Source: a virus. Taken from it: a stretch of 64,000 bases of DNA. This document shows positions 1 to 64,000 of the stretch, piece by piece (position 1 is the stretch's first letter; every line of letters begins with the position of its first letter). A program made the translations under genes and the position numbers. The notes below the pieces were generated by a model. That model saw only the letters and a program-made list of their open reading frames with translations. It did not search any database and had not been told where the DNA came from. The stretch spans positions 17,107 through 81,106 of the IMG/VR virus record IMGVR_UViG_3300018414_000007; one strand, 5' to 3'.

Positions 1-1528
1 CTACAGATTGAGATAAAGTCATATCAACTCCAGCAAACTGATTAAAGTTTGATGTCTGTCCTTGGAATTTACCTTTACCTTCTTCAAATGAGTTTATGAA
101 TGCTATACCAGCTGTATCAAAGTAATACATCCATTTATCAATATCTATACCTTGTGATCTAGGAATTTGTGCAATATCCATAATCATCTTCTTACCTTTA
201 GCTTTAGCTATCTCAAGTTCCATTCTATACATGATGATGTTGTATAGATATTGGTGATGTTTAACTAAGTCTACTAAAGAAGTTGGTTGAGAGTTTCTAC
301 CATTAGATACTGCTCCTACAAATCCAAGTTTACAAAGACTAGGATTATCTATAGTTCTATATTGAATACTCTTAGGTCTAATTCTTGTATAAATAGCTTG
401 ACCTATTTTAGTACCTTCCCATACTTCAGATATCCAAATCCATTCTACAGTTTCTCCATTTTCCTTTACAGGTTTATATGTTTCATCTACTATAGTTTCA
501 GACTTCTCAAGTGTTTGTGGATCATAAGTAGTTAGATAACCTATTTTTCTCATAGACTTCCATTCTACTCTTGTAACTCTTACATAACCACTTCTATGAG
601 TATTATCAAAGCTTGGTCTAGTATAAGAGATAGGAACAATAGGACCAGTAGCTGGACCCATAGGCATTCTAGTTTGACCTGCTACACCTGTTGTACCACT
701 GTCTATTGCAGTTATATCATCCTCTGATAGATCACTACCATAAGTATCTATAACTTCACTAGGAGTACAATACTTAGTATGAGCTCCCCATTGAGAGTCT
801 TCAATAAAGTCTTTATCTGGGTTTTTATCATAATCAAAATCTAATGGATTAACTACTTCACAAATAGGTTCACCATTTTCAATACCAACATAGTAGAACT
901 CTTCAGAAGTAATTAAACTATCTTTAAATCCTTTATTAAATTTATATTCTAGATTTTGTTGTTTTACAAGATATTCAGCTATTCTATTAGCTGTTACTTC
1001 TCTCATATCATTTAGAGAGTATGTAGAGTAATCCTGTAATTGTTTTGGAGTTTGTTGTTGAGGAGGATTAGGATTTTGTATATTAACTCCTTGTTGTTGT
1101 AACTGTCCTACTAGTTCTTGTTCTAAGAAGTCTAGTACTAGTTCTTTCTTTTTATCTTCTATCTGAGATACTGCATCTTCATTTACAGCAACTACTCTAA
1201 AGTTAAAAGGACGCTTAATTTCTTCTCCTTCTAAAAGTTTTAGTTTAGGAGTAATGATATTATAGTTTTGTAACTTAGCTGGAAACTCTTCTTTTAATCC
1301 ATATGGATTAGTAATGTATCTCCAGTCTTCAGGATCTATAATAGAGTTATATAAATCATAATTGATCTTTTTCTTTTGAAAAGAGTTATATCCTACACTT
1401 AATGAGTGTGAAGTAGATAGTCCAATAATGAAGTCTACATTTTGCTTTCCCCACTCTTCATCCTTTTTTGATCTAGGAAGTTTCTGTCTTGGAAAGGAAT
1501 ATGGTAAATTATAATTTATATCTGACAT
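1..1528 (-). CDS. Portal protein, crAss-like (N-terminal 509 residues, cut by window edge)
   Basis: This minus-strand frame is open from an ATG at 1528 to the left edge. The portal is the dodecameric ring at the capsid vertex through which TerL pumps DNA. The call rests on position just downstream of TerL and on a crAss-portal-like body: a charged N-terminus, a Gln/Pro-rich stretch near residues 160-180, and a long Tyr/Asp/Glu-rich segment containing VNPLDFDYDKNPD. Crassvirales portals are usually longer than this, consistent with a missing C-terminus. The gene is 51 bp downstream of the TerL stop, and a host-type promoter fits in that gap. The start is the first ATG after the TerL stop. Family assignment is from memory of the family, not a search. 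Confidence 0.82.
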   Translation of the reverse strand, partial: MSDINYNLPYSFPRQKLPRSKKDEEWGKQNVDFIIGLSTSHSLSVGYNSFQKKKINYDLYNSIIDPEDWRYITNPYGLKEEFPAKLQNYNIITPKLKLLEGEEIKRPFNFRVVAVNEDAVSQIEDKKKELVLDFLEQELVGQLQQQGVNIQNPNPPQQQTPKQLQDYSTYSLNDMREVTANRIAEYLVKQQNLEYKFNKGFKDSLITSEEFYYVGIENGEPICEVVNPLDFDYDKNPDKDFIEDSQWGAHTKYCTPSEVIDTYGSDLSEDDITAIDSGTTGVAGQTRMPMGPATGPIVPISYTRPSFDNTHRSGYVRVTRVEWKSMRKIGYLTTYDPQTLEKSETIVDETYKPVKENGETVEWIWISEVWEGTKIGQAIYTRIRPKSIQYRTIDNPSLCKLGFVGAVSNGRNSQPTSLVDLVKHHQYLYNIIMYRMELEIAKAKGKKMIMDIAQIPRSQGIDIDKWMYYFDTAGIAFINSFEEGKGKFQGQTSNFNQFAGVDMTLSQSV

Positions 1529-1546
1529 TAAGAAATAATAATTTTA

Positions 1547-1578
1547 CAAAATTAATCAATTTATTTTGAATTTCCAAA
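1547..1578 (-). promoter_or_regulatory. Bacteroides-type promoter upstream of portal gene
   Basis: Read on the minus strand: TTTG (1578-1575), 20 bp spacer, TAATTTTG (1554-1547), matching the Bacteroides -33/-7 consensus TTTG/TAnnTTTG. The predicted +1 is near 1543, giving a 14-nt leader before the portal ATG. It sits in the TerL-portal gap, which suggests separate late expression of the structural genes. Confidence 0.5.
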
Positions 1579-3783
1579 TTAATAATATTGAGGCTTTCTA
1601 TTTACAAATAATTGTCTAGTAAAAAAGTTATCAACTTCATCAACATCTAACTGAGGTTCTTCTACTTGGATCTTGTGCATTTCCAAATCTTGCATCATTA
1701 CAAGCATAAAAGCAATGACTCTATCAAAGTTACCATCTTTATTATAACCTATTAATTCTTTTAATAGAGGTATACTAGGTATCTTAGTTAATTGTAATTT
1801 CCCTGGTTCTAATTCAGTCTTTAACCAATCTCTAGTCATAATCTCTATAGCATCTTTTATTTGGTTAGTCATGTGAGTACCAAATACTCTATCTACTTTA
1901 GTATTAGGAGATATAGACTTTATAATAGCAGGTTGTCTACAAAGTAAATGTAAACTATTCTTTGTTTCAAAATAAGCTTTAATTCCTGGAGTTTGATTTT
2001 CATACAATGCTTGTGCATTATAATACTCTAGTAATCTTCTACACTGTTCATAGAAATCACTAGCAAATTCTGGTCTACCAGTGTATTCAGCTACAAGTGT
2101 ATGATAAGTTTGGTCTGCATTAACAAATCTTTTATATATCATTATAGAACCCATAGAAGAAGAGCTATCAGCTTGATCTTGGTCTATACTATCTATACCA
2201 GCTATATATGTACCATATTGAGGATTCTCAATAGGTTGTTCCCATATTACTACAGCTCCTCTAGGATCTTTAGAATACTTAGTAGGATAGTCACAAGGAG
2301 TTAAATCATGGTCTACTTTAAACATAGCTTTACCATTTTCATCTCTTTGCATCCAACCAGTAGCACCTAATTCTTTTAATCTTCTATTAGATTCTATATT
2401 AGCTAGATGTTCTTTTAGTTCAGCTGTAGGGAATATATTACCTTGTTGTACTAAAAATGCTTCAGATGGAACTACTGGTCTATTCTGTAACTCATCATAT
2501 AGAGGTTGTTTACTTCTACCATTAGCTAGTTTAACTCTTTCATTCTCTAAGAACTTTCTAGCTTGAACTTCATCAGTAACTCCTTCATCATTCTTAAACT
2601 GATTAAGAGTTTTCCAAGCAGGTACAAAATAACCTATCTTACCTTTGTTTTCATACTCATCTTCAAATACTAAACAATCATAAGGTTCAGGATGGTAGAA
2701 CACTTCTTTAACAGCTTCAGTACTACCTCCAGCCATATCACCACCTGTACCAAACATCCATATAGTACCAAACTTTTCTGAACCATTCATAGTACATTCT
2801 TTTAATTGACCTAGAGCTAATAAGAGATTACCCATAAAACCAATCTCTTCTAAAGCTACAAATCCTGGTCTTGTTCCATTGGCAGCCATAGGATTGTCTG
2901 CAAATGACCTATGATGAATCATAGACTTCGACCCTTTCTTTACCCAGTTATTACCTATCTTTTGATCATACTCAGCTACAACAGTTTTACCAGATTCCCA
3001 AGAGCCTGAGAATTTCTTTAAGAAAGGAGCAGGATAATATCTATCACCTAACTCCATTCCACCAGTAAGATTCTCTAGTCCTAGTCTAACTTTCTTAAGT
3101 AAACCAGAACTATATTTAGTATCAATAGCTCCTACTAGAGTTTCACTCTTAGCTTCTTTTAAATCACTATAAGAGAATACTCCATCATGTAAGAAGTTCC
3201 AAGCTATAAGATTAGCTGCAAAGAAAGATTTACCACCACCTCTAGCTTCTATATCAACAACATTCTTAGCATTGTTATACATAAGAGGTCTACCAAGATC
3301 TTCTTTATGATTCCATCTTAAGTAGTCTCTAGCTTCAACATAATTAACTGGAACATATCTTTTAGGTAAACTACGAGCTTCTCCTAATCTAATATCATCC
3401 CAAGGTTCTATCTGAATTTGTTTACATTCAAACTCATCATAGAATAACATTGTATCTTTTAATGACCTATCACAAGTATTGTAATGGTCATATTCAAAAC
3501 CAGAGAAACCTCTAGCTTCCATAAAAAGATATCCTTTCTCCCATTCTAAATCTCTGAGGAAAGGATGATCTATTACCTTATTTTTACTATTCTTAGTTTT
3601 ATTTAATTCTATCTTCCAATGGTTAATGTATTGATATACAGGTCCAGGCATATACTTACCACCAGACCAATAACCTTCAATACATCTCCTTCTCTCCTCT
3701 TTCCAGAAAGTTCTATAGTCTAAACTGAGAGGATTTAACTTCTCAATCTTTTGTTTGAAATTAGAATTAGATACATAACTCAT
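1579..3783 (-). CDS. terL: Terminase large subunit (TerL)
   Basis: The 734-residue protein is the packaging motor: an N-terminal ATPase that translocates DNA into the procapsid through the portal and a C-terminal RNase H-like nuclease that cuts concatemers. Visible motifs are a Walker A-like RGGGKS at about 181-186, a hydrophobic Walker B strand with two acidic residues (FVALEE, 308-313), and a nuclease strand beginning AGIDSIDQD with Asp531. The length is normal for phage TerL. The upstream gene's stop overlaps the start (TAATG). No separate small terminase is recognised nearby, which is common in crAss-like phages. Confidence 0.95.
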   Translation of the reverse strand: MSYVSNSNFKQKIEKLNPLSLDYRTFWKEERRRCIEGYWSGGKYMPGPVYQYINHWKIELNKTKNSKNKVIDHPFLRDLEWEKGYLFMEARGFSGFEYDHYNTCDRSLKDTMLFYDEFECKQIQIEPWDDIRLGEARSLPKRYVPVNYVEARDYLRWNHKEDLGRPLMYNNAKNVVDIEARGGGKSFFAANLIAWNFLHDGVFSYSDLKEAKSETLVGAIDTKYSSGLLKKVRLGLENLTGGMELGDRYYPAPFLKKFSGSWESGKTVVAEYDQKIGNNWVKKGSKSMIHHRSFADNPMAANGTRPGFVALEEIGFMGNLLLALGQLKECTMNGSEKFGTIWMFGTGGDMAGGSTEAVKEVFYHPEPYDCLVFEDEYENKGKIGYFVPAWKTLNQFKNDEGVTDEVQARKFLENERVKLANGRSKQPLYDELQNRPVVPSEAFLVQQGNIFPTAELKEHLANIESNRRLKELGATGWMQRDENGKAMFKVDHDLTPCDYPTKYSKDPRGAVVIWEQPIENPQYGTYIAGIDSIDQDQADSSSSMGSIMIYKRFVNADQTYHTLVAEYTGRPEFASDFYEQCRRLLEYYNAQALYENQTPGIKAYFETKNSLHLLCRQPAIIKSISPNTKVDRVFGTHMTNQIKDAIEIMTRDWLKTELEPGKLQLTKIPSIPLLKELIGYNKDGNFDRVIAFMLVMMQDLEMHKIQVEEPQLDVDEVDNFFTRQLFVNRKPQYY

Positions 3784-3983
3784 TACTGTTTAAAATAACC
3801 TGATGGTACATGGAGTGTTGTGACTATTTCTATATTACTATCATCTTCTTTATAGTACATACTAAGGTCTCCTTTTTCAGTATCATCTATAAACTCTGTT
3901 TTAAAATTAGTAGGCATCTTATAATTAATATCTTCCTTTATAATTTGTACAAAGTCTTCTGGTAATTTTAGTTCTTTTTCCAT
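3783..3983 (-). CDS. Small conserved hypothetical protein upstream of TerL
   Basis: A 66-residue acidic protein starting MEKELKLPEDF. An upstream in-frame ATG at 4037 would overlap the preceding gene by 53 nt, so the ATG at 3983, one base after that gene's TAA, is preferred. The stop overlaps the TerL start. No domain is recognised. Its place in the packaging operon suggests a packaging or assembly accessory role, which is inference. Confidence 0.7.
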   Translation of the reverse strand: MEKELKLPEDFVQIIKEDINYKMPTNFKTEFIDDTEKGDLSMYYKEDDSNIEIVTTLHVPSGYFKQ

Positions 3984-3984
3984 A

Positions 3985-4515
3985 TTATATATCTTCACTA
4001 TCTGCAAGTGACAACTCATGTCCACCTTTAGTTGCACCTACATTCTTTTCTTTACTTAATTCTTCTTGTATAATTTTAAATGTCTTAAATATCTTTTCAG
4101 TACCTACAGACATTTTATCTATCTTATCAAAGTTATCTAAATCATATTCAGTATCTCTGAGGAACTTAGTTCTTTTATCTAGAGTTTCTAACCACTGTCT
4201 TAAGTGTCTTTTAGCTGGAGTATCTACAAGTTTCATAATCATTTCTATAGCAGGATTAATCATCTTAAGATTCTTATTATAGAAATCTTTATCTTTAAGA
4301 TAATCTTTACCTACTATAGAAACTCTTTCTTCTAGTTCTAAATTATAGAATCTAGAATCTAAATCAAAGCAAGCTACTATAAACCACATAACATCAGATG
4401 ACTTAGTTTTAAACTCTTTCTGTATAGTCTTAAACTCTTCAATCTTTTTAAACTCTGGATACATTTCCCAGAAGTTATACTCAGGATCTATAATATTAAA
4501 TACTTTGTCTGTCAT
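3985..4515 (-). CDS. Conserved hypothetical protein of the packaging operon
   Basis: The 176-residue protein is rich in aromatic and charged residues and looks mostly helical, with a serine/glycine-rich tail. It has no signal peptide or membrane segment, and I recognise no named domain. Lying between an IHF-like gene and TerL, it resembles the unnamed conserved genes next to terminase in crAss-like phages. A structural or small-terminase-like role is possible but cannot be shown here. Its start overlaps the end of the upstream gene by 20 nt, as expected for translational coupling. Confidence 0.75.
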   Translation of the reverse strand: MTDKVFNIIDPEYNFWEMYPEFKKIEEFKTIQKEFKTKSSDVMWFIVACFDLDSRFYNLELEERVSIVGKDYLKDKDFYNKNLKMINPAIEMIMKLVDTPAKRHLRQWLETLDKRTKFLRDTEYDLDNFDKIDKMSVGTEKIFKTFKIIQEELSKEKNVGATKGGHELSLADSEDI

Positions 4516-4711
4516 TCTTATTCTTTATGTAGTTTTCAACTCTTCTAGGTTTGACACCAAATACACCTAAATGATGTAATCTAATTGCTTGAAATTCTCC
4601 TTGCTCCATAGTATCTCTAACAAATTCAAATTGAGATCTAATCACCCTTTCAATTACTTCTTCATCTAGATTATATTTACTCGCTAGAACTGTTAGTATC
4701 TTCTGATTCAT
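4496..4711 (-). CDS. IHF/HU-like DNA-bending protein
   Basis: The 71-residue protein has an N-terminal helical pair and then a segment with the HU/IHF pattern: VRDTMEQGEFQAIRLHHLG, then a Gly-Val-Phe strand and basic KPRR. This corresponds to the family's GExVxLxGFGxF...R pattern. Crass-like phages are known to encode IHF-like proteins. The likely role is bending DNA during packaging, replication or transcription. It is shorter than bacterial IHF (about 90-100 residues), so the DNA-binding arm may be reduced. The call is moderate and would need a profile search. Confidence 0.6.
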   Translation of the reverse strand: MNQKILTVLASKYNLDEEVIERVIRSQFEFVRDTMEQGEFQAIRLHHLGVFGVKPRRVENYIKNKNDRQSI

Positions 4712-4982
4712 TTTGATGTCTTTTAATATAATCTTTTAAATCAGTAAATGAAGTCTCTCCAATATGACTAATCATAAATGTAACTCTATTACCTTCTGAA
4801 TCTACACAACTCTTCCAGATTCTTTTATAATCTATTCCTTTAGTAATTGCACTATATCCTAAGTATAAGTAATCTGTTTTACTTAATGGATAAATAAGTG
4901 TATCATATTTTTTAGCATAAGGAGATTTCTTTTTTGCTGGTTTAAATCCAATGCTAATTATTTGTTCTCTTGTAATGGACAT
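4677..4982 (-). CDS. Conserved hypothetical protein
   Basis: The 101-residue basic protein contains KPAKKKSPYAKKYDTLIYPL near its N-terminus and a Ser/Glu-rich C-terminus. No domain is recognised. Its 3' end overlaps the start of the IHF-like gene by 35 nt in another frame, so the two are probably co-translated. It belongs to the leftward operon. Confidence 0.7.
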   Translation of the reverse strand: MSITREQIISIGFKPAKKKSPYAKKYDTLIYPLSKTDYLYLGYSAITKGIDYKRIWKSCVDSEGNRVTFMISHIGETSFTDLKDYIKRHQNESEDTNSSSE

Positions 4983-4983
4983 A

Positions 4984-5184
4984 TTAATCCTTTAATTTAA
5001 TTCTAAGTTTTAATGTATATTTATTATTCTTAACTATAATTTCTTTATCTAGAAACTCATAAGCATCTTCTCTATCTAGATAATTAGTAAGAGTCTTAAT
5101 CATAGTATTCTCTCTATCAAATAACTCATCAAGTGAATTGTAACTAATTGTTATTATTTTTATATATTCTTTTGTATCTTCCAT
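4984..5184 (-). CDS. Small hypothetical protein
   Basis: A 66-residue protein, MEDTKEYIKIITISYNSLDE onward, with alternating charged and hydrophobic residues. It is separated by one or two bases from both neighbours, so it is in the same transcript. No domain is recognised. Confidence 0.65.
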   Translation of the reverse strand: MEDTKEYIKIITISYNSLDELFDRENTMIKTLTNYLDREDAYEFLDKEIIVKNNKYTLKLRIKLKD

Positions 5185-5186
5185 TA

Positions 5187-5576
5187 TTAATCTTGTATTG
5201 TAAATTTAAATTCATTAATATACTCTGTACCTACCTCTGGTATCTGTACAAATAATCTAGGATTAATTGTAAGAGCTCTTACATTATCATCTGTTTCTCT
5301 TTTAACAAATACACCTTTATCTGTTAAAGATTTGATGTAGTTATTTAAATTATAGATAGAAATGCCCAATGCCTCTGCTATGATTTTACGGTTAGCAGAG
5401 GAGAAGGTAATAGCTTCTTGTTGATTGGGTGTCAACTCATTGGGAAGACTAGCTAGTGTATTTGTGAAGTGCACTAAGATTGCTAGTTCTTGTTTGGATA
5501 GATTGAGTATAAAGTTTATTGATTTGTAGAAATTTGTATAAAAATCTTTTCTACTAATTGTTTTTTTAAATATCAT
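5187..5576 (-). CDS. Winged-helix DNA-binding protein (RepL/MarR-like)
   Basis: The 129-residue protein has a central helix-turn-helix: SANRKIIAEALGISIYNLNN, then a helix IKSLTDKGVF and a wing with VKRETDDNVRALTINPRLF. This layout is typical of winged-helix regulators and of RepL-type plasmid/phage replication proteins. It is the first gene downstream of the tRNA-like locus in the leftward operon, so it may regulate the late leftward genes. Regulator versus replication initiator cannot be decided from sequence alone. Confidence 0.6.
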   Translation of the reverse strand: MIFKKTISRKDFYTNFYKSINFILNLSKQELAILVHFTNTLASLPNELTPNQQEAITFSSANRKIIAEALGISIYNLNNYIKSLTDKGVFVKRETDDNVRALTINPRLFVQIPEVGTEYINEFKFTIQD

Positions 5577-5595
5577 ATTTATATTTTAACTTTGT

Positions 5596-5668
5596 AGCGG
5601 GAGTTTGACTCGAACAAACAATACTTAGGATAATGAAACCTACCAGCCTACCCAGGCTTGTTCCCGCA
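5596..5668 (-). tRNA. Degenerate tRNA-like sequence, CAT anticodon position
   Basis: On the minus strand the ends pair GCGGGA with TCCCGC, the T arm is GTTTG-TTCGAGT-CAAAC with a canonical TTCRANY loop, and the D arm pairs AGCC with GGCT around TGGGTA. The anticodon arm pairs TAGG with CCTA around a loop containing CAT (Met). Oddities: T rather than A follows the anticodon, there is a T-T mismatch at the base of the anticodon stem, and the first acceptor pair is mismatched or missing. CCA is not encoded. It is either a diverged tRNA-Met or a decayed tRNA. Confidence 0.55.
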
Positions 5669-5675
5669 ATATTTA

Positions 5676-5730
5676 AAGTAAGCTCCTGCTCCTGGATAAA
5701 GGAATTAAGCAGTATTTGCTGCACTTACTT
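5676..5730 (-). other. Stem-loop next to the tRNA-like locus
   Basis: AAGTAAG near 5676 can pair with CTTACTT at 5724-5730 around two internal hairpins (GCAG/CTGC and CTCCTG/CAGGAG). It fills the gap between the tiny membrane protein gene and the tRNA-like sequence. It lacks a T loop, so it is not a second tRNA. It may be a processing signal or leader structure. Confidence 0.4.
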
Positions 5731-5737
5731 ATTAATT

Positions 5738-5830
5738 TTATTTATCTTTCTTTAGACCTGTGTATAATGCTAGTATAAATAAACCTCCACCTACTCCAAC
5801 AAATACACACAGTTCTAAAAGATGTTCCAT
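5738..5830 (-). CDS. Tiny single-pass membrane protein in the lysis region
   Basis: A 30-residue ORF: short acidic N-terminus, a hydrophobic Gly-rich helix (VFVGVGGGLFILALY) and a basic tail TGLKKDK, suggesting N-out/C-in topology. Its ATG overlaps the TAA of the upstream gene (TAATG), which supports real translation despite its size. Because it lies beside the endolysin genes it could be a minimal holin or lysis regulator; this is inference only. Confidence 0.55.
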   Translation of the reverse strand: MEHLLELCVFVGVGGGLFILALYTGLKKDK

Positions 5831-6111
5831 TACAAATTTTCTATTAGTTCAATTAATTTCTTTTCAGCTCTTTCTCTAGCTTTATCCATTAAAATTGGAA
5901 CTTGGGTATTACCTAAGAATTTTTTCTTCCCAATATTAATTGGATCTGATTCATATTCTGGCATAAGTATCATTGTACCTAATGCTTTAACTACTGCTTC
6001 AACTTCTTGTGGAGATGAGTGTCTTATATAATTTGATGGTACTGTTCCTTGGTATACACCACTAAATGAATCACTTTTCATACTTTCTATTGCTATTTCT
6101 TTTCCTGCCAT
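5830..6111 (-). CDS. Hypothetical protein in the lysis region
   Basis: A 93-residue protein with an amphipathic C-terminal helix (DKARERAEKKLIELIENL) and a Pro/Ile-rich middle. It has no membrane segment and no recognised domain. Its start lies inside the 3' end of the 48-residue ORF upstream, and its stop overlaps the next start, so it is translationally coupled on both sides. Confidence 0.65.
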   Translation of the reverse strand: MAGKEIAIESMKSDSFSGVYQGTVPSNYIRHSSPQEVEAVVKALGTMILMPEYESDPINIGKKKFLGNTQVPILMDKARERAEKKLIELIENL

Positions 6112-6239
6112 AATTCTTCTTTTAAATCTTCTAAGAATTTCTTCTTAGCTTTTTCTGTTTTTAATTCTAAATATATATCTAATTCTTTATCTTTAAGCAA
6201 TCTCTTTGAGTGGTAAACCACTTTGTTTTCTAACTTCAT
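6093..6239 (-). CDS. Small charged helical protein overlapping the nuclease gene
   Basis: A 48-residue ORF starting MKLENKVVYHSKRLLKDKE and continuing as a Lys/Glu-rich coiled-coil-like helix. It overlaps the 3' end of the nuclease gene by 47 nt and the next gene's start by 19 nt. A later TTG at 6200 would give a 35-residue form with less overlap. It fills an otherwise empty gap of about 80 bp in the operon, which supports it. Function unknown. Confidence 0.5.
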   Translation of the reverse strand: MKLENKVVYHSKRLLKDKELDIYLELKTEKAKKKFLEDLKEELWQEKK

Positions 6240-6774
6240 CTACTGTTACTAAGTACTGAATGTACTTCTTTTTATTTACATCTGCTGTATTAGGCATTAA
6301 ATAAGCTTGTATAATATCATTACCAAACTTAATTACTTTCCAACAGAATGTAGGTATAACAAACTTACTCTCTATTAATCCTTGATTACCAAAACTACCA
6401 CACCATACTTCTACTTGTTTATCTTCTAATGCTAGAGCTCTAGTATCTTCTTCTAAAGCTTTCCAAGTAATCCTATTTAAGTGAGGATGTTGAGGAGCCA
6501 TATTAGTATAATAGAAAGATTCATCTTCGTCTTCTTTATTATCTTCACTATCCTTTGCAGGACAATTATGACCTCTATCCCATTCACTACTATTCCATAC
6601 TTGATCTACTTCTTGTAGTTCTGGATCAGCTTTAAAGTCATCTGCTCTTTCTACACTTGTAGAACCAGGAGTTAGCTCTTCTTTAGTTTCTATCCAATGT
6701 ACTAATATAGGATAATGCAGATCAGTATCATAGTTAGTAGTATAATGATTATGTTGTATTATTACTATTCCCAT
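6193..6774 (-). CDS. DNA/RNA non-specific endonuclease (NUC1 family)
   Basis: The 193-residue protein has the family signature DRGHNCPA (the DRGH motif carrying the catalytic His) followed by the metal-binding Asn region YYTNMAPQHPHLNRITW. This is the beta-beta-alpha-metal fold that cuts single- and double-stranded nucleic acid. No signal peptide is visible. It lies two bases downstream of the lysozyme gene, so it probably acts late, for example degrading host DNA or thinning the lysate; the role is inference. Length is slightly short for the family, but the active-site core is intact. Confidence 0.85.
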   Translation of the reverse strand: MGIVIIQHNHYTTNYDTDLHYPILVHWIETKEELTPGSTSVERADDFKADPELQEVDQVWNSSEWDRGHNCPAKDSEDNKEDEDESFYYTNMAPQHPHLNRITWKALEEDTRALALEDKQVEVWCGSFGNQGLIESKFVIPTFCWKVIKFGNDIIQAYLMPNTADVNKKKYIQYLVTVDEVRKQSGLPLKEIA

Positions 6775-6775
6775 A

Positions 6776-7399
6776 TTATAATTTACTTAAGTCTGTACCA
6801 TTAAAATAATCTAAATCAAACTCACCACCTATTTCTTTACCATCAATAGTACCATACTGACTATACTGCCAGAAATCCCATTTAGAATAACCTTTAGGTA
6901 ATCCAGGTTCAGTCTTTTGATAAGAAGCTAACCATAGATAGTTATTAGGCCAAGCCATATTATTTAGATACTCAGCAAAGAAGTTTTTATAACTATAGAT
7001 AACTACTTTCCTTTTTGTTGCTGCTTGTACTAAATCTATCCATTCATCTATTAATTGGATGAATCCTTGTTTATTTTTAGTTATTTCAATATTTAAATCT
7101 GCTGGTACTTGATCTTCTACATCTAGCATAGGAGGAAGTACATTTGGTTTAGAGAAATCAATATCTAAACTTAAGAAGTTATCAGCTTGAGATTTAGCAT
7201 CTGCATTAACTGTTAAGAAGTGATAAGCTCCTCTATATATATCTTTAGTCTTTAAGTATTGCCAATAAGTATTAAACTTAGGATCTCTAAAACCATTTCC
7301 TTGTGTAGCTTTACAATAGACAAACTTAATGTTTGGATCCAGCTTAGTAAAGTCTACTGTATTATTGTGACTAATGTCTATTCCTTTTATATAACTCAT
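6776..7399 (-). CDS. Endolysin, GH25 muramidase
   Basis: The 207-residue protein is a single GH25 lysozyme domain: the first strand GIDISHNNTVDF with its Asp, the central LPPMLDVED strand carrying the catalytic Asp-x-Glu, and the C-terminal WDFWQYSQYGTIDG strand. Such enzymes cut the MurNAc-GlcNAc bond in peptidoglycan at lysis. There is no signal peptide and no cell-wall-binding domain, so release would need a holin. It precedes the nuclease gene with a one-base gap. Confidence 0.92.
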   Translation of the reverse strand: MSYIKGIDISHNNTVDFTKLDPNIKFVYCKATQGNGFRDPKFNTYWQYLKTKDIYRGAYHFLTVNADAKSQADNFLSLDIDFSKPNVLPPMLDVEDQVPADLNIEITKNKQGFIQLIDEWIDLVQAATKRKVVIYSYKNFFAEYLNNMAWPNNYLWLASYQKTEPGLPKGYSKWDFWQYSQYGTIDGKEIGGEFDLDYFNGTDLSKL

Positions 7400-7400
7400 A

Positions 7401-7577
7401 TTACTCTTTTATTCCATATTTTTCTTCTGCAATCTTTTTAAATCTTTCTACTAACTCTGTATCAGTAGGATTTAAACTCTCTTGCTTCTTTAGTATCTCT
7501 TGCATATAAGCTAGAGCTCTACCATTACTCCTTAACTGACTTTTACCTCTAGTCTTTCCAAATAAATTTCTACTCAC
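7401..7577 (-). CDS. Small basic protein, GTG start
   Basis: A 58-residue ORF starting at a GTG directly after the upstream TAG: V(M)SRNLFGKTRGKSQLRSNG followed by a helical Glu/Lys-rich half. It fills the otherwise empty 177 bp between the lysozyme gene and its upstream neighbour and ends two bases before the lysozyme ATG. The tight packing argues it is real. No domain recognised. Confidence 0.6.
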   Translation of the reverse strand: MSRNLFGKTRGKSQLRSNGRALAYMQEILKKQESLNPTDTELVERFKKIAEEKYGIKE

Positions 7578-7784
7578 CTAATTAATTATAAAATCTTTAT
7601 ATCTTTTTCTAACTATATCTGAAGCTTTCTTTTCAGACATCTTAGAAGCATTCATTAAATCTATTACCTCATTATCATAACTCTGATAGATTCCTAGAAG
7701 TTGATTAATAATAATATTCATATCATAATCATTTATAGGAAGATTCTCATTCTTCATAACAAGATAGAATCCATCTTGAATCAT
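7578..7784 (-). CDS. Small hypothetical helical protein
   Basis: A 68-residue protein with mixed acidic/hydrophobic helices (YDMNIIINQLLGIYQSYDNE) and a basic end (KKASDIVRKRYKDF). Its start overlaps the stop of the ParB-like gene by one base (TAATG-type junction). No domain recognised. Confidence 0.65.
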   Translation of the reverse strand: MIQDGFYLVMKNENLPINDYDMNIIINQLLGIYQSYDNEVIDLMNASKMSEKKASDIVRKRYKDFIIN

Positions 7785-8161
7785 TATACTAGTCTACAAG
7801 GTATATCCAAATCTTCACTAAGGTAATAAGCAGCACATACTCTATGATATCCATCTGCAATAATTAAAGTATCATTAGAACCTCTTACTAACAGTACTGG
7901 TGATAACTTCTTACCTTTATTTACCTTCTTTATATTCTCTTTAACATGTTGATTAGAACTAGGTAGCAATTCTAGCTTACTAGCTCTTAGTATATCTTTA
8001 GCTTTCTTCTTTATAGTTCTAGTAGTCTTAAGATACTCAACAATTACATCTACAACTTCAGATTCTTTAATTAACTCTAAATAATCTGCAGCAGCAGGAT
8101 AATCATGTTCCTCTGGGTCTTTTAACCAAATACTTTTATTCCTTTTTAATTCCTTTGACAT
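7784..8161 (-). CDS. ParB/Srx-like nuclease-fold protein
   Basis: The 125-residue protein ends with a ParB N-terminal-like fold: GKKLSPVLLVRG, then DTLIIADGYHRVCAAYYLSE, matching the family pattern DGyHRxxAa. ParB/Srx-fold proteins bind nucleotides or act as nucleases or CTPases. In phages, stand-alone versions are common and rarely characterised. The N-terminal half is charged and helical. It sits between small unknown genes early in the leftward operon, so a regulatory or DNA-processing role is possible. Confidence 0.7.
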   Translation of the reverse strand: MSKELKRNKSIWLKDPEEHDYPAAADYLELIKESEVVDVIVEYLKTTRTIKKKAKDILRASKLELLPSSNQHVKENIKKVNKGKKLSPVLLVRGSNDTLIIADGYHRVCAAYYLSEDLDIPCRLV

Positions 8162-8294
8162 CTAATAATCTTTTTAAAAAATCTATCAACATAGATCTTT
8201 CTATTTCCATTCTAGGAGATATATTACTATCACTAATAACAATATATTCTTTTTCTAGAATAACTTTATCATCTATACTTAATTTAATAATCAT
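8136..8294 (-). CDS. Small hypothetical protein, first gene after a structured leader
   Basis: A 52-residue ORF, MIIKLSIDDKVILEKEYIV onward. A longer in-frame start at 8333 exists but falls inside the structured leader, so 8294 is preferred. It overlaps the ParB-like gene by 26 nt. No domain recognised. It is the first gene transcribed from the promoter at 8492-8461. Confidence 0.55.
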   Translation of the reverse strand: MIIKLSIDDKVILEKEYIVISDSNISPRMEIERSMLIDFLKRLLDVKGIKKE

Positions 8295-8456
8295 AATATT
8301 AATAATAGAGAGGTTTCCCCATTTATAGGACAACCTTGGCTTAACTAGTCTTAGAAGCAGTCATACCTCTCAAAACCCATAATGATTGGGGCATCTCTAT
8401 CAACCTTTTAGCCTTATTCCAATCCAACTAATCCTAGTTAAGTTGCTCTTTATATA
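8295..8456 (-). ncRNA. Structured 5' leader RNA of the leftward operon
   Basis: About 160 nt lie between the promoter and the first ORF. Strong pairings are visible: 8340-8348 with 8434-8442 (9 bp, CTTAACTAG/CTAGTTAAG), 8308-8314 with 8365-8371 (GAGAGGT/ACCTCTC), and competing 8305-8311 with 8394-8400 plus 8317-8321 with 8387-8391. Two mutually exclusive folds share the GAGAGG segment, as in riboswitch or attenuator leaders. No known riboswitch class is recognised. Confidence 0.5.
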
Positions 8457-8460
8457 AGTA

Positions 8461-8492
8461 CAAATGTAAGTAAAATAAATGACAATTCCAAA
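8461..8492 (-). promoter_or_regulatory. Bacteroides-type promoter for leftward operon
   Basis: Minus strand: TTTG (8492-8489), 20 bp spacer, TACATTTG (8468-8461). This matches the Bacteroides -33/-7 consensus exactly. Predicted +1 near 8457, at the start of the structured leader. It would drive the ParB-like, lysis and regulator genes. Confidence 0.65.
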
Positions 8493-8493
8493 T

Positions 8494-8871
8494 TTATTTT
8501 ATTATATTTTTATTATATTCTAATAGAACTGTTTTATCTATTATATTAATCATCCAGTCTAATAACTCAAATGGTTCTACACATTCTTCTATAAATAAAA
8601 CTCTAGGCAGTATACCATTTAATCTATCTTCTTTCCACATTTTAATATGAAGATTAATACTACCCTTTGTTTTTAAAAGTGTTCTTAGTAAATTAGGATG
8701 TTTAGTAGGCTTTAACTTTCCTTGTGAATCAAATAAAAAGAAAGCCTTTTTACCATCTATTCCTTTAGTATCATACTCTATATCTCTATCTAATCTACCA
8801 TCAAAATCAAATGTGTGTCTAAACTTTAAATACCAATTAAAGTCTCTATTGAAGTTATCACTATACTTCAT
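8494..8871 (-). CDS. Hypothetical protein, own transcription unit
   Basis: The 125-residue protein is rich in Asp, Phe and Lys (DFDGRLDRDIEYDTKGIDG). It has no membrane segment and no recognised domain. It is the first leftward gene after the divergent intergenic region and has its own promoter (9031-9000) with a leader of about 125 nt. Position at the divergence point suggests early expression by host RNA polymerase, possibly a takeover or regulatory role; this is inference. Confidence 0.7.
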   Translation of the reverse strand: MKYSDNFNRDFNWYLKFRHTFDFDGRLDRDIEYDTKGIDGKKAFFLFDSQGKLKPTKHPNLLRTLLKTKGSINLHIKMWKEDRLNGILPRVLFIEECVEPFELLDWMINIIDKTVLLEYNKNIIK

Positions 8872-8996
8872 AAAAAATTTTAAAAATTTTAAAAAAATGT
8901 TTGTGGTTAATCTTTATATCTACCCTATTATCATTACCCCATCCTAACATTTGACCTGATTATACCGGGTTGTTTCTTATTAGGTGGAAGTGATTT
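8872..8996 (-). other. Structured leader in divergent intergenic region
   Basis: The leader upstream of the 8494-8871 gene contains CCA-T-CCTAA (8939-8947) pairing with TTAGGTGG (8980-8987), an 8-bp stem with one bulge, and an A-rich tract just before the ATG. No rightward host-type promoter is visible here, although a rightward gene starts at 9067. Confidence 0.4.
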
Positions 8997-8999
8997 CTG

Positions 9000-9031
9000 C
9001 AAATATAAGAATTCTTTTTTACAATTGCAAA
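9000..9031 (-). promoter_or_regulatory. Bacteroides-type promoter, leftward, divergent region
   Basis: Minus strand: TTTG (9031-9028), 20 bp spacer, TATATTTG (9007-9000), an exact match to TTTG-N19-21-TAnnTTTG. Predicted +1 near 8996. It faces the 8494-8871 gene. Confidence 0.65.
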
Positions 9032-9032
9032 T

Positions 9033-9066
9033 TAATCAATTAAATAATTACTCAAACATTAAACAC
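9033..9066 (+). repeat. Recurrent leader motif, copy A
   Basis: Begins ATTAATCAA and continues through ATTACTCAAAC to AAACACATG. Similar leaders precede the genes at 11314 and 12521, and a partial copy follows the tRNA at 14911. It may be a phage early promoter element or a translation-enhancing A/T leader; the sequence alone cannot tell. Confidence 0.45.
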
Positions 9067-9384
9067 ATGAACAAGATTAAATCTTTATTTGTTTTCAACA
9101 AGGTTGATAACAATGGTAATGCAAGGACAGTTGCTTGCATCAATGGTGATACATTCATCAATGCTAAATGGTTAGCAAGTCAAACTGAATTAACTATTGC
9201 TTCATTACCACTATTGGTAGGTAGTAGCATAGAAGTTGAATACTTTGTTGAAGGTGAAGTATTGCAAGCTGCAGAAGGTGATATAGCTGAAAAGCTTTGC
9301 ACCAAGAATAATACTATAGTTAAAAGCTTTAGTGTTGAGTACAGCATTGCACTTACAGTTGCTAAAATGTATAAAGCTGCATAA
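9067..9384 (+). CDS. Hypothetical protein, first rightward gene
   Basis: A 105-residue protein starting MNKIKSLFVFNKVDNNGNAR. A TTG-started form would extend it 14 residues into the leader motif, so the ATG at 9067 is preferred. The fold looks beta-rich and small (VEYFVEGEVLQAAEGD, ending TVAKMYKAA). No domain recognised. As the first rightward gene it is probably expressed early. Its stop overlaps the next start. Confidence 0.75.
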   Translation: MNKIKSLFVFNKVDNNGNARTVACINGDTFINAKWLASQTELTIASLPLLVGSSIEVEYFVEGEVLQAAEGDIAEKLCTKNNTIVKSFSVEYSIALTVAKMYKAA

Positions 9385-9497
9385 TGATGCAATTAACATT
9401 AGGAATAAGTGTCATAGTGATGCTTATTCCTATTATACTTGCAATCAAGGATGAGAGAAAAGACAAACAGTCTAAATGGTATAAAGAGAATAGATGA
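9384..9497 (+). CDS. Tiny single-pass membrane protein
   Basis: A 37-residue ORF whose ATG overlaps the preceding TAA. It has one hydrophobic helix (LTLGISVIVMLIPIILAI) and then a charged tail DERKDKQSKWYKENR. Similar one-helix miniproteins recur through this region. Function unknown. Confidence 0.6.
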   Translation: MMQLTLGISVIVMLIPIILAIKDERKDKQSKWYKENR

Positions 9498-9502
9498 TTA
9501 AA

Positions 9503-9610
9503 TAAACTAAAGGTAAGCATAAAGGTTAAAGTTAGCTCTGCACTAAAGTAGCTAATTAGGTATCTAACTGCTGGTATTCTCGATGAATACTATTGCTTAT
9601 CTTTAGTTTA
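9503..9610 (+). ncRNA. Structured intergenic RNA element 1 (17-bp closing stem)
   Basis: Bases 9503-9519 pair with 9594-9610 over 17 bp with one G-U wobble. Inside are a hairpin GTATTC/GAATAC (9574-9590, loop TCGAT) and a weaker GTTAGCT/AGCTAAT pairing. There is no T-run, so it is not a simple terminator, and no tRNA arms. The 213-bp gap 9498-9710 contains no ORF of note. Confidence 0.6.
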
Positions 9611-9710
9611 ATATCTTATGTAAAAGAGTGTTAATTGAGTACTCTCTATCTCTCAGCACTATTTCTCACTAATCAACTTATCAGTTAACTTACACTAATT
9701 CATTATTATT

Positions 9711-10004
9711 ATGGCTAATCAAGAGTTTAATCCTTCTGAAAATAGTATAATATTACTATCAGTTTTAAAGTATATTACAGGTGAAGTTGTTCAAATAAAT
9801 AGAACAAATAGAACAATTTACCTTAGTAATAACACTCATTGGAATGCTCATACATTTCATCAAAACGTTCAATTATTAAGAATGTTTATGAATAGAGAAA
9901 TATCTATTGACCCAACTATACAATTAATGCAAAATGCAGTAAAGTCAACAATAGATGCTATGAAAAAGCAATGTCCAATGAAAGTTATATCTTTAATAAA
10001 ATAA
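9711..10004 (+). CDS. Hypothetical protein
   Basis: A 97-residue protein, MANQEFNPSENSIILLSVLK onward, polar with two amphipathic helices and a C-terminal Lys/Met-rich helix. No domain recognised. Its 3' end overlaps the next gene by 34 nt in another frame. Confidence 0.65.
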   Translation: MANQEFNPSENSIILLSVLKYITGEVVQINRTNRTIYLSNNTHWNAHTFHQNVQLLRMFMNREISIDPTIQLMQNAVKSTIDAMKKQCPMKVISLIK

Positions 10005-10159
10005 ATATATTACTTCCTAATGGTAAATACAAAGGACAATCTGTTTCTTATGTATATTCAATTCATCCAAGCTATATTAAATGGTATTTTGACCATGTTA
10101 AAGAGCTTAATGAATTCATTGAATTGCAAAGAAAATACGACAGTAAACAAGGTGATTAA
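9971..10159 (+). CDS. Small protein with exonuclease X C-terminal / DUF3820-like motif
   Basis: The 62-residue protein carries LPNGKYKGQSVSYVYSIHPS followed by YIKWYFDH. This resembles the short module found at the C-terminus of some DnaQ-type exonucleases and in DUF3820 proteins (pattern fGKYKG...dpsYlxWl). That module is thought to help nucleic acid or protein binding. The exonuclease domain itself is absent, so this is the stand-alone module only. Confidence 0.55.
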   Translation: MSNESYIFNKINILLPNGKYKGQSVSYVYSIHPSYIKWYFDHVKELNEFIELQRKYDSKQGD

Positions 10160-10168
10160 TTTCGCCTT
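10149..10168 (+). other. Intergenic hairpin
   Basis: AAGGTGA (10149-10155) pairs with TCGCCTT (10162-10168), with one G-U pair, straddling the stop codon of the preceding gene. There is no proper T-run, so it is either a weak terminator or an RNA-processing/stability hairpin. Confidence 0.4.
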
Positions 10169-10208
10169 TAACTAATCATTTTATTAACCTATTTTAATTA
10201 TCAGCATT

Positions 10209-10400
10209 ATGTACCTTTTATTACTCCTAATAATACTATCAGTAATACTCTTTTACTTAGTATTTAAGACAAACAAGATTAAAAAGTCTTATCAATATAA
10301 TAATTATAAGATTGATAAGGCTAAGAATACACCTGTTTATACAAAGACTAAAGACCTTTGTAGAAGAGGAATGCATCATTCATTTAAGTTTAAATACTAA
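10209..10400 (+). CDS. Small membrane protein with basic tail
   Basis: The 63-residue protein starts with a Leu/Ile-rich helix (MYLLLLLIILSVILFYLVF) and continues as a strongly basic cytoplasmic-type tail (KTNKIKKSYQYNNYK...). It could be a membrane anchor or signal-anchor protein. No domain recognised. Confidence 0.65.
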   Translation: MYLLLLLIILSVILFYLVFKTNKIKKSYQYNNYKIDKAKNTPVYTKTKDLCRRGMHHSFKFKY

Positions 10401-10404
10401 ACTT

Positions 10405-10596
10405 ATGGCAAGACAAGAATTACATAAATGTTCTATATGTGGTAAAACATATGATATTCAAAAACATGAGTTTTGTCCTAAGTGTGGAGAAAATGAAAAA
10501 GAATGGAAAAAAACACATTCAATGCTTAGTAATTTGAGTAATAACTTCATTGATGAAATGGAGTCTTTTCATGGATTTCAAGAAGTATTTGATTAA
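10405..10596 (+). CDS. Small zinc-ribbon protein
   Basis: The 63-residue protein has two Cys pairs, CSICGKTYDIQKHEFCPKCG, the layout of a zinc ribbon, followed by a polar helix. Longer in-frame starts overlap the preceding gene, so the ATG at 10405 is chosen. It probably binds DNA, RNA or protein. Confidence 0.65.
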   Translation: MARQELHKCSICGKTYDIQKHEFCPKCGENEKEWKKTHSMLSNLSNNFIDEMESFHGFQEVFD

Positions 10597-10632
10597 AATA
10601 CTACAAAGAACTTTATAAATTACATTCAGATT

Positions 10633-10666
10633 TTTCAATTACTACTGGTAGTAAGTATAATTGAAA
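10633..10666 (+). other. Structured intergenic RNA element 2
   Basis: TTTCAATTA (10633-10641) pairs with TAATTGAAA (10658-10666), 9 bp, around an inner CTA/TAG hairpin. First of three stem-loops in the 286-bp gap 10597-10882, which has no convincing ORF. Confidence 0.5.
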
Positions 10667-10688
10667 TTAGAGAGAGTAGTTTATATTG

Positions 10689-10752
10689 AATAGGATTCTA
10701 AAGTTGATTATACAGTCTTAAGTAGACTTAGACTACAAACTTCTTGCCTATT
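10689..10752 (+). other. Structured intergenic RNA element 3
   Basis: AATAGG (10689-10694) pairs with CCTATT (10747-10752). Inside, AAGTT (10701-10705) pairs with AACTT (10738-10742) and AGTCT (10714-10718) with AGACT (10724-10728), giving one interrupted long stem. Confidence 0.45.
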
Positions 10753-10770
10753 ATTTAAATGCATAACACG

Positions 10771-10852
10771 ATAAAGAGGAATAATAAACTATCTAGTTAA
10801 TAACCAATTGCAACAGGTGAAAACTAAAAGGATGTGATAGCAGCCTCTTTAT
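10771..10852 (+). ncRNA. Structured intergenic RNA element 4
   Basis: ATAAAGAGG (10771-10779) pairs with CCTCTTTAT (10844-10852), 9 bp. Inner stems are CTATC (10789-10793) with GATAG (10836-10840) and TAGTT (10794-10798) with AACTA (10822-10826). Three nested helices make chance unlikely. AGTTTAT at 10676-10682 could alternatively pair with ATAAACT at 10784-10790, linking it to the preceding elements. Confidence 0.55.
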
Positions 10853-10882
10853 TAAATTAAATTGAAATCAAATTAAATAACT

Positions 10883-11020
10883 ATGATACCTACAGTAATA
10901 CTTTTAATTATTCTATTTGCATTGTTAATCAATATCTGTACAAATACAGATTGGAAACAAGAGAATGAAGATTTAATAACTATTTGGAAATGGTTATTTA
11001 AATCAAAAATATTGAAATAG
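10883..11020 (+). CDS. Tiny membrane protein
   Basis: A 45-residue ORF: a hydrophobic helix (MIPTVILLIILFALLINI), an acidic stretch NTDWKQENEDL, then an aromatic, basic end. It follows the A/T leader style of this region. Its TAG lies inside the next RNA stem. Confidence 0.6.
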   Translation: MIPTVILLIILFALLINICTNTDWKQENEDLITIWKWLFKSKILK

Positions 11021-11071
11021 TATAGATAACAATGCTTCTCAATTAGGCACGGTTAATTGAGTATACTATTT
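11015..11071 (+). ncRNA. Structured intergenic RNA element 5
   Basis: AAATAGTATA (11015-11024) pairs with TATACTATTT (11062-11071), and CTCAATTA (11038-11045) pairs with TAATTGAG (11054-11061) around loop GGCACGGT. The two helices stack on the 3' side with a 13-nt bulge on the 5' side. The upstream gene's stop codon is inside the lower stem. Confidence 0.55.
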
Positions 11072-11096
11072 TAAAGAACTTCATTTAACTCTTCAA

Positions 11097-11161
11097 ACTT
11101 GTACAAAGGAGTTATCTTATAGAAGCAGAGATTAGTTGCAAATAATCTTTGCAGTACAAGT
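11097..11161 (+). ncRNA. Structured intergenic RNA element 6
   Basis: ACTTGTAC (11097-11104) pairs with GTACAAGT (11154-11161). Inside, GCAGAGATTA (11125-11134) pairs with TAATCTTTGC (11143-11152) around GTTGCAAA. A competing helix TAACTC (11086-11091)/GAGTTA (11109-11114) would break the outer stem, so the element could switch. Confidence 0.55.
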
Positions 11162-11206
11162 GTGGTGCACATCATCAAAACGAGAAAGAAAAGATCATTT
11201 AAAAAA

Positions 11207-11247
11207 GACTATTATGTAGAAAACGGCATGAAGAGCCCTTAATAGTC
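11207..11247 (+). other. Structured intergenic RNA element 7
   Basis: GACTATTA (11207-11214) pairs with TAATAGTC (11240-11247), 8 bp, with an inner GGC/GCC pairing. The 293-bp gap 11021-11313 holds elements 5-7 and leader motif copy B, but no convincing ORF. Confidence 0.5.
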
Positions 11248-11279
11248 GAAAACTTAGCTTGTGTGCAGAGCTATTTTAT

Positions 11280-11313
11280 TAATTAATCAAACAAATTACT
11301 CAAACTTAAAACT
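11280..11313 (+). repeat. Recurrent leader motif, copy B
   Basis: Starts near 11280 with AATTAATCAA, continues ATTACTCAAAC and ends AAAACTATG. Closest relative of copies A (9033) and C (12486). Confidence 0.45.
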
Positions 11314-11451
11314 ATGCAAATAGAAATCTTTAACCATATTAGTCTAGGACAGGTATGGAATGTGAAACAGCGTGGAACTAAAATGTATTGTAGAACTGTT
11401 TCAGATAATATACAATACAAAATTAATCTAATTGATTTAATTGATTACTAA
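11314..11451 (+). CDS. Small hypothetical protein
   Basis: A 45-residue ORF, MQIEIFNHISLGQVWNVKQR onward, beta-rich and soluble. It has the recurrent leader immediately upstream and the next gene begins one base after its stop, which supports translation. No domain recognised. Confidence 0.55.
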   Translation: MQIEIFNHISLGQVWNVKQRGTKMYCRTVSDNIQYKINLIDLIDY

Positions 11452-11452
11452 T

Positions 11453-11671
11453 ATGTGGTATTTTGTTTTAATATGTATAGTAATATTTCAAGGATATATT
11501 ATTTATAAACAATACAGAATAATTCAGTTAGATAATAAATTACATGAATTAGCGGATCAATGTGCTGAATTAGCAGAATTATTCAGACCAAAAGATAACT
11601 CATTACCAATAAAATCAACAGGATATTATAAAACTGATGAAAATGGTAAATTAATATTTGTTGAACATTAA
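11453..11671 (+). CDS. Small membrane protein
   Basis: A 72-residue protein: N-terminal membrane helix (MWYFVLICIVIFQGYIIY), then a helical acidic segment and a polar tail. A TTG-start form four residues longer overlaps the preceding gene, so the ATG at 11453 is used. No domain recognised. Confidence 0.65.
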   Translation: MWYFVLICIVIFQGYIIYKQYRIIQLDNKLHELADQCAELAELFRPKDNSLPIKSTGYYKTDENGKLIFVEH

Positions 11672-11676
11672 AATAT

Positions 11677-11755
11677 TAAGGGTAATAGCATCGTTCTTTT
11701 CCATTTTGCGTTTTTGTGAACTTTTATTTAACATCTAAAAAGTCTATTACCCTTA
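11677..11755 (+). ncRNA. Structured intergenic RNA element 8 (12-bp closing stem)
   Basis: TAAGGGTAATAG (11677-11688) pairs perfectly with CTATTACCCTTA (11744-11755). The long internal loop has only a weak GTTC/GAAC helix. No T-run follows, so it is not a standard terminator. Confidence 0.6.
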
Positions 11756-11771
11756 TTTAAAACTTAAAATT

Positions 11772-11957
11772 ATGGTATCAATAACAGTATTAACAATAGG
11801 ATTTTTATTCTTTCTATCCTATATATATTTAATGACAACTCCTACACCAAGAAAACATTGTGATAGATGTGGTAGAGAGTTAAAAGAAAGACATTATGGA
11901 AATATCTATTATTGGATATGTCCTATTCATGGTATAAAAGAAACTAAAGTTAAATAA
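11772..11957 (+). CDS. Membrane-anchored mini zinc-ribbon protein
   Basis: A 61-residue protein: membrane helix (MVSITVLTIGFLFFLSYIYL), then CDRCGRELKER and a second metal-ligand-like pair CPIHG. It looks like a zinc knuckle tethered to the inner membrane. The next gene follows after one base. Function unknown. Confidence 0.65.
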   Translation: MVSITVLTIGFLFFLSYIYLMTTPTPRKHCDRCGRELKERHYGNIYYWICPIHGIKETKVK

Positions 11958-11958
11958 T

Positions 11959-12150
11959 ATGAAATGGTTTAAAGCAATAACAACAATTTTAATACTTATA
12001 TGTATTATGGTTGGAATCAATTGGTTTGTTATATCCATTAATAGTATTAAGCGAGGTATCAATAAACCAAGAATTGATACAGTATTAACTATAAGAACTA
12101 TTAGACATTATAGAGATACTGATACAGTAATATTAAAACATTTAAATTAA
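11959..12150 (+). CDS. Small membrane protein
   Basis: A 63-residue protein with one N-terminal membrane helix (AITTILILICIMVGINWFVI) and a basic tail with repeated Arg/Thr (RIDTVLTIRTIRHYRDTDTV). No domain recognised. Confidence 0.65.
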   Translation: MKWFKAITTILILICIMVGINWFVISINSIKRGINKPRIDTVLTIRTIRHYRDTDTVILKHLN

Positions 12151-12155
12151 ATTTA

Positions 12156-12359
12156 ATGGCATCAAAACAAGAACAATTAGAATTAGACTTTCTAAAAGTG
12201 AAAGTTAGAATTGTAAGAGATATTACTGATTGTTCTACATTTGAACAATTAGATGAATATATTCATAATGTAAACAAAATATTTGATATAACCTCATTCT
12301 TAGACAAAAATAAAGCGAGTCATAAAGAGATTGGTAATGTTGAAATATTAGAAGAATAG
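12156..12359 (+). CDS. Small soluble hypothetical protein
   Basis: A 67-residue helical protein, MASKQEQLELDFLKVKVRIV onward, acidic at the C-terminus. No domain recognised. It ends the four-gene run 11453-12359. Confidence 0.65.
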   Translation: MASKQEQLELDFLKVKVRIVRDITDCSTFEQLDEYIHNVNKIFDITSFLDKNKASHKEIGNVEILEE

Positions 12360-12375
12360 TAAAGATCCAGGGAAA

Positions 12376-12480
12376 TACTGTATGGAAACAGTATAATAGT
12401 AGGTGAAGGTTTCACCTTAAATGAAGTTATCTTGAAGAGACTAACGACTCTTTAAAGAGAATTAATCAGCCTACTATTAT
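12376..12480 (+). ncRNA. Structured intergenic RNA element 9
   Basis: ATAATAGTAGG (12393-12403) pairs perfectly with CCTACTATTAT (12470-12480). Inside are AAGGT/ACCTT (12406-12418) and AAGAG/CTCTT (12435-12452). A separate hairpin TACTGT/ACAGTA (12376-12393) precedes it. The closing stem resembles that of element 10. Confidence 0.6.
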
Positions 12481-12485
12481 TATTT

Positions 12486-12520
12486 TAATTAATCAAATTT
12501 ACTACTCTAAACAATAAACT
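12486..12520 (+). repeat. Recurrent leader motif, copy C
   Basis: Starts AATTAATCAA, continues CTACTCTAAAC and ends AAACTATG, aligned with copies A and B. It lies directly between RNA element 9 and the next ATG. Confidence 0.45.
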
Positions 12521-12718
12521 ATGACAGATGAAATAGTACAATCAAATGTAAGAGCATATAATGTAGTCCAACAAGGATATAGTGATGATGCTTTAAAGGT
12601 AAGAGAGTCATTAGGTAAAGACTTTACTGATATTCTATTTAGGAAGTTGTGTACTTTATCTAAATTAGAAAGAATTGAAGTAATAACTAGTCTTTCTAAA
12701 GTTATTAACAAAATTTAA
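12521..12718 (+). CDS. Small soluble hypothetical protein
   Basis: A 65-residue helical protein (MTDEIVQSNVRAYNVVQQGY onward). No membrane segment or domain recognised. It has the recurrent leader upstream. Confidence 0.65.
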   Translation: MTDEIVQSNVRAYNVVQQGYSDDALKVRESLGKDFTDILFRKLCTLSKLERIEVITSLSKVINKI

Positions 12719-12728
12719 CCAATTTATT

Positions 12729-12902
12729 ATGAAATATAAATATTTTATATATAATATAAATGGTACTTTATTATATGAATCAATGTGCTCATATAAAGAA
12801 CCATTAGCATTAAAATTAGCTGAAAAGCATTGTTTAATATCACAATTAAATGGTAATAAAGGTGCATATAGCAAATTAATGCCAGAAGGAATTGCAGTTT
12901 AG
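12729..12902 (+). CDS. Small hypothetical protein
   Basis: A 57-residue ORF, MKYKYFIYNINGTLLYESMC onward. The pattern YFIYNINGTLLYE looks like a beta hairpin followed by a helix. It lies ten bases after the preceding gene. No domain recognised. Confidence 0.55.
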   Translation: MKYKYFIYNINGTLLYESMCSYKEPLALKLAEKHCLISQLNGNKGAYSKLMPEGIAV

Positions 12903-13049
12903 TTAGGAGTAATTACTGTAATTTGATTAGTTTTTAATATAGTGGGAGACAGTGGTGCAAAGCCATTCTTGCCAAGGTTGAAACCCAGTCTTGGTTAGTA
13001 GTATAACAGTTATTACGCCTACTATATTATTTTATTTAGCTTACCTAAC
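12902..13049 (+). ncRNA. Structured intergenic RNA element 10
   Basis: TAATATAGTGGG (12935-12946) pairs with CCTACTATATTA (13018-13029), 12 bp with one G-U. Inner hairpins are TGG/CCA and CCAAG/CTTGG. An outer stem GTTAGG (12902-12907) with CCTAAC (13044-13049) encloses it. This is the most complex of the elements and is a good candidate for a discrete RNA. Confidence 0.6.
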
Positions 13050-13059
13050 AATAATTATT

Positions 13060-13137
13060 ATGAAACCAGAAAATTTTGCGATAGTGAATGGTGTAATAGT
13101 TTCAGATGAAGATGCAATCATTTGGGATTTTCAATAA
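13060..13137 (+). CDS. Possible 25-residue peptide
   Basis: ATG at 13060 after an A/T leader encodes MKPENFAIVNGVIVSDEDAI plus five residues. The codon choice and leader look like its neighbours, but the length makes it uncertain. It would sit between two RNA elements. Confidence 0.35.
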   Translation: MKPENFAIVNGVIVSDEDAIIWDFQ

Positions 13138-13139
13138 AT

Positions 13140-13372
13140 AGGATATAAGTATATATCCTGCATTTGTAAGCGTATTGGATGTATAAAATATCCCCTAAGA
13201 TGATGGAACATAAACAGAACTATACGTATTCCCCAAGAATATAGTCCTTCTGTTAGGCAAACATGAGCATTTAGATTTAATGCTTGGGAACTATAGGAAA
13301 ATCTCGACGATATAACTATCCCTTGAAGGTTCGTACCCTTCTCTTAGGACTATTCTATATGATAGGATATAG
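13140..13372 (+). ncRNA. Structured intergenic RNA element 11 (several domains)
   Basis: Fills the 286-bp gap 13138-13423. Hairpin AGGATATA/TATATCCT (13140-13159) comes first. A larger domain is closed by TAGTCCT (13242-13248) with AGGACTA (13346-13352), enclosing AGCATT/AATGCT, GGGA/TCCC and GAAGG/CCTTC hairpins. A last hairpin CTATAT/ATATAG spans 13355-13372. The GAAGG hairpin has a TTCG-starting loop, but the rest does not fit a tRNA. Confidence 0.55.
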
Positions 13373-13423
13373 AGTATGAAGTTAACACAAATTATCTACA
13401 AACAAATTTAAATTTAAAACAAA

Positions 13424-13954
13424 ATGAATAAAAGATTTTTAACAGGCTTTGCTATGATGCATTTAGCCGCTGATGCTGCTTCTCAAGGTGGAAATAGCAA
13501 TGAATTAACTAAAGAACAAGTTAAACAAATCATTGAATCTCGTAAAATTGTTACAGAACCTGGTCAATATCAGGCTAAAGTAACTAATGTTACTCTTTAT
13601 ACAAGAGAAGATGATACATTAGTACAAATCAATAACTTTGATTTGATGACTCCTTGGAATCTATCTGAAGCAAAGCGTTTGTATAAAGAAGGAGAGTATA
13701 CTGAAGCTGCAAGCCAAAAGCTCTCTAACAATTCAAGAGTAGGTACTGATTTCTGCCCTAAGAAAGGAGATATTGTAAATGTTGTATTAGATATAATTGC
13801 TACTAAGAATCAACCAAATGGTGTTCTTTTGATTAAAGCAATTATGCCTCTTGAAACAAAGAAAGCATCTGCTGTATCTTTTGGTTTTGATGATGAAACT
13901 GAAGAAGTTAATTTAGCAACTGAAAAAGCAGTTGAAGAACCAGCATTAACTTAA
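13424..13954 (+). CDS. Conserved hypothetical protein, possibly nucleic-acid binding
   Basis: The 176-residue protein has a helical N-terminus, a beta-rich middle (GQYQAKVTNVTLYTREDDTL ...DIVNVVLDIIATKN) and a long acidic tail (FDDETEEVNLATEKAVEEP). An OB-like core with an acidic tail is the layout of phage single-stranded DNA-binding proteins, but no diagnostic motif is visible, and a better SSB candidate exists at 37849. It is the largest gene of this stretch and is followed by a strong hairpin. Confidence 0.7.
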   Translation: MNKRFLTGFAMMHLAADAASQGGNSNELTKEQVKQIIESRKIVTEPGQYQAKVTNVTLYTREDDTLVQINNFDLMTPWNLSEAKRLYKEGEYTEAASQKLSNNSRVGTDFCPKKGDIVNVVLDIIATKNQPNGVLLIKAIMPLETKKASAVSFGFDDETEEVNLATEKAVEEPALT

Positions 13955-13966
13955 TTGTAAACCTAA

Positions 13967-13994
13967 TAGTAGTAGAGCCTATCCTCTACTACTA
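13967..13994 (+). other. Perfect 11-bp intergenic hairpin
   Basis: TAGTAGTAGAG (13967-13977) pairs with CTCTACTACTA (13984-13994), loop CCTATC. The following bases are ATTTAAATT rather than a T-run, so it is more likely a processing or mRNA-stabilising hairpin than a terminator. Confidence 0.55.
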
Positions 13995-14009
13995 ATTTAA
14001 ATTAAAACT

Positions 14010-14192
14010 ATGAAATCAAAAGCATTTGGAATAACATTTTTAATATTGTTATTCTTGTTACATCTCATACCACTTATTATATATATTATATCAAGAAATA
14101 TCAATACTCTTAGTATGTATGCTGGTCTTTTAGTACTTGATATAATTATAATAACAATTTGCGATATGAATGGTTTATTTACTGATTATTAA
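14010..14192 (+). CDS. Small two-helix membrane protein
   Basis: A 60-residue protein with two hydrophobic segments (FLILLFLLHLIPLIIYIISR and MYAGLLVLDIIIITICD). No domain recognised. Possibly a small inner-membrane protein acting on the host envelope. Confidence 0.65.
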   Translation: MKSKAFGITFLILLFLLHLIPLIIYIISRNINTLSMYAGLLVLDIIIITICDMNGLFTDY

Positions 14193-14203
14193 CCTTAATT
14201 AAT

Positions 14204-14680
14204 ATGAAATTAAAACAAAAATCTTGGTATGCTTGGTATTATCAGAACTTTTATGGTGAAGATTTACCAGTATCTTTATGTGTATTCTTTTGGAAAGAAT
14301 TACTAGCAATAATACTATTTCCTATTACATGGCTTAATGTTATATTTAATTACAAAAAACAAGACTACGATAGACTTCCTATTGGATTAACTATTGCATT
14401 ACATTGTGTAGGAATAGGAGTTGGGTTATTAATTACAATTCCATTACATCTTAAAAATCCAATACATTTACTTTGGGTAGGTATTCCCGGTTTAATTTTA
14501 TTAGCAATATTAATTGGTATCGTAGTAGGAGTAGGTTTTGTATTATATCAATTAGTTGGATTTATATCTAGATTATTTTATAAATATAAACCTGCTTATA
14601 AAGAACCTAAACCCAGTTGGTTTAAAGAAGGTATAAAAGCATTCTTTGGTAAATATTGTCCTAAAATAGATTGGTTATGA
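14204..14680 (+). CDS. Integral membrane protein, 3-4 helices
   Basis: The 158-residue protein has hydrophobic segments near residues 26-48, 62-85 and 87-127 with a Gly/Val-rich stretch, and a basic Pro-rich tail (YKEPKPSWFKEG). No enzyme motif seen. It ends with a stop overlapping the next start. Confidence 0.7.
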   Translation: MKLKQKSWYAWYYQNFYGEDLPVSLCVFFWKELLAIILFPITWLNVIFNYKKQDYDRLPIGLTIALHCVGIGVGLLITIPLHLKNPIHLLWVGIPGLILLAILIGIVVGVGFVLYQLVGFISRLFYKYKPAYKEPKPSWFKEGIKAFFGKYCPKIDWL

Positions 14681-14832
14681 TTTATAGACTTATTATAATA
14701 CTTTCAGTATTATTCTTTGCTATGCACAATAAAATAACTATTGGAGAATTTTATATTATCTGGTGTATATTATTAGTAGATCTAATAAAAATAATGATGA
14801 ATATGGAAATAATGATTATTTCTATTAAATAA
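14677..14832 (+). CDS. Tiny membrane protein
   Basis: A 51-residue ORF, hydrophobic almost throughout (MIYRLIIILSVLFFAMHNK, then YIIWCILLVDLI), starting in an ATGA overlap with the preceding gene. It ends just before tRNA-Arg. Two membrane helices likely. Confidence 0.6.
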   Translation: MIYRLIIILSVLFFAMHNKITIGEFYIIWCILLVDLIKIMMNMEIMIISIK

Positions 14833-14837
14833 GGTAA

Positions 14838-14909
14838 GGTCCTGTAGTTCAACGGATAGAACGGGAGATTTCTAATCTCTAGATAATGGTTCGATTCCAT
14901 TCAGGACTA
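14838..14909 (+). tRNA. tRNA-Arg (anticodon TCT)
   Basis: A full cloverleaf: acceptor GGTCCTG/CAGGACT with a G-U first pair, D loop with TTCAACGGATAGAAC, anticodon stem GGAGA/TCTCT with loop TTTCTAA reading AGA codons, and T arm AATGG-TTCGATT-CCATT. CCA is not encoded. AGA is the main Arg codon in these AT-rich genes, so the tRNA likely supports phage translation. Confidence 0.95.
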
Positions 14910-14930
14910 CAATTAATCAAATTAAATAAT

Positions 14931-15164
14931 ATAAAAATAGAATTAGAACAAACAACAAACAATACTGTACCAATTAAAATATCAGTTACAATAGAAACTC
15001 AAGAAGAATTTGATAGTATATCTAATTTTACAGGATGTGTTATTGTAAATGATTTAATAGATACTATTGAAAGACCTGCTGTAAAACAATTTTTATCAGT
15101 AAAGTCAAGAAAAACTATTATTGCAAACTTTTTACAAGGATTTTGGAAAAAACTAGTGTTATGA
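14931..15164 (+). CDS. Hypothetical protein, non-AUG start or start inside tRNA
   Basis: The frame encodes about 77 residues from an ATA at 14931: (M)KIELEQTTNNTVPIKISV onward, with a basic C-terminus. The only in-frame ATG (14886) lies inside the T arm of tRNA-Arg and would add residues encoded by the tRNA, which is unlikely if the tRNA is processed out. A recurrent-leader-like sequence (AATTAATCAA) starts at 14911. Its stop overlaps the next gene's ATG. No domain recognised. Confidence 0.55.
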   Translation: MKIELEQTTNNTVPIKISVTIETQEEFDSISNFTGCVIVNDLIDTIERPAVKQFLSVKSRKTIIANFLQGFWKKLVL

Positions 15165-15997
15165 AAAAGTATAAATTAATTAAAGAATATCCGGGTTCAC
15201 CTAAACTGGGAACTATAGTAGAACATGAAACTAAATGTGTATGTCCTAATTATAAAGTTAGTATAAATCAAGAAACTTGGATATTTGCAGAATCTAGTAT
15301 ACAGAATTTCCCTGAATTTTGGAAAGAGATAATAGGAAAAGAATATGAAATATTATCTTTTAAAATTAATGAGGATATATATAGTCATGTAATTATACTA
15401 AATAAAACTCGAAAAGGATTTATGAATACATTAAACGGTTTATATTTATATGAAGAACAACTATTAACCAATAATGACTATAAAATATATTCAGTAAAAC
15501 GTTTATCAGATGGAGAAGTGTTTACTATTGGTGATGGTATTAAATCTACTGAATGGTCTAAAAAAGATGATCAAGATATAATTACAAATATATGCATTTG
15601 TACTGAAGATCATAGTAAAGTATTTGGAAATTTAAAACCAAATAAAATAATTTTACAAACAGAAATAACTTGGCAATGTAATTTAGAATCTGCAATTAAA
15701 GTTAAAAAACCATTATTTACTACAGAAGATGGAGTAGATATATTTGAAGGTGACACATTTAGTATAGTTTATTCTGATTTTTCTACTCATTACAATGTAA
15801 CCTTTAAAAATCTTATTAAACCATTTTGTAAGGTATTTTCAACAAAAGAAAAAGCAGAAGAATATATTTTATTAAATAAACCTGTTTTAACTTATAATGA
15901 TATCATTAATATTACTCAATTTATAACAGCAGTAGAAAGAGCGTGTGTATTAATTCAAACTGAAAAATTACTAAAACAAAAACTTAATATTAAATAA
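15161..15997 (+). CDS. Phage modular protein with YKLIKEYPGSP-type repeats
   Basis: The 278-residue protein starts MKKYKLIKEYPGSPKLGTIV and later has FPEFWKEI, then IYSVKRLSDGEVFTIGDG, FEGDTF and a second acidic/aromatic module. From memory, such short domains recur in proteins of Bacteroides phages, including crAss-like phages, often beside tail or accessory genes. They are small beta-rich modules of unknown function, probably for binding. An earlier in-frame start at 15143 would overlap the preceding gene; the ATG at 15161 makes an ATGA overlap. Confidence 0.65.
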   Translation: MKKYKLIKEYPGSPKLGTIVEHETKCVCPNYKVSINQETWIFAESSIQNFPEFWKEIIGKEYEILSFKINEDIYSHVIILNKTRKGFMNTLNGLYLYEEQLLTNNDYKIYSVKRLSDGEVFTIGDGIKSTEWSKKDDQDIITNICICTEDHSKVFGNLKPNKIILQTEITWQCNLESAIKVKKPLFTTEDGVDIFEGDTFSIVYSDFSTHYNVTFKNLIKPFCKVFSTKEKAEEYILLNKPVLTYNDIINITQFITAVERACVLIQTEKLLKQKLNIK

Positions 15998-15998
15998 C

Positions 15999-16376
15999 AT
16001 GAATGCAACAATAACAACTGGAATAATTTTATTAGCTACATTAATAGCTATTAATTTAACTTGTATAATAATCAATCATTTTGTAATTAAAGCGGAAATA
16101 AATGATATATTAGACAAGGATTTAAGAATAGATTTACTTCAATCTCTTCAACCTATTTATAAAATATTCTTTAAAAGGGTAATAATCTCAGCAAATACAG
16201 ATTATTTTAGTTGTAAAGAAGATTATATAAGATATTCAAGTTATTTAAATATTGAAGGATTGCAAGAAGATTTAAATAATTTTTATCATAAATCCAGAAG
16301 AAAAGAACATACAGATTATGAGTTATTTAATGAATTTAAAGAAAAGAAAGTTTTAGAAGTAGAAGAAATGTTTTGA
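15999..16376 (+). CDS. Membrane-anchored hypothetical protein
   Basis: The 125-residue protein has one N-terminal helix (GIILLATLIAINLTCIIINH) and a soluble, charged helical C-terminal domain ending KEKKVLEVEEMF. No domain recognised. The -33 box of the next promoter overlaps its stop codon. Confidence 0.65.
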   Translation: MNATITTGIILLATLIAINLTCIIINHFVIKAEINDILDKDLRIDLLQSLQPIYKIFFKRVIISANTDYFSCKEDYIRYSSYLNIEGLQEDLNNFYHKSRRKEHTDYELFNEFKEKKVLEVEEMF

Positions 16377-16403
16377 TTTTTCAATTATTTTATCGTATTT
16401 TTG
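16372..16403 (+). promoter_or_regulatory. Bacteroides-type promoter before holin-like pair
   Basis: TTTG (16372-16375), 20 bp spacer, TATTTTTG (16396-16403). Predicted +1 near 16407, 17 nt upstream of the ATG at 16424. Exact consensus match. Confidence 0.65.
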
Positions 16404-16423
16404 TATAATATTCCAATTATTTA

Positions 16424-16852
16424 ATGTATGAAATTAAAGACTTTACTAATCTCTTTACCTCTACTAAGCTATCTGAACTATTAATATTAGCAATTCTAGT
16501 ATTTTTAGGTGTTGCTGCAAGAATTAGTATAGATATTGAGATTAGTAAAAAGTCTTTTAAACAGATTAAATTTTTTCCTAGATATTTCTTAGCATTAGTA
16601 TTATCTTATGTTATTGAATTATATTTAGTGGAACATGAAGATGCAAGAAAATATTACGCAGAAATTATAATATTATTTTGTATCTTTGTAAATGATCTTA
16701 TTAAGTTTGTACTTAATAACACTGGTAGAATATTTATTTATATTTTAAGTGCCTTTACTAAAGGTGTATTTGATTTAAAGAAGTTTCTTGCTAAATCTGA
16801 GAATAATGGAAACAAACCAATAAATAAAGAATTTGATAATAAAGAAGAATAA
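16424..16852 (+). CDS. Holin-like membrane protein
   Basis: The 142-residue protein has three or four membrane helices (SELLILAILVFLGVAARI, then YFLALVLSYVIELYL, then IIILFCIFVNDLIKFVL) and a polar tail (NNGNKPINKEFDNKEE). Size and topology fit phage holins, which open the inner membrane so that endolysin can escape. It has its own host-type promoter and is followed directly by a second membrane protein. It is far from the lysozyme gene, so the holin call is tentative. Confidence 0.5.
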   Translation: MYEIKDFTNLFTSTKLSELLILAILVFLGVAARISIDIEISKKSFKQIKFFPRYFLALVLSYVIELYLVEHEDARKYYAEIIILFCIFVNDLIKFVLNNTGRIFIYILSAFTKGVFDLKKFLAKSENNGNKPINKEFDNKEE

Positions 16853-17298
16853 TGTATTATGCAGGACAATTAATTGATATTTCTCTATGGTCTTGGTTAC
16901 TTCTTATAATGATTAAGAGAGTAATATGTAGAGGCTTTGATATAAGATTAAATACAATAGTAACAGCTTTTAAACAACATAGCTTTATATCTATTACAAG
17001 AGAAAAACTTCACAATCTAATCAAGAATCATCATTACTATAGTGAAATATTAATATTAATTGCATCAGCATTAATGGTAATAAGTATAAGTAACGACTTA
17101 TATTTATACAGTCATAATCTTATAGATAAGATACAAACACTAGATATATTTAAACAATTAGTATTTAGTAAACTTATTAGTATAGGATTAATTTTTAAGT
17201 TTAGACGATCTCAGCCTAAACTATTCAGTAACATAAAGGAGGAAATCAAAGATGCATACAATAAAATTGTTTCTCCCTTTTCAGAAGCAGTTCATTGA
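16852..17298 (+). CDS. Membrane protein paired with the holin-like gene
   Basis: The 148-residue protein has hydrophobic segments near the N-terminus (ISLWSWLLLIMIKRVI) and centre (ILILIASALMVISISNDLYLY), and a polar C-terminal region. Its ATG overlaps the preceding TAA. Pairing suggests a holin/antiholin or two-component membrane system; inference. Part of a new gene with a strong SD lies inside its 3' end. Confidence 0.6.
   Translation: MYYAGQLIDISLWSWLLLIMIKRVICRGFDIRLNTIVTAFKQHSFISITREKLHNLIKNHHYYSEILILIASALMVISISNDLYLYSHNLIDKIQTLDIFKQLVFSKLISIGLIFKFRRSQPKLFSNIKEEIKDAYNKIVSPFSEAVH
17236..17242 (+). promoter_or_regulatory. Strong Shine-Dalgarno site
   Basis: AAGGAGG, nine bases before the ATG at 17252. 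Strong SDs are rare in Bacteroidota-type translation, so this marks the small ORF as probably well translated. Confidence 0.55.
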
Positions 17299-17404
17299 CC
17301 TTGGAGAAGGTAAAGATTTAGAAGCAACTGCAATACAATCACAGAAAAAACTTTTAGAACAAAATATATTATCTTGGATAATATACATACGTAATGAGGA
17401 TTAA
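17252..17404 (+). CDS. Small hypothetical protein with strong SD
   Basis: A 50-residue ORF, MHTIKLFLPFQKQFIDLGEG onward, overlapping the preceding gene by 47 nt. It has a strong SD and is followed directly by a terminator, so it closes this operon. No domain recognised. Confidence 0.55.
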   Translation: MHTIKLFLPFQKQFIDLGEGKDLEATAIQSQKKLLEQNILSWIIYIRNED

Positions 17405-17418
17405 TAGTCCTCTTTTTT
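17396..17418 (+). terminator. Rho-independent terminator
   Basis: GAGGA (17396-17400) pairs with TCCTC (17408-17412) and is followed by a T6 run. It overlaps the stop codon of the preceding small ORF and ends the unit driven by the promoter at 16372-16403. Confidence 0.7.
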
Positions 17419-17429
17419 ATTTTATATAT

Positions 17430-17564
17430 ATGAGTAAATCAAGTAGAAAAAGAAAAGCACAGAGGAGATTAGACTCTAAGATGGGTAATTATGATAAATT
17501 TGGAGGTAAGTCTCCTTATAGTGGTCATAAATTAAATAAACCAGGAAGTAAACAAATTAAATAG
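17430..17564 (+). CDS. Small highly basic protein
   Basis: A 44-residue ORF starting MSKSSRKRKAQRRLDSKMG with a Gly/Lys-rich end. Probably nucleic-acid binding from its charge. The next gene starts two bases after its stop. No domain recognised. Confidence 0.6.
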   Translation: MSKSSRKRKAQRRLDSKMGNYDKFGGKSPYSGHKLNKPGSKQIK

Positions 17565-17566
17565 AA

Positions 17567-18091
17567 ATGGGATCAACAATTTTAAATAATATAACAGACA
17601 CACCTTATTATATAAATTGGTTAAAAGATCAAGATTTTGTACAAAATTTCCATAAAACAATTATAAATCAAAATACATACCAATCACAAATAAATAATAC
17701 TATGGCAAAAGCAGTAAAAGAAGAAGGAGAACCCGCTCCTTCAGAAGAAAATAAAGGTAAAAAATGTTTTAGAGATTTAAAAATAGGTGATGAATATTAC
17801 CAAACAATACCTACTACTGGTATGTTATCAGTTATTAAAGTAACTTCTTTAGTTAAGTATGATGATAAAAGAGTTGTAGTTAATGGTAGTCATACAGTTA
17901 ATTTTGAGAATACACTACACAACGCAACTACTTTTATAGTATATTTAGATAAAGATGAAGCTGAATTTTCTATTATAGAAGGTTTAGAAAAGAAATTAGA
18001 ACAAGAGGTAAAAGATCTTGTGATAAGAGAACAATCTTTAAAAGAAAAAACTCAAAGACTTGAAGAATTAAAAAATAAATTTAAAAAATAA
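17567..18091 (+). CDS. Hypothetical protein with C-terminal coiled coil
   Basis: The 174-residue protein has an Asn/Tyr-rich N-terminus, a beta-rich middle (IGDEYYQTIPTTGMLSVIKV) and a long C-terminal coiled coil (EKKLEQEVKDLVIREQSLKE). A second in-frame ATG at 17702 (MAKAVKEEGEPAP) would remove the N-terminal 45 residues. No domain recognised. Confidence 0.7.
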   Translation: MGSTILNNITDTPYYINWLKDQDFVQNFHKTIINQNTYQSQINNTMAKAVKEEGEPAPSEENKGKKCFRDLKIGDEYYQTIPTTGMLSVIKVTSLVKYDDKRVVVNGSHTVNFENTLHNATTFIVYLDKDEAEFSIIEGLEKKLEQEVKDLVIREQSLKEKTQRLEELKNKFKK

Positions 18092-18114
18092 AAACAAATA
18101 AAACTTTCATTAAC

Positions 18115-18438
18115 ATGGAAAAAAATAATAACTCTATATTCTTCTTCTATCCAGATGCAGAAGAAGGTCAACCAAGAAAAGTAATTGCTGGAGTATTTAA
18201 CTCTAATACTAATACTCTTATAATTGCTAAATCAGAATGTTCTCCTAAAGACAACTTCTGTAAAGATAAAGGTAGGAAGATTGCATTAGGTAGAGCCTTA
18301 TGTAATAGAGAAATTAAAGTTAAAGAGTATAAAGGTAAACAATCTAAAACAAATAAAAATTTGTTACCAAGAATCTTTAACTTAGAATCTGCTGAAAAAC
18401 CACAACAAAAATTCATTCAAATAGCAAAATCACTTTAA
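18115..18438 (+). CDS. Hypothetical basic protein
   Basis: The 107-residue protein has a beta-rich N-terminus (SIFFFYPDAEEGQPRKVIAG) and a Lys-rich middle with KAL-like basic patches. No domain recognised. It is one base from the next gene. Confidence 0.65.
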   Translation: MEKNNNSIFFFYPDAEEGQPRKVIAGVFNSNTNTLIIAKSECSPKDNFCKDKGRKIALGRALCNREIKVKEYKGKQSKTNKNLLPRIFNLESAEKPQQKFIQIAKSL

Positions 18439-18439
18439 C

Positions 18440-19159
18440 ATGGCTAGGCTACAAGATATAGAAAAAATAATAGATAACTACGAAGAGAAGTTAAGAAAAG
18501 AAAAGCCTTTAAAAGCGTATAGTCATAGTAACAATTCTCTTGAATTAGAATCTGTACCTTATAATAAAACAGATTTAAAAAGCTTTATCATAGACTTCTT
18601 TAAAGACAATCATGGATACAATCCTAAACCTTGTTTTGCTAGAACTATTCAAACTAGAGAAGGGAAAGAAGAAACAACTAGTAGAGGACAAAGAAGAACT
18701 GCTGGAGATATATTCAGGTTTGCATTAAGATATTATTCTGATGATATTACTTTATATGATGTTATGGAAATATTATATGATTTAGTACAAAATGAATATA
18801 AATTTCAGACTCCTAACAGTAATAGTGATTATGCTACTCTTTATATGAATATTTGTAGTACTATTTATAGAAGGGTATTTAATTTATCACCTGGTTATAA
18901 AGGAAAATATAAATTTGATTCTAGTAATCAATATTATACTGATACTAGCACTAGTTCTATTAGAAATGAATTTCATATATTTGGATCTGATTACACTTTA
19001 CTTTTTGATACTAAAGAAGGTAAGGAATTAGTTTCAAGTAAACGTAATGAAATTGTTATTCCTGCTAATATGACTAGTGAAGAGCTAGATAGGTTAGTTA
19101 TGGAAAAACTAAAAAAATTGAAATCTCCAATAAAATTGGATAAAGTAGGTTATTTCTAA
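18440..19159 (+). CDS. Conserved hypothetical protein upstream of DNA polymerase
   Basis: The 239-residue protein has a helical N-terminus, an aromatic central domain (TAGDIFRFALRYYSDDITLY) and a basic C-terminal helix. Location directly before DNA polymerase suggests a replication accessory factor; inference only. Confidence 0.7.
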   Translation: MARLQDIEKIIDNYEEKLRKEKPLKAYSHSNNSLELESVPYNKTDLKSFIIDFFKDNHGYNPKPCFARTIQTREGKEETTSRGQRRTAGDIFRFALRYYSDDITLYDVMEILYDLVQNEYKFQTPNSNSDYATLYMNICSTIYRRVFNLSPGYKGKYKFDSSNQYYTDTSTSSIRNEFHIFGSDYTLLFDTKEGKELVSSKRNEIVIPANMTSEELDRLVMEKLKKLKSPIKLDKVGYF

Positions 19160-19160
19160 A

Positions 19161-19195
19161 CTATCTCCTCCAATAAAGCGTTAAAAAGGAGGTAG
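19161..19195 (+). promoter_or_regulatory. SD-sequestering hairpin before DNA polymerase
   Basis: CTATCTCC (19161-19168) pairs with GGAGGTAG (19188-19195), 8 bp with one U-G, around a 19-nt loop. The 3' arm contains the SD (AAGGAGG, 19186-19192) placed six bases before the ATA at 19199. Folded, the SD is hidden. Confidence 0.55.
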
Positions 19196-19198
19196 ATT

Positions 19199-21085
19199 AT
19201 AGAAAGTAAAATAAATTTTGTAGGTCCAGAGGATTTATACAAAGAGGAAGGTAATCAACTATATGATCTAAAATCTATAGAAGATTGCCTTTCTTGGTTA
19301 AAGACATTATCATCAGTATCTTTAGATACAGAAACAGAAGGATTTTTTAATTTTAAGAATAAAATTATAATGCTTCAGTTATCTGACGGTAAAGAAGTTT
19401 GGGTGATAGATGTAAGAGGAAAAGAATACTATAATAAGTTAAAACCTGTATTAGAAAGTATTTTAGTATTAGGTCAAAATTTAAAGTTTGATTACAAATT
19501 CTTAAAATTTGAAGGAATAGAACTAAATAATATATATGATACATTCTTAGCTGAATGTGCTTTAACTAACGGTCTTACTGAAAGGCAATTAGGATTAGGA
19601 GCTATTGCTAAGAAGTATTTAGATGTTAATTTAGATAAATCTGTTAGAAATCAATTTATAGGATTAGAAGGTAAACCCTTTACATTCAAACAAATTATAT
19701 ATGGTGCAGAAGATGTACTGTATTTACATAAAATAAGAGAATTACAATTACAGAAAGCAGCAGAGTTAGATCTAGTAGATTATATACTATTAGAATGTCA
19801 AGCTTGTCTTGCAATCAGTGATATTGAATATAATGGTCTTGGATTTAATCCTCAAGCTTGGTTAGATTTAGCTAAAAAGGTAAATAGTAATATACCTCAG
19901 CTAGAATTAGAATTAGATCAGTTTATATTATCTGAACCAAAGAAGTATTATAAGTTTATTAACCAAACTCCTCAATTAGATATATTTGGAGGTGAAAGTA
20001 GAAGAGTATTAGTTGAATGGAGTAGTCCTACACAAATGCTTAAGCTACTTAAAGTAGTCTTAAATGATCCAAATTTAGAAAAGACTGAGGAAAAAGAAAT
20101 TGCTAAATATCAATTTGATTATCCATTTATTAGTAAATTCATAGATTATAAGAAAGAAGCTAAACTTGCTTCTACTTATGGTGAAGATTTTATTAAGTAT
20201 GTTAATCCTGTTACAGGTAGAATCCATAGTGATTTTTGGCAGATTCTAGTTACTAGTAGAGTTAGTTCTAATAATCCTAATTTACAAAACCTTCCAGCTA
20301 AAAATGATTATTTAAATTGTTTTGTAGCAGATAAAGGTAAGAAAATAATAGGTATAGATTACAAAGGACAAGAAGCAAGAATAGCTGCTTGTTTTAGTAA
20401 AGAAGCTACTTGGTTAGATGCTATTAAAGATGATAAAGACTTACATGGTGAAGTTGCTAAGCTTATGTTTAATATTACAGATGCTGAAGTAAGAAATAAA
20501 CCAGATTTTCTTAGAGGTAAATCTTATAGAGATATAGCTAAGAATATTAACTTTATGGCTTTATTTGGTGGTACTAAATGGAAGTTAAGTAAAATGCTTT
20601 TGTGTAGCTTAGATGAAGCTCAGGATCTATTAGACAGATACTTTTCTGCAACTAAGAACTTACAAGTATATTTAAATAAATGTGCTTCTTATGGCCTTAA
20701 AAGAGGTTATATAAGAAGTGGTAAACCATATAGTGCTATTAGATGGTTTGAGAATTGGAAAGAAAATTTAGATATTTATAAAGACTCTAAAATTATTGGA
20801 GAAATTACAAGAAACTGTTTTAATAGTCCAATTCAATCTACTGCAGCTATTACTACTAAATTAGCATTAATTAAACTAAGAGATTATATAAAAGATAATT
20901 CTTTGTCTAACAAAGTAAAGATTATTCATGTAGTTCATGATGCAATATATACTGAAGTAGATGATGATATTTGTAATGAATTTGCAGAAATTCAATCAAA
21001 TATAATGAAAAAGGCTGGTAAAGTATTCATACAAGATTTAATTATGGATACAGATATAACCATAGATATATATTGGAAAAAATAA
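19199..21085 (+). CDS. DNA polymerase, family A, with 3'-5' exonuclease domain
   Basis: The 628-residue enzyme replicates the phage genome. The exonuclease motif SLDTETEG (Asp43, Glu45) lies upstream of the only plausible in-frame ATG (19370), so translation must start earlier. No ATG, GTG or TTG is in frame before the TAG at 19193. ATA at 19199, six bases after AAGGAGG, is the best start. Polymerase motifs: A, IGIDYKGQEARIAA (Asp387); B, RDIAKNINFMALFGG; C, VVHDAIYTEVDDD (Asp581). In motif C the usual VHDE is VHDA. The non-AUG start with a hidden SD suggests tight translational control. Confidence 0.93.
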   Translation: MESKINFVGPEDLYKEEGNQLYDLKSIEDCLSWLKTLSSVSLDTETEGFFNFKNKIIMLQLSDGKEVWVIDVRGKEYYNKLKPVLESILVLGQNLKFDYKFLKFEGIELNNIYDTFLAECALTNGLTERQLGLGAIAKKYLDVNLDKSVRNQFIGLEGKPFTFKQIIYGAEDVLYLHKIRELQLQKAAELDLVDYILLECQACLAISDIEYNGLGFNPQAWLDLAKKVNSNIPQLELELDQFILSEPKKYYKFINQTPQLDIFGGESRRVLVEWSSPTQMLKLLKVVLNDPNLEKTEEKEIAKYQFDYPFISKFIDYKKEAKLASTYGEDFIKYVNPVTGRIHSDFWQILVTSRVSSNNPNLQNLPAKNDYLNCFVADKGKKIIGIDYKGQEARIAACFSKEATWLDAIKDDKDLHGEVAKLMFNITDAEVRNKPDFLRGKSYRDIAKNINFMALFGGTKWKLSKMLLCSLDEAQDLLDRYFSATKNLQVYLNKCASYGLKRGYIRSGKPYSAIRWFENWKENLDIYKDSKIIGEITRNCFNSPIQSTAAITTKLALIKLRDYIKDNSLSNKVKIIHVVHDAIYTEVDDDICNEFAEIQSNIMKKAGKVFIQDLIMDTDITIDIYWKK

Positions 21086-21103
21086 ATATTAAATTAAAAA
21101 ATA

Positions 21104-22747
21104 ATGCAAATAAGAAATAAAAAAAGAAAGGCATTAGAAGCAGAAATACAAAGAGAAAAAGACCCCAACTTTAACCCTGTAGAACATATAGTAGTAAACT
21201 CATTAGAGTATATTTTTGGTAAAGATCCTTCTGAATGGGGGATTTTATGTAAACCAATTGAAACTGTAGTTTCATATATGTGGGAAGAAAAGAAAAGAAA
21301 GCCTTTACATAAAAGGTTAAAACCTAAAAAGAATTTTCCTACTAATAGTCCTTCTACTAGTTTTGAACCAGTAAGCGTAACTTTTAGTTCAGGAACATCT
21401 ACAATAATATCTTCAACACCTAGTTGGGAATTAACAGAATCTTCTGATCAAGAAGAATCAATTGTAGATATTGAATTTGATGGAGAAGAATCTACTTCTA
21501 TTACTGATCATGGTGTAATTACAGCTACTGATGCACAAAAATTTAATTACTATACTCATGATGCTAAGTTGTCAAATCTTAATCTTGGAGAATTACAAGA
21601 GTATATAAATATATTATATAAGTATATTAATAAAGCTAACCAAAGAATAGAGCATTATAGTAATATAATGTTAACTAGTCCTAATCCTGCAATTAATGAA
21701 TTAAGAAACAGTTCAATTTCAAATAGAGACGAACTTCTTAATAAATTAAATCTTATTAAAATCTATATAAGTAATTTTAAAGAAAGTGTTGTTAAACAAC
21801 CATTAGAAGAGATAAATAAAAAGGAATCTTTTAATGATAAGATTAAACAGGGATTTAGATCTTTTTATTCAGCTACACTTGGATATCCTACTGTTATAAA
21901 GGGTTATATAATCAATGATAAAATATTTACTAATAATAGTGAATTAGCTTTATATGCAAGTACTAATAAAATACTTTGGGATCTTACAAAAATGATTTTA
22001 AGGGTTTCAAGATTCAATTATGAAACAAATGAAATTGAAACTAAAACTAAAATTGTTTCATTTAAACCTTTAAGTAAAGTTAAAGAAAGTTTAATACTTT
22101 CAGTACTACCTTTATTAGTAGATTTTAAAATCTGTTCATTTAAAAATAGTAACAATTTCTTTAATGATAAGATAGATAGAGAAAAGTTTCTTTATACTAA
22201 AACTCCATTTTGGAAAGTTAAAACAGTTAAATCCTTAATTGGTAAAAACAGATTAAGTAATTCCGTAGTTTCTATTGAAAATCCAGATAAAGGAGATGAA
22301 ATTTACTTTTTATTAGGTGATTGTAAAGTAGAAAATAAAGAACTTTGTGGTTATAGTATACCAATGGATAAGACTATAACTATAAATTCTATAGTAAAAG
22401 TAAAGGATAGTAAAATATCTAAATATAATTTAAAACAAGTAACAAATACAGAGGCTGAAGTTATCTCTATTAAACCAAATTCTTCTAGTAAAAAGATATC
22501 TAAGAATTCTAATAATCATAGATTGGATATTATAACTATTAGAAATAGATTTAAAGAGATGAAAGTCTATGCACAAGATCTAAAATTTATTAAAAACAAA
22601 TCAATTAAAACAAATGACAGCAGTATTAAAAAAGAAAGTGGTAATAAAGAGCCTTACCACGGAATCTCCAAAGACTGGTTTGAAAGTACAATCCAAAATA
22701 TCTACCAAAGTGAGTACATCCAATACACATCCAGTCCAAACTTCTAA
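21104..22747 (+). CDS. Large hypothetical protein
   Basis: The 547-residue protein has a basic N-terminus, a Ser/Thr-rich low-complexity acidic stretch near residues 85-150, a helical region, and a beta-rich C-terminal half. No domain recognised. Its last 134 nt overlap the ATP-grasp gene in another frame. The overlap could reflect a diverged C-terminus or a frameshift; both frames look coding. It may belong to the amidoligase cluster that follows. Confidence 0.65.
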   Translation: MQIRNKKRKALEAEIQREKDPNFNPVEHIVVNSLEYIFGKDPSEWGILCKPIETVVSYMWEEKKRKPLHKRLKPKKNFPTNSPSTSFEPVSVTFSSGTSTIISSTPSWELTESSDQEESIVDIEFDGEESTSITDHGVITATDAQKFNYYTHDAKLSNLNLGELQEYINILYKYINKANQRIEHYSNIMLTSPNPAINELRNSSISNRDELLNKLNLIKIYISNFKESVVKQPLEEINKKESFNDKIKQGFRSFYSATLGYPTVIKGYIINDKIFTNNSELALYASTNKILWDLTKMILRVSRFNYETNEIETKTKIVSFKPLSKVKESLILSVLPLLVDFKICSFKNSNNFFNDKIDREKFLYTKTPFWKVKTVKSLIGKNRLSNSVVSIENPDKGDEIYFLLGDCKVENKELCGYSIPMDKTITINSIVKVKDSKISKYNLKQVTNTEAEVISIKPNSSSKKISKNSNNHRLDIITIRNRFKEMKVYAQDLKFIKNKSIKTNDSSIKKESGNKEPYHGISKDWFESTIQNIYQSEYIQYTSSPNF

Positions 22748-23558
22748 AATTCCTACTTATCGTCCACAAGTAAGAAGTAGACATCCTTCACATAATGGAT
22801 TAAGGACATTATTAGCTAAATTACCTTTTAAATCTTTAATTAGATTTGGAAGTACTACCGAAGTAAATGATGGTATAAAAAGAGTAGAACTTAATTCTCC
22901 TGAAGCTATTAGAAAAAGTAGTAATAAACTACTTATGAAACAAAGCTTCTCTGAAGGTAATGTTAAAACAGCAGATTGGACTAATCAAGTTGCTAATGTA
23001 CCTGCAATTACAGAAAACTGGAAATATAAGTGTGTAATCAAAAAGCATTTTGGTAGTAGAGGTGAAGGTAATACTTTAGTATCTACTCAAAAGGAGTTTG
23101 ATTTGTTTATGAAGGGTAAAAGTGCTTCTGAATATATATTTGAGAGATTCTATAATTATGATAGAGAATACAGACTTCATGTAAATGAAGATGGTTGTTA
23201 TTATACTTGTAGAAAAGCATTAAAATCAGATACTCCAGAAAGCTCTAAATGGTTTAAAAATGATAGTAATTGTGTTTGGTATTTAGAAACTAATCCAAGC
23301 TTTGATAAACCAGTAAATTGGGATAGTGTTGTTAGTCAGAGTGTTAAAGCTCTTAAAGCAGTAGGATTAGACTTTGGAGCAGTTGATTTGAGAATTCAAT
23401 CAGCTAAAGATTCAAAAGGTAGAGTTAGGGAAGATCCTGACTTTATTGTAATTGAAATTAATAGTGCTCCAAGTTTGAATGATAGTGAAAGTATTGTATT
23501 TGCTAAATACTTAGAAGTACTTCCTACCATGTTAAAGAAAAAGTTTTTAAAAAGTTAA
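22614..23558 (+). CDS. ATP-grasp ligase (amidoligase cluster)
   Basis: The 314-residue protein has ATP-grasp hallmarks: a strand with VIKKHFGSRGEGN (phosphate-binding loop), FERFYNYDREYRLHV, FGAVDLRI and the metal-binding DFIVIEINSAPSL. ATP-grasp enzymes activate a carboxylate as acyl-phosphate and join it to an amine. The first 60 residues are basic and disordered. It begins a run of amidoligase-type genes. The start follows an A-rich leader; the 134-nt overlap upstream is odd but plausible. Confidence 0.85.
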   Translation: MTAVLKKKVVIKSLTTESPKTGLKVQSKISTKVSTSNTHPVQTSKIPTYRPQVRSRHPSHNGLRTLLAKLPFKSLIRFGSTTEVNDGIKRVELNSPEAIRKSSNKLLMKQSFSEGNVKTADWTNQVANVPAITENWKYKCVIKKHFGSRGEGNTLVSTQKEFDLFMKGKSASEYIFERFYNYDREYRLHVNEDGCYYTCRKALKSDTPESSKWFKNDSNCVWYLETNPSFDKPVNWDSVVSQSVKALKAVGLDFGAVDLRIQSAKDSKGRVREDPDFIVIEINSAPSLNDSESIVFAKYLEVLPTMLKKKFLKS

Positions 23559-23570
23559 TATAAAAGAATA

Positions 23571-24383
23571 ATGAATAAACATAAAAATTTTAAAGTATTT
23601 GTAGTAGGATTTAATACTGGCTACGCTAGGTGGATACAAGGTGAACTTGCTAAAAATATGAAAGAGGCTGATGTTGTTCTGTTTACAGGGGGAGAAGATA
23701 TTTCTCCCTCTTTATACGGAGAAACAGCTGGAAGACATACATTTCCCTATGATAGACCAAATGGTCAATTACCTTTAAGAGATGAATTTGAGGTAAGGAA
23801 TTATAAAGAAGCGTTAGAGTTAGGTAAACCTATGTGGGGTACTTGTAGAGGTGCTCAATTGTTATGTGCTTTAGCTGGTGGTAAATTAGTACAGGATATG
23901 AGTCATCATAGTTCTCATAAATTGTATTTCTATGATAATGAGTATGAGTGTGTAAGTAATACTTTACATCACCAAATGCAATATCCTTACACTATGAAAG
24001 ATGGTGAAGACTATAAAATCTTAGCTCATGCTATAGGTCAGAGCCCTTACTTCTTAGATGGTAATGATAAACCTCTTATTATGCCTGAAACAGTGAAAAA
24101 ACAAGGATATGCTAAACCTCTTATTAAAGAACCAGAGTTTGTATATTATCCTAAAATTAAATCTTTAGGTATACAAGGACATCCTGAAATGATGTCTACT
24201 AATAGTGATATGGTTTTAGTATGTCATGCATTTTTAAATCTTTTGATAGAGGATAAGTTAAATGATGCTCTCCTTTTAAATATTCCTGTTAAATCTATTA
24301 TAAGTAGAGCTTGGGATTTTAATTTTACAAAAGAAGAAAATGCATTATTAAATCAAATTAAAGAAGTCCCTATCGAGGTATAA
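23571..24383 (+). CDS. Class I glutamine amidotransferase / peptidase C26-like protein
   Basis: The 270-residue protein has a nucleophile elbow GTCRGAQLLCALAGGKLVQD with Cys in the right place, an early VVLFTGGEDISPSLYGE, and a late SLGIQGHPEM carrying the His and Glu of the triad. The closest type is gamma-glutamyl-gamma-aminobutyrate or gamma-glutamyl hydrolase (C26). In this cluster it may hydrolyse or supply glutamine-derived groups for the ligases. Confidence 0.85.
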   Translation: MNKHKNFKVFVVGFNTGYARWIQGELAKNMKEADVVLFTGGEDISPSLYGETAGRHTFPYDRPNGQLPLRDEFEVRNYKEALELGKPMWGTCRGAQLLCALAGGKLVQDMSHHSSHKLYFYDNEYECVSNTLHHQMQYPYTMKDGEDYKILAHAIGQSPYFLDGNDKPLIMPETVKKQGYAKPLIKEPEFVYYPKIKSLGIQGHPEMMSTNSDMVLVCHAFLNLLIEDKLNDALLLNIPVKSIISRAWDFNFTKEENALLNQIKEVPIEV

Positions 24384-24384
24384 A

Positions 24385-25014
24385 ATGAAAGAAGTAACAA
24401 TAGATAATATATTAGAGATTTTAAAAGAAGATATAGCAGGTTTAACTGAAGATAATAGAGAATCTACTATAGAAAAAATACAGTCTTATTTAATTAAATT
24501 TAGTTTCTTAACAAAAATTCCAAATATATTATTTGTTTATGGAAGCTTAAGAAAAGGAGAATTTAATTTTAAAAAGATTCAAGAAACTTTTGGGGAAAAT
24601 AGTATAATACATCTTTATCCTACAAGAGCAGATTATATGACTCTTTATGATTTAGGTGATTATCCTGTAATGATGAAGGCTAAAGGAACTTATCATACAT
24701 TTGGTGAATTAGTTTACTGTACTGATGAAGTAGTTGAAGTTATTAAACAAATGGAGTTAGAAGCAGGTTATCTATATGATACTTGTAATATATGGATTGA
24801 AAATAATAATAATCCATCTACAAAATATAGATTAATAAGTGTTCCTACTTATGTAGCAGGACCTCGCCTTAAAGATAAAATTTTCTTAAATCCAAGTACA
24901 TATCCAAGAATTACTTGTGGAGACTGGAAAAAGTATTTAAAATCTGTAGAAATAGAAGATACAAGAACTGATTTAGAAAAATTGCAAGAATCTTATTTTG
25001 GTTATTGCTACTAA
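24385..25014 (+). CDS. Gamma-glutamylcyclotransferase-like protein
   Basis: The 209-residue protein has the GGCT signature NILFVYGSLRKGEFNF followed by a beta-barrel (YMTLYDLGDYPVMMKAKGTY, FGELVYC) and an acidic pair in QMELEAGYLYD, where the family keeps its catalytic Glu. These enzymes cyclise and remove gamma-glutamyl groups. The first 50 residues are a helical extension. It starts one base after the preceding stop. Confidence 0.85.
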   Translation: MKEVTIDNILEILKEDIAGLTEDNRESTIEKIQSYLIKFSFLTKIPNILFVYGSLRKGEFNFKKIQETFGENSIIHLYPTRADYMTLYDLGDYPVMMKAKGTYHTFGELVYCTDEVVEVIKQMELEAGYLYDTCNIWIENNNNPSTKYRLISVPTYVAGPRLKDKIFLNPSTYPRITCGDWKKYLKSVEIEDTRTDLEKLQESYFGYCY

Positions 25015-25029
25015 ATTAAATATATATAA

Positions 25030-25869
25030 ATGAAAATAAAAATTGATAATTGGAAAATAGGTTCTGATCCAGAAGTTTTCCTTCATAATAAAAGTACAAA
25101 AGAAGTAGTATCTGCAATTCCCTTTATTCCGGGAGATAAACATGATCCATACCAAATACCTACATTACCAGAGGGTCATATGATTCAAACTGATAATATA
25201 ATGGTAGAGTATTGTTTACCTCCTACAAGTGATTATAGGGCTTTAATTAAGTCTTTTAGAGACTGTATAGCATATACTAATAATACTATACCAAGTGAAT
25301 TAGAAGTGGTTGTTAAAGCTTCTGCAAATGTAAGTGAACAATACTTACAAGATGAACAAGCTAAAAGATTTGGATGTGATCCAGATTTTAATGCTTGGAC
25401 AGATGATTTAAACAATCCTCCTAATAGTGATACTAATCTTAGAACTTGTGGTGGTCATATCCATATTGGCTATGATAATCCAGACTATGAACTTTCAAAG
25501 AAATTAATTAAAGCGTTAGATATATTTTTAGGTGTTCCATCTATTCTTTTAGATCCTGATAAAGATAGAAAGAAAATGTATGGTAAAGCTGGTGCACATA
25601 GGTTAAAAACTTATGGTGTAGAATATAGAGGTTTATCTAATTTCTGGTTGGCAGAAGAAGAATTAACTCAGTTAGTATTTAATGGAGTTAGAATGGCCAT
25701 TGCTATGATTAATAGTTCTGAATCTTACTTAGATAAGATGAGTGATACATTACAGTTAAAGATTCAAACTTGTATTAATACAGGAGACGAAGAGTTAGCT
25801 CAACAACTTGTACATCAACTTAGTTTATCTAGTTTATTGGCTGGTTCTACTAAAGTATATATTGACTAA
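25030..25869 (+). CDS. Amidoligase, COOH-NH2 ligase type 2 (phiEco32-like)
   Basis: The 279-residue protein has KIGSDPEVFLHN at the start and CGGHIHIGYDNPDYELSKKL centrally, matching phage phiEco32-type amidoligases with a glutamine-synthetase-like fold. Arg and Glu residues in YGVEYRGLSNFW probably line the active site. It should form an amide from a carboxylate and an amine with ATP. A strong stem with a terminator-like 3' half follows the gene. Confidence 0.85.
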   Translation: MKIKIDNWKIGSDPEVFLHNKSTKEVVSAIPFIPGDKHDPYQIPTLPEGHMIQTDNIMVEYCLPPTSDYRALIKSFRDCIAYTNNTIPSELEVVVKASANVSEQYLQDEQAKRFGCDPDFNAWTDDLNNPPNSDTNLRTCGGHIHIGYDNPDYELSKKLIKALDIFLGVPSILLDPDKDRKKMYGKAGAHRLKTYGVEYRGLSNFWLAEEELTQLVFNGVRMAIAMINSSESYLDKMSDTLQLKIQTCINTGDEELAQQLVHQLSLSSLLAGSTKVYID

Positions 25870-25881
25870 TTAAAGAAACTT

Positions 25882-25950
25882 AAGAGTAGTGATAGCCTTG
25901 AGTTCGCTTTAGTTACTAATTTATTGGTAGCCTCCGGCTATCCTACTTTT
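25882..25950 (+). terminator. Terminator/antiterminator-like stem after amidoligase 1
   Basis: Bases 25882-25897 pair with 25936-25950 (15 bp, one bulge). A competing hairpin GGTAGCC (25926-25932) with GGCTATC (25936-25942) ends in TACTTTT, like an intrinsic terminator. The two folds cannot coexist, so this may be an attenuator. Confidence 0.5.
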
Positions 25951-25968
25951 AAATTAAATAAAACAAAT

Positions 25969-25989
25969 ATGTGTGGATTAATATTTTGA
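25969..25989 (+). pseudogene. Orphaned start of class II glutaminase (MCGLIF-stop)
   Basis: ATG TGT GGA TTA ATA TTT TGA encodes MCGLIF and stops. Class II glutaminases begin MCGI/MCGL, and the nearby GATase lacks this start. TGTGGATTAAT (25972-25982) reappears as TGTGGCTTAAT (26628-26638) at the GATase Cys. A second decoy start ATGTGTGGATTA lies at 25989. This looks like the 5' end of the GATase gene cut off by the HNH insertion. Confidence 0.6.
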
Positions 25990-26015
25990 TGTGTGGATTA
26001 TATTCACTATCTTTG
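25985..26015 (+). promoter_or_regulatory. Bacteroides-type promoter of HNH endonuclease 1
   Basis: TTTG (25985-25988), 19 bp spacer, TATCTTTG (26008-26015). With the -7 box centred at -7, +1 falls near 26019, two bases before the HNH ATG. The mRNA would be essentially leaderless. Confidence 0.65.
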
Positions 26016-26020
26016 TATTA

Positions 26021-26551
26021 ATGAAAATATGTAAAAAATGTAATGTTGAAAAATCTCTAGGAGAGTTTCACAAAGATAAAAGAACTAAGGATGGATTATA
26101 TAAATGGTGTAAATCTTGTAAAAAAGAGTATGATTTAATATACAGAAAAACAGATAAAATTCAAAATTTATATAAGTCTAAAGAGTATAGAAATAGAAAA
26201 AAGGAATATAAAAAATGGAGAGATATGACTGATCCAAGAGAACAACTTTTAATATCTGCTAAAGCTAGGGCTAAAAAGTATAATATACCTTTTAATTTAA
26301 CTATAGATGATATAGAATTAAGAGCTTATTGCCCTTTATTGGAAATTAAATTAGAAAGAAAACAATATGGAAAGGTGGGTTCATTTAATCCAAATTCCCC
26401 TTCTTTAGATAGAATAATTCCTAGTTTAGGTTATGTAAAAGGAAATATAGAGGTAATTTCAATGAAAGCAAATATAATGAAAAATAACGCAAGTATAGAA
26501 GAATTAAAAACATTTGCGAATAATATATTAAGGTGGTATGATTATGATTAA
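26021..26551 (+). CDS. HNH homing endonuclease 1
   Basis: The 176-residue protein has an N-terminal Cys4 finger (MKICKKCNVEKSLGEF, CKSCK) and a C-terminal HNH core: CPLLEIKLE, then SPSLDRIIPSLGYVKGNIEV, then SMKANIMKNNAS. Free-standing homing endonucleases cut intronless or uninserted alleles and spread by repair. It sits between the orphaned start and the body of a class II glutaminase, flanked by 11-bp imperfect repeats. A ten-residue-longer start falls inside the promoter, so the ATG at 26021 is used. Its N-terminal finger resembles that of the 38438 HNH. Confidence 0.88.
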   Translation: MKICKKCNVEKSLGEFHKDKRTKDGLYKWCKSCKKEYDLIYRKTDKIQNLYKSKEYRNRKKEYKKWRDMTDPREQLLISAKARAKKYNIPFNLTIDDIELRAYCPLLEIKLERKQYGKVGSFNPNSPSLDRIIPSLGYVKGNIEVISMKANIMKNNASIEELKTFANNILRWYDYD

Positions 26552-28142
26552 AATAATATTAATATTAGCATTTATAAATTATTTGCTATACTTCCTTAAT
26601 GGAAGAAAAAAGACTAATTTAGCTCTTTGTGGCTTAATTGGTTACTCTGGACAAGAGAACTATAATATAGACAAAATAAGGTTTCTAATGCTATGGAATA
26701 GTGTAGAAAGAGGTAAAGATGCTACAGGCATATATACCCCCTCAACAGGACTTATAAAAGATAATGAACCTGCTGGTAAGTTTCTATTTCAAAGTCATTT
26801 TAAAAAATTAGTTGATGATAATCAATTAATAGCTCATGTAAGAGCTAAAACAATTGGAGCAAATTTAGTTAAAAACGCTCATCCATTTGATGAAGAGAAT
26901 ATTGTATTAGCTCATAATGGTACTTTAGTTGACTATGTAGCGTTAGCATCCAAATATGATATGAAAGCTCTTAATTGGGATGTAGATTCTCAAGTATTAT
27001 CTTTTGGTATTAATAGAGCATTTAATGCTGAAACTACTTTAGATAACTTAAATATTGAAACTTTAAGTGAATATAAAGGTGCTGCTGCTTTACTATTTTA
27101 TAGTAAAAACTTAGATATGATATTTGTATTTAAGGATAAAGAGAGACCTTTATTTTATGGGTATGATCTTGATGGAGGAATGTATATGTCTTCTATTGAA
27201 GAGTCATTAAAAGCTGCAGGATTATTTGAAATTAAAGCGTTTACTGATAATACTTTGTATGCTATTGATCATGGTGAAATTGTAAAGACTTGGGTTTATA
27301 AAACCTATGCTGAACTTAATAAAACAGCTTATGTTGGTAAAGTTCGAGGGAGGGAACCAGGTCAGAGATTCCCAAAGTTAAAAAAAGGGGAAAGAGGAAT
27401 AGACATCACAAATGGAACCACTAAAGCATATTGGTTCTTAGATATGTGGCTATATTCTAATACCCAAACATGGAATCATCAAAGAGGAATCTATGGTAAG
27501 TTTGCTGAAATGAAAACTGGAAGGTTTTATTTAGTAACTGGATTCTATGCTGAAGATATAATGTTTGTTCAGGTAAAAGATGAGAATGGAAATGATGGAA
27601 TGGCAGCCTTAAGTTCATTTGATATAGATAGGTGTATTCCTCAACCTGAACAGTTATTTAGAATAACGGCTCCCCTTGTTGCTAAAAAGACAAAACAAAA
27701 ACTTTGGGAAAAAGGACAAATAGTTGAATTGATGAGTTATGATATAACAGAAGGATCAGTTTCTTTCTGGTCTGATTCAGAAAATGCAGAATACGAAATT
27801 CCTATGAAGTGTTGTAAACCATTAACACCTCAAGAAGTTATAGATTTCTGCTTAGAAACAGAAGATCCTAAAGATAAAGGAACTAAAGAACCATTACTTA
27901 TTCAACCCGCTCCTGAACCATCACCTTTTATAGAAAATACACCTGAGCCTGAACCTTTAGGAGATTTCATATCAACTCCAGTATTCTTGGGAGCTTTGGA
28001 ATTAATTGAAAGTGGATTAGGTAAATTAGAAGAAAAGTATGATGAAAATGGAGATTTAACCCCAGAAATTAATGCTATACGTATGGACATCACAAATTGC
28101 AAAGATAAGACATATCTTGACAACTTACTGGTACATAATTAA
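26538..28142 (+). CDS. Class II glutamine amidotransferase, 5' end displaced by HNH insertion
   Basis: The Ntn-hydrolase domain is clear: CGLIGYSGQENYN, RGKDATGIYTPSTG, IAHVRAKTIGAN, LAHNGTLVDY. Cys31 should be the N-terminal nucleophile, but here 30 residues precede it, including a hydrophobic stretch (IKIILILAFINYLLYFL). Intact relatives start MC. Either a leader is removed, an unusual bypass or RNA event joins MCGLI upstream, or the enzyme is inactive. The C-terminal half (about residues 280-534) is unknown with a Pro-rich linker near residue 460. It overlaps the HNH gene by 14 nt. Confidence 0.85.
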   Translation: MIMIKIILILAFINYLLYFLNGRKKTNLALCGLIGYSGQENYNIDKIRFLMLWNSVERGKDATGIYTPSTGLIKDNEPAGKFLFQSHFKKLVDDNQLIAHVRAKTIGANLVKNAHPFDEENIVLAHNGTLVDYVALASKYDMKALNWDVDSQVLSFGINRAFNAETTLDNLNIETLSEYKGAAALLFYSKNLDMIFVFKDKERPLFYGYDLDGGMYMSSIEESLKAAGLFEIKAFTDNTLYAIDHGEIVKTWVYKTYAELNKTAYVGKVRGREPGQRFPKLKKGERGIDITNGTTKAYWFLDMWLYSNTQTWNHQRGIYGKFAEMKTGRFYLVTGFYAEDIMFVQVKDENGNDGMAALSSFDIDRCIPQPEQLFRITAPLVAKKTKQKLWEKGQIVELMSYDITEGSVSFWSDSENAEYEIPMKCCKPLTPQEVIDFCLETEDPKDKGTKEPLLIQPAPEPSPFIENTPEPEPLGDFISTPVFLGALELIESGLGKLEEKYDENGDLTPEINAIRMDITNCKDKTYLDNLLVHN

Positions 28143-28152
28143 AGAATATATA

Positions 28153-29805
28153 ATGTTAGAAGAGATAAAAACAAAAGAAGAATTAAAAAACAAAAAAGAT
28201 TTTCTTTTAAAGAACCCATTTCATCCTAATAAGTTTATATACGCCGAAGAAGGAGAATCTCCTAAAGAGATTGTAATAATTAATGGAAGAGGATATGATG
28301 TAGATAAAAGTAATTTATCAGAAGATTTTTACCATCCTGGGTATTTCTTTTTGGCTGGAACAGGAGCAATGCTTGCGTTTGTTACTGCTACTAAAGCTAG
28401 AAGAGTGTTTGATCCAGAAAACCCTGAAACCTGGTGTCAAATAGTTTCTGAGTACAAACCTTCTAAAGAAAGGTATAAGAACGTTGAAACATCTGATTAT
28501 GAAACTTATAATGCTTCTCTTAAAAAGATTATTTCACAAGCTTATGGTGAATTAAAACCAGTATCTAATACAGAAGAGGAGTTATTAAACTTAAGTTTTG
28601 TAAAAGGAACTGTTAATCCTGATTTTTGGTTTCCTTTACAAGAAAAACAACATTTAGACAAGATGTTACCTTATAAAAAGTTTGAAAATATATATCACAA
28701 GGTTGATATAAATGATCTTGAGCATCAAATGAGATCTCAAGGATACCCAGAAGAAGAAATAAAGAAAAGAATAACAGAAGCTTTACAAAAGAATATTTTG
28801 TATGGTGTTGACTCTTTAACTTACACAGCTTTTGAAGGAATAAGATTTACATTTGGTGTTGAAATTGAGACTTGTATTGGAAGACTTGATGATGATCAAA
28901 TTAAATTTTTAAATGTTAAAGCAGTTCATGATGGTTCTCTAAGAGATAAAAATGGTAATACTCCTGGTGGAGAATATGTTACTGGTGTATTAACTGGAGA
29001 TGCTGGATTGACTCAATTAAGTGACTTATGTAGAGCTTTGTCTTCTAAATGTAGAGTAAATGCTCAGTGTGGAGTTCACGTTCATGCAGGAAGTTTAAAT
29101 TGGAATAGAGAAGATATTGTTTATTCTTATATTTTAGCAGAAATGTTAGAAGATGAGTTATTTATGATGCTTCCTAAATCAAGAAGAAGTAATACTTACT
29201 GTAGAAGATTAACTGAACTTACTTTAGATAAAGTTCCTTTGTTAAAAACAGCAGTTAGATCTGAATATAATATTCTTATAGATACAATCTATAATGATAT
29301 TTTGAAAGAAGTAACTCAAGTTAAAAATAAAGGTAAAATATATTCTGGAGTAGAAGAAGGAGTAGAAGAACCAATAATTGCTAGTGGGATTTATAACAGA
29401 GAAAAGCAACATCCAAATGGAGCTAAATGTGGTTATGATAAATCTGCACAAAGATATTGTTGGTTAAACTATGTTACTCTTATGTATAATACTAAAGGGG
29501 GTAAAAATAGTAACACTTTAGAGATTAGAAGTCATAGTGCTACAATGAATTTCAAAAAGATAAAGAATTGGATTAAGATTTTCTTTGCTTTTTGTAAGTA
29601 TGTAGAAACTAGTAAATCTAAGATTAGAAAAGGAAATGTAACTCTTGCTCATGTAATTAAAAAGGCATATCCTAAAACTGGAGATAAACTTCTTAAGTAT
29701 ATTGAAGAAAGAAAACAAGTGTTTAATTCTCATGATGAGTCTGTAGATTATGTAGAAATCTCAGAAGAAAGAAAGACTATAAAGGAGATAGTAGCAGCAG
29801 AATAA
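28153..29805 (+). CDS. Amidoligase (Amidoligase_2 family)
   Basis: The 550-residue protein has a 230-residue N-terminal region of unknown function and then the amidoligase core: FTFGVEIETCIGR, VKAVHDGSLRD, GGEYVTGVLTGDAGLTQL, CGVHVHAGSL and LEIRSHSATMNFKK. The family has a glutamine-synthetase-like fold and forms amide bonds in secondary metabolism or peptide tagging. An in-frame ATG at 28072 overlaps the preceding gene; 28153 is preferred. Its stop overlaps the next ATG (TAATG). Confidence 0.85.
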   Translation: MLEEIKTKEELKNKKDFLLKNPFHPNKFIYAEEGESPKEIVIINGRGYDVDKSNLSEDFYHPGYFFLAGTGAMLAFVTATKARRVFDPENPETWCQIVSEYKPSKERYKNVETSDYETYNASLKKIISQAYGELKPVSNTEEELLNLSFVKGTVNPDFWFPLQEKQHLDKMLPYKKFENIYHKVDINDLEHQMRSQGYPEEEIKKRITEALQKNILYGVDSLTYTAFEGIRFTFGVEIETCIGRLDDDQIKFLNVKAVHDGSLRDKNGNTPGGEYVTGVLTGDAGLTQLSDLCRALSSKCRVNAQCGVHVHAGSLNWNREDIVYSYILAEMLEDELFMMLPKSRRSNTYCRRLTELTLDKVPLLKTAVRSEYNILIDTIYNDILKEVTQVKNKGKIYSGVEEGVEEPIIASGIYNREKQHPNGAKCGYDKSAQRYCWLNYVTLMYNTKGGKNSNTLEIRSHSATMNFKKIKNWIKIFFAFCKYVETSKSKIRKGNVTLAHVIKKAYPKTGDKLLKYIEERKQVFNSHDESVDYVEISEERKTIKEIVAAE

Positions 29806-31397
29806 TGTGTTTATTAATCGCAGTAAAGTCAGGAGTAGATAAGTCTAGTGACATCCTCTTTGACGCTATAAGAACAGGAGCTACTACTAATACAGATGGA
29901 ATTGGGTATGCATTTAAAAAAAGCAAACAAAATAAAATTTGGATTAGTAAAGGTTTTCAAGATGTAGATAAATTCATTACAACTCTACAAAAGAAGCACT
30001 TAAAACCAGAAGATGAACTTATTGTTCATTTAAGAATTGGTAATAAGGGTGCTAAAACTGTTGAAATGAATCATCCATTTGTTATATCTGATGATGCTGA
30101 TACAATTTTATCTAATGATGAATATGTACAGCTTCCAGTACTTGCACATAATGGTACTTTTCATAGTTACTCCATAACTAATAGTCAACTATCAGATACA
30201 TTCTATTTTACTAAAGACTTTATGTCTATTCCAGAAATACAAAGTCTTCTGAAAAGAGATACAGATACTTTTAAAAGAATCTTTACTTCTACACTGGGAA
30301 TTAATAGACTAGCTCTATTATTCCCAGATAATACTCCACTAATAACACTTGGTAACTTTATTGAATCAGAAGGATATTTATTTTCTAATGAATCATATAA
30401 GAAAAAGGTGTATAATGTTGGAGGATATGAAAGTTGGGATGATGAAAGGTATGCTACTAGTCGTGGTGGTGGACAAAATATATCTGATGGATGTTGGCAA
30501 AATGGAGTGTACCACAGTGGAAGTAAATACCCAGTAACACATTCTAGTATTCCAATTAATACTCCACATAAAGATACTAAATGGTTAGATAGAGATGATG
30601 AAGATGAAGATGTTGTTATTGCTAATAAGAAGTTTTGTAAAGTAGGAGAAAGAAAAAGAGATGTTAGGGGCTTTTTACAAGCTGATCCTAAGTTTGATAT
30701 TATTCCTCCAACAACTCCATTTTGGTGTATATTTAACAAAGCTACTAAACAATGGTATGATTCAACTGAAGGAAATATAGCTTATGTACCTCGTGCATAT
30801 CCTGTTAATCAGTTTGATAGAACATTCTTTACTCCAACAGTATTTAACTATACTCATTTCACCTATTATAGTCCAATAGGAGATTCAATAAAAGGGATAA
30901 ATCCTACAAAAAGATATCGTATTTATAACTTTGATTCTAGAGATCCTAGAGGAGCTACTTCAAAAGGTGTACATTTAGTTAATGAAATAAATTCTTATAA
31001 AAATGGTGAACCTCTTTATGGTACAACTGTTAGATCTTTGTGGTTAACTACTGAATCTTTAGTAGAACTATTTATACCTCAGTTAGAATCACCAAAACTA
31101 ACATTAGCTTATAGAACTCTCTATAGACTTATGCATAGATTTAGCACCCCTTCTAAGAATTTAATGAATGCTACTGAGAAAGCTATCAGAGGAGCTGAAA
31201 AGAATGGAAAAGAATCTAATATTAACTTTAAGAATCAACAAGGATTAGAGTTATTAGGATTGAAGTTATTCTATAATTATTTATTAATAGACCTTCTTCC
31301 TTTTGATCAAGCTAGATTGAAATTTCTTGAAGTTCAAGATTTAACTCCAGACAATACAGTTTCTTATAAAGAAGCTTTAGAAGCATTAAATAATTAA
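29805..31397 (+). CDS. Class II glutamine amidotransferase 2
   Basis: The 530-residue protein begins MCLLIAVKSGVDKSSDILFD, with Cys2 as the expected Ntn nucleophile once Met is removed, and has TNTDGIGYAF, VHLRIGNKG and LAHNGTFHSY. It is thus an intact counterpart of the disrupted GATase upstream. The C-terminal region (after about residue 215) is Tyr/Arg-rich and unknown. It likely provides ammonia from glutamine to one of the amidoligases. Confidence 0.85.
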   Translation: MCLLIAVKSGVDKSSDILFDAIRTGATTNTDGIGYAFKKSKQNKIWISKGFQDVDKFITTLQKKHLKPEDELIVHLRIGNKGAKTVEMNHPFVISDDADTILSNDEYVQLPVLAHNGTFHSYSITNSQLSDTFYFTKDFMSIPEIQSLLKRDTDTFKRIFTSTLGINRLALLFPDNTPLITLGNFIESEGYLFSNESYKKKVYNVGGYESWDDERYATSRGGGQNISDGCWQNGVYHSGSKYPVTHSSIPINTPHKDTKWLDRDDEDEDVVIANKKFCKVGERKRDVRGFLQADPKFDIIPPTTPFWCIFNKATKQWYDSTEGNIAYVPRAYPVNQFDRTFFTPTVFNYTHFTYYSPIGDSIKGINPTKRYRIYNFDSRDPRGATSKGVHLVNEINSYKNGEPLYGTTVRSLWLTTESLVELFIPQLESPKLTLAYRTLYRLMHRFSTPSKNLMNATEKAIRGAEKNGKESNINFKNQQGLELLGLKLFYNYLLIDLLPFDQARLKFLEVQDLTPDNTVSYKEALEALNN

Positions 31398-31436
31398 AAT
31401 AAACTTGTAAATTAAAATAAAAAACATTAAATTTGT

Positions 31437-31697
31437 ATGGAAAATTTAGCATCAATCCTTATTGGTATAGCATTAATTGCAGCAGGAATACTGTCTTATT
31501 GGTTATTTAAACCAAAAGATAAGAAGTCTATAGATAGTAATACACCTATTGAAGTAGATGAAAAGAAAGCTGAAGTAACTGAAGCAATTGTGACAAAACC
31601 AAAGAGAGTGTATAAGAAAAAAGTAGCAAAAGAAGAGGAGATTAGTGGAGAAGGAGAAAGTTTACCAAGTACAACAGAAGGAGGACAGCAATCTTAG
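31437..31697 (+). CDS. Small membrane-anchored protein
   Basis: The 86-residue protein has an N-terminal helix (LASILIGIALIAAGILSYWLF) and a Lys/Glu-rich disordered tail ending in Ser/Gly. It overlaps the reductase gene by 53 nt. No domain recognised. Confidence 0.65.
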   Translation: MENLASILIGIALIAAGILSYWLFKPKDKKSIDSNTPIEVDEKKAEVTEAIVTKPKRVYKKKVAKEEEISGEGESLPSTTEGGQQS

Positions 31698-33540
31698 TAA
31701 TAAGATTCTATCTGATATTGTAGTATTTAACAAATATGCAAAGTATATTCCAGAACTTAATAGAAGAGAGTCTTGGGAAGAGATAGTAACTAGATATGTA
31801 AATATGCTTACAGATAAATATCCACTCTTAACAGAGGAGATATTAGTCAAAAGTAAATTTATATTTGAAAAGAAGGTATTACCTTCTATGAGAGCATTAC
31901 AATTCGCTGGTATTCCTATTGAAAGGAATCCTAGTAGAGTATATAATTGTGCTTACTTACCAGTTGATGATTACAGAGCTTTTAGTGAAGCTATGTTTTT
32001 ATTATTAGGTGGTACAGGAGTAGGATATAGTGTACAATTTGCTCATATAGAAAAATTACCAGAGATAGTTAAACCAACTAAAACTAAACGTTACTTAGTT
32101 AGTGATAGTATAGAAGGTTGGGCAGATTCCATTAAAGCTCTTATAAAGAGTTATCTGGGATATACTAATGCAAAGCCAAGATTTGATCTTTCTGATATTA
32201 GAAAGAAAGGAGCTAGGTTAATAACTGCTGGAGGTAAAGCTCCAGGTCCAGAACCACTAAAGACTTGTTTGTTTCAAATTGAAACATTACTAGAAAGGAA
32301 AGAAAATGGGAGTAAACTAACAGATGTAGAATGTCATGATATTATGTGTTATATTGCAAATGCAGTATTAGCAGGTGGTATTAGAAGAGCTGCAATGATT
32401 AGTTTATTCTCATTTGATTCCGAAGCTATGCTTACTAGTAAAACAGGTAATTGGTGGGAATTAAATGAACAAAGAGGTAGAGCAAATAACTCTGCTGTAA
32501 TTGTTAGAAATAGAATAAACAAAGAAGATTGGGATAGAGTTTGGAAGATAATTGAAAATAGTAATTCAGGAGAACCTGGAGTCTATTTTACAAATGATGC
32601 TAATTGGGGTACTAACCCTTGTTGTGAAATAGCATTAAGACCATTTCAATTTTGTAATCTTACTGAAGTAAATGTATCTGATGTTGAATCTCAAGAAGAT
32701 TTAAATGAGAGAGTAACAATAGCTGCATTCTTTGGTACACTTCAAGCAGGATTTACAGATTTCCATTATCTAAGAGATATATGGAGAAAAACAACTGAAA
32801 AAGAAGCTCTGATTGGAGTAGGTATGACTGGAATAGGTTCTGGTCAAGTATTAAAATATGATTTAAAAAGTGCTAGTAAAGAAGTTAAAAAAGAAAATGC
32901 AAGAGTATCTGATATTATATCTATCAACTCTGCAGCTAGGTGTACAACAATTAAACCTTCTGGGACTAGTAGTTGTGTACTTGGTACTTCTAGTGGAATT
33001 CATGCATGGCATGATACTTATTATCTCAGATCTATTAGAGTTGGTAAAAACGAGTCTTTATATACTTATTTAAGTATATATCATCCAGAACTAATAGAAG
33101 ATGACTTTTTTAAACCAGAGACACAAGCAGTAATAAGAATTCCACAGAAAGCTCCTAAAGGTTCTATATTAAGAACTGAAAGTGCTTTAGACCTATTAAA
33201 TAGAGTAAAGAAATTTAATCTTGAGTGGGTTAAATCTGGTCATAATAAAGGTAGTAATACTAATAATGTATCAGCTACAATATCAATTAAACCTGAAGAA
33301 TGGGTAGAAGTTGGTGAATGGATGTGGAATAATAAAGAGACATTTAATGGATTAAGTGTATTACCATATGATAATGGTAGTTATATCCAGGCACCCTTTG
33401 AAGTAATAACTGAAGAGGAATACAATAAGAAATTTGAAACACTAAAAAATATAGATTTAACAAAAGTAATAGAACTAGATGATAGTACACAGCATTCTCA
33501 AGAAGCTTCTTGTGCAGGAGGACTATGTGAAGTTACTTAA
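31645..33540 (+). CDS. nrdJ: Class II (B12-dependent) ribonucleotide reductase
   Basis: The 631-residue enzyme reduces ribonucleotides using adenosylcobalamin. Motifs: MRALQFAG, first redox Cys102 in RVYNCAYLP, active-site NPCCEIALRPFQFCNL (Cys326/327), KPSGTSSCVLGTSSGIH, and a C-terminal CAGGLC (Cys623, Cys628) that shuttles electrons from thioredoxin. This pattern is closest to the monomeric RTPR type. The start is a GTG at 31645 after AGAGGAG. It gives an anaerobic-gut phage an oxygen-independent dNTP supply if the host has cobalamin. Confidence 0.9.
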   Translation: MEKEKVYQVQQKEDSNLSNKILSDIVVFNKYAKYIPELNRRESWEEIVTRYVNMLTDKYPLLTEEILVKSKFIFEKKVLPSMRALQFAGIPIERNPSRVYNCAYLPVDDYRAFSEAMFLLLGGTGVGYSVQFAHIEKLPEIVKPTKTKRYLVSDSIEGWADSIKALIKSYLGYTNAKPRFDLSDIRKKGARLITAGGKAPGPEPLKTCLFQIETLLERKENGSKLTDVECHDIMCYIANAVLAGGIRRAAMISLFSFDSEAMLTSKTGNWWELNEQRGRANNSAVIVRNRINKEDWDRVWKIIENSNSGEPGVYFTNDANWGTNPCCEIALRPFQFCNLTEVNVSDVESQEDLNERVTIAAFFGTLQAGFTDFHYLRDIWRKTTEKEALIGVGMTGIGSGQVLKYDLKSASKEVKKENARVSDIISINSAARCTTIKPSGTSSCVLGTSSGIHAWHDTYYLRSIRVGKNESLYTYLSIYHPELIEDDFFKPETQAVIRIPQKAPKGSILRTESALDLLNRVKKFNLEWVKSGHNKGSNTNNVSATISIKPEEWVEVGEWMWNNKETFNGLSVLPYDNGSYIQAPFEVITEEEYNKKFETLKNIDLTKVIELDDSTQHSQEASCAGGLCEVT

Positions 33541-33551
33541 TACATAAAATT

Positions 33552-34103
33552 ATGAATTCAAGTCCAAGACTGAAATTTAGTTCTTTCATGAGAAGAACAC
33601 CAAAAGTAACAACAGTTACAACTCCTACAGTAACTACAGAAAGAAGGAGAAGATCAGCATTAATGGAAGAAACTCCTGCACAACAAATAGTTGAGAAAAA
33701 GGAAGAACCAAAACCAGTTAAAAAGGTTAAATTAGAAGTTACAGTAAAAGAGACTTCTTATGACATTTATGAATGTGGTACAAAATCATTGGGTAGATTA
33801 TGTAGTGTTTATCCCAGTCCTACAAACAATTGTCAAATTCAATCAATTTCTGGTATAGATTATGTTTTAGCTAATTTAAATACAGAAGATACTATTACAT
33901 TTCTTCATGAAGTTTATGAGAATACAGCTATGAAAACATTATTTCTAGTAGATGTATCTTCTCCTTATTTAAAAAGGATAGAAGCTATATTTGAACCTAG
34001 TGAAATGTTAGTTAAAGCTCCTTATATTAATAATACAGGGAGTAGTATGTGTTTATACCTTCTTCAAATAAAACAAATGTTGGAAAGAAGAGATTTAATA
34101 TGA
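33552..34103 (+). CDS. Hypothetical protein with disordered N-terminus
   Basis: The 183-residue protein has a Thr/Arg/Lys-rich N-terminal 65 residues and a compact C-terminal domain (YDIYECGTKSLGRLCSVYPS ... IEAIFEPSEMLVKAPYIN). No domain recognised. Placement beside reductase and dUTPase suggests nucleotide metabolism, but that is only context. Confidence 0.65.
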   Translation: MNSSPRLKFSSFMRRTPKVTTVTTPTVTTERRRRSALMEETPAQQIVEKKEEPKPVKKVKLEVTVKETSYDIYECGTKSLGRLCSVYPSPTNNCQIQSISGIDYVLANLNTEDTITFLHEVYENTAMKTLFLVDVSSPYLKRIEAIFEPSEMLVKAPYINNTGSSMCLYLLQIKQMLERRDLI

Positions 34104-34312
34104 TTGATAAGAGAACGTTTAATAGACTTAAAAATTATTATTTTTCATTATATGAGATAGAACAAGAGCTAAGTGAAGCTCAATATCCCCAAAAATCTAC
34201 TATTAATGTAGATGAATATGACTTTTTAGAGTCTTTAAAGAGTAGACAAACTGATCAAATTGATAAAATAAAACAATTACTAGATGAATATAAAAATTCA
34301 GAAAGCACATGA
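34100..34312 (+). CDS. Small coiled-coil protein
   Basis: A 70-residue helical, charged protein (MIDKRTFNRLKNYYFSLYE onward). The ATG at 34100 overlaps the preceding TGA; a longer frame from 34049 overlaps further. No domain recognised. Confidence 0.65.
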   Translation: MIDKRTFNRLKNYYFSLYEIEQELSEAQYPQKSTINVDEYDFLESLKSRQTDQIDKIKQLLDEYKNSEST

Positions 34313-34712
34313 GGATGCAATCATCCCAAAATATCAAACTAAAGGAGCTGCAGGATTTGATTTTCATGCAATAGAGGATTTTACTCTATTAGAAGGACAA
34401 ACAAGTCTTATTAAAACAGGATTAGTTTTTGAAGTTCCAGAAGGTTATGAATTACAGATTAGATCAAGGAGTGGTCTAGCTTTAAAGCACGGTGTATTTG
34501 TATTAAATGGTCCGGGTACTATAGACTCTGATTACAGAGGAGAAGTAGGTATTATTTTAACAAATGCAGGTAAGAATTTTACAATTAAAAAAGGAGACAG
34601 AATTGCACAAGGAGTAATTAACGCAATTATACAAGCAGAGTTTGAAGAGGCTTTAGAAGTTTCAGAAACTGGTAGAGGTAAAGGTGGTTTTGGTAGCACA
34701 AAATTAAAATAA
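34284..34712 (+). CDS. dut: dUTPase
   Basis: The 142-residue trimeric dUTPase hydrolyses dUTP to dUMP and pyrophosphate. All five motifs are present: AGFDFHA, RSRSGLAL, GTIDSDYRGEVG, GDRIAQGVI and the C-terminal RGKGGFGST. Length is typical. It overlaps the preceding gene by 29 nt and is part of the nucleotide/replication module. Confidence 0.95.
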   Translation: MNIKIQKAHEDAIIPKYQTKGAAGFDFHAIEDFTLLEGQTSLIKTGLVFEVPEGYELQIRSRSGLALKHGVFVLNGPGTIDSDYRGEVGIILTNAGKNFTIKKGDRIAQGVINAIIQAEFEEALEVSETGRGKGGFGSTKLK

Positions 34713-34714
34713 TT

Positions 34715-34966
34715 ATGAATAATGTAATTGAAGTATCAAAGAAAAGAACTCCTTTAGATGAGGTAGAACTCTGGCTAGGAGTTGCTAAAGCTAGATTTGC
34801 TTATGAAATTAAAGATATGACTAGTTTACAATTATCAAACTTTCTGAATAGACAGTTTAGTATCAATTGTAGAGAAAGTGATATCTTTCTTTTATATGAA
34901 CCTACCGTTGATGAAATGGAAATAGATCTAGTAGCTCAGTTTAGTGCAATGGGTCTTTATTATTAG
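34715..34966 (+). CDS. Small hypothetical protein
   Basis: An 83-residue acidic protein, MNNVIEVSKKRTPLDEVELW onward. No domain recognised. Confidence 0.65.
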   Translation: MNNVIEVSKKRTPLDEVELWLGVAKARFAYEIKDMTSLQLSNFLNRQFSINCRESDIFLLYEPTVDEMEIDLVAQFSAMGLYY

Positions 34967-34974
34967 AATGTAGA

Positions 34975-35211
34975 ATGATTACAAACAAAACAAAATGTAA
35001 AACTTGTAATGGAACAGGTAGAGTTATAGACACTATTATTCCAGGACGAGTAGATGAATTAAAATTATGTCCAGTATGTGAAGGATTAGGAGTTCCTTTA
35101 AGAACTATTGTAGAAGATCAATTTGATGAATCTGCAGAGATTGAAGGAACACTCTTACATAATGATGATGTTGGATATATAGATTTTGAAGAAGAGGATT
35201 ACGAGTTTTAA
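34975..35211 (+). CDS. DnaJ-type zinc-finger protein
   Basis: A 78-residue protein with CKTCNGTGRV and CPVCEGLG, the CxxCxGxG layout of DnaJ central zinc fingers, and a very acidic C-terminus. No J domain. It may act as a small chaperone-like or protein-binding factor. Confidence 0.7.
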   Translation: MITNKTKCKTCNGTGRVIDTIIPGRVDELKLCPVCEGLGVPLRTIVEDQFDESAEIEGTLLHNDDVGYIDFEEEDYEF

Positions 35212-35219
35212 AAAAATAA

Positions 35220-35903
35220 ATGAAATTTGAGATAGATATAGAGAGATTAATAGATGAAGGAGTAAAACTCCATCAATTCTTTTTATGTCAATTAGTATAT
35301 CAACAAGACAGTAAAATATTAAACTATTACTTAGAACAATTTGGTACTTTTTTAGATAAAAATGATTTTGAATTTTTAGTAAGTAATGAATATTTAGGTT
35401 TACATAATCCACAAAAAGGATATGTATTCAGTAATCTATTTATTACTAAGAAATTTATAAATAAGTTTATTGAAAAAGAAGTTAAATCAAAATTGGAACA
35501 AGAATCAGTTGAAGATTGGATTGATTTGTGGTATAATTTATTTCCTAAAGGAGTAAAATCAGGAGGTTATCTTGTCAGAAGTGATAAGAATGGCTGTCTT
35601 AATAAGATGAAGAAATTCTGTAAGAAGAATCCTGATTTTACTAAGGAGATAATCTTAAAAGCTACTAGTGATTATATAGATTATTATAGAATGAGGAATT
35701 GGAGTTATATGACTTCAGCTCATTATCTAATATATAAGAATGATATATCACTATTAGCAGGTCAATGTGAGATGATACTAGACAAAATAAATTCTGGTAA
35801 AGAAGTAAATCTAAAAATAGAACAATATAAAATTGATTCTAAAGATAAAGATTATTTCTCAGAAACAGATATATTTGGTAGTAACATGATGGATAGATTG
35901 TAG
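35220..35903 (+). CDS. Putative replisome organiser / helicase-loader-like protein
   Basis: The 227-residue protein lies directly upstream of the DnaB-like helicase. The C-terminal half (MKKFCKKNPDFTKEIILKAT ... MRNWSYMTSAHYLIYKND) resembles the helical C-terminal domain of phage replication proteins that load helicases. The N-terminal half is helical and unknown. The call is mainly context plus this resemblance. Confidence 0.5.
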   Translation: MKFEIDIERLIDEGVKLHQFFLCQLVYQQDSKILNYYLEQFGTFLDKNDFEFLVSNEYLGLHNPQKGYVFSNLFITKKFINKFIEKEVKSKLEQESVEDWIDLWYNLFPKGVKSGGYLVRSDKNGCLNKMKKFCKKNPDFTKEIILKATSDYIDYYRMRNWSYMTSAHYLIYKNDISLLAGQCEMILDKINSGKEVNLKIEQYKIDSKDKDYFSETDIFGSNMMDRL

Positions 35904-35911
35904 GGAGGAAA

Positions 35912-37048
35912 TTGACAGGAGAAGTAACAAGTTCTTCATATTACCGTAAAGTAATAGAAGACATAAAAAATAACAAGAAAAGAAGGTTAGAAGGAAAACT
36001 AAATTGTATACCTTGGAGAAGTTTTCCTAAATTATGTACAAAAATTCCAGGTATAGAACAAGAACAATATGTTATTGTTACAGCAAATAGTAAAGTAGGT
36101 AAGACTCAACTTGCAGATTTTCTATATGTATTAGAGCCATATAAGTTTATTAAGGATAATCCTGATTGTGGTATTAAGTTAAAGATATTTTATTTCTCTT
36201 TAGAAATTAGTAGAAAGAAGAAACTAATATCTCTATTAACAAATAAGATTTATAATGAAACTGGTAAAATAATTGATGCTCAGAATATTAATTCTAAGTT
36301 TGATAATTATATACTAGAAGATGATATAGAACAATTAATAGAAAAATATATACCCTATTTTGATGAGTTCGAGAAAACTGTATCTATTATTGATAATATT
36401 AGGAATCCTTTTGGTATTTATAAGTATATGCGAACCTATGCGGAAACTCATGGTAAGTATGTTAAAAAGGAAATAGAAATAATAGATGAATATGGAAATG
36501 TAAAGAATGAACTAGTAAATGATTACTATGTTCCAAATGATCCAGATGAATATGTAATTGTGTTAACTGACTCAGCTAACTTATTAGCTCCTGAGAATGG
36601 AGGTAATTTGCATCAAGCTATGAGTAAGTTTAGTAGTGATTATTGTCTTCATATGAGAGATAAATGGAAGTACACAGTAGTTAATATACAGCAACAAGCT
36701 GCAGAACAAGAGAAACAACAATTTAATAACTTTGGTGGTTCTATCACTAATAAACTAAGACCATCAGCAGATGGATTAGGTGATAATAAGCTAACTGGTA
36801 GAGATTGTAATCTTATGTTTGGTTTATTTGCTCCACATAGATATGAAATAAAAACATATAATGGCTATGATATTGAAAGATTAAAAGACAATTATAGAGA
36901 ATTAAATGTTTTATTTAATAGAGATGGTGGTGGATTTTTTACAGATGACTTACTATTTAGTGGTGCTGTAAATCATTTTGAAGAAGCTCCTAGAGAAATC
37001 AGAGGAGATGAAGAATATAGTAAATTGTTAAAAAGGATAAGGAGTTAA
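35912..37048 (+). CDS. DnaB-like replicative helicase
   Basis: The 378-residue protein has a RecA-type ATPase core: Walker A-like TANSKVGKTQ, then KIFYFSLEISRKKKLISLL, a Walker B strand YVIVLTDSANLL, and a later KYTVVNIQQQAAEQEKQQF with the sensor Gln. It probably unwinds the phage DNA ahead of the primase and family A polymerase. There is no N-terminal primase domain. The start is a TTG preceded by GGGAGG, six bases upstream. Confidence 0.78.
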   Translation: MTGEVTSSSYYRKVIEDIKNNKKRRLEGKLNCIPWRSFPKLCTKIPGIEQEQYVIVTANSKVGKTQLADFLYVLEPYKFIKDNPDCGIKLKIFYFSLEISRKKKLISLLTNKIYNETGKIIDAQNINSKFDNYILEDDIEQLIEKYIPYFDEFEKTVSIIDNIRNPFGIYKYMRTYAETHGKYVKKEIEIIDEYGNVKNELVNDYYVPNDPDEYVIVLTDSANLLAPENGGNLHQAMSKFSSDYCLHMRDKWKYTVVNIQQQAAEQEKQQFNNFGGSITNKLRPSADGLGDNKLTGRDCNLMFGLFAPHRYEIKTYNGYDIERLKDNYRELNVLFNRDGGGFFTDDLLFSGAVNHFEEAPREIRGDEEYSKLLKRIRS

Positions 37049-37660
37049 GTGAGAGAAGAAGAAGTAATGATAATGAGTGATACTAGTAGAGACTTAGTAA
37101 TTCAAAAAACTAACCAAGATACAATGTTGCAAGAAGCACATACTTGGGTTAAGAGTGGATTATTGCCTGCTAATATCAAAACTCCAGAGCAAGCTGTAGT
37201 AATAGCTCTGAAGGGTAAAGAATTAAATCTACAGACTATGGCATCATTTGAAATGATTGATGTTATAATGGGTAAACCTTGTCTAAAGCCTAAAGGAATG
37301 GCAGCTTTAGTAAGAAAAGGTGGAGTAAAAACTAAAACCATCAAAGACTTTGAACCTGTTTATAATGAAGAGGGAAAGAAAGTAGATATGGAAACTGTTA
37401 TCAGATTCTATAGAGATGGTATTGAAGAAGACGTAAAATATACTTATATGGATGCTTCTAATTTAGGTTTAACTTCCAAAGATAATTGGAAGAAACAACC
37501 TGGGGTTATGATGTATTGGAGGTGTTATAGCAAAGGAGCTAATAGAGTTTGTCCAGACTTGATTGGAGGATTATATACAACAGAAGAATTAGCATCCTTT
37601 ACAGCAAATGCACCAGAAATCATCTTAACAGAAGATGGAGAATCTGTAGTAGTACAATAA
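37049..37660 (+). CDS. RecT/Bet-like single-strand annealing protein
   Basis: The 203-residue protein has TPEQAVVIALKGKELNLQTM, VIMGKPCLKPKGMAALVRKGG, and MYWRCYSKGANRVCPDLIGG then LYTTEEL, which follow the RecT/Redbeta pattern (alkGxelGi...GkpxlsaklM ... Rxxs.a.r..cPdvigG.yt.eE). Such proteins anneal ssDNA for recombination. The GTG at 37049 is used; ATGs at 37067 and 37073 are alternatives. Confidence 0.65.
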   Translation: MREEEVMIMSDTSRDLVIQKTNQDTMLQEAHTWVKSGLLPANIKTPEQAVVIALKGKELNLQTMASFEMIDVIMGKPCLKPKGMAALVRKGGVKTKTIKDFEPVYNEEGKKVDMETVIRFYRDGIEEDVKYTYMDASNLGLTSKDNWKKQPGVMMYWRCYSKGANRVCPDLIGGLYTTEELASFTANAPEIILTEDGESVVVQ

Positions 37661-37666
37661 ATAATA

Positions 37667-37828
37667 ATGAAAGTTGATAAAGTAGAAATAGCTAAAGAAG
37701 TATTAAGAGAAATGAAGATTTCATTTTGTAATGATATAGATGATAATGAATGGTATATTAGTACAGATGAAGATCATATAATTAATGCTATGTTAGTATT
37801 TTTAGAAAAAGTAAATAATTTAAAATAG
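37667..37828 (+). CDS. Small hypothetical protein
   Basis: A 53-residue acidic protein, MKVDKVEIAKEVLREMKISF onward. It lies in the gap between the RecT-like and SSB-like genes. No domain recognised. Confidence 0.6.
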   Translation: MKVDKVEIAKEVLREMKISFCNDIDDNEWYISTDEDHIINAMLVFLEKVNNLK

Positions 37829-37848
37829 ATAGATAAGTGAACGAGGTA

Positions 37849-38388
37849 ATGACAGAAAATAATAACGTAGTAGATTTTAGCCAAGTAGTAGAACCTACAA
37901 ATACTAATAAACCAGCAGTAAAAAGAGTATCTAAAGGTGCTCAAGTATTAACAATTACTGCTATTGAAGATACAATGAGTAGAGGTGGAACTCCAGGTTT
38001 TGCTGTAACTTTTGCAAATGTAGAAGGAGCAACTTTTCCACATACATTTTGGAATACACCAAAAGCAGTTGTAAGGATTCAAAATTTAGTAACAGGTTTT
38101 ACTGGTGAAAAACCTACTGGTAAAATGGATACAGCATCTTTAAGTGCAGCTTTAGTAGGGCAATCCTCAAACTGTATTGTTGATGCTAATATCAAATTAA
38201 ATGAAAGTAATGGAAAGGTATACAGAAATGAATATCCTACATTAAGATATAGTGGTTTTGCTAATAAAGTAACTCCATTTAAAGATTCTGATGCAGTAGT
38301 TAATGAACCAGCAGAACTTGGAAGTGTAACTTCTAATACTGTATTAGGAGTTATGGATCAACCAGATAATGGAGGACTTCCTTTTTAA
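37849..38388 (+). CDS. SSB-like single-stranded DNA-binding protein
   Basis: The 179-residue protein is beta-rich (KGAQVLTITAIEDTMSRGG ... FANVEGATFPHTFWNTPK) and ends DQPDNGGLPF, an SSB-type tail (acidic, ending in Pro-Phe) that recruits replication partners. It lies between RecT-like and primase genes, as expected. A GTG at 37837 would add four residues; the ATG after GAGG is used. Confidence 0.7.
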   Translation: MTENNNVVDFSQVVEPTNTNKPAVKRVSKGAQVLTITAIEDTMSRGGTPGFAVTFANVEGATFPHTFWNTPKAVVRIQNLVTGFTGEKPTGKMDTASLSAALVGQSSNCIVDANIKLNESNGKVYRNEYPTLRYSGFANKVTPFKDSDAVVNEPAELGSVTSNTVLGVMDQPDNGGLPF

Positions 38389-38402
38389 AATGGTAAGTTA
38401 AA

Positions 38403-38434
38403 TTTGTAATTACCGTTTTAATTTAGTATCTTTA
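38403..38434 (+). promoter_or_regulatory. Bacteroides-type promoter of HNH endonuclease 2
   Basis: TTTG (38403-38406), 20 bp spacer, TATCTTTA (38427-38434), one mismatch to TAnnTTTG. The predicted +1 is the A of the HNH ATG at 38438. The architecture is like HNH 1. Confidence 0.55.
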
Positions 38435-38437
38435 TAC

Positions 38438-38977
38438 ATGAAGAATTGTATCATATGTAAAGAAGTACAGCCATTAGATAACTTTTATAAACATAAGGGT
38501 ATGTCTGATGGCTTACTTAATAAATGTAAGTCTTGTTGTAAAAATCAGAGTAAGAAAAGAGAAAAGTTTCTAAGATTAAATAATCCTGAATGGGTTAAAA
38601 AGGATAGAAATAGGTGTAGATTAAAATTTCATAGGCTTAGTAAAAATTGGAAACAGCCCTCTGTAGAAGTTAAAAGAAAGAGAAATATGAATTATAAAAA
38701 GAATTATCCAGAAAAATATGCTGCTCATTTAGCTTGTAAAAATTTAATCAAAGGAGATTCAAGTAATCACTTACACCATTGGTCTTATAATGAACAACAT
38801 TATACAGATTGTATTGAACTAAATTCTGAATGTCATAATTATGTACATAGATTTATCATATATGATCAAGAGTATATGATGTATAGAACTATAGATAATA
38901 AACTTTTAGATACAAAGGAAAAGCATTTGGATTATATAAATCAATGTTTTAAAGACAATTTAATTAATAAACTTTGA
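38438..38977 (+). CDS. HNH homing endonuclease 2
   Basis: The 179-residue protein has an N-terminal Cys finger like HNH 1 (MKNCIICKEVQPLDNFYKHK, CKSCCK) and an HNH core LHHWSYNEQHYTDCIELN then CHNYVHRF. It is inserted between the SSB-like gene and the primase and overlaps the primase start by 4 nt. It is a free-standing homing endonuclease. Confidence 0.8.
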   Translation: MKNCIICKEVQPLDNFYKHKGMSDGLLNKCKSCCKNQSKKREKFLRLNNPEWVKKDRNRCRLKFHRLSKNWKQPSVEVKRKRNMNYKKNYPEKYAAHLACKNLIKGDSSNHLHHWSYNEQHYTDCIELNSECHNYVHRFIIYDQEYMMYRTIDNKLLDTKEKHLDYINQCFKDNLINKL

Positions 38978-39993
38978 TCGTAGATTTTGATAGTATACCT
39001 TTAACAAGTGCTGAGGATTTACTTAGTAAGGTTTCTGAAAAAGAAATCTATGAGTACTATCTTGGAGAATCTATTAAGGAAGGACGAGCTTATACTTGTC
39101 CTTTCCATAAAGATAACACTCCATCTTTAAGCTTCAAATTGATGCCTAGTGGTTTATTATATCACAAATGCTTTGGATGTGGAGAGGGAGGAAGTGCAAT
39201 TAACTTTGTAAGTAAATTAAAACATTTGTACTCAACCAGAGATGCAATAAGCCTAATACAGAGAGATTTAAACTTGGGTTTAGGAGGACCTGTAAGTTCT
39301 TCTACTACTCCTAGAGAAAGAGTATTAAATACGGGCTTTACTACAGAGGATAATACTGTTATTATACCAGTGAAACAATCTTTCACTCTAGCTGATTATA
39401 GATATTGGCAGCAGTATTATATATCTCTTAACATGTTACTAAAGTATAATATAAGTAGCTGCAAGGAAGTATATATCAAAAGAATCAAAGAAAATAGTCT
39501 AGCTTTATTTGCAGTGTATTCTAATACTAATCCTATTTATTGTTATGAGATAGGAAACAAATATAAGATTTATAGACCGTTAAATCCTACCAAATCATTT
39601 AAATGGCTTAGTACCTGTAAAGCCATTGATATACAGGGGATGGAACAATTACCTTCTAAAGGTGATTTGCTTATTATAACATCCTCAATGAAAGATCTAC
39701 TTGTACTCAAACTATTTGGATATAATGCTATAGCATTAGGAGGAGAAGGTAATAGAATATCTGCAAAAATTCTAGACTATCTCTATGCCTGTTTTAATAA
39801 AATTATTGTATTTTATGATAATGATGAAGCAGGATTAAAGTATGGAGAAAAGTTTGCCTCTGAGATAGAGTCTAATTACATTTATATTCCAACAGAATAT
39901 AGTGATACAAAAGATATCTCAGATTTTATTAAAAAGTATGGAAAAGAACAGACGGGAAGTTTGCTCAAAAATTTAATTAATGATAGTAAGTAA
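38974..39993 (+). CDS. DNA primase (DnaG-type)
   Basis: The 339-residue primase makes RNA primers for replication. The N-terminus has a CHC2 zinc finger (CPFHKDNTPSLSF ... YHKCFGCGEGGSAINFV) and the C-terminal half a Toprim domain (LLIITSSMKDLLVLKLFGY, IIVFYDNDEAGLKYG). It is shorter than bacterial DnaG and lacks the helicase-binding C-terminal domain. The start is a TTG at 38974 inside the end of HNH 2. Confidence 0.92.
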   Translation: MIVDFDSIPLTSAEDLLSKVSEKEIYEYYLGESIKEGRAYTCPFHKDNTPSLSFKLMPSGLLYHKCFGCGEGGSAINFVSKLKHLYSTRDAISLIQRDLNLGLGGPVSSSTTPRERVLNTGFTTEDNTVIIPVKQSFTLADYRYWQQYYISLNMLLKYNISSCKEVYIKRIKENSLALFAVYSNTNPIYCYEIGNKYKIYRPLNPTKSFKWLSTCKAIDIQGMEQLPSKGDLLIITSSMKDLLVLKLFGYNAIALGGEGNRISAKILDYLYACFNKIIVFYDNDEAGLKYGEKFASEIESNYIYIPTEYSDTKDISDFIKKYGKEQTGSLLKNLINDSK

Positions 39994-40615
39994 TGTTAAC
40001 AAGGAGTCAATTGAAGAAAAGACAGTTAAGGACAAAGAGTATCAGTTACTTAAGAGGACTGAAATCCCCTTTAGTGAATATGTCCAAGTCTCAAAGAAAA
40101 GAAGACCAGTACCATATATAAAAGGAAGATGTAGACTTCCTAAAAGATATCAGGATAAAACTTTGTATGATTTTAATGCAAAAGGTTATCTTGCAGTTAT
40201 AGCTACAGGAGAAGTATTAGTATCTAATACAAAGACTGTAGGAACTCCTAGAATAAAGAAAGTAAATGGTCAAAACATATATAATGGTAATGTTAGTAGA
40301 CAAGCAAGAGCGAGTCTAGTAAAAGGATTACATGAACAATTTGGTAGATATATCAAAGATATAGAACCAATTCAAGATATTAAGCATTTTCCTTTAGGAT
40401 TACATCTACATTTTAAAGTGCATGATAAAGGAAATCTTAATTTAGATAATGATAATAGGTGGATTTGGAGAAAGGCTATTCAAGATACAATGGTACAAGA
40501 AGGTATAATTCCAGAAGATAATCCATATGTTATTTGGGAAAACTTAGAAAGAACAATACTAATATCTCCAGAAAAGGAGCCATCATTAGTAATAGAAATT
40601 TGGGGATATGCGTAA
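39980..40615 (+). CDS. RusA-like Holliday junction resolvase
   Basis: The 211-residue protein has in its C-terminal half LHFKVHDKGNLNLDNDNRWI then RKAIQDTMVQEGIIPEDNP and ILISPEKEPSLVIEIWGY. This fits the RusA layout (D-x-D-N, a helix, then a second Asp-bearing turn). The first 110 residues are basic and unusual for RusA. It likely resolves branched DNA before packaging. Confidence 0.6.
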   Translation: MIVSNVNKESIEEKTVKDKEYQLLKRTEIPFSEYVQVSKKRRPVPYIKGRCRLPKRYQDKTLYDFNAKGYLAVIATGEVLVSNTKTVGTPRIKKVNGQNIYNGNVSRQARASLVKGLHEQFGRYIKDIEPIQDIKHFPLGLHLHFKVHDKGNLNLDNDNRWIWRKAIQDTMVQEGIIPEDNPYVIWENLERTILISPEKEPSLVIEIWGYA

Positions 40616-41423
40616 TTTAGCAATATTAGATGCAGATTTTTTATTATTTAGTTGTACTGCTGGAAATAAAGTATTAGATTCTGAAGGTGATCCTATAAGA
40701 GAAGATAATAAATTTGTATATACAGATAAAACCTTAGAAGAGGTTTTTAAGGCTGCTGACGTCACTATTAGTAATTTACTAGATAAGTGTTCAGCTGATT
40801 ATTATTGTGGCTTCCTAGGGGCTTGTAAGAGCTTTAGAAAGGAAATCTATCCAGATTATAAAGCCAATAGAAAAGATTTTGAAAGACCAAGATTTTATAG
40901 AGAGTTAATAAACTATTTATATGATACTTGGAAATTTATAGGTACTACTGATGGTCTTGAAGCAGATGATGCTGTTAATATAGTTAAGAATAATTTTAAA
41001 AATGACTATAACTGTATAATTGTATCATCTGATAAAGACTTGATTAAGTGCATTGAAGGAACTTATTTAAATCCAAGAGATTTAAGTATAGTTGAAACAG
41101 ATAATACAGAAGCCAGAAGAAGTTTCTGGAAGAGTATGATAACAGGAGATCCTATTGATAATATCAAGGGTTTACCTGGAAAAGGTATTGTTTATGCAAA
41201 TAGTGTAATAGATTTTTGTGAAGAAAAGAAGGAGAATTATGCTATTGAAGTGCTAGATAGATACATTAGACAGTTTGGTGAGGAGGATGGAATAGAAGAA
41301 TTTAGAAAAAACTATAAATGTTTGAAAATATTAGATAATTTTCGTAACTTTGTTTTGCCGACATTGCGAAGTTGGGAATTATCTTTTACTAAATCTTCTA
41401 AATTAGATTTGGAAGGAGTTTAA
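40608..41423 (+). CDS. 5'-3' exonuclease (FLAP/PIN family)
   Basis: The 271-residue protein has the FEN/5'-exonuclease layout: LAILDADFLLFSC, FLGACKSFRKEIYPDYKANR, TDGLEADDAVNIV, IVSSDKDLIKCIEGTYLNPR and GDPIDNIKGLPGKG. Acidic residues in these motifs bind the metals. It removes primers and 5' flaps. It overlaps the RusA-like gene by 8 nt. Confidence 0.9.
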   Translation: MRNLAILDADFLLFSCTAGNKVLDSEGDPIREDNKFVYTDKTLEEVFKAADVTISNLLDKCSADYYCGFLGACKSFRKEIYPDYKANRKDFERPRFYRELINYLYDTWKFIGTTDGLEADDAVNIVKNNFKNDYNCIIVSSDKDLIKCIEGTYLNPRDLSIVETDNTEARRSFWKSMITGDPIDNIKGLPGKGIVYANSVIDFCEEKKENYAIEVLDRYIRQFGEEDGIEEFRKNYKCLKILDNFRNFVLPTLRSWELSFTKSSKLDLEGV

Positions 41424-42028
41424 TGAATAAAAACGAGGAGGCAGAAACATTTAATTTAAGGGACCAAATCAGTCCTAAAGAAGCATATGTTCCTAAAAAG
41501 AATAAATCATGTTTCTTTGTATTACCATTATTAGGATATCCTAGTTATTGGTATTATGGATTAATAAACTGTTACTTAAGAGATAATATAAATAAACCTG
41601 AACTTGGTTATAAGATTTTCTTAAATCTATCAAATTATGATAAAAAGGTATTAAATATACATGAGTTTAATCAATTCTATCAATTAGAAGATAAGACTTA
41701 TATGTATGTATTTGATATACCTAAGAGATTTGAAGATGATTATTATAAATTTTGTGAAGGTAAATATTCTAAAATTTCACCTGAAGCTAAAACATTAATT
41801 TGTAAGCTGAGTGGGATTAAACCAGTTACAGAAAGTGTTGTACACAAAGTATTGTACAAAACTTCAGATATGAAACAAAGAATAGAAGAATTAATAGGTG
41901 AGATATTACCAATGGAAGCTGAAGTATATTCAGTACCCAATTTAGATAAAGAAACATATTCTATTTTTAAAATTAGAAATAGTAATATAGTTAAAGCAGT
42001 GGAGGATGAGGTAAGTGAAAGAGGATAA
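41423..42028 (+). CDS. Hypothetical protein
   Basis: The 201-residue protein has an aromatic region SCFFVLPLLGYPSYWYYGLI and a helical C-terminal region. The hydrophobic part is short for a membrane span and looks like a buried core. No domain recognised. Its stop overlaps the next gene. Confidence 0.65.
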   Translation: MNKNEEAETFNLRDQISPKEAYVPKKNKSCFFVLPLLGYPSYWYYGLINCYLRDNINKPELGYKIFLNLSNYDKKVLNIHEFNQFYQLEDKTYMYVFDIPKRFEDDYYKFCEGKYSKISPEAKTLICKLSGIKPVTESVVHKVLYKTSDMKQRIEELIGEILPMEAEVYSVPNLDKETYSIFKIRNSNIVKAVEDEVSERG

Positions 42029-42347
42029 ATTCTTTAAATTTGTTGATTGGAGAGTAAAACAAATAGTTACTGTTCTAGCAAGTAAAGGAAAAGAATATAG
42101 TACAGAAGATAATAAACTGCATAATTTTGATAAAGCTTCAATTAAATCTGGAAAGATTAGAGAAGAAGTAATTAAAGATTTTATGTTAAAACATGAAATT
42201 AGTGTAGATGATATTATTGATAATATTAAGGAAGGTAAACTTCCAAGTAAAAGTTTAGTAGCTGAAAAAGTAGGAGATATAATTAACTATTATATTCTAC
42301 TAGAAGCTTCAATATATGATAGAATAGATAAGGAGGTGAATGGATAA
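42015..42347 (+). CDS. DUF1599 / Nmad1-like small protein
   Basis: The 110-residue all-helical protein has VTVLASKGKEYSTEDNKLHNFDKA (partly) and EKVGDIINYYILLEASIYDR. The pattern KGxEYxxxDNxLxNF...EKxxDixNYxxLLxA matches DUF1599 / nucleotide-modification-associated domain 1, related to all-alpha NTP pyrophosphohydrolases. It may sanitise or modify nucleotides. The start is GTG. Confidence 0.6.
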   Translation: MKEDKFFKFVDWRVKQIVTVLASKGKEYSTEDNKLHNFDKASIKSGKIREEVIKDFMLKHEISVDDIIDNIKEGKLPSKSLVAEKVGDIINYYILLEASIYDRIDKEVNG

Positions 42348-43224
42348 GGAAAGAGTAAGAAAGTTTTTATTAGCTAATAGAGGATATTTAAAGAAAGGAG
42401 CTAATACTGTATCTATAAGAGTCTTTGGAGTAAATACTTCAGATAAAGTAGATTTAGTTAAATTAGTACAACAAGAAATTAGGAGAGGAACTAAAGTTAA
42501 AGTAGAAAAAGCCATAGAATTAGAGGAAAAACCTCAAAAAGCTTCTTTTAATATTAACAGTTATAAGAATCTTGATATTCTAGTTGTAGGAGATTTACAT
42601 GCACCTTTTGCTCTACCTGATTATATTGAATGGTGCTATCAACTTAGTAAAGAGTATAAAACAAATAAAACTATCTTTATAGGTGATGTAATAGATTCAC
42701 ATAGTTGGAGCTATCATGAACATGATGTAGATGGTTTAAGTGTAGGACATGAATTAGATGCTGGTATTAGACAACTAAGAGTAGCATATAAAATGTTTCC
42801 TGAAGTTGATATAACTCTTGGAAATCATGATTTACTTATTGCTAGGAAAGCTAAAACAGCTGGATTATCAAGAAGGTTTATTAGAGATTTAGGAGAAGTA
42901 TTAGAAGCACCTAAAACATGGAATTTTGTACATGAAGTTAAATATCATGATGTTAATTATATTCATGGTACAACTGGTAATGCTTTTACAAGAGCTAAGG
43001 ATAGTAGAACAAGTACAGTGCAAGGTCATTTACATAGCCAAGCATTTGTACAATATAGTGTTTCTGAAAAAGATGCAATTTTTGGATTGCAAATAGGATG
43101 TGGTGTAGATCATCATAAATATGCATTTGAATATGCTAAACCTATGACTAAGAAACCAATAATTAGTGCAGGAGTTGTTCTTGAAAATGGAACACTTCCT
43201 ATTTTAAGATTAATGAAATTATAA
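42340..43224 (+). CDS. Calcineurin-like metallophosphoesterase 1 (with HTH-like N-terminus)
   Basis: The 294-residue protein has a 70-residue helical N-terminus (KERVRKFLLANRGYLKKGA) and then a metallophosphoesterase core: LVVGDLHAPF (Asp, His), FIGDVIDSHSW (Asp), TLGNHDLL (Asn, His), YIHGTTG and VQGHLHSQ. These are the metal ligands of the family. Its target could be a nucleotide, DNA end or phosphoprotein. The start ATG follows AGGAGG. Confidence 0.85.
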   Translation: MDKERVRKFLLANRGYLKKGANTVSIRVFGVNTSDKVDLVKLVQQEIRRGTKVKVEKAIELEEKPQKASFNINSYKNLDILVVGDLHAPFALPDYIEWCYQLSKEYKTNKTIFIGDVIDSHSWSYHEHDVDGLSVGHELDAGIRQLRVAYKMFPEVDITLGNHDLLIARKAKTAGLSRRFIRDLGEVLEAPKTWNFVHEVKYHDVNYIHGTTGNAFTRAKDSRTSTVQGHLHSQAFVQYSVSEKDAIFGLQIGCGVDHHKYAFEYAKPMTKKPIISAGVVLENGTLPILRLMKL

Positions 43225-43226
43225 AT

Positions 43227-43412
43227 TTGAAAAAGAGTACAACAGGATATAAAGGGGTTTCCCAACAAACAGGAAAAAAGAAGAGATATGAGGCGTATTT
43301 TACAACTCATAATAATGATAAGACTAAGACAATCAAATATTATATTGGATTGTTTGATACACCACAATTAGCTCATATAGCTAGAATAAATTATATAGAT
43401 AGTCTTAAATAA
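43227..43412 (+). CDS. Stand-alone AP2-domain protein
   Basis: The 61-residue protein has STTGYKGVSQQTGKKKRYEA then YYIGLFDTPQLAHIARINY, the beta-sheet plus helix of AP2 DNA-binding domains (GykGV....W.A......lGxFdtxeeAaxAy). In phages AP2 is usually fused to HNH nucleases; here it stands alone. The start is a TTG. It may be a DNA-binding protein or the remnant of a homing endonuclease. Confidence 0.75.
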   Translation: MKKSTTGYKGVSQQTGKKKRYEAYFTTHNNDKTKTIKYYIGLFDTPQLAHIARINYIDSLK

Positions 43413-43425
43413 ATATAAACATACA

Positions 43426-43449
43426 GGGAGGTCAAAAGCCTCCCTTTTT
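43426..43449 (+). terminator. Rho-independent terminator
   Basis: GGGAGG (43426-43431) pairs with CCTCCC (43439-43444) around TCAAAAG and is followed by T5. It ends the replication operon after the AP2 gene. Confidence 0.85.
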
Positions 43450-43460
43450 AATTTAATAAG

Positions 43461-43673
43461 ATGTTAGAAATTGAATCATTATCTTCTATAGCAGAAACAA
43501 AAGTAGAAAACATTGAGAAGGAGTTATCTTCAAGACAAAAAACAATTTTAAAAAATAGAATTGAAAAGAACTCTAAAATTACTTTAAAAAGAGCAGTTAA
43601 ACAACTAGGTAAAAGAAGAGTTAATAAAATTATAAAAGCAGTTAGAACTGTTATAAATAATAAAAATATATGA
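43461..43673 (+). CDS. Small basic helical protein
   Basis: A 70-residue protein, acidic at first and then very basic (KNRIEKNSKITLKRAVKQLG, KRRVNKIIKAVR). Probably nucleic-acid binding. It overlaps the next gene by 4 nt (ATGA). No domain recognised. Confidence 0.65.
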   Translation: MLEIESLSSIAETKVENIEKELSSRQKTILKNRIEKNSKITLKRAVKQLGKRRVNKIIKAVRTVINNKNI

Positions 43674-44467
43674 TAGACACAGCAGAACTAGATGAACTAG
43701 TTATGAACAAAATATTAGGTAAGCCTAATAAAGTAATTATTCCTAAAGATGTAAAGGTTATAGATTCTTTTAGAAGAAAGGGATTAAATGAAGGAAGAGA
43801 TCATGGCTTAGGTTATTCTATATTACATAAAGAGTCAGATACTGAATTTAAAGCGTTAATGGCATTTACAGCCTGTAAAGATTACTTAAATGATTTTGTA
43901 TATGTAGAAACAACTGGTAAATCTCTTAGTAGTATTTATGGATTTAAACATAATTATACTGGATTATTAAAAGGTAAAGAACATTTCTATCTTGGTTTAA
44001 GACCTTTAAACTATTTACACGGTTCTAAGTATTCTGGTTTTGAAGCAGTTAGTAATTCATTAAAAGATAATAATTCTAATATTATTAAGTATTTAAATAA
44101 TCTTGAAGATAAATTTAAAGTTAATGGAAGAACAACATTTGAAACTTATACAGATGACATATTAATTCTGAAAGTTCCAATGTTTTGGATAAAATTTCCT
44201 TTTATGTTTAGTTTATATGGATTATTAGTAAGATGCTTTTTAAATATAACTAAAGAAGAATTAGAAAAAGATCCAATTACAACTATTAATGACAAGAAGT
44301 CAACTGTAATAGTTGGAGATAACTCTTTATTAAGTTCTTTAAAAAACTATTTAGACTCTTTAAATCCTGATAAATTATTAGATTATCAATATCCAACAGA
44401 TCCAAATAGTAGTTATATACATAATTTTGGGATTATTGGAAGATTAAATACAATAAAGAAAAAATGA
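43670..44467 (+). CDS. Conserved hypothetical protein
   Basis: The 265-residue protein has no visible catalytic motif. There is a hydrophobic/aromatic stretch VPMFWIKFPFMFSLYGLLVR near the centre that could be a membrane-associated helix. It overlaps the next small gene in an ATGA. Confidence 0.65.
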   Translation: MIDTAELDELVMNKILGKPNKVIIPKDVKVIDSFRRKGLNEGRDHGLGYSILHKESDTEFKALMAFTACKDYLNDFVYVETTGKSLSSIYGFKHNYTGLLKGKEHFYLGLRPLNYLHGSKYSGFEAVSNSLKDNNSNIIKYLNNLEDKFKVNGRTTFETYTDDILILKVPMFWIKFPFMFSLYGLLVRCFLNITKEELEKDPITTINDKKSTVIVGDNSLLSSLKNYLDSLNPDKLLDYQYPTDPNSSYIHNFGIIGRLNTIKKK

Positions 44468-44574
44468 AATACATATTAAGAAAAATGTACTGGGCTTTTA
44501 CAGAAGGATTAGCTGCAGGAATAGGATTTATTATTGGTCTTTGGATTACAATGAAAATATTTACACTTATTTAA
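44464..44574 (+). CDS. Tiny membrane protein
   Basis: A 36-residue ORF in an ATGA overlap with the preceding gene: MKYILRKMYWAFTEGLAAG then a hydrophobic helix IGFIIGLWITMKIF. The next ATG follows immediately after its stop. Function unknown. Confidence 0.55.
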   Translation: MKYILRKMYWAFTEGLAAGIGFIIGLWITMKIFTLI

Positions 44575-44757
44575 ATGTCAGAAAAGATTAAAACATTGAT
44601 AGATTTCCAAGCAGCATCATTTGATAGAACAGCTTACATAGAAATAATAGGAGATGAAGTAGTTTATGATGTATCAGATGGAGAATATGGTCCTTGTTAT
44701 TTTTCATTGAAAGAATTAGAAGAAAAAATTAAAGAACATAAGGAGAAATTAAAGTAA
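44575..44757 (+). CDS. Small hypothetical protein
   Basis: A 60-residue protein, acidic and beta-rich with a basic C-terminal helix. Its TAA overlaps the next ATG (TAATG). No domain recognised. Confidence 0.65.
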   Translation: MSEKIKTLIDFQAASFDRTAYIEIIGDEVVYDVSDGEYGPCYFSLKELEEKIKEHKEKLK

Positions 44758-45284
44758 TGAGTACATTTTTTATAGGATGTCTCCATTTTGGTCATGAATG
44801 GATGGCTAAGCATAGAGGTTTTACATCCTCTAAAGAACATGACGAAAATATTATTAATAATTGGAACAAAACTATTAGTAAAAATGATATAACTTTTATA
44901 CTTGGAGATATTACCATGGAAACTACTGAGTTTTATCCATATTTAGATGAACTTAAAGGTAGAAAAATAGTAGTTCTTGGAAATCATGACAATTGGAAAC
45001 ACACTAGAGAATTATTGAAGTATGTAGAAAGCGTAGCAGGAATGATAGATTATAAGGGTTATGTATTAACTCATTGCCCTATTCATCCAGTAGAAATAAG
45101 TTTTTGTAGAGGTAATATTCATGCTCATATACATGAAAATAAACTTTTAGAAGTAGAGTATTTATCTCGTTATGGAGATCCTGGATCAATAATTGAGCCT
45201 ACATTATTTAAATATATTAATGTAGATGCTCAGCAAATAGGTTATACACCATTAGCATTAGAGGAGATAAGAAAAAATGAATAA
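44757..45284 (+). CDS. Metallophosphoesterase 2
   Basis: The 175-residue protein is a compact metallophosphoesterase: FFIGCLHFGH, FILGDITMET, VVLGNHDNWK, LTHCPIHP and NIHAHIHEN carry the metal-binding Asp, Asn and His residues (in the first motif the usual Asp is Cys: GCLHFGH). Members of this small class are often found in phages. It overlaps the next gene by 8 nt. Confidence 0.85.
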   Translation: MSTFFIGCLHFGHEWMAKHRGFTSSKEHDENIINNWNKTISKNDITFILGDITMETTEFYPYLDELKGRKIVVLGNHDNWKHTRELLKYVESVAGMIDYKGYVLTHCPIHPVEISFCRGNIHAHIHENKLLEVEYLSRYGDPGSIIEPTLFKYINVDAQQIGYTPLALEEIRKNE

Positions 45285-46041
45285 AATATGGATAATAGGT
45301 GATATTCACGGAGCATATAAAGCTTTATTGCAATGCATTGAAAGAAGTAAATTTGATAAAGAAAAAGATACTCTAATTCAATTGGGTGATATTGCTGATG
45401 GATGGGATCAAGTTTATGAATGTATTGAAGAACTTTTAACTATTAAAAACTTAATTTCTATTAAAGGTAATCATGACCAATGGTTTTTAGAATGGATAAA
45501 TGAAAGTAGACATCCTACTCTTTGGACACAAGGAGGTTATGGTACTCTTGTTTCTTATTGTAAACACTTAGATAAAGAGTATCATCAAGGAATGTATTCA
45601 TGTATTACTAGCCTTCTTCCAGAAGATCTTCCTATTACCCATATTAATTTTTTTAAGAATCAACTACATTATTATGTAGATAAGAAAAATAATTGTTTTG
45701 TACATGGAGGATTTGATAGAAATTATCTTATAGAAGATATAGATTATTTAGATCCTTCTAGTTTATGGTGGGATAGAGATTTATGGAATAAAGCATTATC
45801 TCATCATAATTTTGATCAACCTAAACTTGTTACTAAAAATAATTTTAAAGAAATTTTTATAGGACATACTACTACAAGCACTTGGGATAAATCATTTAAA
45901 CCAATGAGTGCTGCAAATGTTTGGAATTTAGATCAAGGAGCAGGATGGGAAGGTAAATTAACTATTATGAATTTAGAAACAAAAGAATATTTTCAAAGTG
46001 ATATAGTAAAAAAATTATATCCTAATCAAAAGGGAAGGTAA
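45277..46041 (+). CDS. Ser/Thr protein phosphatase-like metallophosphoesterase 3
   Basis: The 254-residue protein resembles the bacteriophage lambda phosphatase type: WIIGDIHGAY, IQLGDIADGWD, SIKGNHDQWF, CFVHGGFDRN and FIGHTTTS. It may dephosphorylate proteins or diadenosine/nucleotide substrates. It is the third such enzyme in 4 kb. Confidence 0.88.
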   Translation: MNKIWIIGDIHGAYKALLQCIERSKFDKEKDTLIQLGDIADGWDQVYECIEELLTIKNLISIKGNHDQWFLEWINESRHPTLWTQGGYGTLVSYCKHLDKEYHQGMYSCITSLLPEDLPITHINFFKNQLHYYVDKKNNCFVHGGFDRNYLIEDIDYLDPSSLWWDRDLWNKALSHHNFDQPKLVTKNNFKEIFIGHTTTSTWDKSFKPMSAANVWNLDQGAGWEGKLTIMNLETKEYFQSDIVKKLYPNQKGR

Positions 46042-46043
46042 AA

Positions 46044-46220
46044 TTGAAAAAATTATATAATTACGTATTTCATTACAATCCACTTAGTAAGAAATGGGCT
46101 GCTATCCCAAGAGATAAGTATGATGAGTATTGGAATGATTACACTAGTAGAGTCAAAAATGGAGTATTATATGCAGATAATTGCCAAACCCTAATTGATT
46201 TTATTATCAATAAAAAATGA
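46044..46220 (+). CDS. Small hypothetical protein, TTG start
   Basis: A 58-residue ORF (M)KKLYNYVFHYNPLSKKWAAI onward, from a TTG after AGGGAAGG. Its stop overlaps the next ATG. It fills an otherwise empty gap. No domain recognised. Confidence 0.6.
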   Translation: MKKLYNYVFHYNPLSKKWAAIPRDKYDEYWNDYTSRVKNGVLYADNCQTLIDFIINKK

Positions 46221-46516
46221 GAGTAGAAGTAAGGAATCAAGGATTTGCAGTTCCATATCTTGAAAATGTACCCAAATGGATTCCTCAAGGAGACTCTGTT
46301 GTATTAAGTAAAGAGTGGTTTAAATACCATAAAGATACAAAAAGTCTTTTAGCTCTAAAGAAAGATCAGACAGGATTACCTCCTGGAATTCATGAAGCTA
46401 GATTAGTATTTCAAAAATATGATGTTAATCTAAGACAATGGGTAGAAATAGAAAGTCCTAGAGAAGTTAATGATCAAAGGGATTTTTGGAGACTAATCTT
46501 TATAGAAAAAGAATGA
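46217..46516 (+). CDS. Hypothetical protein
   Basis: A 99-residue beta-rich protein, MRVEVRNQGFAVPYLENVPK onward. No domain recognised. It overlaps the small ORFs on both sides by 4 nt. Confidence 0.65.
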   Translation: MRVEVRNQGFAVPYLENVPKWIPQGDSVVLSKEWFKYHKDTKSLLALKKDQTGLPPGIHEARLVFQKYDVNLRQWVEIESPREVNDQRDFWRLIFIEKE

Positions 46517-46596
46517 TTCTATTTGTATTAATTTGGACTTGTATCCTTGAAATTTTATGGTTAAGTACTAGCTGGAGTAATAAATATTCCAGCTAG
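46513..46596 (+). CDS. Possible 27-residue membrane peptide
   Basis: ATG at 46513 overlaps the previous TGA and gives MILFVLIWTCILEILWLSTS plus seven residues. The 3' half lies in the following hairpin. It may be real because of the ATGA coupling, but it is very short. Confidence 0.35.
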   Translation: MILFVLIWTCILEILWLSTSWSNKYSS

Positions 46597-46597
46597 T
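46567..46597 (+). other. Strong 10-bp hairpin
   Basis: ACTAGCTGGA (46567-46576) pairs with TCCAGCTAGT (46588-46597). It is followed by TTAAAAATT, so it is a weak terminator at best. Confidence 0.5.
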
Positions 46598-46610
46598 TTA
46601 AAAATTAAAT

Positions 46611-46910
46611 ATGGGTTATAGATTAGCTAATATAGACAAAGTATTGCTTATAAATTTTGTAAAACATATTGATGGTAACTTAGTTTATAATACAATTAAT
46701 AACATAACTACTGTTAAACTAAAATTTAATAAAAAGTCTTTTGAATTAAATTGTAAGTTTTATAATTTAGATAAGATACAAAGTATAAATATGTGTGATG
46801 CATTTAATTATACAACAGGCTTATTTGGACATAAGAATTATCAATTCAATAGGGACACTTTAAATAGTATTATAAAAACTTATAATGATGCAATAAAAGT
46901 AGCTAGTTAA
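46611..46910 (+). CDS. Hypothetical protein, last rightward gene
   Basis: A 99-residue protein, MGYRLANIDKVLLINFVKHI onward. No domain recognised. It is followed directly by the bidirectional terminator. Confidence 0.65.
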   Translation: MGYRLANIDKVLLINFVKHIDGNLVYNTINNITTVKLKFNKKSFELNCKFYNLDKIQSINMCDAFNYTTGLFGHKNYQFNRDTLNSIIKTYNDAIKVAS

Positions 46911-46927
46911 TTCCAGCTACTTTTTTT
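46895..46927. terminator. Bidirectional terminator between convergent units
   Basis: AAAAGTAGCT (46895-46904) pairs with AGCTACTTTT (46915-46924); a T7 run follows on the plus strand and a TTTTATTG on the minus strand. It separates the last rightward gene from the end of the giant leftward gene. Confidence 0.75.
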
Positions 46928-46940
46928 AATCTGCGGGGAA

Positions 46941-49900
46941 TTACTTGTTGTCAATAGCTTGTTTAGTAGCTGAATAAACCTTTTCAGGTATATTTACTAT
47001 AGGCAATGCTTTAGCAAGTTTAACTGCTATCTTACTATGACCTTTATGTATTCCTGTTTTATAAGTACCTTTACCTTCAATTGTTTGAGCTACTGCTTGA
47101 CCTAAATCTGCAAAGTCCATTAAAGTTTTAAATGCTGGTATGGGCTCTCTTATTACTGCTTGGAATGAGTAAGGATTGTAGAAGAAAGTTAAATCTCCAG
47201 ATACTCTAGTAGTAGAATTTAATAAGAATGTTAATGCAGCTTTCTCTTTATCATCATCATGATACAATCCATGAAGCATTGCTTTCATAGCTAATGCAGC
47301 TCCCCAAAGAACAGGAATAAAAGCTAACTCATAAGCATTCATTCTTAAGTTTCTATTATCTATACTATCAGCATTTTCATCAGTAGTAAATGCCTTGTAC
47401 ATATCTTTGATTAAAGGAATAACGGCTAAGTGACTTAGTTTATAACTTAAGTATCTACCTTTCTGTATATCTCCAGATAGAGTTTGATACTCTTTACCAA
47501 ATCTTACAGAGATAGATCTTGGAAGCCACTTCCTCATAGTAAGAAGGTTTCTCAATATGTACTTCTGAGAAGCCATAGTAGCATCACCATAATCACCATG
47601 TACAGCTGTAACTACAGATTGAATATGAGAACTCATCTCTAATCTCTTTCTATCATCATCGTAAGGATTAGGACCAAATTGATCTGTTTTCCATTCACCT
47701 TTACCATCAAATGCATCAAATAAATCATGTTCAACTCCAGACAAATCTGTTACTTTCTCTTTCATAAGTACAGATATACCTGTTTGATGCTGAATAAAAT
47801 CTTCAGTTTTATTTACAAGTACATAAGGAGTAGCTTCAGCTAATGGATTATTAATACTTGGTAATTTAAACTTACCAAACTTAATCTCTCCTAACTGCTG
47901 TCTCATATCAAAATATTCAGCTAATGCTTTAACTTTAGAATGAGCTTCAGTCCAAGGTAAACTAGCTTCTAACATATAACCAAAGGATTTAATATTCTCT
48001 CTTTCACCATATGCTTTTCTATCACCTGCATAGATTGTATTAGATAATACTCCCCATATAACACGACCAATAGAAGATACAGGATTTAAACCTAATGCTT
48101 TTAATCTAGTATAAGCAGATACAGTATCAACAACTTTACTACCTGTTAAAGCTCTAGTTTCTGTAACTGGTTCTCCTTTAGCATTAAGTGTAGTTCTTTT
48201 GATTGTAGCATCTGGATTAGCTCCAGTATGTTCTACACCTCTATCATACAAGAAAGATTCTAACATATAGTTAGATTGAGATGTAATATTAGGAGCTCTA
48301 CCTGGACTTTCATCTAAGATAGGAGTACCATCATCATCTGTAACTATTTGATCTGAAGTATTAACTTTATAAGCAGGTTGTTTCTGAGTTAATTCTTTCA
48401 TCATTTGTAAATAAGGTTCTATCTCATTTTTATGATTAAGCATAAACTCTTGTAATTTAGCAGCTAATAATACTCTACCTAAGTCATATGATTTATCTGC
48501 TGGGTTCATAACATTACTCATCATATAAACAGGTATAGACTCATTAGGAAGACCATTTATATCTAAGCTATTAGTGTTAACAGTAGATTCTAATTTAGTT
48601 GTTACAGAGTCTGTAGCAAGCTGTTGGATAGCTTTAAATGCACCTTTGAAGTCTCCTTCTAACATTCTATCCATATAGTCTTTCTTTACTTCGGGTATAT
48701 AGTTAGATTCATTACCATAAAGTTTAGCCATAGATCTAAATTGAGAGTCTAGTTCATTATAAACTTTCATCTCTACAGAATCTTCACCAAATGCTTTTAA
48801 AGCAGTATATCTAGGATCTATCCACTTACTATTAGGAGTACTAGTAACATAGTCTTTATACTTATTTCTTTCTTCTTTAGATATGTAAGAACCTTTCTTA
48901 ACCTTAGCAATATATTGATCTGGATTATGAGAAGCAGTCCATTGTTTAAACTTAGCATAATCATGAGTACCTTCTTTATTCCAATCAGGTAATTCAGATT
49001 TTAACTGCTCAACATCAGCATTATATCTTTCTTTATCCTCTTCTGTAATCTTTACATCCCAATCTGTTCTATCATACTTCTTTTTAGTCCAGAACTCATG
49101 TTTATATTTATTAAGAAGTCTACCTGTAGGATTACCATCTTTATCTAATTGTAATACTGCATTGTAGTTTTTATATTTCTTTTGAAACTCTTTAAATACA
49201 GGAACTATTTTATCTTGGTATTTAGAAAAATCATCATTAGTTTTTAACTCAGCTTTTCTAATTACTGTTTGCATAGCTTGTAATTTAGGACTACTAGAAT
49301 ACATAGCAGATTCAAATGTAGATTCCATATTACCTACATCTTTGTTAGGTTGATTAAATACTTTACCTAAATCAACATTAGGATTAATATCAGTACCAAA
49401 GTAATAAGATAAAGTCTCTAATTTCTTTTTATCTAATTCATTATTTAAATCAATTGATTTTCTAACAATATCATCTAAGTTTTTATTTTCTTCAGCAAAA
49501 GCTTCATTATAAGTAATATAGTTTCTTATATTAGCATACCAAGATAAATATCTTTTAGTTTCATCTATATCATAAGCAGACATTCTTCCAGGTCTATTCA
49601 TAATAGTTTCAATAGAAGCTAACTTATCTTTAGCTTGAGCAGTAATTATACTAACTGTATTTTCAGCTTTAATCTGTTTGATTTGATTATTTATATCTTC
49701 TACTTTAGCTTGTAATCCAGGATTCTTTGCATAATTAGGATTAGATTGAAACTTGTTTCTAATATCATATAATCTCTTTAAAGACTTTTCAATAATTCTT
49801 TCTTCTTTAGACTTAGGCATAACTGGTTTAGGATCTATATCATATAAAGGAGTTCCACCTTTAGTAAATACTCTAAGAACTCTTTTACCATTTTCCCAAG

Positions 49901-52900
49901 CTAAATCTATTTTAATATTATTATATTTAGAATTCTTTTCCATAGCAGATTTAATCCTATCAAAATGAGGAGCTGTTAGTGGTTTACCATCATATAAATG
50001 ATACTTATTTAAGAACTCAGTTTTGGCATCTTTAGGAGCTAAATCATTCAATGAATCTGGATTTGTTAAAAGTTCTGAGAAACCCTCTTCAAATACCATA
50101 TTACTTGGTATAGGAAACTCACTAAACATCTTGGCCATTTCTGGATTTCCATAACCATTAAGGTTTTTACCAGCTCCATTATAAGCAACTAAAAAGTCTT
50201 TATCAGGATGTTGATTAGCATATTCATAAAGCTTTTGTATTTGAGATACTATTCTTTCTCTAGACACACTAGGATGTTTATCTTTAGTTAAATCCTTAGT
50301 TACAATAGCATAGGATTGTCCTTGTGGACCTTCTGCTTGACCATACTTAGCACCTGCAAATCTAGATGCAAATAAAGCAGCTCCCATACCATGTCTACCT
50401 TGAGTATTACTACCAAATACAAATACTTGATTAGGTTCTAATTTAGTAATTTGTCCTTCATAAGTTTTTACTTGTGGTGTATTAGGAGTTTCTTCTTTAG
50501 TTTCTTCAACTGATTTCTCTCTACCACCTAAATCTAAAGTAGTATTATATAATGCATCATAGTCATTTTTATAAGATTCATTTAATCCAAGAAGATTAGC
50601 TACAGCTTTCCATAATTTATCCCAGAAGTTGTTATCTTTTAACTTAGCTACAAAATTCATATCTGTTAATCCAGCTACAAACTCATGTATATTAGTTAGT
50701 GGATAAAATTCTGATTTATTATCCATAAACCACATCTTATCTTCATCAGATACTTGTTGTCCATTTCTGAGTTTCTCAGTAATATCTTTAAACTTTTGTA
50801 ATCCTTCTTGATCTGCAATTCTGTTATACTGATTAAATAATATTTTAATCTTATCTACAGATTTCTTATCTTCTGGAGACAACTTGTCATAATTATTTAT
50901 TTTGTATGCTGTAATGGCATGAATCATCTCATGAAGTATAGTCTTACTAATAGAGTTAATAGGATCTGTTGATCTATTTAATGCATTATCAATATTAATT
51001 GATATTGTATTATTAACATATGATCCAGCAACTCCTTCTCTAGATAAATTTGTATCTATCTTTAGATTAGGAAAGTTAACTAATACTCTCTTTAAATCAT
51101 TAGCAATATTAGCAAACTCCTTATTAGGACCATTAGCTATTGTAGTTAATGTAGATTCAGGATTATTATTATCTAAATTAAAGTGTTTAGTTAAGAAATT
51201 CTTATCTACAATTTGTACAGCTTTATCTGACTTAGTTAAATTATCATCTTGAGACTTATCTTCTTCTATCCTATTAGTGATTTCTCCTGGAATAGGAAGA
51301 TTAGCTTGATTATTTTTAAAGATACTATATTGACCTTCTTTAGCTGAAGCATTATATTCATCTATACCATCAGCTCCAAGTAAATCTATTCTACTATAAG
51401 AGCTTCCTAAAGGAGTAGACTTACTTATTTTATAAAGCATAAAGTCTTTAGCTTCTCTATCATATACACTCATATAAGTAGGATATGTAAGATTACCATA
51501 ACCATCTGGTACAAGATAACTACTTCTACCATCCATAGTAAATCCTTCTAATCTTTTATAATCATGTATATCCTTACTCTTTGGATCAAATGCAGAAGCT
51601 TTACTAGGATTATGTTGAAAGAATTGTTCTATAGCATTAGCTAATACATTAACTTGAGGGTCTCTAAGATTCTTATCTATTTCATGTAATTTATCACTAA
51701 ATCCATGCTCTTCTAATATATCATAAGGAATGAACTTAGCAATAGAACTAGGTCCTTGCTTAGCTCCAGTAAGTACAAAATAATTTACTAAATCTTTAGC
51801 AAGTTGTTTTTCTTCCTCTGTACCTTTATGATACATTCTATAGTAAGATAACATTGCTTCACTAGTATCACTAGTATTGGCTGCTGGTGTATTTAAAGCT
51901 TCTAATCTAATAGGATCAGATGTGCCTTTACCTCTTCTTACAAGAAGTCTCTCACTCAGCATATTTTTTTTACCTGCGGGAGTTTGAGTATAAGCTTCCC
52001 ATCTATTACCCAATGCTTGTGAACCAAATAGTAATCTATTTCTTTCTACATTAACATCTTCTATACCTAATAGATTGCTATGACTATATATGTAAGATTT
52101 GAAAGAATCATACATACTCTTTAAGTCCTTAGCATTGATTTCAGATCTATCAGCTTTACCCATTTCTTGAAGTACACTCTGAACATTAGATATGTAATCT
52201 CCAGTTTCATATGGAAGTATGTTAGAACCTATACCAAGAGCTTTATAAAGAACATCTGTAGCTTTACTAATAGTATTGTTTTGGAATAAATTCTCTGCAT
52301 TAATAATATCAGAAGTGTACTTAACAATATCAATATTATTAGCTTTAACTTGTAAGTCTACAAATCTAGTACCTAATCCATTAGTATCAACATTAATAGC
52401 ATTTTGTAGCATTCTAATAGACTTAGCCATATCCTTAATTTTAAGGAACTGATCTAAAATAGCTATTTGATTTTCATTAGTAGGATTTTTTAATTCCTCT
52501 TTTAATTCATCTATTGAGAATATATATTTAGAACTATTGTCTACTCCACCAGAAATGTATCCATGTAAACTTTCATCTTCTTTATTAGTTGTTGGATATT
52601 TTTCTATCTTAAGTTTTTGTAGAACTTCTAACTGTCTTTGAGCATTTGACTTAAATACAGGATTAGTTATATCATTAGCATTACTTAGCTCATTTACATA
52701 ATCTCTAAGGATAGGTTGAGATAAGAAATAACCAATATGATTTTCATCAAATCCAGCTAATAGAATAGTACCAGCTACATCCATAGTTAATGGATTAATA
52801 TTTAAATAACCAAGTAATTGTTCTTTAGCATTATCTACTGAAGCAGATTGTAAATATTGTACTACAGTAGAAGGAGATTTGTTTTCAATAAATCCTTTAC

Positions 52901-55900
52901 CATATAACTTATTACCTCTAACTATCTTATTGTCAATTTTAAAATCAATTGATTTATCTGTTGGTAAAGCTAATTTAGCATCTTGAGCAGCTCTAATAAA
53001 GGTACTAAACAAAGAGAATATACCCCTACCTGCTATACCATCATTATTGTTTTTATGAAACTCATTTTGTTTGATAGTACTAAAGAAGTGATTATCTGAA
53101 TCTAAATTCTGAATATACTTAATTTCATCAGCTAGTTTAGGTAAATCACCATAACCATTAGGTTCAAGAATCTTAGGAAGTAGATCTACATCCTTATATC
53201 TGTCTTCATAGTATTGTATAATAGAGTTATCTATTTGTTCATCACTAAATTTGGATATATCTGTATCTACAAGATTACCTTTTAAATCTCCATTCTCATC
53301 TACAGAAGTACCAGATTTAAAGTTACCTTCAATCTTAGAGAATTTATTACCATCAAATTTATAATGGTATCTGTACATAAATAATTTATCTACGTCAAAG
53401 TCAGAACCCATCTGAGCTACAATTTCAGCAGGAACAATAGCTAAATCTCCTACAGTCTTAGGTAAGAAACCTTTAACTTTAAAACTCATCATAGAGTTAT
53501 AACCTTGTGTAGGAATTCTAATACCTATAGTAGTAAGTAAGTTCTCAGGTAACCTATCTGTATCTAATGTACCATCTTCTTTTAAGAATTTAGTCATATC
53601 AATAAGTTTACCATCTTTACCAGTAAACCAACTAGGTACTAATATTTCAGCTTGTAAAAGAACTGTACCATCTTCACTTTTTCTAATATAATTAAGTGTA
53701 GTATCATTTGGATTAACCCAAACAATACTATCTTTAGCTTGAGCATTCAATTGATCTAAAGTTCTTAATCTGCTAAATCCAGCAGAAGAACCTTGTATCT
53801 TACTAAATCCAGGAAGTTCAGATTTAATAACTCTATTAGTAAATAGACTATTTAGAATAGACTCTAATCTACTACTACTATTATTAAATCCTAAAGGTAT
53901 TTTAAATCTTTGTACACCATCTACAGTTTCAATCTGTAAACCATATACATCATTTACATTATAATTTCTACTACTAGCTTCTTCAATTAGAATCTTTTGT
54001 AATTTACTAAGGTCCTTAATCTTAACGCTACTACCATCTGTTTCAGCTCCTATATCTTTTAATAATCCTTTAAGAGCTCTATTCATCTTCTCTATATGAA
54101 GATTTTCATATATTTGTTTAGCATCTTTACCAGATACAGGTGAATCAAATAAATGTAATGTATGGTCATCATCAACATCAAGAAGAATAAGTTTTCTACC
54201 TTGAGTACCTTCATTTACAGTAGAGTGACTCTCTGGACTATGATAAGGTACTTCTTGTTGTATTCTAAATCCATCCCTATCTAATGTAATAGCATTCTTA
54301 GATAAGTCTAAATCATCTCTAATAACACCCTGACTAGATTCAGTTTGTACTATGTTACTAATAGGTAAACCTAATTTAACACCAGACTCATATACAGCTC
54401 TATCTACTTTAGCTGTTTCCATAGCTACTCTAAGCTTATCTATTTCTAAACCTTTAGTAAGGGCTGGAATTAATGGGAAAGAAGATGTCTTAATATAGTA
54501 CATTCTATCTATACCCATAGACTTATCTACCATAGTACCAGCATATACTGGTTTCATAGGTTGTAAGATTAAATCTATATCTGATTCATTAGAACCACCA
54601 TCTATTAATCTTTTACCTGCCGCTTCAAGTTCTGGAGTTAATTTACCATAAGCTTTCATAACAGCTAAATGTTCAGCAAGAGTAGTATATTCTTGAGCAT
54701 CTGCAGGATTCATATTTTTATAAGCTTCTGCTCTTTCTTTAATTACTTCTTGGTACTTATCAAATAGTTTAGAAGTATACTTTAAGTCTTTTAAGAATAC
54801 AGTAGTATATTGAGGTTTATCAAATAAACCATCTAATCCAGGAGCAACATCTTTAGCTAACCTTTTATTATAGTTAATCCAAGTCTTATCTATATTACTT
54901 TTACCATGTAATGCTGGATCCCCTGATATTAATTGAGTATAGTTGAAGTGAGATATAAACTGATTAATAGCATACTCAGCAGCAAATGCAGCTAACTTAT
55001 GTTTATCATCTGTAAAGTCTCCAAACTTCTTATCAAAAGATTTATCATAGAAAGGAGTATCTTTTTCTAATAGACCTAATTGTTTCCAGTATTTAACTTG
55101 TTTTCTAATTAAATCTTCAGTAAACTTCTGTATTTCTGGAGTAACAATTCTTTCTAATGTTTGAGCATCAATAGTTCTTAATCTGCCCTTTTCATCAAAT
55201 AGTTCTTTATTCTTATTTAAGAAATCATAAACAAGGAATTTTTCTCCCATACCAAAGTGATATCCTTGTAATAGTCTATCTTGAAATTCAGGATTTTCTT
55301 GTTGAGATTGTACTTCTCTTATTCTGTTATATTCTGCAATAAATGGTGCATATAAAGCTCTTTTAGCTGCATCATTCTTTACTACTAAAGAACCTTCATT
55401 CAGTTTAACTGGAATTTTAGGAACTTCAATAACCATAGGAGTAGGTTTATCTGAATAGATTGGAGCTAAGAACATACTATTAGGTCTACCTTCATTTTGA
55501 TAGTTAGATATTCTAGTAAATTCTTTCTCTTTATTATTCATCTTACTAAACACTTTATTAGGTTGATTAGTTTCATTACTTCCTAATGAGTCAAGTGGAT
55601 GTATAACAAAGTTTTGTCTAAATGCTGGATCAGATACATATTTATTACCCCAAATAGAATTAGCAGCATAAGTTGTTGTTAACTTATTGTTAATAAATTG
55701 TAAACCCTTCTCTTCATTCTTCAGTCTATTAAAGAATTTAGATACCATAGTATTATTAGTAATAGAGTATCTAGGTTTACCATCTCCTCCTACATATGAA
55801 GATTCATATAAGAAAGGATTAGTAATATTCTCTAATCTAGCTAATTGAGTTAAAGCTCTGGTTTCAGATATAAATGGATTGTTTAATTCTAATTTACTAT

Positions 55901-58900
55901 CTTCTTCTTCAGCTACATCACCAATTAAATTTTCAGTTGGAGTATAACCAGCAGATAGTCTTTTAAATATTAGTGATACATAATCTTTTAAGAAGTTTTC
56001 TGCACTAACTTTCTTACCATTTATTTTAGTACCTTTTTTAAGTAAGTTATCTATTGTGTTTATAGACAAGTTAATACCAATAGCATCTAAACCATTCTTT
56101 AATCTTTTAGCATTATCTGTATTCTTAGAATCAAATGTTTTCAAGAAGTTATTAAATGAGTCATTAAACTCTTTACCTCTTTTAGTATCAACTACATAAT
56201 TACCATGACCATCATCTGTAACTACACTTGAATTCTTAAATTTATCATACCAACTATCCATCAAGATGTTATTAGCACCTTGTCTGTTAGTTCCAAATAC
56301 TCTAATAGTTCTTCTTGCAGTCTTATCTGCATAACCTATTTTAACAGTTACTGGACTTCTTTGATCTTGAGAAAATGCTACTACAAACTGATTCTGAATA
56401 GATGTATCTGGATCATTCATAATAGTTTGAAGAATAGTAGAATACATAGGGTTATTAACAGCCAATTCTGTTATTGTAGGAATAATTTCATCAGCAGATA
56501 AACCAGTTAAAACTCCTTGTAAAGAAGTCCAAACTTTATCTAAATCCATCATTTCTCCAGTACCTAAGAAGTTAGCAACAGGTTCTAATTTACCATCAAC
56601 TAATTCTACTTTAGGTATTAAAGATAACTTAAGTTTCAAATGAGCACTAGCTGTATCTTTAGTAGACTTCTGATCTACATCTAATGTATAGTCTCTTCTA
56701 TAATCTGCTTCAGTACCAACAAAATTATCTTGAGGATGCTCATCATCTTCAATAGGTTGAATATCTGATTTATCATCTTCAGAAGGAATATCAGGAGTAT
56801 TATTAACTACAAATGTTTTAGTTACTTTAACACCAATACCTTTTAAAGATTCAATAGTTTTTTCTTTAAATTTATCCCAATTATCATCAATATCTTTAAA
56901 CTTTTGAATAAGATTATCATATTGATTATTTGTATTAATATCTGGATCAGAGTAAAATTCTCTACTATTATCCATAACATCTCTAGCATAATCAAATAAG
57001 TCATCTACTGTAGTATAACCTTCTTTCTTACCTTCTTCAATAGCCCAGATAATAGATTTAATAACTGTTCTTTGTTGACTATCTGAAAACTTATCTAAGT
57101 TAACAAATAGTTTATCCATAACAGAGAAGTTAGGATTTATAGGAGTAAGATCATATAATTTATTAGATATATTATAATCTATATTTTTAAATGGGGCTCT
57201 TTTTAAGTTATAAGCAACGTCTTCATTACTATTAGTTTCTTGAAAGGTAGGAAAAAGAAATCTTTTATCTAGTACTTTACCAGCATATGCAAATGACATT
57301 AACTCATCATGTACATCTGAATTATAATTGAACTCAGCTTCCTTATAAGCCCAAGCTATATTAGCAGCAGCTTTTATTTCAGTTTCACTTAATTCTGGAT
57401 GGAGTTGTTTTAAAATATTAAGTAATATTTCCTGCTGACCTTTCCAGTTAGGACTATCTTTAAACTGTTCAGAAGCTGCTAGATGTTCAAATACATCCAT
57501 CTTAATATTTCTAGATGGAAGATACTTAACTTCTCCTTCTGCATATGGTCTAATAAAAGGTTCACCAAATTGATCACTAGCAATAGTATTAACTAATCCA
57601 AGTACTTGTCTAGCATAAATAGCAACTGCATCTTTGTTACCTAATTTTTTTATATCCTCTTCTAAATTTTTAAATAAACTATTAGTTTCATCACTATTTA
57701 GAATAGGATTAAGATCATCTAATGGAATATCTTTAATAGGAAGTTTTGGAAGAACTGTTTTAGTTTTCTTTTTACTTTTTTCTTCAACTTCTATTGGTTT
57801 TTCTTCTTCTATAGTTGGTTTTGTTTCTTCTGTATTAGGTTCTTTAACCTCTTCATTATTATTAGAAGTGATTTGTTTAGTTTCTTTTTCTACACTATTA
57901 GATATACCTATAACTGGTTGAGCTGTAAAAGCATACTCATTACCATCTATATGTACTCTTCTTAAATTAGTAGTAACAGCAGAGTGTTCATCTAAATAAT
58001 GTTGATAGCTGGGATTTTCTTTTTGTTGAATAACTCCATCATTATCTAAACTATAAGAGTAGTAAGGGTCTTTACTATTTAAATCTTTCAAACCAAAAGA
58101 GAAATACCTTTCAGCTAATTTATTAGCTAATTCATCTCTAGTAGCTTGATTATTAATAATATCATTTAAAGAATATTTATCTCCATCTAAACTACTCAAG
58201 TAAAGATTATCTTTAAATAATTTAAATACAGTATTAACTTGAGCATCTGATTTAGAAGAACTATACATAATTCTATTAATAAAATCAGTTACATCTTTAA
58301 AGTTATTAAAGTTAAACTCTGATATATTATTTATAGATTGTTTTTCTTTATCAGTTAAATTATCTTTCTTAGCAAATAATTTAATAGCTTCTACAATAGT
58401 CTTAGCATTACTTAATCCTATTTTATTAACTTTCATAGGATAAGCTATGTAAGAACCTTCTTTACTACTTGGAACAATAGAATACATAAATCCATTATGT
58501 AAAGTATCTGGGTTAATTATTTCTCCATCACTAAAGCTATTACCAGAAGTGTCTGTGTATAAATCACCTGCATCAGCAGCTATATCAGTATTAACCACTC
58601 TAACAATACCTAACTTAACTCTATCAGCTAATTTAGTACCATCTCCTAAAGCTTTGAATAAACTTTTCTGGTTTTCAAATTTATCAGAGATTAAATAACC
58701 TGGAGATTTAGAAGTAATAGAACCTTTAAATTTACCATCTTTGTTATCAAATATAAATTGTCTTAAAGTTAAATTATCAGCTAAAGCCTGTTCTTTAAAT
58801 TCATCTGCTACTCTTTTCTTTATATTGCTTTGAGTAGGAATATATGAAATTATTTTACCTTCCTCATTTTTAATAGCAATAGGAAATTCATTAACATCAT

Positions 58901-61900
58901 TAATAACATTTGTATATTTGTTGTCTCCAAACTCTTGAGTTCCTCTTTCATTCATCTCAGCAAAAGTAGGTACTTCAATAGAAACATTGTCTCCTACTTT
59001 ATAATGATTTGCAGAGAATAACTTTGGATCAACAAATTTGTTAACTTCTACATTTCCTTTGTCATCAAATGTATCATATATCTTTCCAGTAATGGAATTA
59101 GAATCTTCATCATAGTTTCCTATTTCAACTTTATCAATAGCTAAGTAAGCCATAGCATTACCTATAGTTCTTTTAGTATCTAAACTAATGATATTAACTT
59201 CACTATCTATATGATTAAAATGTTCTAATGAAACTTGTTTTACTAATTGATGTTCAGGACTAGTAATTAAATCTCTATTAGCTTTTAAATCTTTATTCTT
59301 TTCAATAGTAACTACAGCTGTTTCTTCTGGAGTTAATACTTCTGTACTAGACTCATTTGTAGCCTCTACAGGAGACTTTTCTACTTGAGTAGTATTAGTA
59401 TCTACTGAAGTATTATTAGTTGATTGTGAGGCTTCTTTAGTAGGTGTAGAAGGGATTTCTTCTTCATCATCCCAATCTTTAGTAGCACCATTACCTATAG
59501 GTTCATCTGTTTGAACATTCTGAGCTTTAGTTAAAGTCTCTTTAATGTTCTTTTTCTTAGTATCTTCTTCAGCTTTATCTTTAATATCTTTTAACTTATC
59601 TTGAACTTCAGCTTGCTGTTTATCTTTAATAAGCTGTTGAGCTTGTTCAAACTGTCTTTGACCTTCTTGAGTAAATAGATGATTATATACGTCTAAGTAA
59701 TCTTGTCTTTTTTGTCTAAGCTTCTGAGTATCTTGAAGTAATTGAACAATCTTATCACCATTTAAAACAGCAGCTGTAGGATTAACTTTTTGCAAGTTCT
59801 CCCAAGCCATTTGTTCTGGAGATTTTAATTCTGATTTATTTTTTAATTCTGCTTGATATTGAGATTTTTCAGCAGGAGTAGTGTCAGGATGATCTATTAA
59901 TTTCTTTAATGTATCAATTTCTAAGCCTAATTGACTTGAAGGAATATCAGAAGAATATCTTAAGTTAGTAATAACTCCATCAGACAATTGAGCTAATTGC
60001 TCATTCATCTGTTTTTCCCTAACATCTAAATTCTTAGCAGCAGCAATAGAATGAACTAAGTGATCTCTTAAATCATCATTATCTCCTCTATATACATCAT
60101 CAGCTATCTTCATAGCTTGTTTTGTATTCTCTGCTCTAGCTAAAAACTGATTAGTAGTATCTAACTGGAATTTAATCTTCTCCATATCAGTTGCTTTATC
60201 AGCAGCTTCATCTCCTTTAAAACTAGAATAGAATTCATCTGGAGATAATTTCTTCATATGATCTACTTCATCTAGTAAGTCTTGATACAGATTATTTTTT
60301 ATTCTACTACTTACATAACTATGGATTTGATCATCCTTAGCATTCTGAAAATTAAATATATCTCCAGCAGCAAGAGCAGCATCTTGGTCTTTTTGTAAAC
60401 TATGGTTTTCTACTAAAGTATCATAGTTAGCTTTAGCAGTTTTGAAGTAATTAGTATGTTGATTAAGGTCATTAAGTACTTTACCTATCTTACGTTCCTC
60501 TTCAGCTCTTTCATCAAAGCTTCCTTTAACACCACCAGTCCATAAAGGTAATTTTTCTTTACCTATTACATTACCATTAGCATCTGTAACATCTTTAAAA
60601 CCATATTTACCTAAAGGATTATTCTCACCTAATGGAGATAAAATACCTCTTCCTGGAGCCCCTAAAGCACCTATAATCATACCCATACCTATATTATTCC
60701 AACCTTCTTTAGTTGTATAGGTTTCAGCAAGTTTCTGTGCAAATGTAGTTAATAAATCACTGGTATTAGCCTTAGCTTCTTCATCATTCTTTCTATCCCA
60801 AAATTCTCTAGCAGTATTAGAAATAGTACCTTGTATACCAAACTTAGTAGATTCTTCAAATGGTTTAGTAAGACCTGTAGTTATATTATCTAATATAGAA
60901 TGTTTACCATTATTAGCTAATTTAAATAGACCACTTTCAGCATCTTTTACTATAGCACCTTCAGCAATTTTAGATGTTTCATGACCTAATCCAAATAGTT
61001 TAGGAAATAATAGTAAGTTAGTACCACCTACTAAAGCTAAGTTACCTAAGTAAGTAAATAAACCTGCTTTAGATAATCTATCATCTATATCATCTTTAAC
61101 AGATTGAGGCATATCCTCTCCAGGATGTTGCTTTTGATAATCATCAATCATCTTCTCTCTAAGTTCCATAGTAGCTTGTCTAGCTTCTACTATACCTTCA
61201 TAAGAAGCACCCATAGCCAAGTGTTTAATACTTGTACCTAAGTCTCCTGCAAGAGAAATTCCTTTTGTAGCTAATGAAGTTAATTGTGCTGTTGCTTCTG
61301 ATGCTTCTGCTCCTTCACTTAAATATTTCATAAACTTAAGTGCTCTTGGAACTAATGTTTCAGAACCTAATCCAGAAGTAGCAATTTCAGATAATACAGC
61401 TCCTGCCATGAAACTGGCTGTATCAGTTGCTTCATCTGTAAATTGGGTAGGATGGAGAAATAACTTCTGTAAGATATTATCATCCTTATAATCTGCGCTC
61501 TTATATACATGGAAGATATCATCTAATTTCTTATTACCAGAATCTACTGCATTAATAAATGAATTATCCCAAATCTTAGTAATATCTCCTTGTGCTATAG
61601 CATCACCAACACCATATACAGTACCTGCAATATTACCAACTGTAGATAAGAATGTCTTACCTAAAAATTTAGCTGTAGCATCTCCTAAAGCACCAATAGT
61701 ACTTTGATTTTGAGCCCTTTCATCTTCTAAATTTGGAATATCTGATTCATAAACACTCTTATCATCCAAGTCACTAGGTTGATACTGATTACCTACATAA
61801 TCAGCTGTACCTGTATCTGCAATTCTAGGAGTCTCAGAATAAGACTTAGAAAGATTAGGAATGCTAGATGGATCTACACTACCATATGAACTAAGAGGTA

Positions 61901-61958
61901 GGTTATTACTATCCAAGGGAGCTTGAGGGTCTACATACCTTGAAGATTTCTTAGCCAT
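46941..61958 (-). CDS. Giant virion RNA polymerase polyprotein (5005 residues)
   Basis: A single uninterrupted ORF. Around residues 2853-2857 it has GSDFDVDKL, a DxDxD motif like the metal-binding loop of crAss-like phage RNA polymerases (phi14:2 gp66), which resemble eukaryotic RNA-dependent RNA polymerases of RNA silencing. In those phages the enzyme is packaged and transcribes early genes after injection. The N-terminal 700 residues have hydrophobic segments (near residues 85-120 and after), as in ejected virion proteins, then an acidic linker. HExxH (ILHEMIHAI, 3676-3680) with a downstream NIHEFVAGL suggests a zinc-metallopeptidase domain. Near 3845 VFVFGSNTQGRHGMGAALFA suggests a macro-like domain. 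The C-terminal 1000 residues are unknown. Relatives usually split this region over several giant genes. Confidence 0.88.
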   Translation of the reverse strand: MAKKSSRYVDPQAPLDSNNLPLSSYGSVDPSSIPNLSKSYSETPRIADTGTADYVGNQYQPSDLDDKSVYESDIPNLEDERAQNQSTIGALGDATAKFLGKTFLSTVGNIAGTVYGVGDAIAQGDITKIWDNSFINAVDSGNKKLDDIFHVYKSADYKDDNILQKLFLHPTQFTDEATDTASFMAGAVLSEIATSGLGSETLVPRALKFMKYLSEGAEASEATAQLTSLATKGISLAGDLGTSIKHLAMGASYEGIVEARQATMELREKMIDDYQKQHPGEDMPQSVKDDIDDRLSKAGLFTYLGNLALVGGTNLLLFPKLFGLGHETSKIAEGAIVKDAESGLFKLANNGKHSILDNITTGLTKPFEESTKFGIQGTISNTAREFWDRKNDEEAKANTSDLLTTFAQKLAETYTTKEGWNNIGMGMIIGALGAPGRGILSPLGENNPLGKYGFKDVTDANGNVIGKEKLPLWTGGVKGSFDERAEEERKIGKVLNDLNQHTNYFKTAKANYDTLVENHSLQKDQDAALAAGDIFNFQNAKDDQIHSYVSSRIKNNLYQDLLDEVDHMKKLSPDEFYSSFKGDEAADKATDMEKIKFQLDTTNQFLARAENTKQAMKIADDVYRGDNDDLRDHLVHSIAAAKNLDVREKQMNEQLAQLSDGVITNLRYSSDIPSSQLGLEIDTLKKLIDHPDTTPAEKSQYQAELKNKSELKSPEQMAWENLQKVNPTAAVLNGDKIVQLLQDTQKLRQKRQDYLDVYNHLFTQEGQRQFEQAQQLIKDKQQAEVQDKLKDIKDKAEEDTKKKNIKETLTKAQNVQTDEPIGNGATKDWDDEEEIPSTPTKEASQSTNNTSVDTNTTQVEKSPVEATNESSTEVLTPEETAVVTIEKNKDLKANRDLITSPEHQLVKQVSLEHFNHIDSEVNIISLDTKRTIGNAMAYLAIDKVEIGNYDEDSNSITGKIYDTFDDKGNVEVNKFVDPKLFSANHYKVGDNVSIEVPTFAEMNERGTQEFGDNKYTNVINDVNEFPIAIKNEEGKIISYIPTQSNIKKRVADEFKEQALADNLTLRQFIFDNKDGKFKGSITSKSPGYLISDKFENQKSLFKALGDGTKLADRVKLGIVRVVNTDIAADAGDLYTDTSGNSFSDGEIINPDTLHNGFMYSIVPSSKEGSYIAYPMKVNKIGLSNAKTIVEAIKLFAKKDNLTDKEKQSINNISEFNFNNFKDVTDFINRIMYSSSKSDAQVNTVFKLFKDNLYLSSLDGDKYSLNDIINNQATRDELANKLAERYFSFGLKDLNSKDPYYSYSLDNDGVIQQKENPSYQHYLDEHSAVTTNLRRVHIDGNEYAFTAQPVIGISNSVEKETKQITSNNNEEVKEPNTEETKPTIEEEKPIEVEEKSKKKTKTVLPKLPIKDIPLDDLNPILNSDETNSLFKNLEEDIKKLGNKDAVAIYARQVLGLVNTIASDQFGEPFIRPYAEGEVKYLPSRNIKMDVFEHLAASEQFKDSPNWKGQQEILLNILKQLHPELSETEIKAAANIAWAYKEAEFNYNSDVHDELMSFAYAGKVLDKRFLFPTFQETNSNEDVAYNLKRAPFKNIDYNISNKLYDLTPINPNFSVMDKLFVNLDKFSDSQQRTVIKSIIWAIEEGKKEGYTTVDDLFDYARDVMDNSREFYSDPDINTNNQYDNLIQKFKDIDDNWDKFKEKTIESLKGIGVKVTKTFVVNNTPDIPSEDDKSDIQPIEDDEHPQDNFVGTEADYRRDYTLDVDQKSTKDTASAHLKLKLSLIPKVELVDGKLEPVANFLGTGEMMDLDKVWTSLQGVLTGLSADEIIPTITELAVNNPMYSTILQTIMNDPDTSIQNQFVVAFSQDQRSPVTVKIGYADKTARRTIRVFGTNRQGANNILMDSWYDKFKNSSVVTDDGHGNYVVDTKRGKEFNDSFNNFLKTFDSKNTDNAKRLKNGLDAIGINLSINTIDNLLKKGTKINGKKVSAENFLKDYVSLIFKRLSAGYTPTENLIGDVAEEEDSKLELNNPFISETRALTQLARLENITNPFLYESSYVGGDGKPRYSITNNTMVSKFFNRLKNEEKGLQFINNKLTTTYAANSIWGNKYVSDPAFRQNFVIHPLDSLGSNETNQPNKVFSKMNNKEKEFTRISNYQNEGRPNSMFLAPIYSDKPTPMVIEVPKIPVKLNEGSLVVKNDAAKRALYAPFIAEYNRIREVQSQQENPEFQDRLLQGYHFGMGEKFLVYDFLNKNKELFDEKGRLRTIDAQTLERIVTPEIQKFTEDLIRKQVKYWKQLGLLEKDTPFYDKSFDKKFGDFTDDKHKLAAFAAEYAINQFISHFNYTQLISGDPALHGKSNIDKTWINYNKRLAKDVAPGLDGLFDKPQYTTVFLKDLKYTSKLFDKYQEVIKERAEAYKNMNPADAQEYTTLAEHLAVMKAYGKLTPELEAAGKRLIDGGSNESDIDLILQPMKPVYAGTMVDKSMGIDRMYYIKTSSFPLIPALTKGLEIDKLRVAMETAKVDRAVYESGVKLGLPISNIVQTESSQGVIRDDLDLSKNAITLDRDGFRIQQEVPYHSPESHSTVNEGTQGRKLILLDVDDDHTLHLFDSPVSGKDAKQIYENLHIEKMNRALKGLLKDIGAETDGSSVKIKDLSKLQKILIEEASSRNYNVNDVYGLQIETVDGVQRFKIPLGFNNSSSRLESILNSLFTNRVIKSELPGFSKIQGSSAGFSRLRTLDQLNAQAKDSIVWVNPNDTTLNYIRKSEDGTVLLQAEILVPSWFTGKDGKLIDMTKFLKEDGTLDTDRLPENLLTTIGIRIPTQGYNSMMSFKVKGFLPKTVGDLAIVPAEIVAQMGSDFDVDKLFMYRYHYKFDGNKFSKIEGNFKSGTSVDENGDLKGNLVDTDISKFSDEQIDNSIIQYYEDRYKDVDLLPKILEPNGYGDLPKLADEIKYIQNLDSDNHFFSTIKQNEFHKNNNDGIAGRGIFSLFSTFIRAAQDAKLALPTDKSIDFKIDNKIVRGNKLYGKGFIENKSPSTVVQYLQSASVDNAKEQLLGYLNINPLTMDVAGTILLAGFDENHIGYFLSQPILRDYVNELSNANDITNPVFKSNAQRQLEVLQKLKIEKYPTTNKEDESLHGYISGGVDNSSKYIFSIDELKEELKNPTNENQIAILDQFLKIKDMAKSIRMLQNAINVDTNGLGTRFVDLQVKANNIDIVKYTSDIINAENLFQNNTISKATDVLYKALGIGSNILPYETGDYISNVQSVLQEMGKADRSEINAKDLKSMYDSFKSYIYSHSNLLGIEDVNVERNRLLFGSQALGNRWEAYTQTPAGKKNMLSERLLVRRGKGTSDPIRLEALNTPAANTSDTSEAMLSYYRMYHKGTEEEKQLAKDLVNYFVLTGAKQGPSSIAKFIPYDILEEHGFSDKLHEIDKNLRDPQVNVLANAIEQFFQHNPSKASAFDPKSKDIHDYKRLEGFTMDGRSSYLVPDGYGNLTYPTYMSVYDREAKDFMLYKISKSTPLGSSYSRIDLLGADGIDEYNASAKEGQYSIFKNNQANLPIPGEITNRIEEDKSQDDNLTKSDKAVQIVDKNFLTKHFNLDNNNPESTLTTIANGPNKEFANIANDLKRVLVNFPNLKIDTNLSREGVAGSYVNNTISINIDNALNRSTDPINSISKTILHEMIHAITAYKINNYDKLSPEDKKSVDKIKILFNQYNRIADQEGLQKFKDITEKLRNGQQVSDEDKMWFMDNKSEFYPLTNIHEFVAGLTDMNFVAKLKDNNFWDKLWKAVANLLGLNESYKNDYDALYNTTLDLGGREKSVEETKEETPNTPQVKTYEGQITKLEPNQVFVFGSNTQGRHGMGAALFASRFAGAKYGQAEGPQGQSYAIVTKDLTKDKHPSVSRERIVSQIQKLYEYANQHPDKDFLVAYNGAGKNLNGYGNPEMAKMFSEFPIPSNMVFEEGFSELLTNPDSLNDLAPKDAKTEFLNKYHLYDGKPLTAPHFDRIKSAMEKNSKYNNIKIDLAWENGKRVLRVFTKGGTPLYDIDPKPVMPKSKEERIIEKSLKRLYDIRNKFQSNPNYAKNPGLQAKVEDINNQIKQIKAENTVSIITAQAKDKLASIETIMNRPGRMSAYDIDETKRYLSWYANIRNYITYNEAFAEENKNLDDIVRKSIDLNNELDKKKLETLSYYFGTDINPNVDLGKVFNQPNKDVGNMESTFESAMYSSSPKLQAMQTVIRKAELKTNDDFSKYQDKIVPVFKEFQKKYKNYNAVLQLDKDGNPTGRLLNKYKHEFWTKKKYDRTDWDVKITEEDKERYNADVEQLKSELPDWNKEGTHDYAKFKQWTASHNPDQYIAKVKKGSYISKEERNKYKDYVTSTPNSKWIDPRYTALKAFGEDSVEMKVYNELDSQFRSMAKLYGNESNYIPEVKKDYMDRMLEGDFKGAFKAIQQLATDSVTTKLESTVNTNSLDINGLPNESIPVYMMSNVMNPADKSYDLGRVLLAAKLQEFMLNHKNEIEPYLQMMKELTQKQPAYKVNTSDQIVTDDDGTPILDESPGRAPNITSQSNYMLESFLYDRGVEHTGANPDATIKRTTLNAKGEPVTETRALTGSKVVDTVSAYTRLKALGLNPVSSIGRVIWGVLSNTIYAGDRKAYGERENIKSFGYMLEASLPWTEAHSKVKALAEYFDMRQQLGEIKFGKFKLPSINNPLAEATPYVLVNKTEDFIQHQTGISVLMKEKVTDLSGVEHDLFDAFDGKGEWKTDQFGPNPYDDDRKRLEMSSHIQSVVTAVHGDYGDATMASQKYILRNLLTMRKWLPRSISVRFGKEYQTLSGDIQKGRYLSYKLSHLAVIPLIKDMYKAFTTDENADSIDNRNLRMNAYELAFIPVLWGAALAMKAMLHGLYHDDDKEKAALTFLLNSTTRVSGDLTFFYNPYSFQAVIREPIPAFKTLMDFADLGQAVAQTIEGKGTYKTGIHKGHSKIAVKLAKALPIVNIPEKVYSATKQAIDNK

Positions 61959-61961
61959 ATT

Positions 61962-63869
61962 TTAGTCTCCTTTTATTTTATTGTTATTAACTATTTCTGT
62001 AAATAGTGATGTCTTTTCTTCATTTTCTATTCTAGAAAGAGGAATTGGAATTGGTTTACCTACATCTCTTCCTGTCTTAGGATCTACTTCTTGGAATATT
62101 CCTCCTCCTGCAAGCTTACCATTTTGATTCTGTTTAAATGGAATCATTCTACCTACATGACCAGCAATAGCATAAGGAATGGGTTCTTGGTTAGGATTAG
62201 TTAAAATAGTTTGTGGTTTTCCACCTACATTAACTTTAACTTCTTGTAAATTCTTTGGATCAAAATCTTGTATATAGTTTTCTATTGATTTACTTCCAGT
62301 AAATTTCTGTTGAATCTGATCTGGTAGTGGTGAATAATAATTAGTACCTTTATTACTAAACTGAGTAAATCCATTTAATGGTCCTAATGTTTTAGGACTA
62401 ATACCAGCGATTTGAATATTTTTAACTTCATTATCTTTAGTATTATCTGAACTACTTGAAGTTTGAATTTCATCTAATTCTTTTGGATCTGTCACTTTAG
62501 CTAATTGACCATTTGTTAATTTATATACTTCTCCAGTACTAATTTGTCTTCTAGCAACATCTGCCATAACATCATTTAATTTTTTATTATCAGTACTAGT
62601 TACTTTATAATTAGCTCTATCAAAATCACTAATTAAATTTTTATACTCAGTTAAAACTTGTTTAGCTGTACCATGACCTGGGGAATAACCTAATAGTTTT
62701 CTAGCAGTAGCTAAAGTATTAACTTCATTTTCATCATAACCTCCTGGAACTTGAAGTTTAGTATTTGCAGATCCTATACCTAAAGAAGACAATCCTGATT
62801 TATTACTAGAATAATCTACTGGAACAGCATCTTTGAATTTAGCTCTATTTTCAGGTGTATCTTCTATAAATCTAGAACCATGATTTAAATTACCTTTATC
62901 ATCTAAACCATCTAGAATTTTCTGTACTTGTAAACTTAATTGTGAATTAGGTGTACTTTGATCTTGACCATCTGATCCCTTTCCTGTTGGGGTTATAGCT
63001 TTGCTATAATCAAGTAATTGAAAAGGAGGAGTAGAAGTACCTAATAAAGCTTTCTTTTTGTCTTCTTCTTCTTTATTAAACTTCCATTTTTCCCAATCTA
63101 ATTTTTGTTGTTCCATATATAATGGATCGTTAGATTGTTGTAAATAGCCCATACCAGCATCTATATGATTTTTAACCTTAGCAATTGCTTGGTCATCATT
63201 TAATCCTTGCTGTTTATAATAATTAATACCTTCTTGTACATCTTGACTATTAGTGTTAAGAGTACCATCTTGGTTATAATAAGATTGACGTACAGTATTT
63301 AATGCATCTATATTAGACATATGTCTACCATCAGACTTCATAATATGCTCTTTATCTTTAAATGCATTATTAATATTCTGATCAAAGTTAGTAGCTCTCA
63401 AATCTCCAGGATTAGATAAGAAATTACCTTGAGAGTCTTTTCCTGTAAAATTAGGATTAGAATCTATGTACTTAATACCTTTAGCATCTAATTCATCTTT
63501 GATGCTTTGTTTCTTCTTTAAAGCTTCATTAGCTGACTTAATAACTTGAAGTCTAGGATCAGCAGCAAATTGCATATTTAATCTTCTTGCTTCTTGTTCA
63601 TACATAGGATCAGAAGTATTACCATGATACTTATCAAGTAAAGCACCTTGTTGGGATCTATAGTCATTAGCAAATTGATTTATAAAGTCTTTATGAGCAG
63701 GAGCTAAAGCTTCAGCACTAGATAATCCAGTTTGAACTTGATCATTCTGAGCTTGAGCTAAATCTCCCCTTGATTGAATTGCTTGTGCTGCTTGGTACAT
63801 AGATTGTAATGGAAGAGGAACATATTGCTCTAATGTATTATTTACAGGCGAGCTATACTCATTAATCAT
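61962..63869 (-). CDS. Virion-associated protein (putative cargo/ejection protein)
   Basis: The 635-residue protein is polar and Gln/Asn/Lys-rich, with a helical N-terminal half (YQAAQAIQSRGDLAQAQNDQ) and a C-terminal beta-rich part. There is no signal peptide or enzyme motif. In crAss-like phages a protein of similar size and composition precedes the RNA polymerase genes and is found in virions. The ATG overlaps the stop of the upstream endonuclease; the RNA polymerase gene starts three bases after its stop. Confidence 0.65.
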   Translation of the reverse strand: MINEYSSPVNNTLEQYVPLPLQSMYQAAQAIQSRGDLAQAQNDQVQTGLSSAEALAPAHKDFINQFANDYRSQQGALLDKYHGNTSDPMYEQEARRLNMQFAADPRLQVIKSANEALKKKQSIKDELDAKGIKYIDSNPNFTGKDSQGNFLSNPGDLRATNFDQNINNAFKDKEHIMKSDGRHMSNIDALNTVRQSYYNQDGTLNTNSQDVQEGINYYKQQGLNDDQAIAKVKNHIDAGMGYLQQSNDPLYMEQQKLDWEKWKFNKEEEDKKKALLGTSTPPFQLLDYSKAITPTGKGSDGQDQSTPNSQLSLQVQKILDGLDDKGNLNHGSRFIEDTPENRAKFKDAVPVDYSSNKSGLSSLGIGSANTKLQVPGGYDENEVNTLATARKLLGYSPGHGTAKQVLTEYKNLISDFDRANYKVTSTDNKKLNDVMADVARRQISTGEVYKLTNGQLAKVTDPKELDEIQTSSSSDNTKDNEVKNIQIAGISPKTLGPLNGFTQFSNKGTNYYSPLPDQIQQKFTGSKSIENYIQDFDPKNLQEVKVNVGGKPQTILTNPNQEPIPYAIAGHVGRMIPFKQNQNGKLAGGGIFQEVDPKTGRDVGKPIPIPLSRIENEEKTSLFTEIVNNNKIKGD

Positions 63870-64000
63870 TTATAAACCTCCATTTAAATCCACCAGAAGT
63901 TTTTAATATTCCATGACAAACCATACTTATTCCAGTTCTATCTGTATTAGTTTCTCTTGAAGCCTGACTTATAGATCTGAATATATTTACAATATTATTG
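63862..64000 (-). CDS. Homing endonuclease C-terminus (NUMOD1-like), partial
   Basis: The frame open to the right edge ends SISQASRETNTDRTGISMVC then KTSGGFKWRF, the NUMOD1-type DNA-binding module found at the end of HNH and GIY-YIG homing endonucleases (pattern AS..T....I...C.G...taGGFkW). The catalytic part lies beyond the window. Its stop overlaps the next gene's ATG. It is the third homing-endonuclease gene in this window. Confidence 0.7.
   Translation of the reverse strand, partial: NNIVNIFRSISQASRETNTDRTGISMVCHGILKTSGGFKWRFIND

Follow-up and report, generated by a model that had tools for sequence, protein, structure and literature searches.

What occupies the long gaps between the small early genes of a crAss-like phage is the question raised by the window, a 64,000-nt stretch of IMG/VR record IMGVR_UViG_3300018414_000007. 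Noncoding DNA makes up 34% of 8.9-14.0 kb, compared with 7-8% elsewhere. An earlier note, made from the sequence letters, described these gaps as punctuated by structured RNA elements, and this observation is partly confirmed, holding in its core. Folding exceeds chance and comparable small RNAs occur in related phages; the gaps are therefore probably sites where small phage RNAs are made or processed. The best explanation, with a probability of about one half, is that they form an island of small structured RNA modules excised at their closing stems and at tRNA-like units.

Structured Elements of the Early Operon

The early operon and the elements within it are as follows.

9025..14680, + strand: early operon of small ORFs with the elements inside it (ORF list)
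9503..9610, + strand: 17-bp closing stem enclosing two inner hairpins (-36.2 kcal/mol, z -6.0, 0/200 shuffles)
10771..10852, + strand: 9-bp closing stem lying 5' of ORF 10883-11020 (z -2.5)
11012..11074, + strand: 13-bp closing stem enclosing a hairpin (helix score 25.5; not beyond chance in a fold of the whole 263-nt stretch)
11097..11161, + strand: weaker element, 8-bp closing stem ACTTGTAC/GTACAAGT with inner hairpin (minimum-energy structure, no shuffle z of its own)
11207..11247, + strand: weaker element, 8-bp closing stem GACTATTA/TAATAGTC (minimum-energy structure only)
11677..11755, + strand: perfect 12-bp closing stem TAAGGGTAATAG/CTATTACCCTTA (z -3.1, helix score 28)
12376..12393, + strand: small 6-bp hairpin immediately 5' of the next element (z -3.5)
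12393..12480, + strand: 12-bp closing stem around two inner arms (z -3.75, 0/200 shuffles)
12935..13029, + strand: 12-bp stem closing a four-way junction (z -4.3, 0/200 shuffles)
13141..13193, + strand: hairpin GGATAT..ATATCC adjoining an acceptor-like stem (z -3.1 for 13138-13200)
13194..13352, + strand: tRNA-like layout CCTAAGA, 124 nt, GAAGG-TTCGTAC-CCTTC, TCTTAGG, ACTA (pattern match; layout predicted by the minimum-energy fold)
13351..13376, + strand: 10-bp hairpin between the tRNA-like layout and ORF 13424-13954 (z -2.8)
13967..13994, + strand: 11-bp hairpin TAGTAGTAGAG..CTCTACTACTA (z -5.5; terminator-like on both strands)

The elements are short (30-160 nt). The first lies between ORFs 9384-9497 and 9711-10004, and that at 11012-11074 overlaps the stop of ORF 10883-11020. 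The five stems named in the earlier note (9503-9610, 10771-10852, 11677-11755, 12393-12480, and 12935-13029) are present, with closing helices of 9-17 bp and z from -2.5 to -6.0. Its count of at least eleven was too high: about seven elements stand out in 9.5-14 kb, and 10632-10690 (z -1.3), 10690-10760 (z -0.5), 9618-9680 (z -0.3), and the 263-nt stretch 11018-11280 as a whole (z -1.5) fold hardly better than shuffles. The statement that nearly every junction carries a stem applies to gaps longer than about 60 nt, the only ones bearing elements; none was found at tightly packed junctions or in the 49-nt gap 10160-10208.

Across the nine gaps of 9.5-14 kb, five helices with a pairing score of at least 23 were observed vs. 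0.5 in dinucleotide shuffles (at most 3 in any of 40 shuffles), and three with a score of at least 26 vs. 0.05. Closing helices spanning at least 40 nt in 8.9-14.0 kb numbered three, with 0.05 expected by shuffles, and the excess of strong closing helices is ten- to sixty-fold. Folding of the gaps favors the + strand, by 8 kcal/mol at 9503-9610, by 7.6 kcal/mol at 11097-11161, and with -31.2 vs. -16.7 kcal/mol at 12935-13029. A sliding-window fold scan does not strongly single out 9.5-14 kb; the signal sits in exact closing stems.

The window elements are not the single family that had been suggested, because their interiors are unrelated and because both 10771-10852 and the tRNA-like layout fail models built from relatives. 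The AGTAGG/CCTACT likeness noted between the stems of 12393-12480 and 12935-13029 is real but short. The latter element is cloverleaf-like, without a T-loop.

A tRNA-Like Layout Upstream of ORF 13424-13954

The earlier remark that no tRNA arms fit needs slight correction. At 13194-13348 a 7-bp acceptor-like stem, CCTAAGA/TCTTAGG, stands directly beside a 5-bp T-arm-like hairpin whose 7-nt loop starts with TTC, and a genuine tRNA-Arg occupies 14838-14910. The layout, expected 0.05 times per 64-kb strand, ends 72 nt upstream of ORF 13424-13954. Its ACTA (13349-13352) agrees with the ACTA/ACCA that follows the acceptor stem in the minimal tRNA-like RNAs of relatives (covariance model R1). The loop TTCGTAC has T at position 58 and so departs from TTCRA (purine-A at 57-58), the insert measures 124 nt vs. 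about 6-68 nt in relatives, and R1 gives no match here with filters off. Membership in that family was rejected on the model, the layout alone fitting; 13194-13352 is a resemblance to minimal tRNA-like RNAs, not a proven member. Nor did 13138-13385 match as a tmRNA.

Comparable RNAs in Related Phages

A DNA search of 50,697 phage records and of the TerL relatives' loci gave no useful homologue of the window elements, all matches being short or of low complexity. Rfam at the gathering threshold returned nothing in the window besides tRNA-Arg, and nothing credible in 9380-14010 at E up to 10; neither RF00023 nor ARAGORN matched a tmRNA in the window, and GOLLD was not found there. In protein scans of viral contigs, neither the 13424 ORF nor the PolA-like ORF retrieved any relatives, and no bacterial genome gave a match to a TerL profile. 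A match of the 13424-13954 product to the early protein beside the marine RNAs was considered; comparing profiles did not support it, and this positional argument was therefore dropped.

Comparison with other crAss-like phages shows RNAs conserved independently of their neighbors, covariation, and tRNA-like units adjoining such RNAs. A first stem-closed RNA (family 1) is kept in ten crAss-like contigs while flanking genes change. It shows a paired 2+2 nt stem insertion and one covarying inner pair, and the letters of its closing stem hardly vary, so that its covariation is thin. A second (family 2) was found in eight contigs, a count that leaves out weak matches of its covariance model R2 in crAss001, in cr11_1, and at a second site of phi14:2, inside thyX; the cultured phage phi14:2 has a significant match. 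Interiors of the relatives' RNAs are conserved to the letter, and no fixed gene lies downstream of them.

The minimal tRNA-like RNAs of relatives consist of an acceptor stem and a T-arm, without an anticodon arm or tag frame, and show clear covariation (0/500 shuffles). Candidate R1 matches in cr109_1, cr85_1, and cr111_1 lie near E 0.02-0.05. In several contigs a few nt separate such an RNA from the 3' end of family 1, and in two it lies downstream of GOLLD. Early regions also hold tmRNA, and tmRNAs are carried by relatives and by phi14:2.

Within the window, the interior of 10771-10852 (10793-10836) is the best nhmmer match to family 2 (E 0.2), a weak likeness with what may be diverged copies of the 5' and 3' blocks of the family. 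The CAC/GTG helix that bounds a variable hairpin in family 2 is lacking, with no space for the hairpin, and the R2 result is a mere 8.1 bits, at E 0.75 for 4.8 kb. The candidate was rejected as a member on the covariance model, the hint being in sequence only. The kind of element is supported through relatives, and the earlier interpretation is partly supported. The flank-independent conservation and the covarying minimal tRNA-like RNAs of relatives favor small RNAs and processing sites among the roles proposed earlier, although the window's own elements lack homologues.

Proposed Excision of Small RNAs and Alternative Readings

On the island reading, the modules would be read on the early (+) strand along with the small early genes, each delimited by a closing stem of 9-17 bp. 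A double-strand RNase of the RNase III type would most likely cut the long early transcript at the stems, and RNase P and RNase Z would most likely cut it at the tRNA-like units. Such transcription and cleavage would release trimmed mRNAs together with small, stable phage RNAs. The modules would be different RNAs sharing a closed-stem layout that are gained, lost, and exchanged between phages, and their RNAs would most likely act in trans in host takeover or as decoys.

A possible but rather unlikely alternative is protection in cis, with the stems serving as 5' or 3' hairpins to stabilize separate early mRNAs and no stable small RNA being produced. Most stems do follow closely on a stop, with a start codon 16-41 nt downstream, and unrelated interiors are expected if the stem alone matters. 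Multi-arm interiors in the window and letter-conserved interiors in relatives nevertheless exceed what a protector needs, and the flanking genes change in relatives.

Transcription terminators or attenuators are improbable as a general account. On either strand the hairpin at 13967-13994 has the form of an intrinsic terminator, and it could end transcription in both directions, and the region has five terminator-like sites vs. 1.0 expected. It is, however, the only element to pass the intrinsic-terminator test (a short-loop GC stem, then a T-run); the others have loops of about 50-80 nt, lack a T-run, and are absent from the list of the terminator scan. Attenuation, also proposed earlier, is unsupported because T-runs and a fixed downstream gene are both lacking.

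A role as DNA is likewise improbable. The virion RNA polymerase of phage N4 uses hairpin promoters, and the stems might be inverted-repeat promoters for such an injected enzyme or recombination borders of exchangeable cassettes; inverted repeats do flank modules exchanged between phages. Against this, the stems contain G-U pairs, one strand folds better, and no promoter-like letters are shared among them in the window. Least credible of all is that the earlier note over-read random folding of AT-rich DNA. Several of its weaker elements do not outdo shuffles, and the sliding-window scan shows nothing remarkable, but the excess of strong closing helices and the recurrence of this kind of element in relatives both oppose this reading.

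Relation to Known Systems

CrAss-like phages are very abundant, and a search of the open literature found no account of their noncoding RNAs beyond tRNAs and tmRNAs. If the island reading is true, their early arm would be an unannotated small-RNA locus, with two new RNA families and a class of anticodon-less tRNA-like RNAs. Laboratory infections could test this directly because phi14:2 carries one family and a tmRNA.

Phage T7 has RNase III processing sites between its early genes, and the window elements resemble these as structures in early-operon gaps, between genes and on the transcribed strand. The T7 sites are single imperfect hairpins, whereas several window elements are multi-arm with long closing stems, and cleavage here is only inferred. 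Bacterial Y RNA (YrlA), which acts with Ro60, is also a small stem-closed RNA with a tRNA-like part; a Ro60/Y-RNA system was rejected, as no TROVE/Ro60 gene (PF05731) occurs in this record or 15 related ones, although the host could still supply one. Phage tRNA islands contain GOLLD or ROOL RNAs (PMC12286853, PMC7567579). In relatives, the same early region similarly contains GOLLD, tRNAs, or tRNA-like units, whereas the window is without GOLLD and its short elements fall into no Rfam family. In tmRNA, too, the tRNA-like domain is an acceptor stem and T-arm without an anticodon arm, but the minimal units differ in having inserts of about 0-70 nt and no tag frame. Tentatively, anticodon-less tRNA-like RNAs might punctuate crAss-like phage transcripts, recruiting host tRNA-processing enzymes to excise small phage RNAs; the window would hold one variant of this viral counterpart of mitochondrial tRNA punctuation.

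Structured Gaps in the Early Operon

From its gene content the window is assigned to a crAss-like phage. Its source record is a virus fragment of 81,106 bases, of which the window covers 17107-81106, and among the named relatives of its terminase are Cellulophaga phage phi14:2 and many crAss-like phages of the gut. Three ORFs serve as landmarks, the longest of which matches the giant virion RNA polymerases of crAss-like phages in size:

1579-3783, - strand: terminase
19370-21085: putative PolA-like ORF
46941-61958, - strand: 5005-aa ORF

The leftward genes stop near 8.87 kb; from 9025 on, small ORFs form a rightward operon. The structured elements sit within the first 5 kb of this operon, and the noncoding share (gaps of at least 60 nt) is 34% in 8.9-14.0 kb vs. 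7-8% in the rest. The best-supported reading is that the gaps of the early operon are small-RNA modules, which would be cut away from the mRNAs at their closing stems and also at tRNA-like units; transcription, cleavage and RNA function in the window phage are inferred. A 15-pair terminator-like hairpin (9400-9432) lies within the small ORF 9384-9497, which may be no gene.

The five stems named in an earlier note were found at their coordinates, and their folding was compared with 200 dinucleotide shuffles, as was that of a further hairpin:

9503-9610: closing helix 17 bp, z = -6.0
10771-10852: closing helix 9 bp, z = -2.5
11677-11755: closing helix 12 bp, z = -3.1
12393-12480: closing helix 12 bp, z = -3.8
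12935-13029: closing helix 12 bp, z = -4.3
13967-13994: hairpin, z = -5.5

Across all gaps, five strong helices were observed vs. 0.5 expected, and three vs. 0.05 at a higher cut-off. Closing helices spanning at least 40 nt numbered three in 8.9-14.0 kb (0.05 expected), one in 14.0-46.9 kb (0.2 expected) and none in 0-8.9 kb (0.1 expected). The same note had counted at least eleven stems, at nearly every gene junction. Beyond the five, some of its elements fold no better than shuffles, and its junction rule holds for gaps longer than about 60 nt, the only ones with elements. A plain sliding-window folding scan also shows little in the element region, and the claim therefore rests on the exact closing stems. 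The folding energies of ten elements add up to -243 kcal/mol on the + strand and -207 on the - strand, a difference mostly due to 9503-9610, 12935-13029 and 11097-11161; it fits RNA transcribed in the early-gene direction.

An Rfam search of the window returned only a tRNA-Arg (TCT; 14838-14910), 0.8 kb downstream of the structured gaps. At the DNA level, neither phage records nor the terminase relatives' loci yielded a useful homologue of the window elements, and the early genes of the closest usable relatives (virus records G003 and G004, terminase 70% identical) are too diverged from the window for alignment.

RNA Families in Relatives

Relatives were gathered via the terminase and their gaps then scanned; they carry the same kind of structured island. 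Family sizes are lower bounds because pattern scans catch exact cores only, and several IMG/VR contigs nearly duplicate one another or share a sample (L051 is the same contig as L101, L103 and L107 belong to G003 and G004 respectively, and L104 and L105 are nearly identical). Family 1, an RNA of ~74 nt with the closing stem AATAAGTACAAC/GTTGTACTTATT, was present in ten contigs by core-pattern search. It is nearly identical between contigs although neighbouring genes change: the distance to the end of the upstream ORF is 6-7 nt in two contigs and ~245 nt in others, and the ORF downstream also varies. In one contig two extra bases on either side pair with each other, which lengthens the stem to 14 bp, and an inner U-A replaces C-G.

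Family 2, found in eight contigs, consists of a 27-nt and a 20-nt block flanking a variable hairpin. The helix bounding this hairpin has two covarying pairs; the covariation score was equalled by 10 of 500 shuffles. The element at 10771-10852 in the window showed a hint of family 2 likeness, similar to the tRNA-like resemblance at 13194-13352, and was rejected as a member when it failed the structural test. The family 2 model matches phi14:2, a cultured crAss-like phage, at 1851-1956 (29.7 bits, a rough E of ~6e-4 in 1 Mb), immediately 3' of a T-arm-like hairpin. The early region of phi14:2 (L165, NC_021806.1) also holds an unannotated tmRNA at 4031-4500 by ARAGORN (tag GSSVQKLAMVA; Rfam 46 bits, one short of the cut-off of 47). 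Three contigs with family 2 RNA have tmRNA genes as well:

L011 14491-14863: tmRNA gene
L108 6363-6699: tmRNA gene
L144 2758-3118: tmRNA gene

In L011, part of G004, an RT-18 RNA (Rfam; 15637-16670) adjoins a reverse-transcriptase-like ORF; this may be a diversity-generating retroelement or one for defence.

Minimal tRNA-like RNAs

The pattern of an acceptor stem joined to a T-arm was matched in the window and many times in the early regions of relatives. The relatives' units, without an anticodon arm, run 7 bp, ATGGTA-like D-loop letters, a 5-bp T-arm with TTCGATT, 7 bp and ACTA/ACCA; ARAGORN and Rfam detected none in the loci scanned. Of the 12 pairs in the seed alignment, 5 differ at both positions, with a covariation score of 0.439 vs. 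0.233 in shuffles, equalled by none of 500. The derived covariance model picks up copies beyond the seed, with weaker matches in the gut phages cr130_1, cr6_1 and cr10_1 (rough E-values of 2e-4, 0.006 and 0.02), whose stems are paired by different letters; that in cr130_1 falls inside a stretch that carries a tmRNA annotation. In several contigs the unit starts within a few bases of the family 1 3' end, and in two crAss-like contigs GOLLD RNA lies directly upstream of one in the early region:

L048 3198-3587, - strand: GOLLD
L098 1223-1616, + strand: GOLLD

At 13194-13352 the window shows the same layout (CCTAAGA, 124 nt, GAAGG-TTCGTAC-CCTTC, TCTTAGG, ACTA), immediately 3' of a hairpin at 13141-13193. 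With a relaxed loop, the acceptor/T-arm arrangement is expected by chance ~0.05 times per 64-kb strand. The T-loop has T instead of A58, the insert exceeds that of every relative and the covariance model gave no score here, so that this is treated as a resemblance to the minimal tRNA-like RNAs.

The human-gut phage cr10_1 has a compact version, a 12-bp acceptor/T-stem hairpin with no insert, a TTCGACT loop and an ACTA tail:

L190 160-240 (NC_055875.1 24283-24318), - strand: cr10_1 unit, between a sigma-factor gene and the next gene

Random sequence of the window's composition (3 Mb) held no such compact motif. The acceptor/T-stem stack is what RNase P measures, and the enzyme seems able to do without the D-loop (PMC4919913). 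The early operon of phi14:2, similarly organised, is reportedly transcribed by an injected virion RNA polymerase (PMC8375218).

Follow-up and report, generated by a model that had tools for sequence, protein, structure and literature searches.

A putative near-cognate start codon and a predicted occluded Shine-Dalgarno sequence at the DNA polymerase gene of a probable crAss-like phage

The polymerase gene and its genomic context

The window analyzed here, a stretch of 64,000 nucleotides, accounts for the larger part of a virus record of 81,106 bases (IMG/VR record IMGVR_UViG_3300018414_000007). The open frame at 19196-21085 on its forward strand encodes a family A DNA polymerase with a 3'-5' exonuclease, of 628 aa if translated from a candidate ATA start (19199-21085) or 629 aa if translated from the ATT at 19196. 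The protein contains the Pfam domains DNA_pol_A (3e-57) and DNA_pol_A_exo1 (9e-23), matches phrog_17 (1e-92), and is closest to the polymerases of crAss-like phages such as cr111_1 and crAss001; its alignment with the polymerase of the relative L001 shows 60% identity, and the exonuclease residues D44, T45 and E46 are invariant in an alignment of six sequences. This combination of a polymerase A domain and a 3'-5' exonuclease with the invariant D-T-E places the protein among the crAss-like family A DNA polymerases. What the window polymerase lacks is a usual trait that does not define the domain, namely a canonical start codon immediately ahead of the first strand (I-x-F-[IV]-G or similar), and its domain identity is not in doubt. 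The terminase is closest, among the matches listed, to that of Cellulophaga phage phi14:2, followed by those of Flavobacterium phages. Given these closest matches of the terminase and the polymerase, the phage is probably crAss-like, with a host among the Bacteroidota. In two relatives, the polymerase genes appear to be split by inserted sequence (cr116_1, locus L007, positions 1962-4937; and locus L019, positions 1332-3791).

The polymerase gene is preceded, in the same frame and on the same strand, by an open reading frame for 239 aa (18440-19159) that ends with a TAA at 19157-19159 and is the proposed partner in the translational coupling discussed below. No family match, phage-record match or IMG/VR relative of this open reading frame was detected, and its single-sequence structural model, with a mean pLDDT of 44, was set aside; the open reading frame is presumed to be translated on the basis of its open length. 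Two genes downstream of the polymerase lies a gene for a RimK-like ATP-grasp protein (22614-23558; phrog_2599, 6e-36; NCBIfam rimK_fam, 9e-10, well below the cut-off of that model). Together with neighboring glutamine amidotransferase and amidoligase genes, it forms a run (22614-23558, 23571-24383, 25030-25869, 26538-28142 and 28072-29805) that possibly constitutes a peptide- or protein-modifying set.

The polymerase frame has no canonical start ahead of the exonuclease motif

The frame of the polymerase is closed upstream by a TAG at 19193-19195, and the in-frame codons between this stop and the exonuclease I motif (D-T-E codons, 19325-19333) include near-cognate starts only, the nearest of which are ATT 19196 and ATA 19199. 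The first in-frame ATG, GTG or TTG is the ATG at 19370-19372, which lies 3' of the D-T-E codons; initiation there would lose the exonuclease motif, and a gene caller that accepts no starts other than ATG, GTG and TTG would begin the polymerase at this codon and delete the motif. All ATG, GTG and TTG triplets within 19160-19333 (19218, 19263, 19285 and 19294) are out of the polymerase frame. An earlier note on this DNA had described the motif as preceding the only in-frame ATG; the order is as described, with the qualification that ATG 19370 is the first in-frame ATG rather than the only one, and the coordinates and the codon scan agree with its statement that no in-frame ATG, GTG or TTG lies between TAG 19193 and the motif.

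An upstream frame joined by frameshifting, which the same note had named as a possible refutation, was looked for and ruled out: both other forward frames contain many stops across 19060-19340, so that a frameshift product is impossible. An alternative genetic code in which TAG specifies an amino acid extends the frame just to the TAA at 19157, without gaining an ATG, GTG or TTG. The absence of a canonical start is real; neither frameshifting nor recoding accounts for it, and splicing finds no support. The polymerase shares this impossibility of a canonical in-frame start with the class of near-cognate starts that are marked by extended Shine-Dalgarno (SD) sequences.

A strong Shine-Dalgarno sequence marks the putative start

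The sequence AAGGAGG at 19186-19192 lies within a run of 9 nt that is complementary to the 16S rRNA tail, with a pairing energy (dG) of -13.2 kcal/mol computed with a generic tail that may not be that of the host; it is the strongest SD among the starts scored in the window. The spacer between AAGGAGG and ATA (19199-19201) is 6 nt, as the earlier note had it, and that between AAGGAGG and ATT (19196-19198) is 3 nt. A spacer of 6 is the more ordinary of the two, and ATA is the favored start. Four other SD-led starts of the same phage (the ribonucleotide reductase (RNR) and helicase genes, 41423 and 42340) have a spacing of 3 in the same register, and ATT 19196 therefore stays a serious candidate. 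The extended SD, with its 9-nt run and a spacing of 6 (ATA) or 3 (ATT), is likewise characteristic of the near-cognate extended-SD class.

The AAGGAGG motif by itself occurs in the window about as often as chance predicts (6 copies against 5.65 expected), and it is notable at the polymerase through its position, the absent start and the fold described below rather than through its occurrence. Taken together, the anatomy of the locus and the comparison with relatives make a near-cognate polymerase start placed by a strong SD a well supported prediction. The proposal of a non-AUG start in the earlier note holds to this extent, with ATT as a second candidate beside the ATA that it had put forward.

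Polymerase starts in related phages

For comparison, we used the best 80 of at least 474 related loci along with 6 records from a phage collection. These 86 relatives include near-duplicates and, with the window, comprise 76 distinct 5' regions; one of them (L052) ends before the start region, leaving 85 that can be scored, and the start of another (L072) was read by eye as ATG. A canonical start is present at the expected place in all 85: 81 ATG, 2 GTG (L066 and L006) and 2 TTG (L029 and L032). Many of these polymerases begin with M-I-Y-F-[IV]-G or similar, and the window polymerase, if translated from ATA, begins with (M)ESKINFVG, which aligns with this MIYF[IV]G sequence. Sufficient sequence ahead of the polymerase is available for 72 distinct relatives, and in none of these is the gene preceded by an SD with dG of -7 or below. 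The comparison of relatives, for which the earlier note had called, sets the window apart by its putative near-cognate start, which is shared by no relative examined, the nearest being about 60% identical. No near-identical second copy of the locus was found among viral contigs or genome contigs.

Shine-Dalgarno sequences and non-ATG starts across the genome

We surveyed the genes of at least 100 aa for SDs with dG of -7 or below, under a rule that prefers an ATG within 25 codons. In the window, 10 of the 47 genes have such an SD, compared with 2 when a mock stretch further upstream is scored; the polymerase entered the survey through ATG 19370, and its own SD is not among the 10. Strong SDs precede none of the 12 genes in the rest of the record, none of 77 in the relative G001, 1 of 33 in G002 and none of 36 in G003 (scored without its last 2,833 bases). 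Across the 80 related loci (the best 80 of at least 474, near-duplicates included), they precede 10 of 611 genes, fewer than the 22 in the mock stretch. In a motif test from which identical upstream regions were removed, the count is 16 of 513 for the relatives (mock 23) versus 10 of 47 for the window (mock 2; Fisher p 1.3e-5). Within the window, none of the 22 genes located before 24 kb has the SD motif, as against 8 of 23 in the 24-47 kb part and 2 of 2 beyond; G is enriched on the coding strand of the 24-47 kb part, a bias for which the mock counts allow. A single open reading frame of 5005 aa on the reverse strand (46941-61958), with partial matches to virion structural proteins, has an SD before its ATG.

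By the survey rule, four genes begin with codons other than ATG: RNR (31645, GTG), the helicase (35912, TTG), the primase (38974, TTG) and the gene at 42015 (GTG). An SD accompanies 3 of these 4 starts versus 7 of the 43 ATG starts. In addition, the RecT-like gene at 37049 begins either with a GTG preceded by AAGGAG or with an ATG six codons later. Among the homologs, an ATG lies ahead of the match for RNR in two relative records, for RecT in one, and for the primase in all 9 loci L094-L102 (L103, a partial match, was left unscored); for the helicase, an ATG is present in L089, L090, L117 and L118 and near the start of the match in L093, and L092 is without the N-terminal part. Several of the phage's genes for replication and nucleotide metabolism thus begin with GTG or TTG, mostly with an SD, whereas their homologs in relatives mostly begin with ATG and have no SD. 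The DnaB-like helicase gene of cr111_1 looks interrupted, with parts about 0.87 kb apart (L090/L091, 65889-67832), and the helicase match in L117 (886-2508) exceeds the length required for the protein by about 0.6 kb; each of these may reflect an intron.

A predicted hairpin over the Shine-Dalgarno sequence and its modeled opening

The SD of the polymerase can fold against an anti-SD arm, CTATCTCCTCC, at 19161-19171 on the same strand, whose pairing with the SD region, in two registers, extends to 19195; its first eight bases, CTATCTCC (19161-19168), are those that the earlier note had proposed to sequester the SD. The whole hairpin spans 19153-19206, with a lower stem in which bases at the upstream stop pair with bases just past ATA. 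The segment 19150-19209 folds with -13.7 kcal/mol (z -3.2), an energy equaled by 1 of 200 shuffles, and opening of the SD costs 11.2 kcal/mol, a value that 1 in 500 flank-shuffled sequences attained. For comparison, the cost is 0.15-6.3 kcal/mol at eleven other SD-led starts of the phage, making that of the polymerase the highest among the 12 examined, and 3.0 +/- 2.0 kcal/mol for 600 random 7-mers. The SD is thus computed to be occluded, in line with the proposed sequestration. No terminator was listed at 19153-19206 in a terminator scan. The only other site in the window with a similarly occluded GGAGG is a strong CCTCC/GGAGG hairpin at 43427-43447, in the gap after a phosphoesterase gene, which is perhaps a terminator.

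The anti-SD arm begins 2 nt beyond the stop of the preceding open reading frame. A terminating ribosome, modeled as holding 19144-19168 or further unpaired, lowers the cost of opening the SD from 10.95 to 1.8-2.8 kcal/mol when its footprint reaches 19168-19174; a footprint that reaches just 19159 leaves the cost nearly unchanged (10.74), so that coupling would depend on an ordinary ribosome footprint. The usual downstream footprint of a terminating ribosome is about 10-15 nt. In the model, then, the partner of the SD is a stretch that would be masked by ribosomes terminating on the upstream gene, as in coupled gene pairs, which suggests that translation of the polymerase is coupled to that of the upstream open reading frame. 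Because the arm starts so close to the upstream stop, coupling is a more natural reading than a simple off switch. The strict control of polymerase amount through a hidden SD, as envisaged in the earlier note, is thus retained as far as the occlusion is concerned, and the position of the arm redirects it toward coupling.

The absent canonical starts, the SD, its spacing and the same-frame upstream stop are read directly from the sequence, and the hairpin and the cost of SD opening (11 kcal/mol in free RNA, about 2 with a terminating ribosome) come from computation. On these grounds we propose that the ribosome would locate a near-cognate codon, preferably ATA 19199 and possibly ATT 19196, by means of an unusually strong SD that would compensate for weak initiation. 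In free mRNA, the SD would be folded against CTATCTCC just past the upstream stop; a ribosome finishing the upstream open reading frame would cover the arm and release the SD. Polymerase output would then be proportional to that of the upstream gene and well below it, with a low yield that we infer from the weakness of the codon. We advance this explanation as a whole, a near-cognate start with a strong hidden SD freed by the ribosome of the upstream open reading frame, with moderate confidence.

Alternative explanations

The near-cognate start and the strong SD could be real and the hairpin without a regulatory role, the SD just offsetting the weak codon. Such an offset would fit the enrichment of SDs at the non-ATG starts of the phage, and plain fold energy is less special than the opening cost: 207 of 8526 segments of 60 nt in the window are as stable (top 2.4%), as is 1 of the 47 other gene starts. 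We nevertheless consider an idle hairpin unlikely, given the extreme cost of opening this particular SD among the SD-led starts and among shuffled flanks.

Beside the choice between ATA and ATT, the main doubt is that the case rests on one metagenomic record, in which a base error or a segregating mutation at 19198 or 19201 is possible. The true start could be an ATG within a textbook ribosome-binding site, altered in the record by a one-base error or a minority mutation (G to A at 19201, or G to T at 19198). A single substitution would restore an ATG at a workable spacing, and the uniformly canonical starts of the scorable relatives point the same way. However, consensus errors at one chosen base are rare, the relatives with ATG lack a strong SD, and the SDs at RNR (GTG), the helicase (TTG) and 42015 (GTG) fit an evolved habit of this phage; on balance, we judge an erroneous base to be rather improbable.

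It is still less probable that the hairpin acts as a translational operator to which a protein, such as the polymerase itself, binds. The polymerase gene of phage T4, gp43, has a translational operator hairpin at its ribosome-binding site, and the window presents the same type of gene with an RNA hairpin in the same place. However, the T4 polymerase belongs to a different polymerase family, the T4 operator is bound by protein whereas the structure in the window is known from a predicted RNA fold, and an arm at the upstream stop fits coupling better. Fusion of the polymerase to the upstream open reading frame by readthrough of TAA 19157 and TAG 19193, or splicing in of its first codons, would accord with the shared frame and with the interrupted appearance of some replication genes of relatives (the helicase of cr111_1) but can practically be set aside, considering the two different intervening stops, relatives that begin where the window frame begins without a common N-terminal extension, the lack of an Rfam intron in 16800-19600 even at E 5, and the lack of a visible upstream exon.

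Relationship to known translational systems

Near-cognate starts with extended SDs are already known. In the accessible part of a report on Staphylococcus aureus (PMC13009471), infC and ccpN (AUA) and cvfC1 (AUU) are described as such, with expression from the cvfC1, ccpN and citZ sites at about 10% of that from AUG, and up to 30% for ccpN; this reduction to near a tenth indicates the likely size of the effect at the polymerase start. The S. aureus sites and that of the phage are alike in having an AUA or AUU start marked by an extended SD. The former, however, belong to bacterial genes of an SD-using host, and the accessible text describes no SD hairpin or upstream coupling (PMC13009471), whereas here the gene is that of a phage replicative polymerase. 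In Escherichia coli, AUU starts limit the amounts of the infC and pcnB products, and IF3 acts on AUU, according to the portion consulted of PMC9410913. Discrimination by IF3 against near-cognate starts is reported there for infC and, in the consulted part of PMC5472188, for sigR; by analogy, sensitivity of the polymerase start to IF3 is plausible. No IF3 feedback loop is evident for the phage polymerase. The Streptomyces sigR (GTC)/rsrA pair likewise combines a near-cognate start with translational coupling in one operon; as far as that source describes it, the weak start there is on sigR of the coupled pair (PMC5472188), whereas in the phage it would be on the downstream gene, with the SD hidden. 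Near-cognate starts with extended SDs being known, what is new here is a phage polymerase whose SD is computed to be occluded beside an upstream stop.

Bacteroidota ribosomes and the polymerase Shine-Dalgarno sequence

Ribosomes of Bacteroidia are reported to be blind to SDs, with bS21, bS18 and bS6 hiding the 16S tail; the exception is rpsU, whose exceptionally strong SD allows ribosomes without bS21 to translate it (PMC9976891, in the part available to us). Given that the closest marker matches of the phage infect Bacteroidota, the polymerase SD may not work in the ordinary manner if this account applies. The rpsU gene of Flavobacterium johnsoniae resembles the phage polymerase in having a very strong SD where most genes have none; its pairing energy is given in that part as -14 to -21 kcal/mol (PMC9976891), compared with -13.2 by another method for the polymerase, and the phage is without a bS21 gene, none being detected in the 81,106-base record. 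The benchmark for rpsU-type genes is pairing with the 16S tail of the host beyond about -13 kcal/mol; the polymerase value was computed with different software and a generic 16S tail that may not be that of the host.

A more far-reaching scenario, which we regard as quite doubtful, is that this phage lineage moved several replication genes to weak starts (ATA, GTG, TTG) with strong SDs that would be read only by a subpopulation of ribosomes with a free 16S tail, for instance ribosomes that lack bS21 or whose bS6 has been modified by the RimK-like protein. With its amidotransferase and amidoligase neighbors, the latter protein may serve another pathway.

Implications

The contrast in SD usage between the window and its relatives offers a natural test of whether and how translation of the Bacteroidota type uses SDs. 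Searches of the literature found no report on crAss-like phages with non-AUG starts and, judging by titles and the openings of abstracts, none on their SDs in this respect; nor did they find the combination of start-codon choice with a hidden SD that the preceding gene would open. If the more speculative scenario were true, the phage would sense the state of the ribosomes through its DNA replication, and the polymerase would be the most tightly controlled of the genes concerned. If the explanation favored here is true, the phage would set the level of its replicative polymerase by the choice of start codon together with a hidden SD that is opened by translation of the preceding gene.

Follow-up and report, generated by a model that had tools for sequence, protein, structure and literature searches.

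A crAss-like copy of a known phage amide-ligase cassette

The stretch of viral DNA analysed here (the window, 64,000 nt) carries seven amide-bond enzyme genes in a single run at 21104-31397, all on the + strand, which, judged from sequence, form a crAss-like copy of an already known phage amide-ligase cassette. We give an even chance to the reading that the cassette is an early amide-ligase module altering gamma-glutamyl or amide groups, with a host envelope peptide as its likeliest target. Pfam and PHROG profiles together with active-site residues confirm the families and the order of the original prediction, i.e., ATP-grasp ligase, C26/class-I glutamine amidotransferase (GATase-I), cyclotransferase (GGACT), COOH-NH2 ligase, class-II glutamine amidotransferase (GATase-II), Amidoligase_2 and a second GATase-II. 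All genes it named are present; it had overlooked that an endonuclease VII/HNH-type gene (26021-26551) interrupts the run. The run is flanked by a DNA polymerase A gene (19370-21085) on one side and an RNR gene (31645-33540) on the other, with a dUTPase gene also nearby. A PADLOC scan for defence-system membership of the cassette gave no match.

The phage itself, a gut-type bacterial virus, is crAss-like, as had been proposed. Its TerL matches Crassvirales, i.e., phi14:2 (33% identity over 98%) followed by other Bacteroidota phages. A giant 5005-aa ORF (46941-61958) contains MGSDFDVDKLF, picked out by eye as a candidate for the DxDxD RNA-polymerase motif of Crassvirales.

The ATP-grasp ligase (22614..23558, +; phrog_2599, 5.8e-36) overlaps the upstream 547-aa ORF by 134 nt and its homology to relatives begins about 45 residues in; its true start is uncertain, with the GTG at 22710 as a possible candidate. 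When the family profile is compared with the PDB, the nearest solved relatives are RimK-type alpha-L-glutamate ligases (7qyr alpha-L-glutamate ligase, 4e-12; RimK, 6e-10), and cyanophycin synthase is reached as well. Conserved residues are K105, E185, R187, K201, D258, E281 and N283. Against the RimK model TIGR00768 the protein scores 38 bits, i.e., below the curated cut-off of 143, and is thus a relative and not a member of that family.

Both further ligases exceed their Pfam cut-offs. The phiEco32-like COOH-NH2 ligase type 2 (25030..25869, +; PF14395, 60.2 bits; phrog_3815, 8.5e-70) has the invariant residues G11, D13, E15, D55, E60, H143, H145, R180 and R200. The Amidoligase_2 protein, of glutamine-synthetase/GCS-like fold (28153..29805, +; PF12224, 48.3 bits), probably starts at 28153 rather than at the ORF start 28072, carries about 225 additional N-terminal residues and retains GxExE, HxH, N466 and ExR (numbering from ORF start 28072). 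Its best Foldseek match is the YbdK-type 1tt4 (3e-4), followed by GS, GCS and PafA; sequence search returned no solved structure for the COOH-NH2 ligase or the amidoligase.

With regard to gamma-glutamyl cleavage, two adjacent genes are relevant. The C26 peptidase of class-I GATase fold (gamma-glutamyl hydrolase family; 23571..24383, +; PF07722, 62.8 bits) has an intact Cys-His-Glu triad (Cys92, His204, Glu206), and its best NCBIfam match is a weak one to gamma-glutamyl-CDP-amidate hydrolase. The GGACT/AIG2-type gamma-glutamyl(amine) cyclotransferase (24385..25014, +; PF06094, 49.4 bits) shows the invariant residues Tyr52, Gly53 and Glu124. The initial count of three ammonia-handling enzymes is not supported: as a C26 family member, the class-I enzyme more likely cleaves gamma-glutamyl bonds than supplies ammonia. 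In general, bit scores of the cassette enzymes against RimK, PuuD and similar NCBIfam equivalogs lie far under the cut-offs and none passes, so that substrates are not transferable from these enzymes.

Classic substrates of C26 and GGACT enzymes are small gamma-glutamyl compounds, which speaks against a reading in which the RimK-like ATP-grasp and GS-fold ligases glutamylate or aminate host or phage proteins, e.g., ribosome or RNA polymerase subunits, while the C26, GGACT and Ntn enzymes edit the products. We consider such protein modification rather unlikely: a carrier or target gene was not found linked to the cassette, and the likeness to RimK, YbdK/GCS/GS, EgtC, PuuD and GGACT, although it comprises fold or family and catalytic residues, is at the superfamily level only. 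What keeps this reading in play is that RimK, the glutamylator of ribosomal protein S6, is among the nearest solved ATP-grasp relatives, that the GS-fold search also reaches the Pup ligase PafA, and that 11 of 24 ATP-grasp family members also match R2K_2, a proposed protein modifier in phage-host conflict (PMC4431377).

The two class-II enzymes differ in their N-termini. The first (Ntn; 26538..28142, +; GATase_6 PF13522, 48 bits) has no MC start and does not expose an N-terminal Cys after Met removal. Its catalytic Cys31 lies behind a 30-residue hydrophobic N-terminal leader, with C31, R102, N127, G128 and D150 retained. The structure model is of high confidence for residues 31-250 and of low confidence for the C-terminal half, and its best Foldseek match suggests a fold like the GlmS glutaminase 1xff, with PurF and EgtC also matched. 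As far as can be predicted, the leader would block the enzyme unless removed, i.e., processing would be needed. The second enzyme (29805..31397, +) matches GATase_4 weakly, under the Pfam cut-off, and combines an MC start with C2, R77, N116, G117 and D131, invariant among 4 homologues; that is, it has the class-II set of N-terminal Cys2 plus R, NG and D. It occurs in a crAss-like sub-lineage plus L047, and was also found in L154, L158, L160, L162 and L166; viral contigs searched with it as sole query gave no match. This second enzyme and the hydrophobic extension on the first are the less usual features here. They would fit a membrane-based cassette in which the first GATase-II is a tethered precursor, cleavage of its N-terminal helix frees the catalytic Cys and the chemistry takes place on a lipid-linked envelope precursor, with the second GATase-II cytoplasmic, an arrangement we regard as unlikely.

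From the above, we infer the reaction directions, substrate and purpose of the cassette as follows. An early-transcribed operon would supply a RimK-like ATP-grasp ligase and two ligases of glutamine-synthetase/GCS fold, which would join ATP-activated carboxylates to amines, with glutamate as the probable building block. C26 and GGACT would cut gamma-glutamyl bonds, whereby GGACT would free 5-oxoproline, and the two Ntn class-II enzymes would either provide the ligases with ammonia from glutamine or act as EgtC-like gamma-glutamyl amidases. Jointly, the enzymes would add, swap or trim gamma-glutamyl or amide groups, most likely on an envelope peptide of the host such as a peptidoglycan precursor, altered early to benefit the resident phage.

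Ligases and gamma-glutamyl removers in one operon would also suit make-protect-deprotect chemistry; in butirosin synthesis, BtrJ/BtrG use gamma-glutamyl as a protecting group. The product might then be a free small gamma-glutamyl metabolite, i.e., a signal, a counter-defence molecule or an inhibitor, and linked peptide ligases frequently work serially in secondary metabolism (PMC4431377). Still, the neighbouring genes that were annotated or profiled include no recognised transporter or tailoring enzyme (methyl-, acyltransferase, PLP enzyme), and a lytic infection allows little time for secreted products, such that we judge a free metabolite unlikely.

To assess distribution, 61 cassette loci were assembled, mainly via the COOH-NH2 ligase, and compared with 95 control viral loci. 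Most of the 61 loci contain GATase-II (59), amidoligase (58), ATP-grasp (55) and C26 (47), and 19 contain GGACT; 256/257 cassette members are on the same strand as the COOH-NH2 ligase, while 0/95 controls contain any member. That dozens of phages carry these families together on a single strand is thus not a matter of chance. Neither loss of active-site residues in most members nor a scattered neighbourhood, both named beforehand as arguments against the prediction, is observed: residues conserved across relatives are retained, and the cassette is conserved and co-directional. The signature ligase occurs in over 300 records of sequenced phages, the majority of them phages of Pseudomonas, Escherichia and Vibrio, plus a crAss-like branch, and among the annotated carriers listed with a named host nearly all are phages of Gram-negative hosts. 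Beside these, a minimal form of amidoligase and GATase-II alone exists, and Clostridium prophages also hold related amidoligase genes (PMC11318856), from which it follows that the wall is not the sole possible target. A weak search of bacterial genomes, i.e., one contig scan with the ligase alignment and a single peptide pattern, returned no relative.

A conserved phage module with a hypothesis of wall modification or superinfection has been described (PMC5498523, PMC11945000). A 'peptidoglycan modification' module is reported for RIO-1/HP1, phiEco32, LUZ24/PaP3, PA11 and 7-11 (PMC5498523; Iyer 2009 and Hardies 2013, as cited in later papers). The window shares its co-directional COOH-NH2 ligase, Amidoligase_2, class-II GATase, ATP-grasp and GGCT, in a single block that adjoins replication genes. 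The suggested link to the phiEco32 system is borne out, with the same cassette in phiEco32-, LUZ24/PaP3- and RIO-1-like phages. Beyond the module, the window has C26 (common elsewhere), the second class-II GATase, the 547-aa protein and the endonuclease gene; on the other hand, it lacks a protein of about 200 aa without assigned function that follows the COOH-NH2 ligase in 38 loci. We ruled out that this family is a fused domain of window proteins (hhalign probabilities <1%).

The idea of a particularly rich set is mostly wrong: the two ligases already occur together with GATase-II and ATP-grasp in PaP3, Salmonella 7-11 and E. coli phage Bas92 (the 7-11 amidoligase by profile only), and GGCT is also present in PaP3, Bas92 and the crAss-like phi14:2. 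Only C26, which was not detected in PaP3, and the second GATase-II exceed these sets. Within Crassvirales, the cassette is already annotated in Cellulophaga phage phi14:2 and in cr108_1, with ATP-grasp, COOH-NH2 ligase, GATase-II and amidoligase in the same order beside primase. Both differ from the window by a single class-II GATase, which has an MC start in cr108_1. In phi14:2 no C26 was detected; in cr108_1 no GGACT was detected and there are two additional proteins without assigned function. Also close in layout is L001 (IMG/VR 3300001097_000003, 92 kb), which shares the seven enzymes in order, a 547-aa homologue, the GATase-II leader and an intergenic hairpin. It differs in a 285-aa protein without assigned function between ATP-grasp and C26, in an 82-aa membrane-type ORF in place of the endonuclease and in an upstream DNA polymerase that looks different.

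Timing and neighbourhood bear on two further readings. HP1 expresses its module immediately (PMC7082346), and in unrelated phages primase, polymerase, helicase or RNR genes adjoin the cassette. A virion tag or virion component could be argued from ATP-grasp, GATase and YtfP/GGCT peptides in SU10 phage preparations; these were, however, obtained by PEG precipitation with no CsCl purification step, and the study's authors regard the proteins as early products (PMC4281155). Given also the HP1 expression and a location in the replication region instead of the structural region, we hold this reading to be highly improbable. Nitrogen or glutamate housekeeping, i.e., more ammonia or glutamate for nucleotide synthesis, is in line with the RNR and dUTPase genes nearby, and a nitrogen-metabolism role was proposed for such genes in phage ZRK32 (eLife 2024, PMC10945688). 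Yet the ZRK32 growth effects came from the whole phage and not from these genes (PMC10945688), and two ATP-consuming GS-fold ligases, an ATP-grasp enzyme and gamma-glutamyl cleavers do not make a nitrogen-supply route, which renders housekeeping very unlikely.

Catalytic residues are kept despite about 15-50% identity for most homologues, which points to sustained selection for amide chemistry that probably acts early in infection. The cassette is now seen in another crAss-like lineage, yet for all those records with the signature ligase we found no described product, and the literature found holds no product or phenotype for any cassette member. Since E. coli phage Bas92 has the same block, the question is testable in laboratory strains.

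Finally, three accessory features accompany the enzymes. The 547-aa protein (21104..22747, +) has no assigned function and matches nothing in Pfam, PHROG, NCBIfam or PADLOC; tblastn of 50,697 phage records gave no match either, and the one homologue is in L001 (L001:5632-6945, 29% identity). With no family match and a single homologue, it was set aside as a cassette enzyme. The endonuclease VII/HNH-type gene (26021..26551, +; phrog_3322, 2e-32; phrog_1035, 1e-31) is missing from the corresponding place in L001; it is probably mobile and probably outside the pathway. A surrounding group I/II intron was rejected: comparison of 21000-32000 with Rfam gave no match (E<=1), and by eye the likely exon junctions break group I rules. 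Downstream of the COOH-NH2 ligase gene, a conserved RNA hairpin (25880..25955, +; MFE -28.6, z -5.8) occupies the intergenic stretch before the following gene. Its architecture recurs in L001 (z -4.6), where both sides of the stem carry changes, and an exact search of viral contigs for the 14-nt core located the structure, outside the window, only on L001's contig.

The seven amide-bond enzyme genes lie on the + strand within 21104-31397, flanked by a family-A DNA polymerase (19370-21085) upstream and a ribonucleotide reductase (RNR; 31645-33540) downstream. In order, the block comprises an uncharacterised 547-aa protein, ATP-grasp, C26/GATase-I, GGACT (gamma-glutamyl(amine) cyclotransferase), COOH-NH2 ligase, endonuclease, GATase-II (class-II glutamine amidotransferase), Amidoligase_2 and a second GATase-II. 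The original prediction was right for the genes it named but overlooked the endonuclease within the run; we hold the gene identities as assigned with very high confidence. The source IMG/VR virus record has 81,106 bases (the window being bases 17107-81106). Its large terminase is nearest to those of crAss-like phages, with 33% identity to Cellulophaga phi14:2 across 98% of its length, and on this sequence evidence the predicted crAss-like identity holds.

The gene set almost certainly belongs to a known phage cassette and is largely not new. The COOH-NH2 ligase occurs in 316-317 phage records, whose hosts include Pseudomonas, Escherichia, Salmonella, Vibrio and Aeromonas. As in the window, PaP3, Salmonella 7-11 and E. 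coli phage Bas92 encode both ligases, GATase-II and ATP-grasp, with an annotated cyclotransferase as well in PaP3 and Bas92; the cassette is also present in the crAss-like phages phi14:2 and cr108_1. For RIO-1, phiEco32, 7-11, PA11, tf, MR299-2, LUZ24, PaP3 and CW02, it has been described as a peptidoglycan modification cassette that is conserved and is hypothesised to serve superinfection exclusion (PMC5498523); PMC11945000 uses the same name. The cassette genes listed for UFV-P2 include one of HNH type that separates the amidoligase from the GATase (PMC3890496), which parallels the endonuclease inside the window's cassette. Read by eye, another ORF like a zinc-ribbon/HNH-type endonuclease lies in the replication region (38438-38977). 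Phage HP1 expresses the cassette genes immediately (PMC7082346). No experimental product of the cassette was found in the literature searched.

Loci were gathered from viral contigs, chiefly via the COOH-NH2 ligase, and supplemented with annotated relatives. Among 61 loci (including a few near-duplicates, some truncated at contig ends and two recruited via the amidoligase itself), we find GATase-II in 59/61, amidoligase in 58/61, ATP-grasp in 55/61, C26 in 47/61 and GGACT in 19/61, and 256/257 of these cassette genes share the strand of the COOH-NH2 ligase. That is, the neighbourhood is conserved rather than scattered. The cassette families were found in 0/95 control viral loci (826 kb, fetched for an unrelated reason). 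In unrelated phages, the cassette is bordered by genes for primase/helicase, polymerase, RNR or uracil-DNA glycosylase. Immediately 3' of the COOH-NH2 ligase, 38 loci encode a family of about 200 aa without Pfam match (e.g., L004:897-1508), which is probably a core, uncharacterised cassette component; more distant homologues occur in Salmonella 7-11 and (at a marginal level) in PaP3, and the window lacks the family. The loci L185-L188 are minimal cassettes with one class-II GATase between two amidoligases; COOH-NH2 ligase, ATP-grasp and C26 were not detected nearby.

Residue conservation was assessed by aligning each family with 21-63 homologues, or with four or five in the case of the second GATase-II. 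Nearly all strongly conserved residues are retained in the window enzymes, i.e., active sites have not been lost: C92/H204/E206 in C26, E124 in GGACT, the GxDPE and HxH/ExR motifs in the two ligases, Lys105, Lys201, Asp258, Glu281 and Asn283 in the ATP-grasp enzyme, and the class-II Arg, Asn-Gly and Asp residues in both GATases. In the model of the first GATase-II, residues 31-250 form an Ntn domain at high confidence, with GlmS, PurF, asparagine synthetase and EgtC as top structural matches. The model of the amidoligase is of middling confidence and resembles YbdK-type ligases, glutamine synthetase, glutamate-cysteine ligase and PafA, and the ATP-grasp profile extends to RimK-type alpha-glutamate ligases, cyanophycin synthase and D-Ala-D-Ala ligase.

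The ATP-dependent carboxylate-amine ligases would build gamma-glutamyl or related amide links, which C26 and GGACT would trim. Since ligases are combined with these two gamma-glutamyl-cleaving families, family chemistry makes amide ligation plus gamma-glutamyl trimming quite probable. The class-II enzymes may either supply ammonia or, like EgtC, cleave gamma-glutamyl amides. Given that HP1 expresses these genes early and that they lie on the replication side, the cassette would act on the host soon after infection. Our best guess for the target, a tentative one set against the strongest rival that the cassette modifies proteins, is a wall or envelope precursor, because it is the target in the published hypothesis, distant relatives include D-Ala-D-Ala ligase and systems for wall amidation, and nearly every named host is Gram-negative. 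Superinfection exclusion as the purpose seems rather unlikely.

A second class-II GATase is located 3' of the amidoligase in the window, in L001 (a 92-kb viral contig, IMG/VR 3300001097_000003) and in the loci L154/L155, L158, L160, L162 and L166, being barely longer than the Ntn domain in L154 and L158 (241 and 225 aa); in L047, a gene of this type is the sole class-II GATase. All of them other than L001 and L047 have several replication genes (from helicase, primase, exonuclease and RNR) in common with the window; L001 has RNR in common. Judged by such shared genes, the double-GATase form is carried by a crAss-like sub-lineage.

In both the window and L001, the first GATase-II lacks a Met-Cys start, i.e., a hydrophobic stretch and then lysines or arginines precede the Cys; most other homologues begin with MC or have a candidate start near the Cys. 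Class-II GATase activity requires an N-terminal Cys, thus the leader must come off or the enzyme would be inactive. As the other residues are intact, we favour removal of the putative leader. Just upstream of the endonuclease gene, a relic-like ATGTGTGGATTAAT (MCGLI) at 25969, shortly followed by a second ATGTGTGGATTA, resembles the GATase-II start (stretches 25969-25990 and 26622-26641). It agrees with the real start in 10/11 bases, and of 8,972 other overlapping windows of the same length none agrees as well, a test picked after the match had been noticed. The endonuclease region thus seems to have landed at the old GATase start, which does not account for the similar leader in L001, where there is no endonuclease.

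The intergenic stretch that follows the COOH-NH2 ligase gene holds a strongly folding RNA (25880-25955, z -5.8) with no Rfam match. The same architecture is found in L001 (10808-10876, z -4.6) with stem changes on both sides, and both RNAs share an invariant 9-nt UUCGCUUUA bulge between GAG/CUC. Farther downstream, three neighbouring ORFs (42340-43224, 44757-45284, 45277-46041) show, by eye, calcineurin-like phosphoesterase motifs (GNHD and similar), and a 5005-aa ORF on the - strand (46941-61958) has a DFDVD motif like that of the virion RNA polymerases of crAss-like phages.
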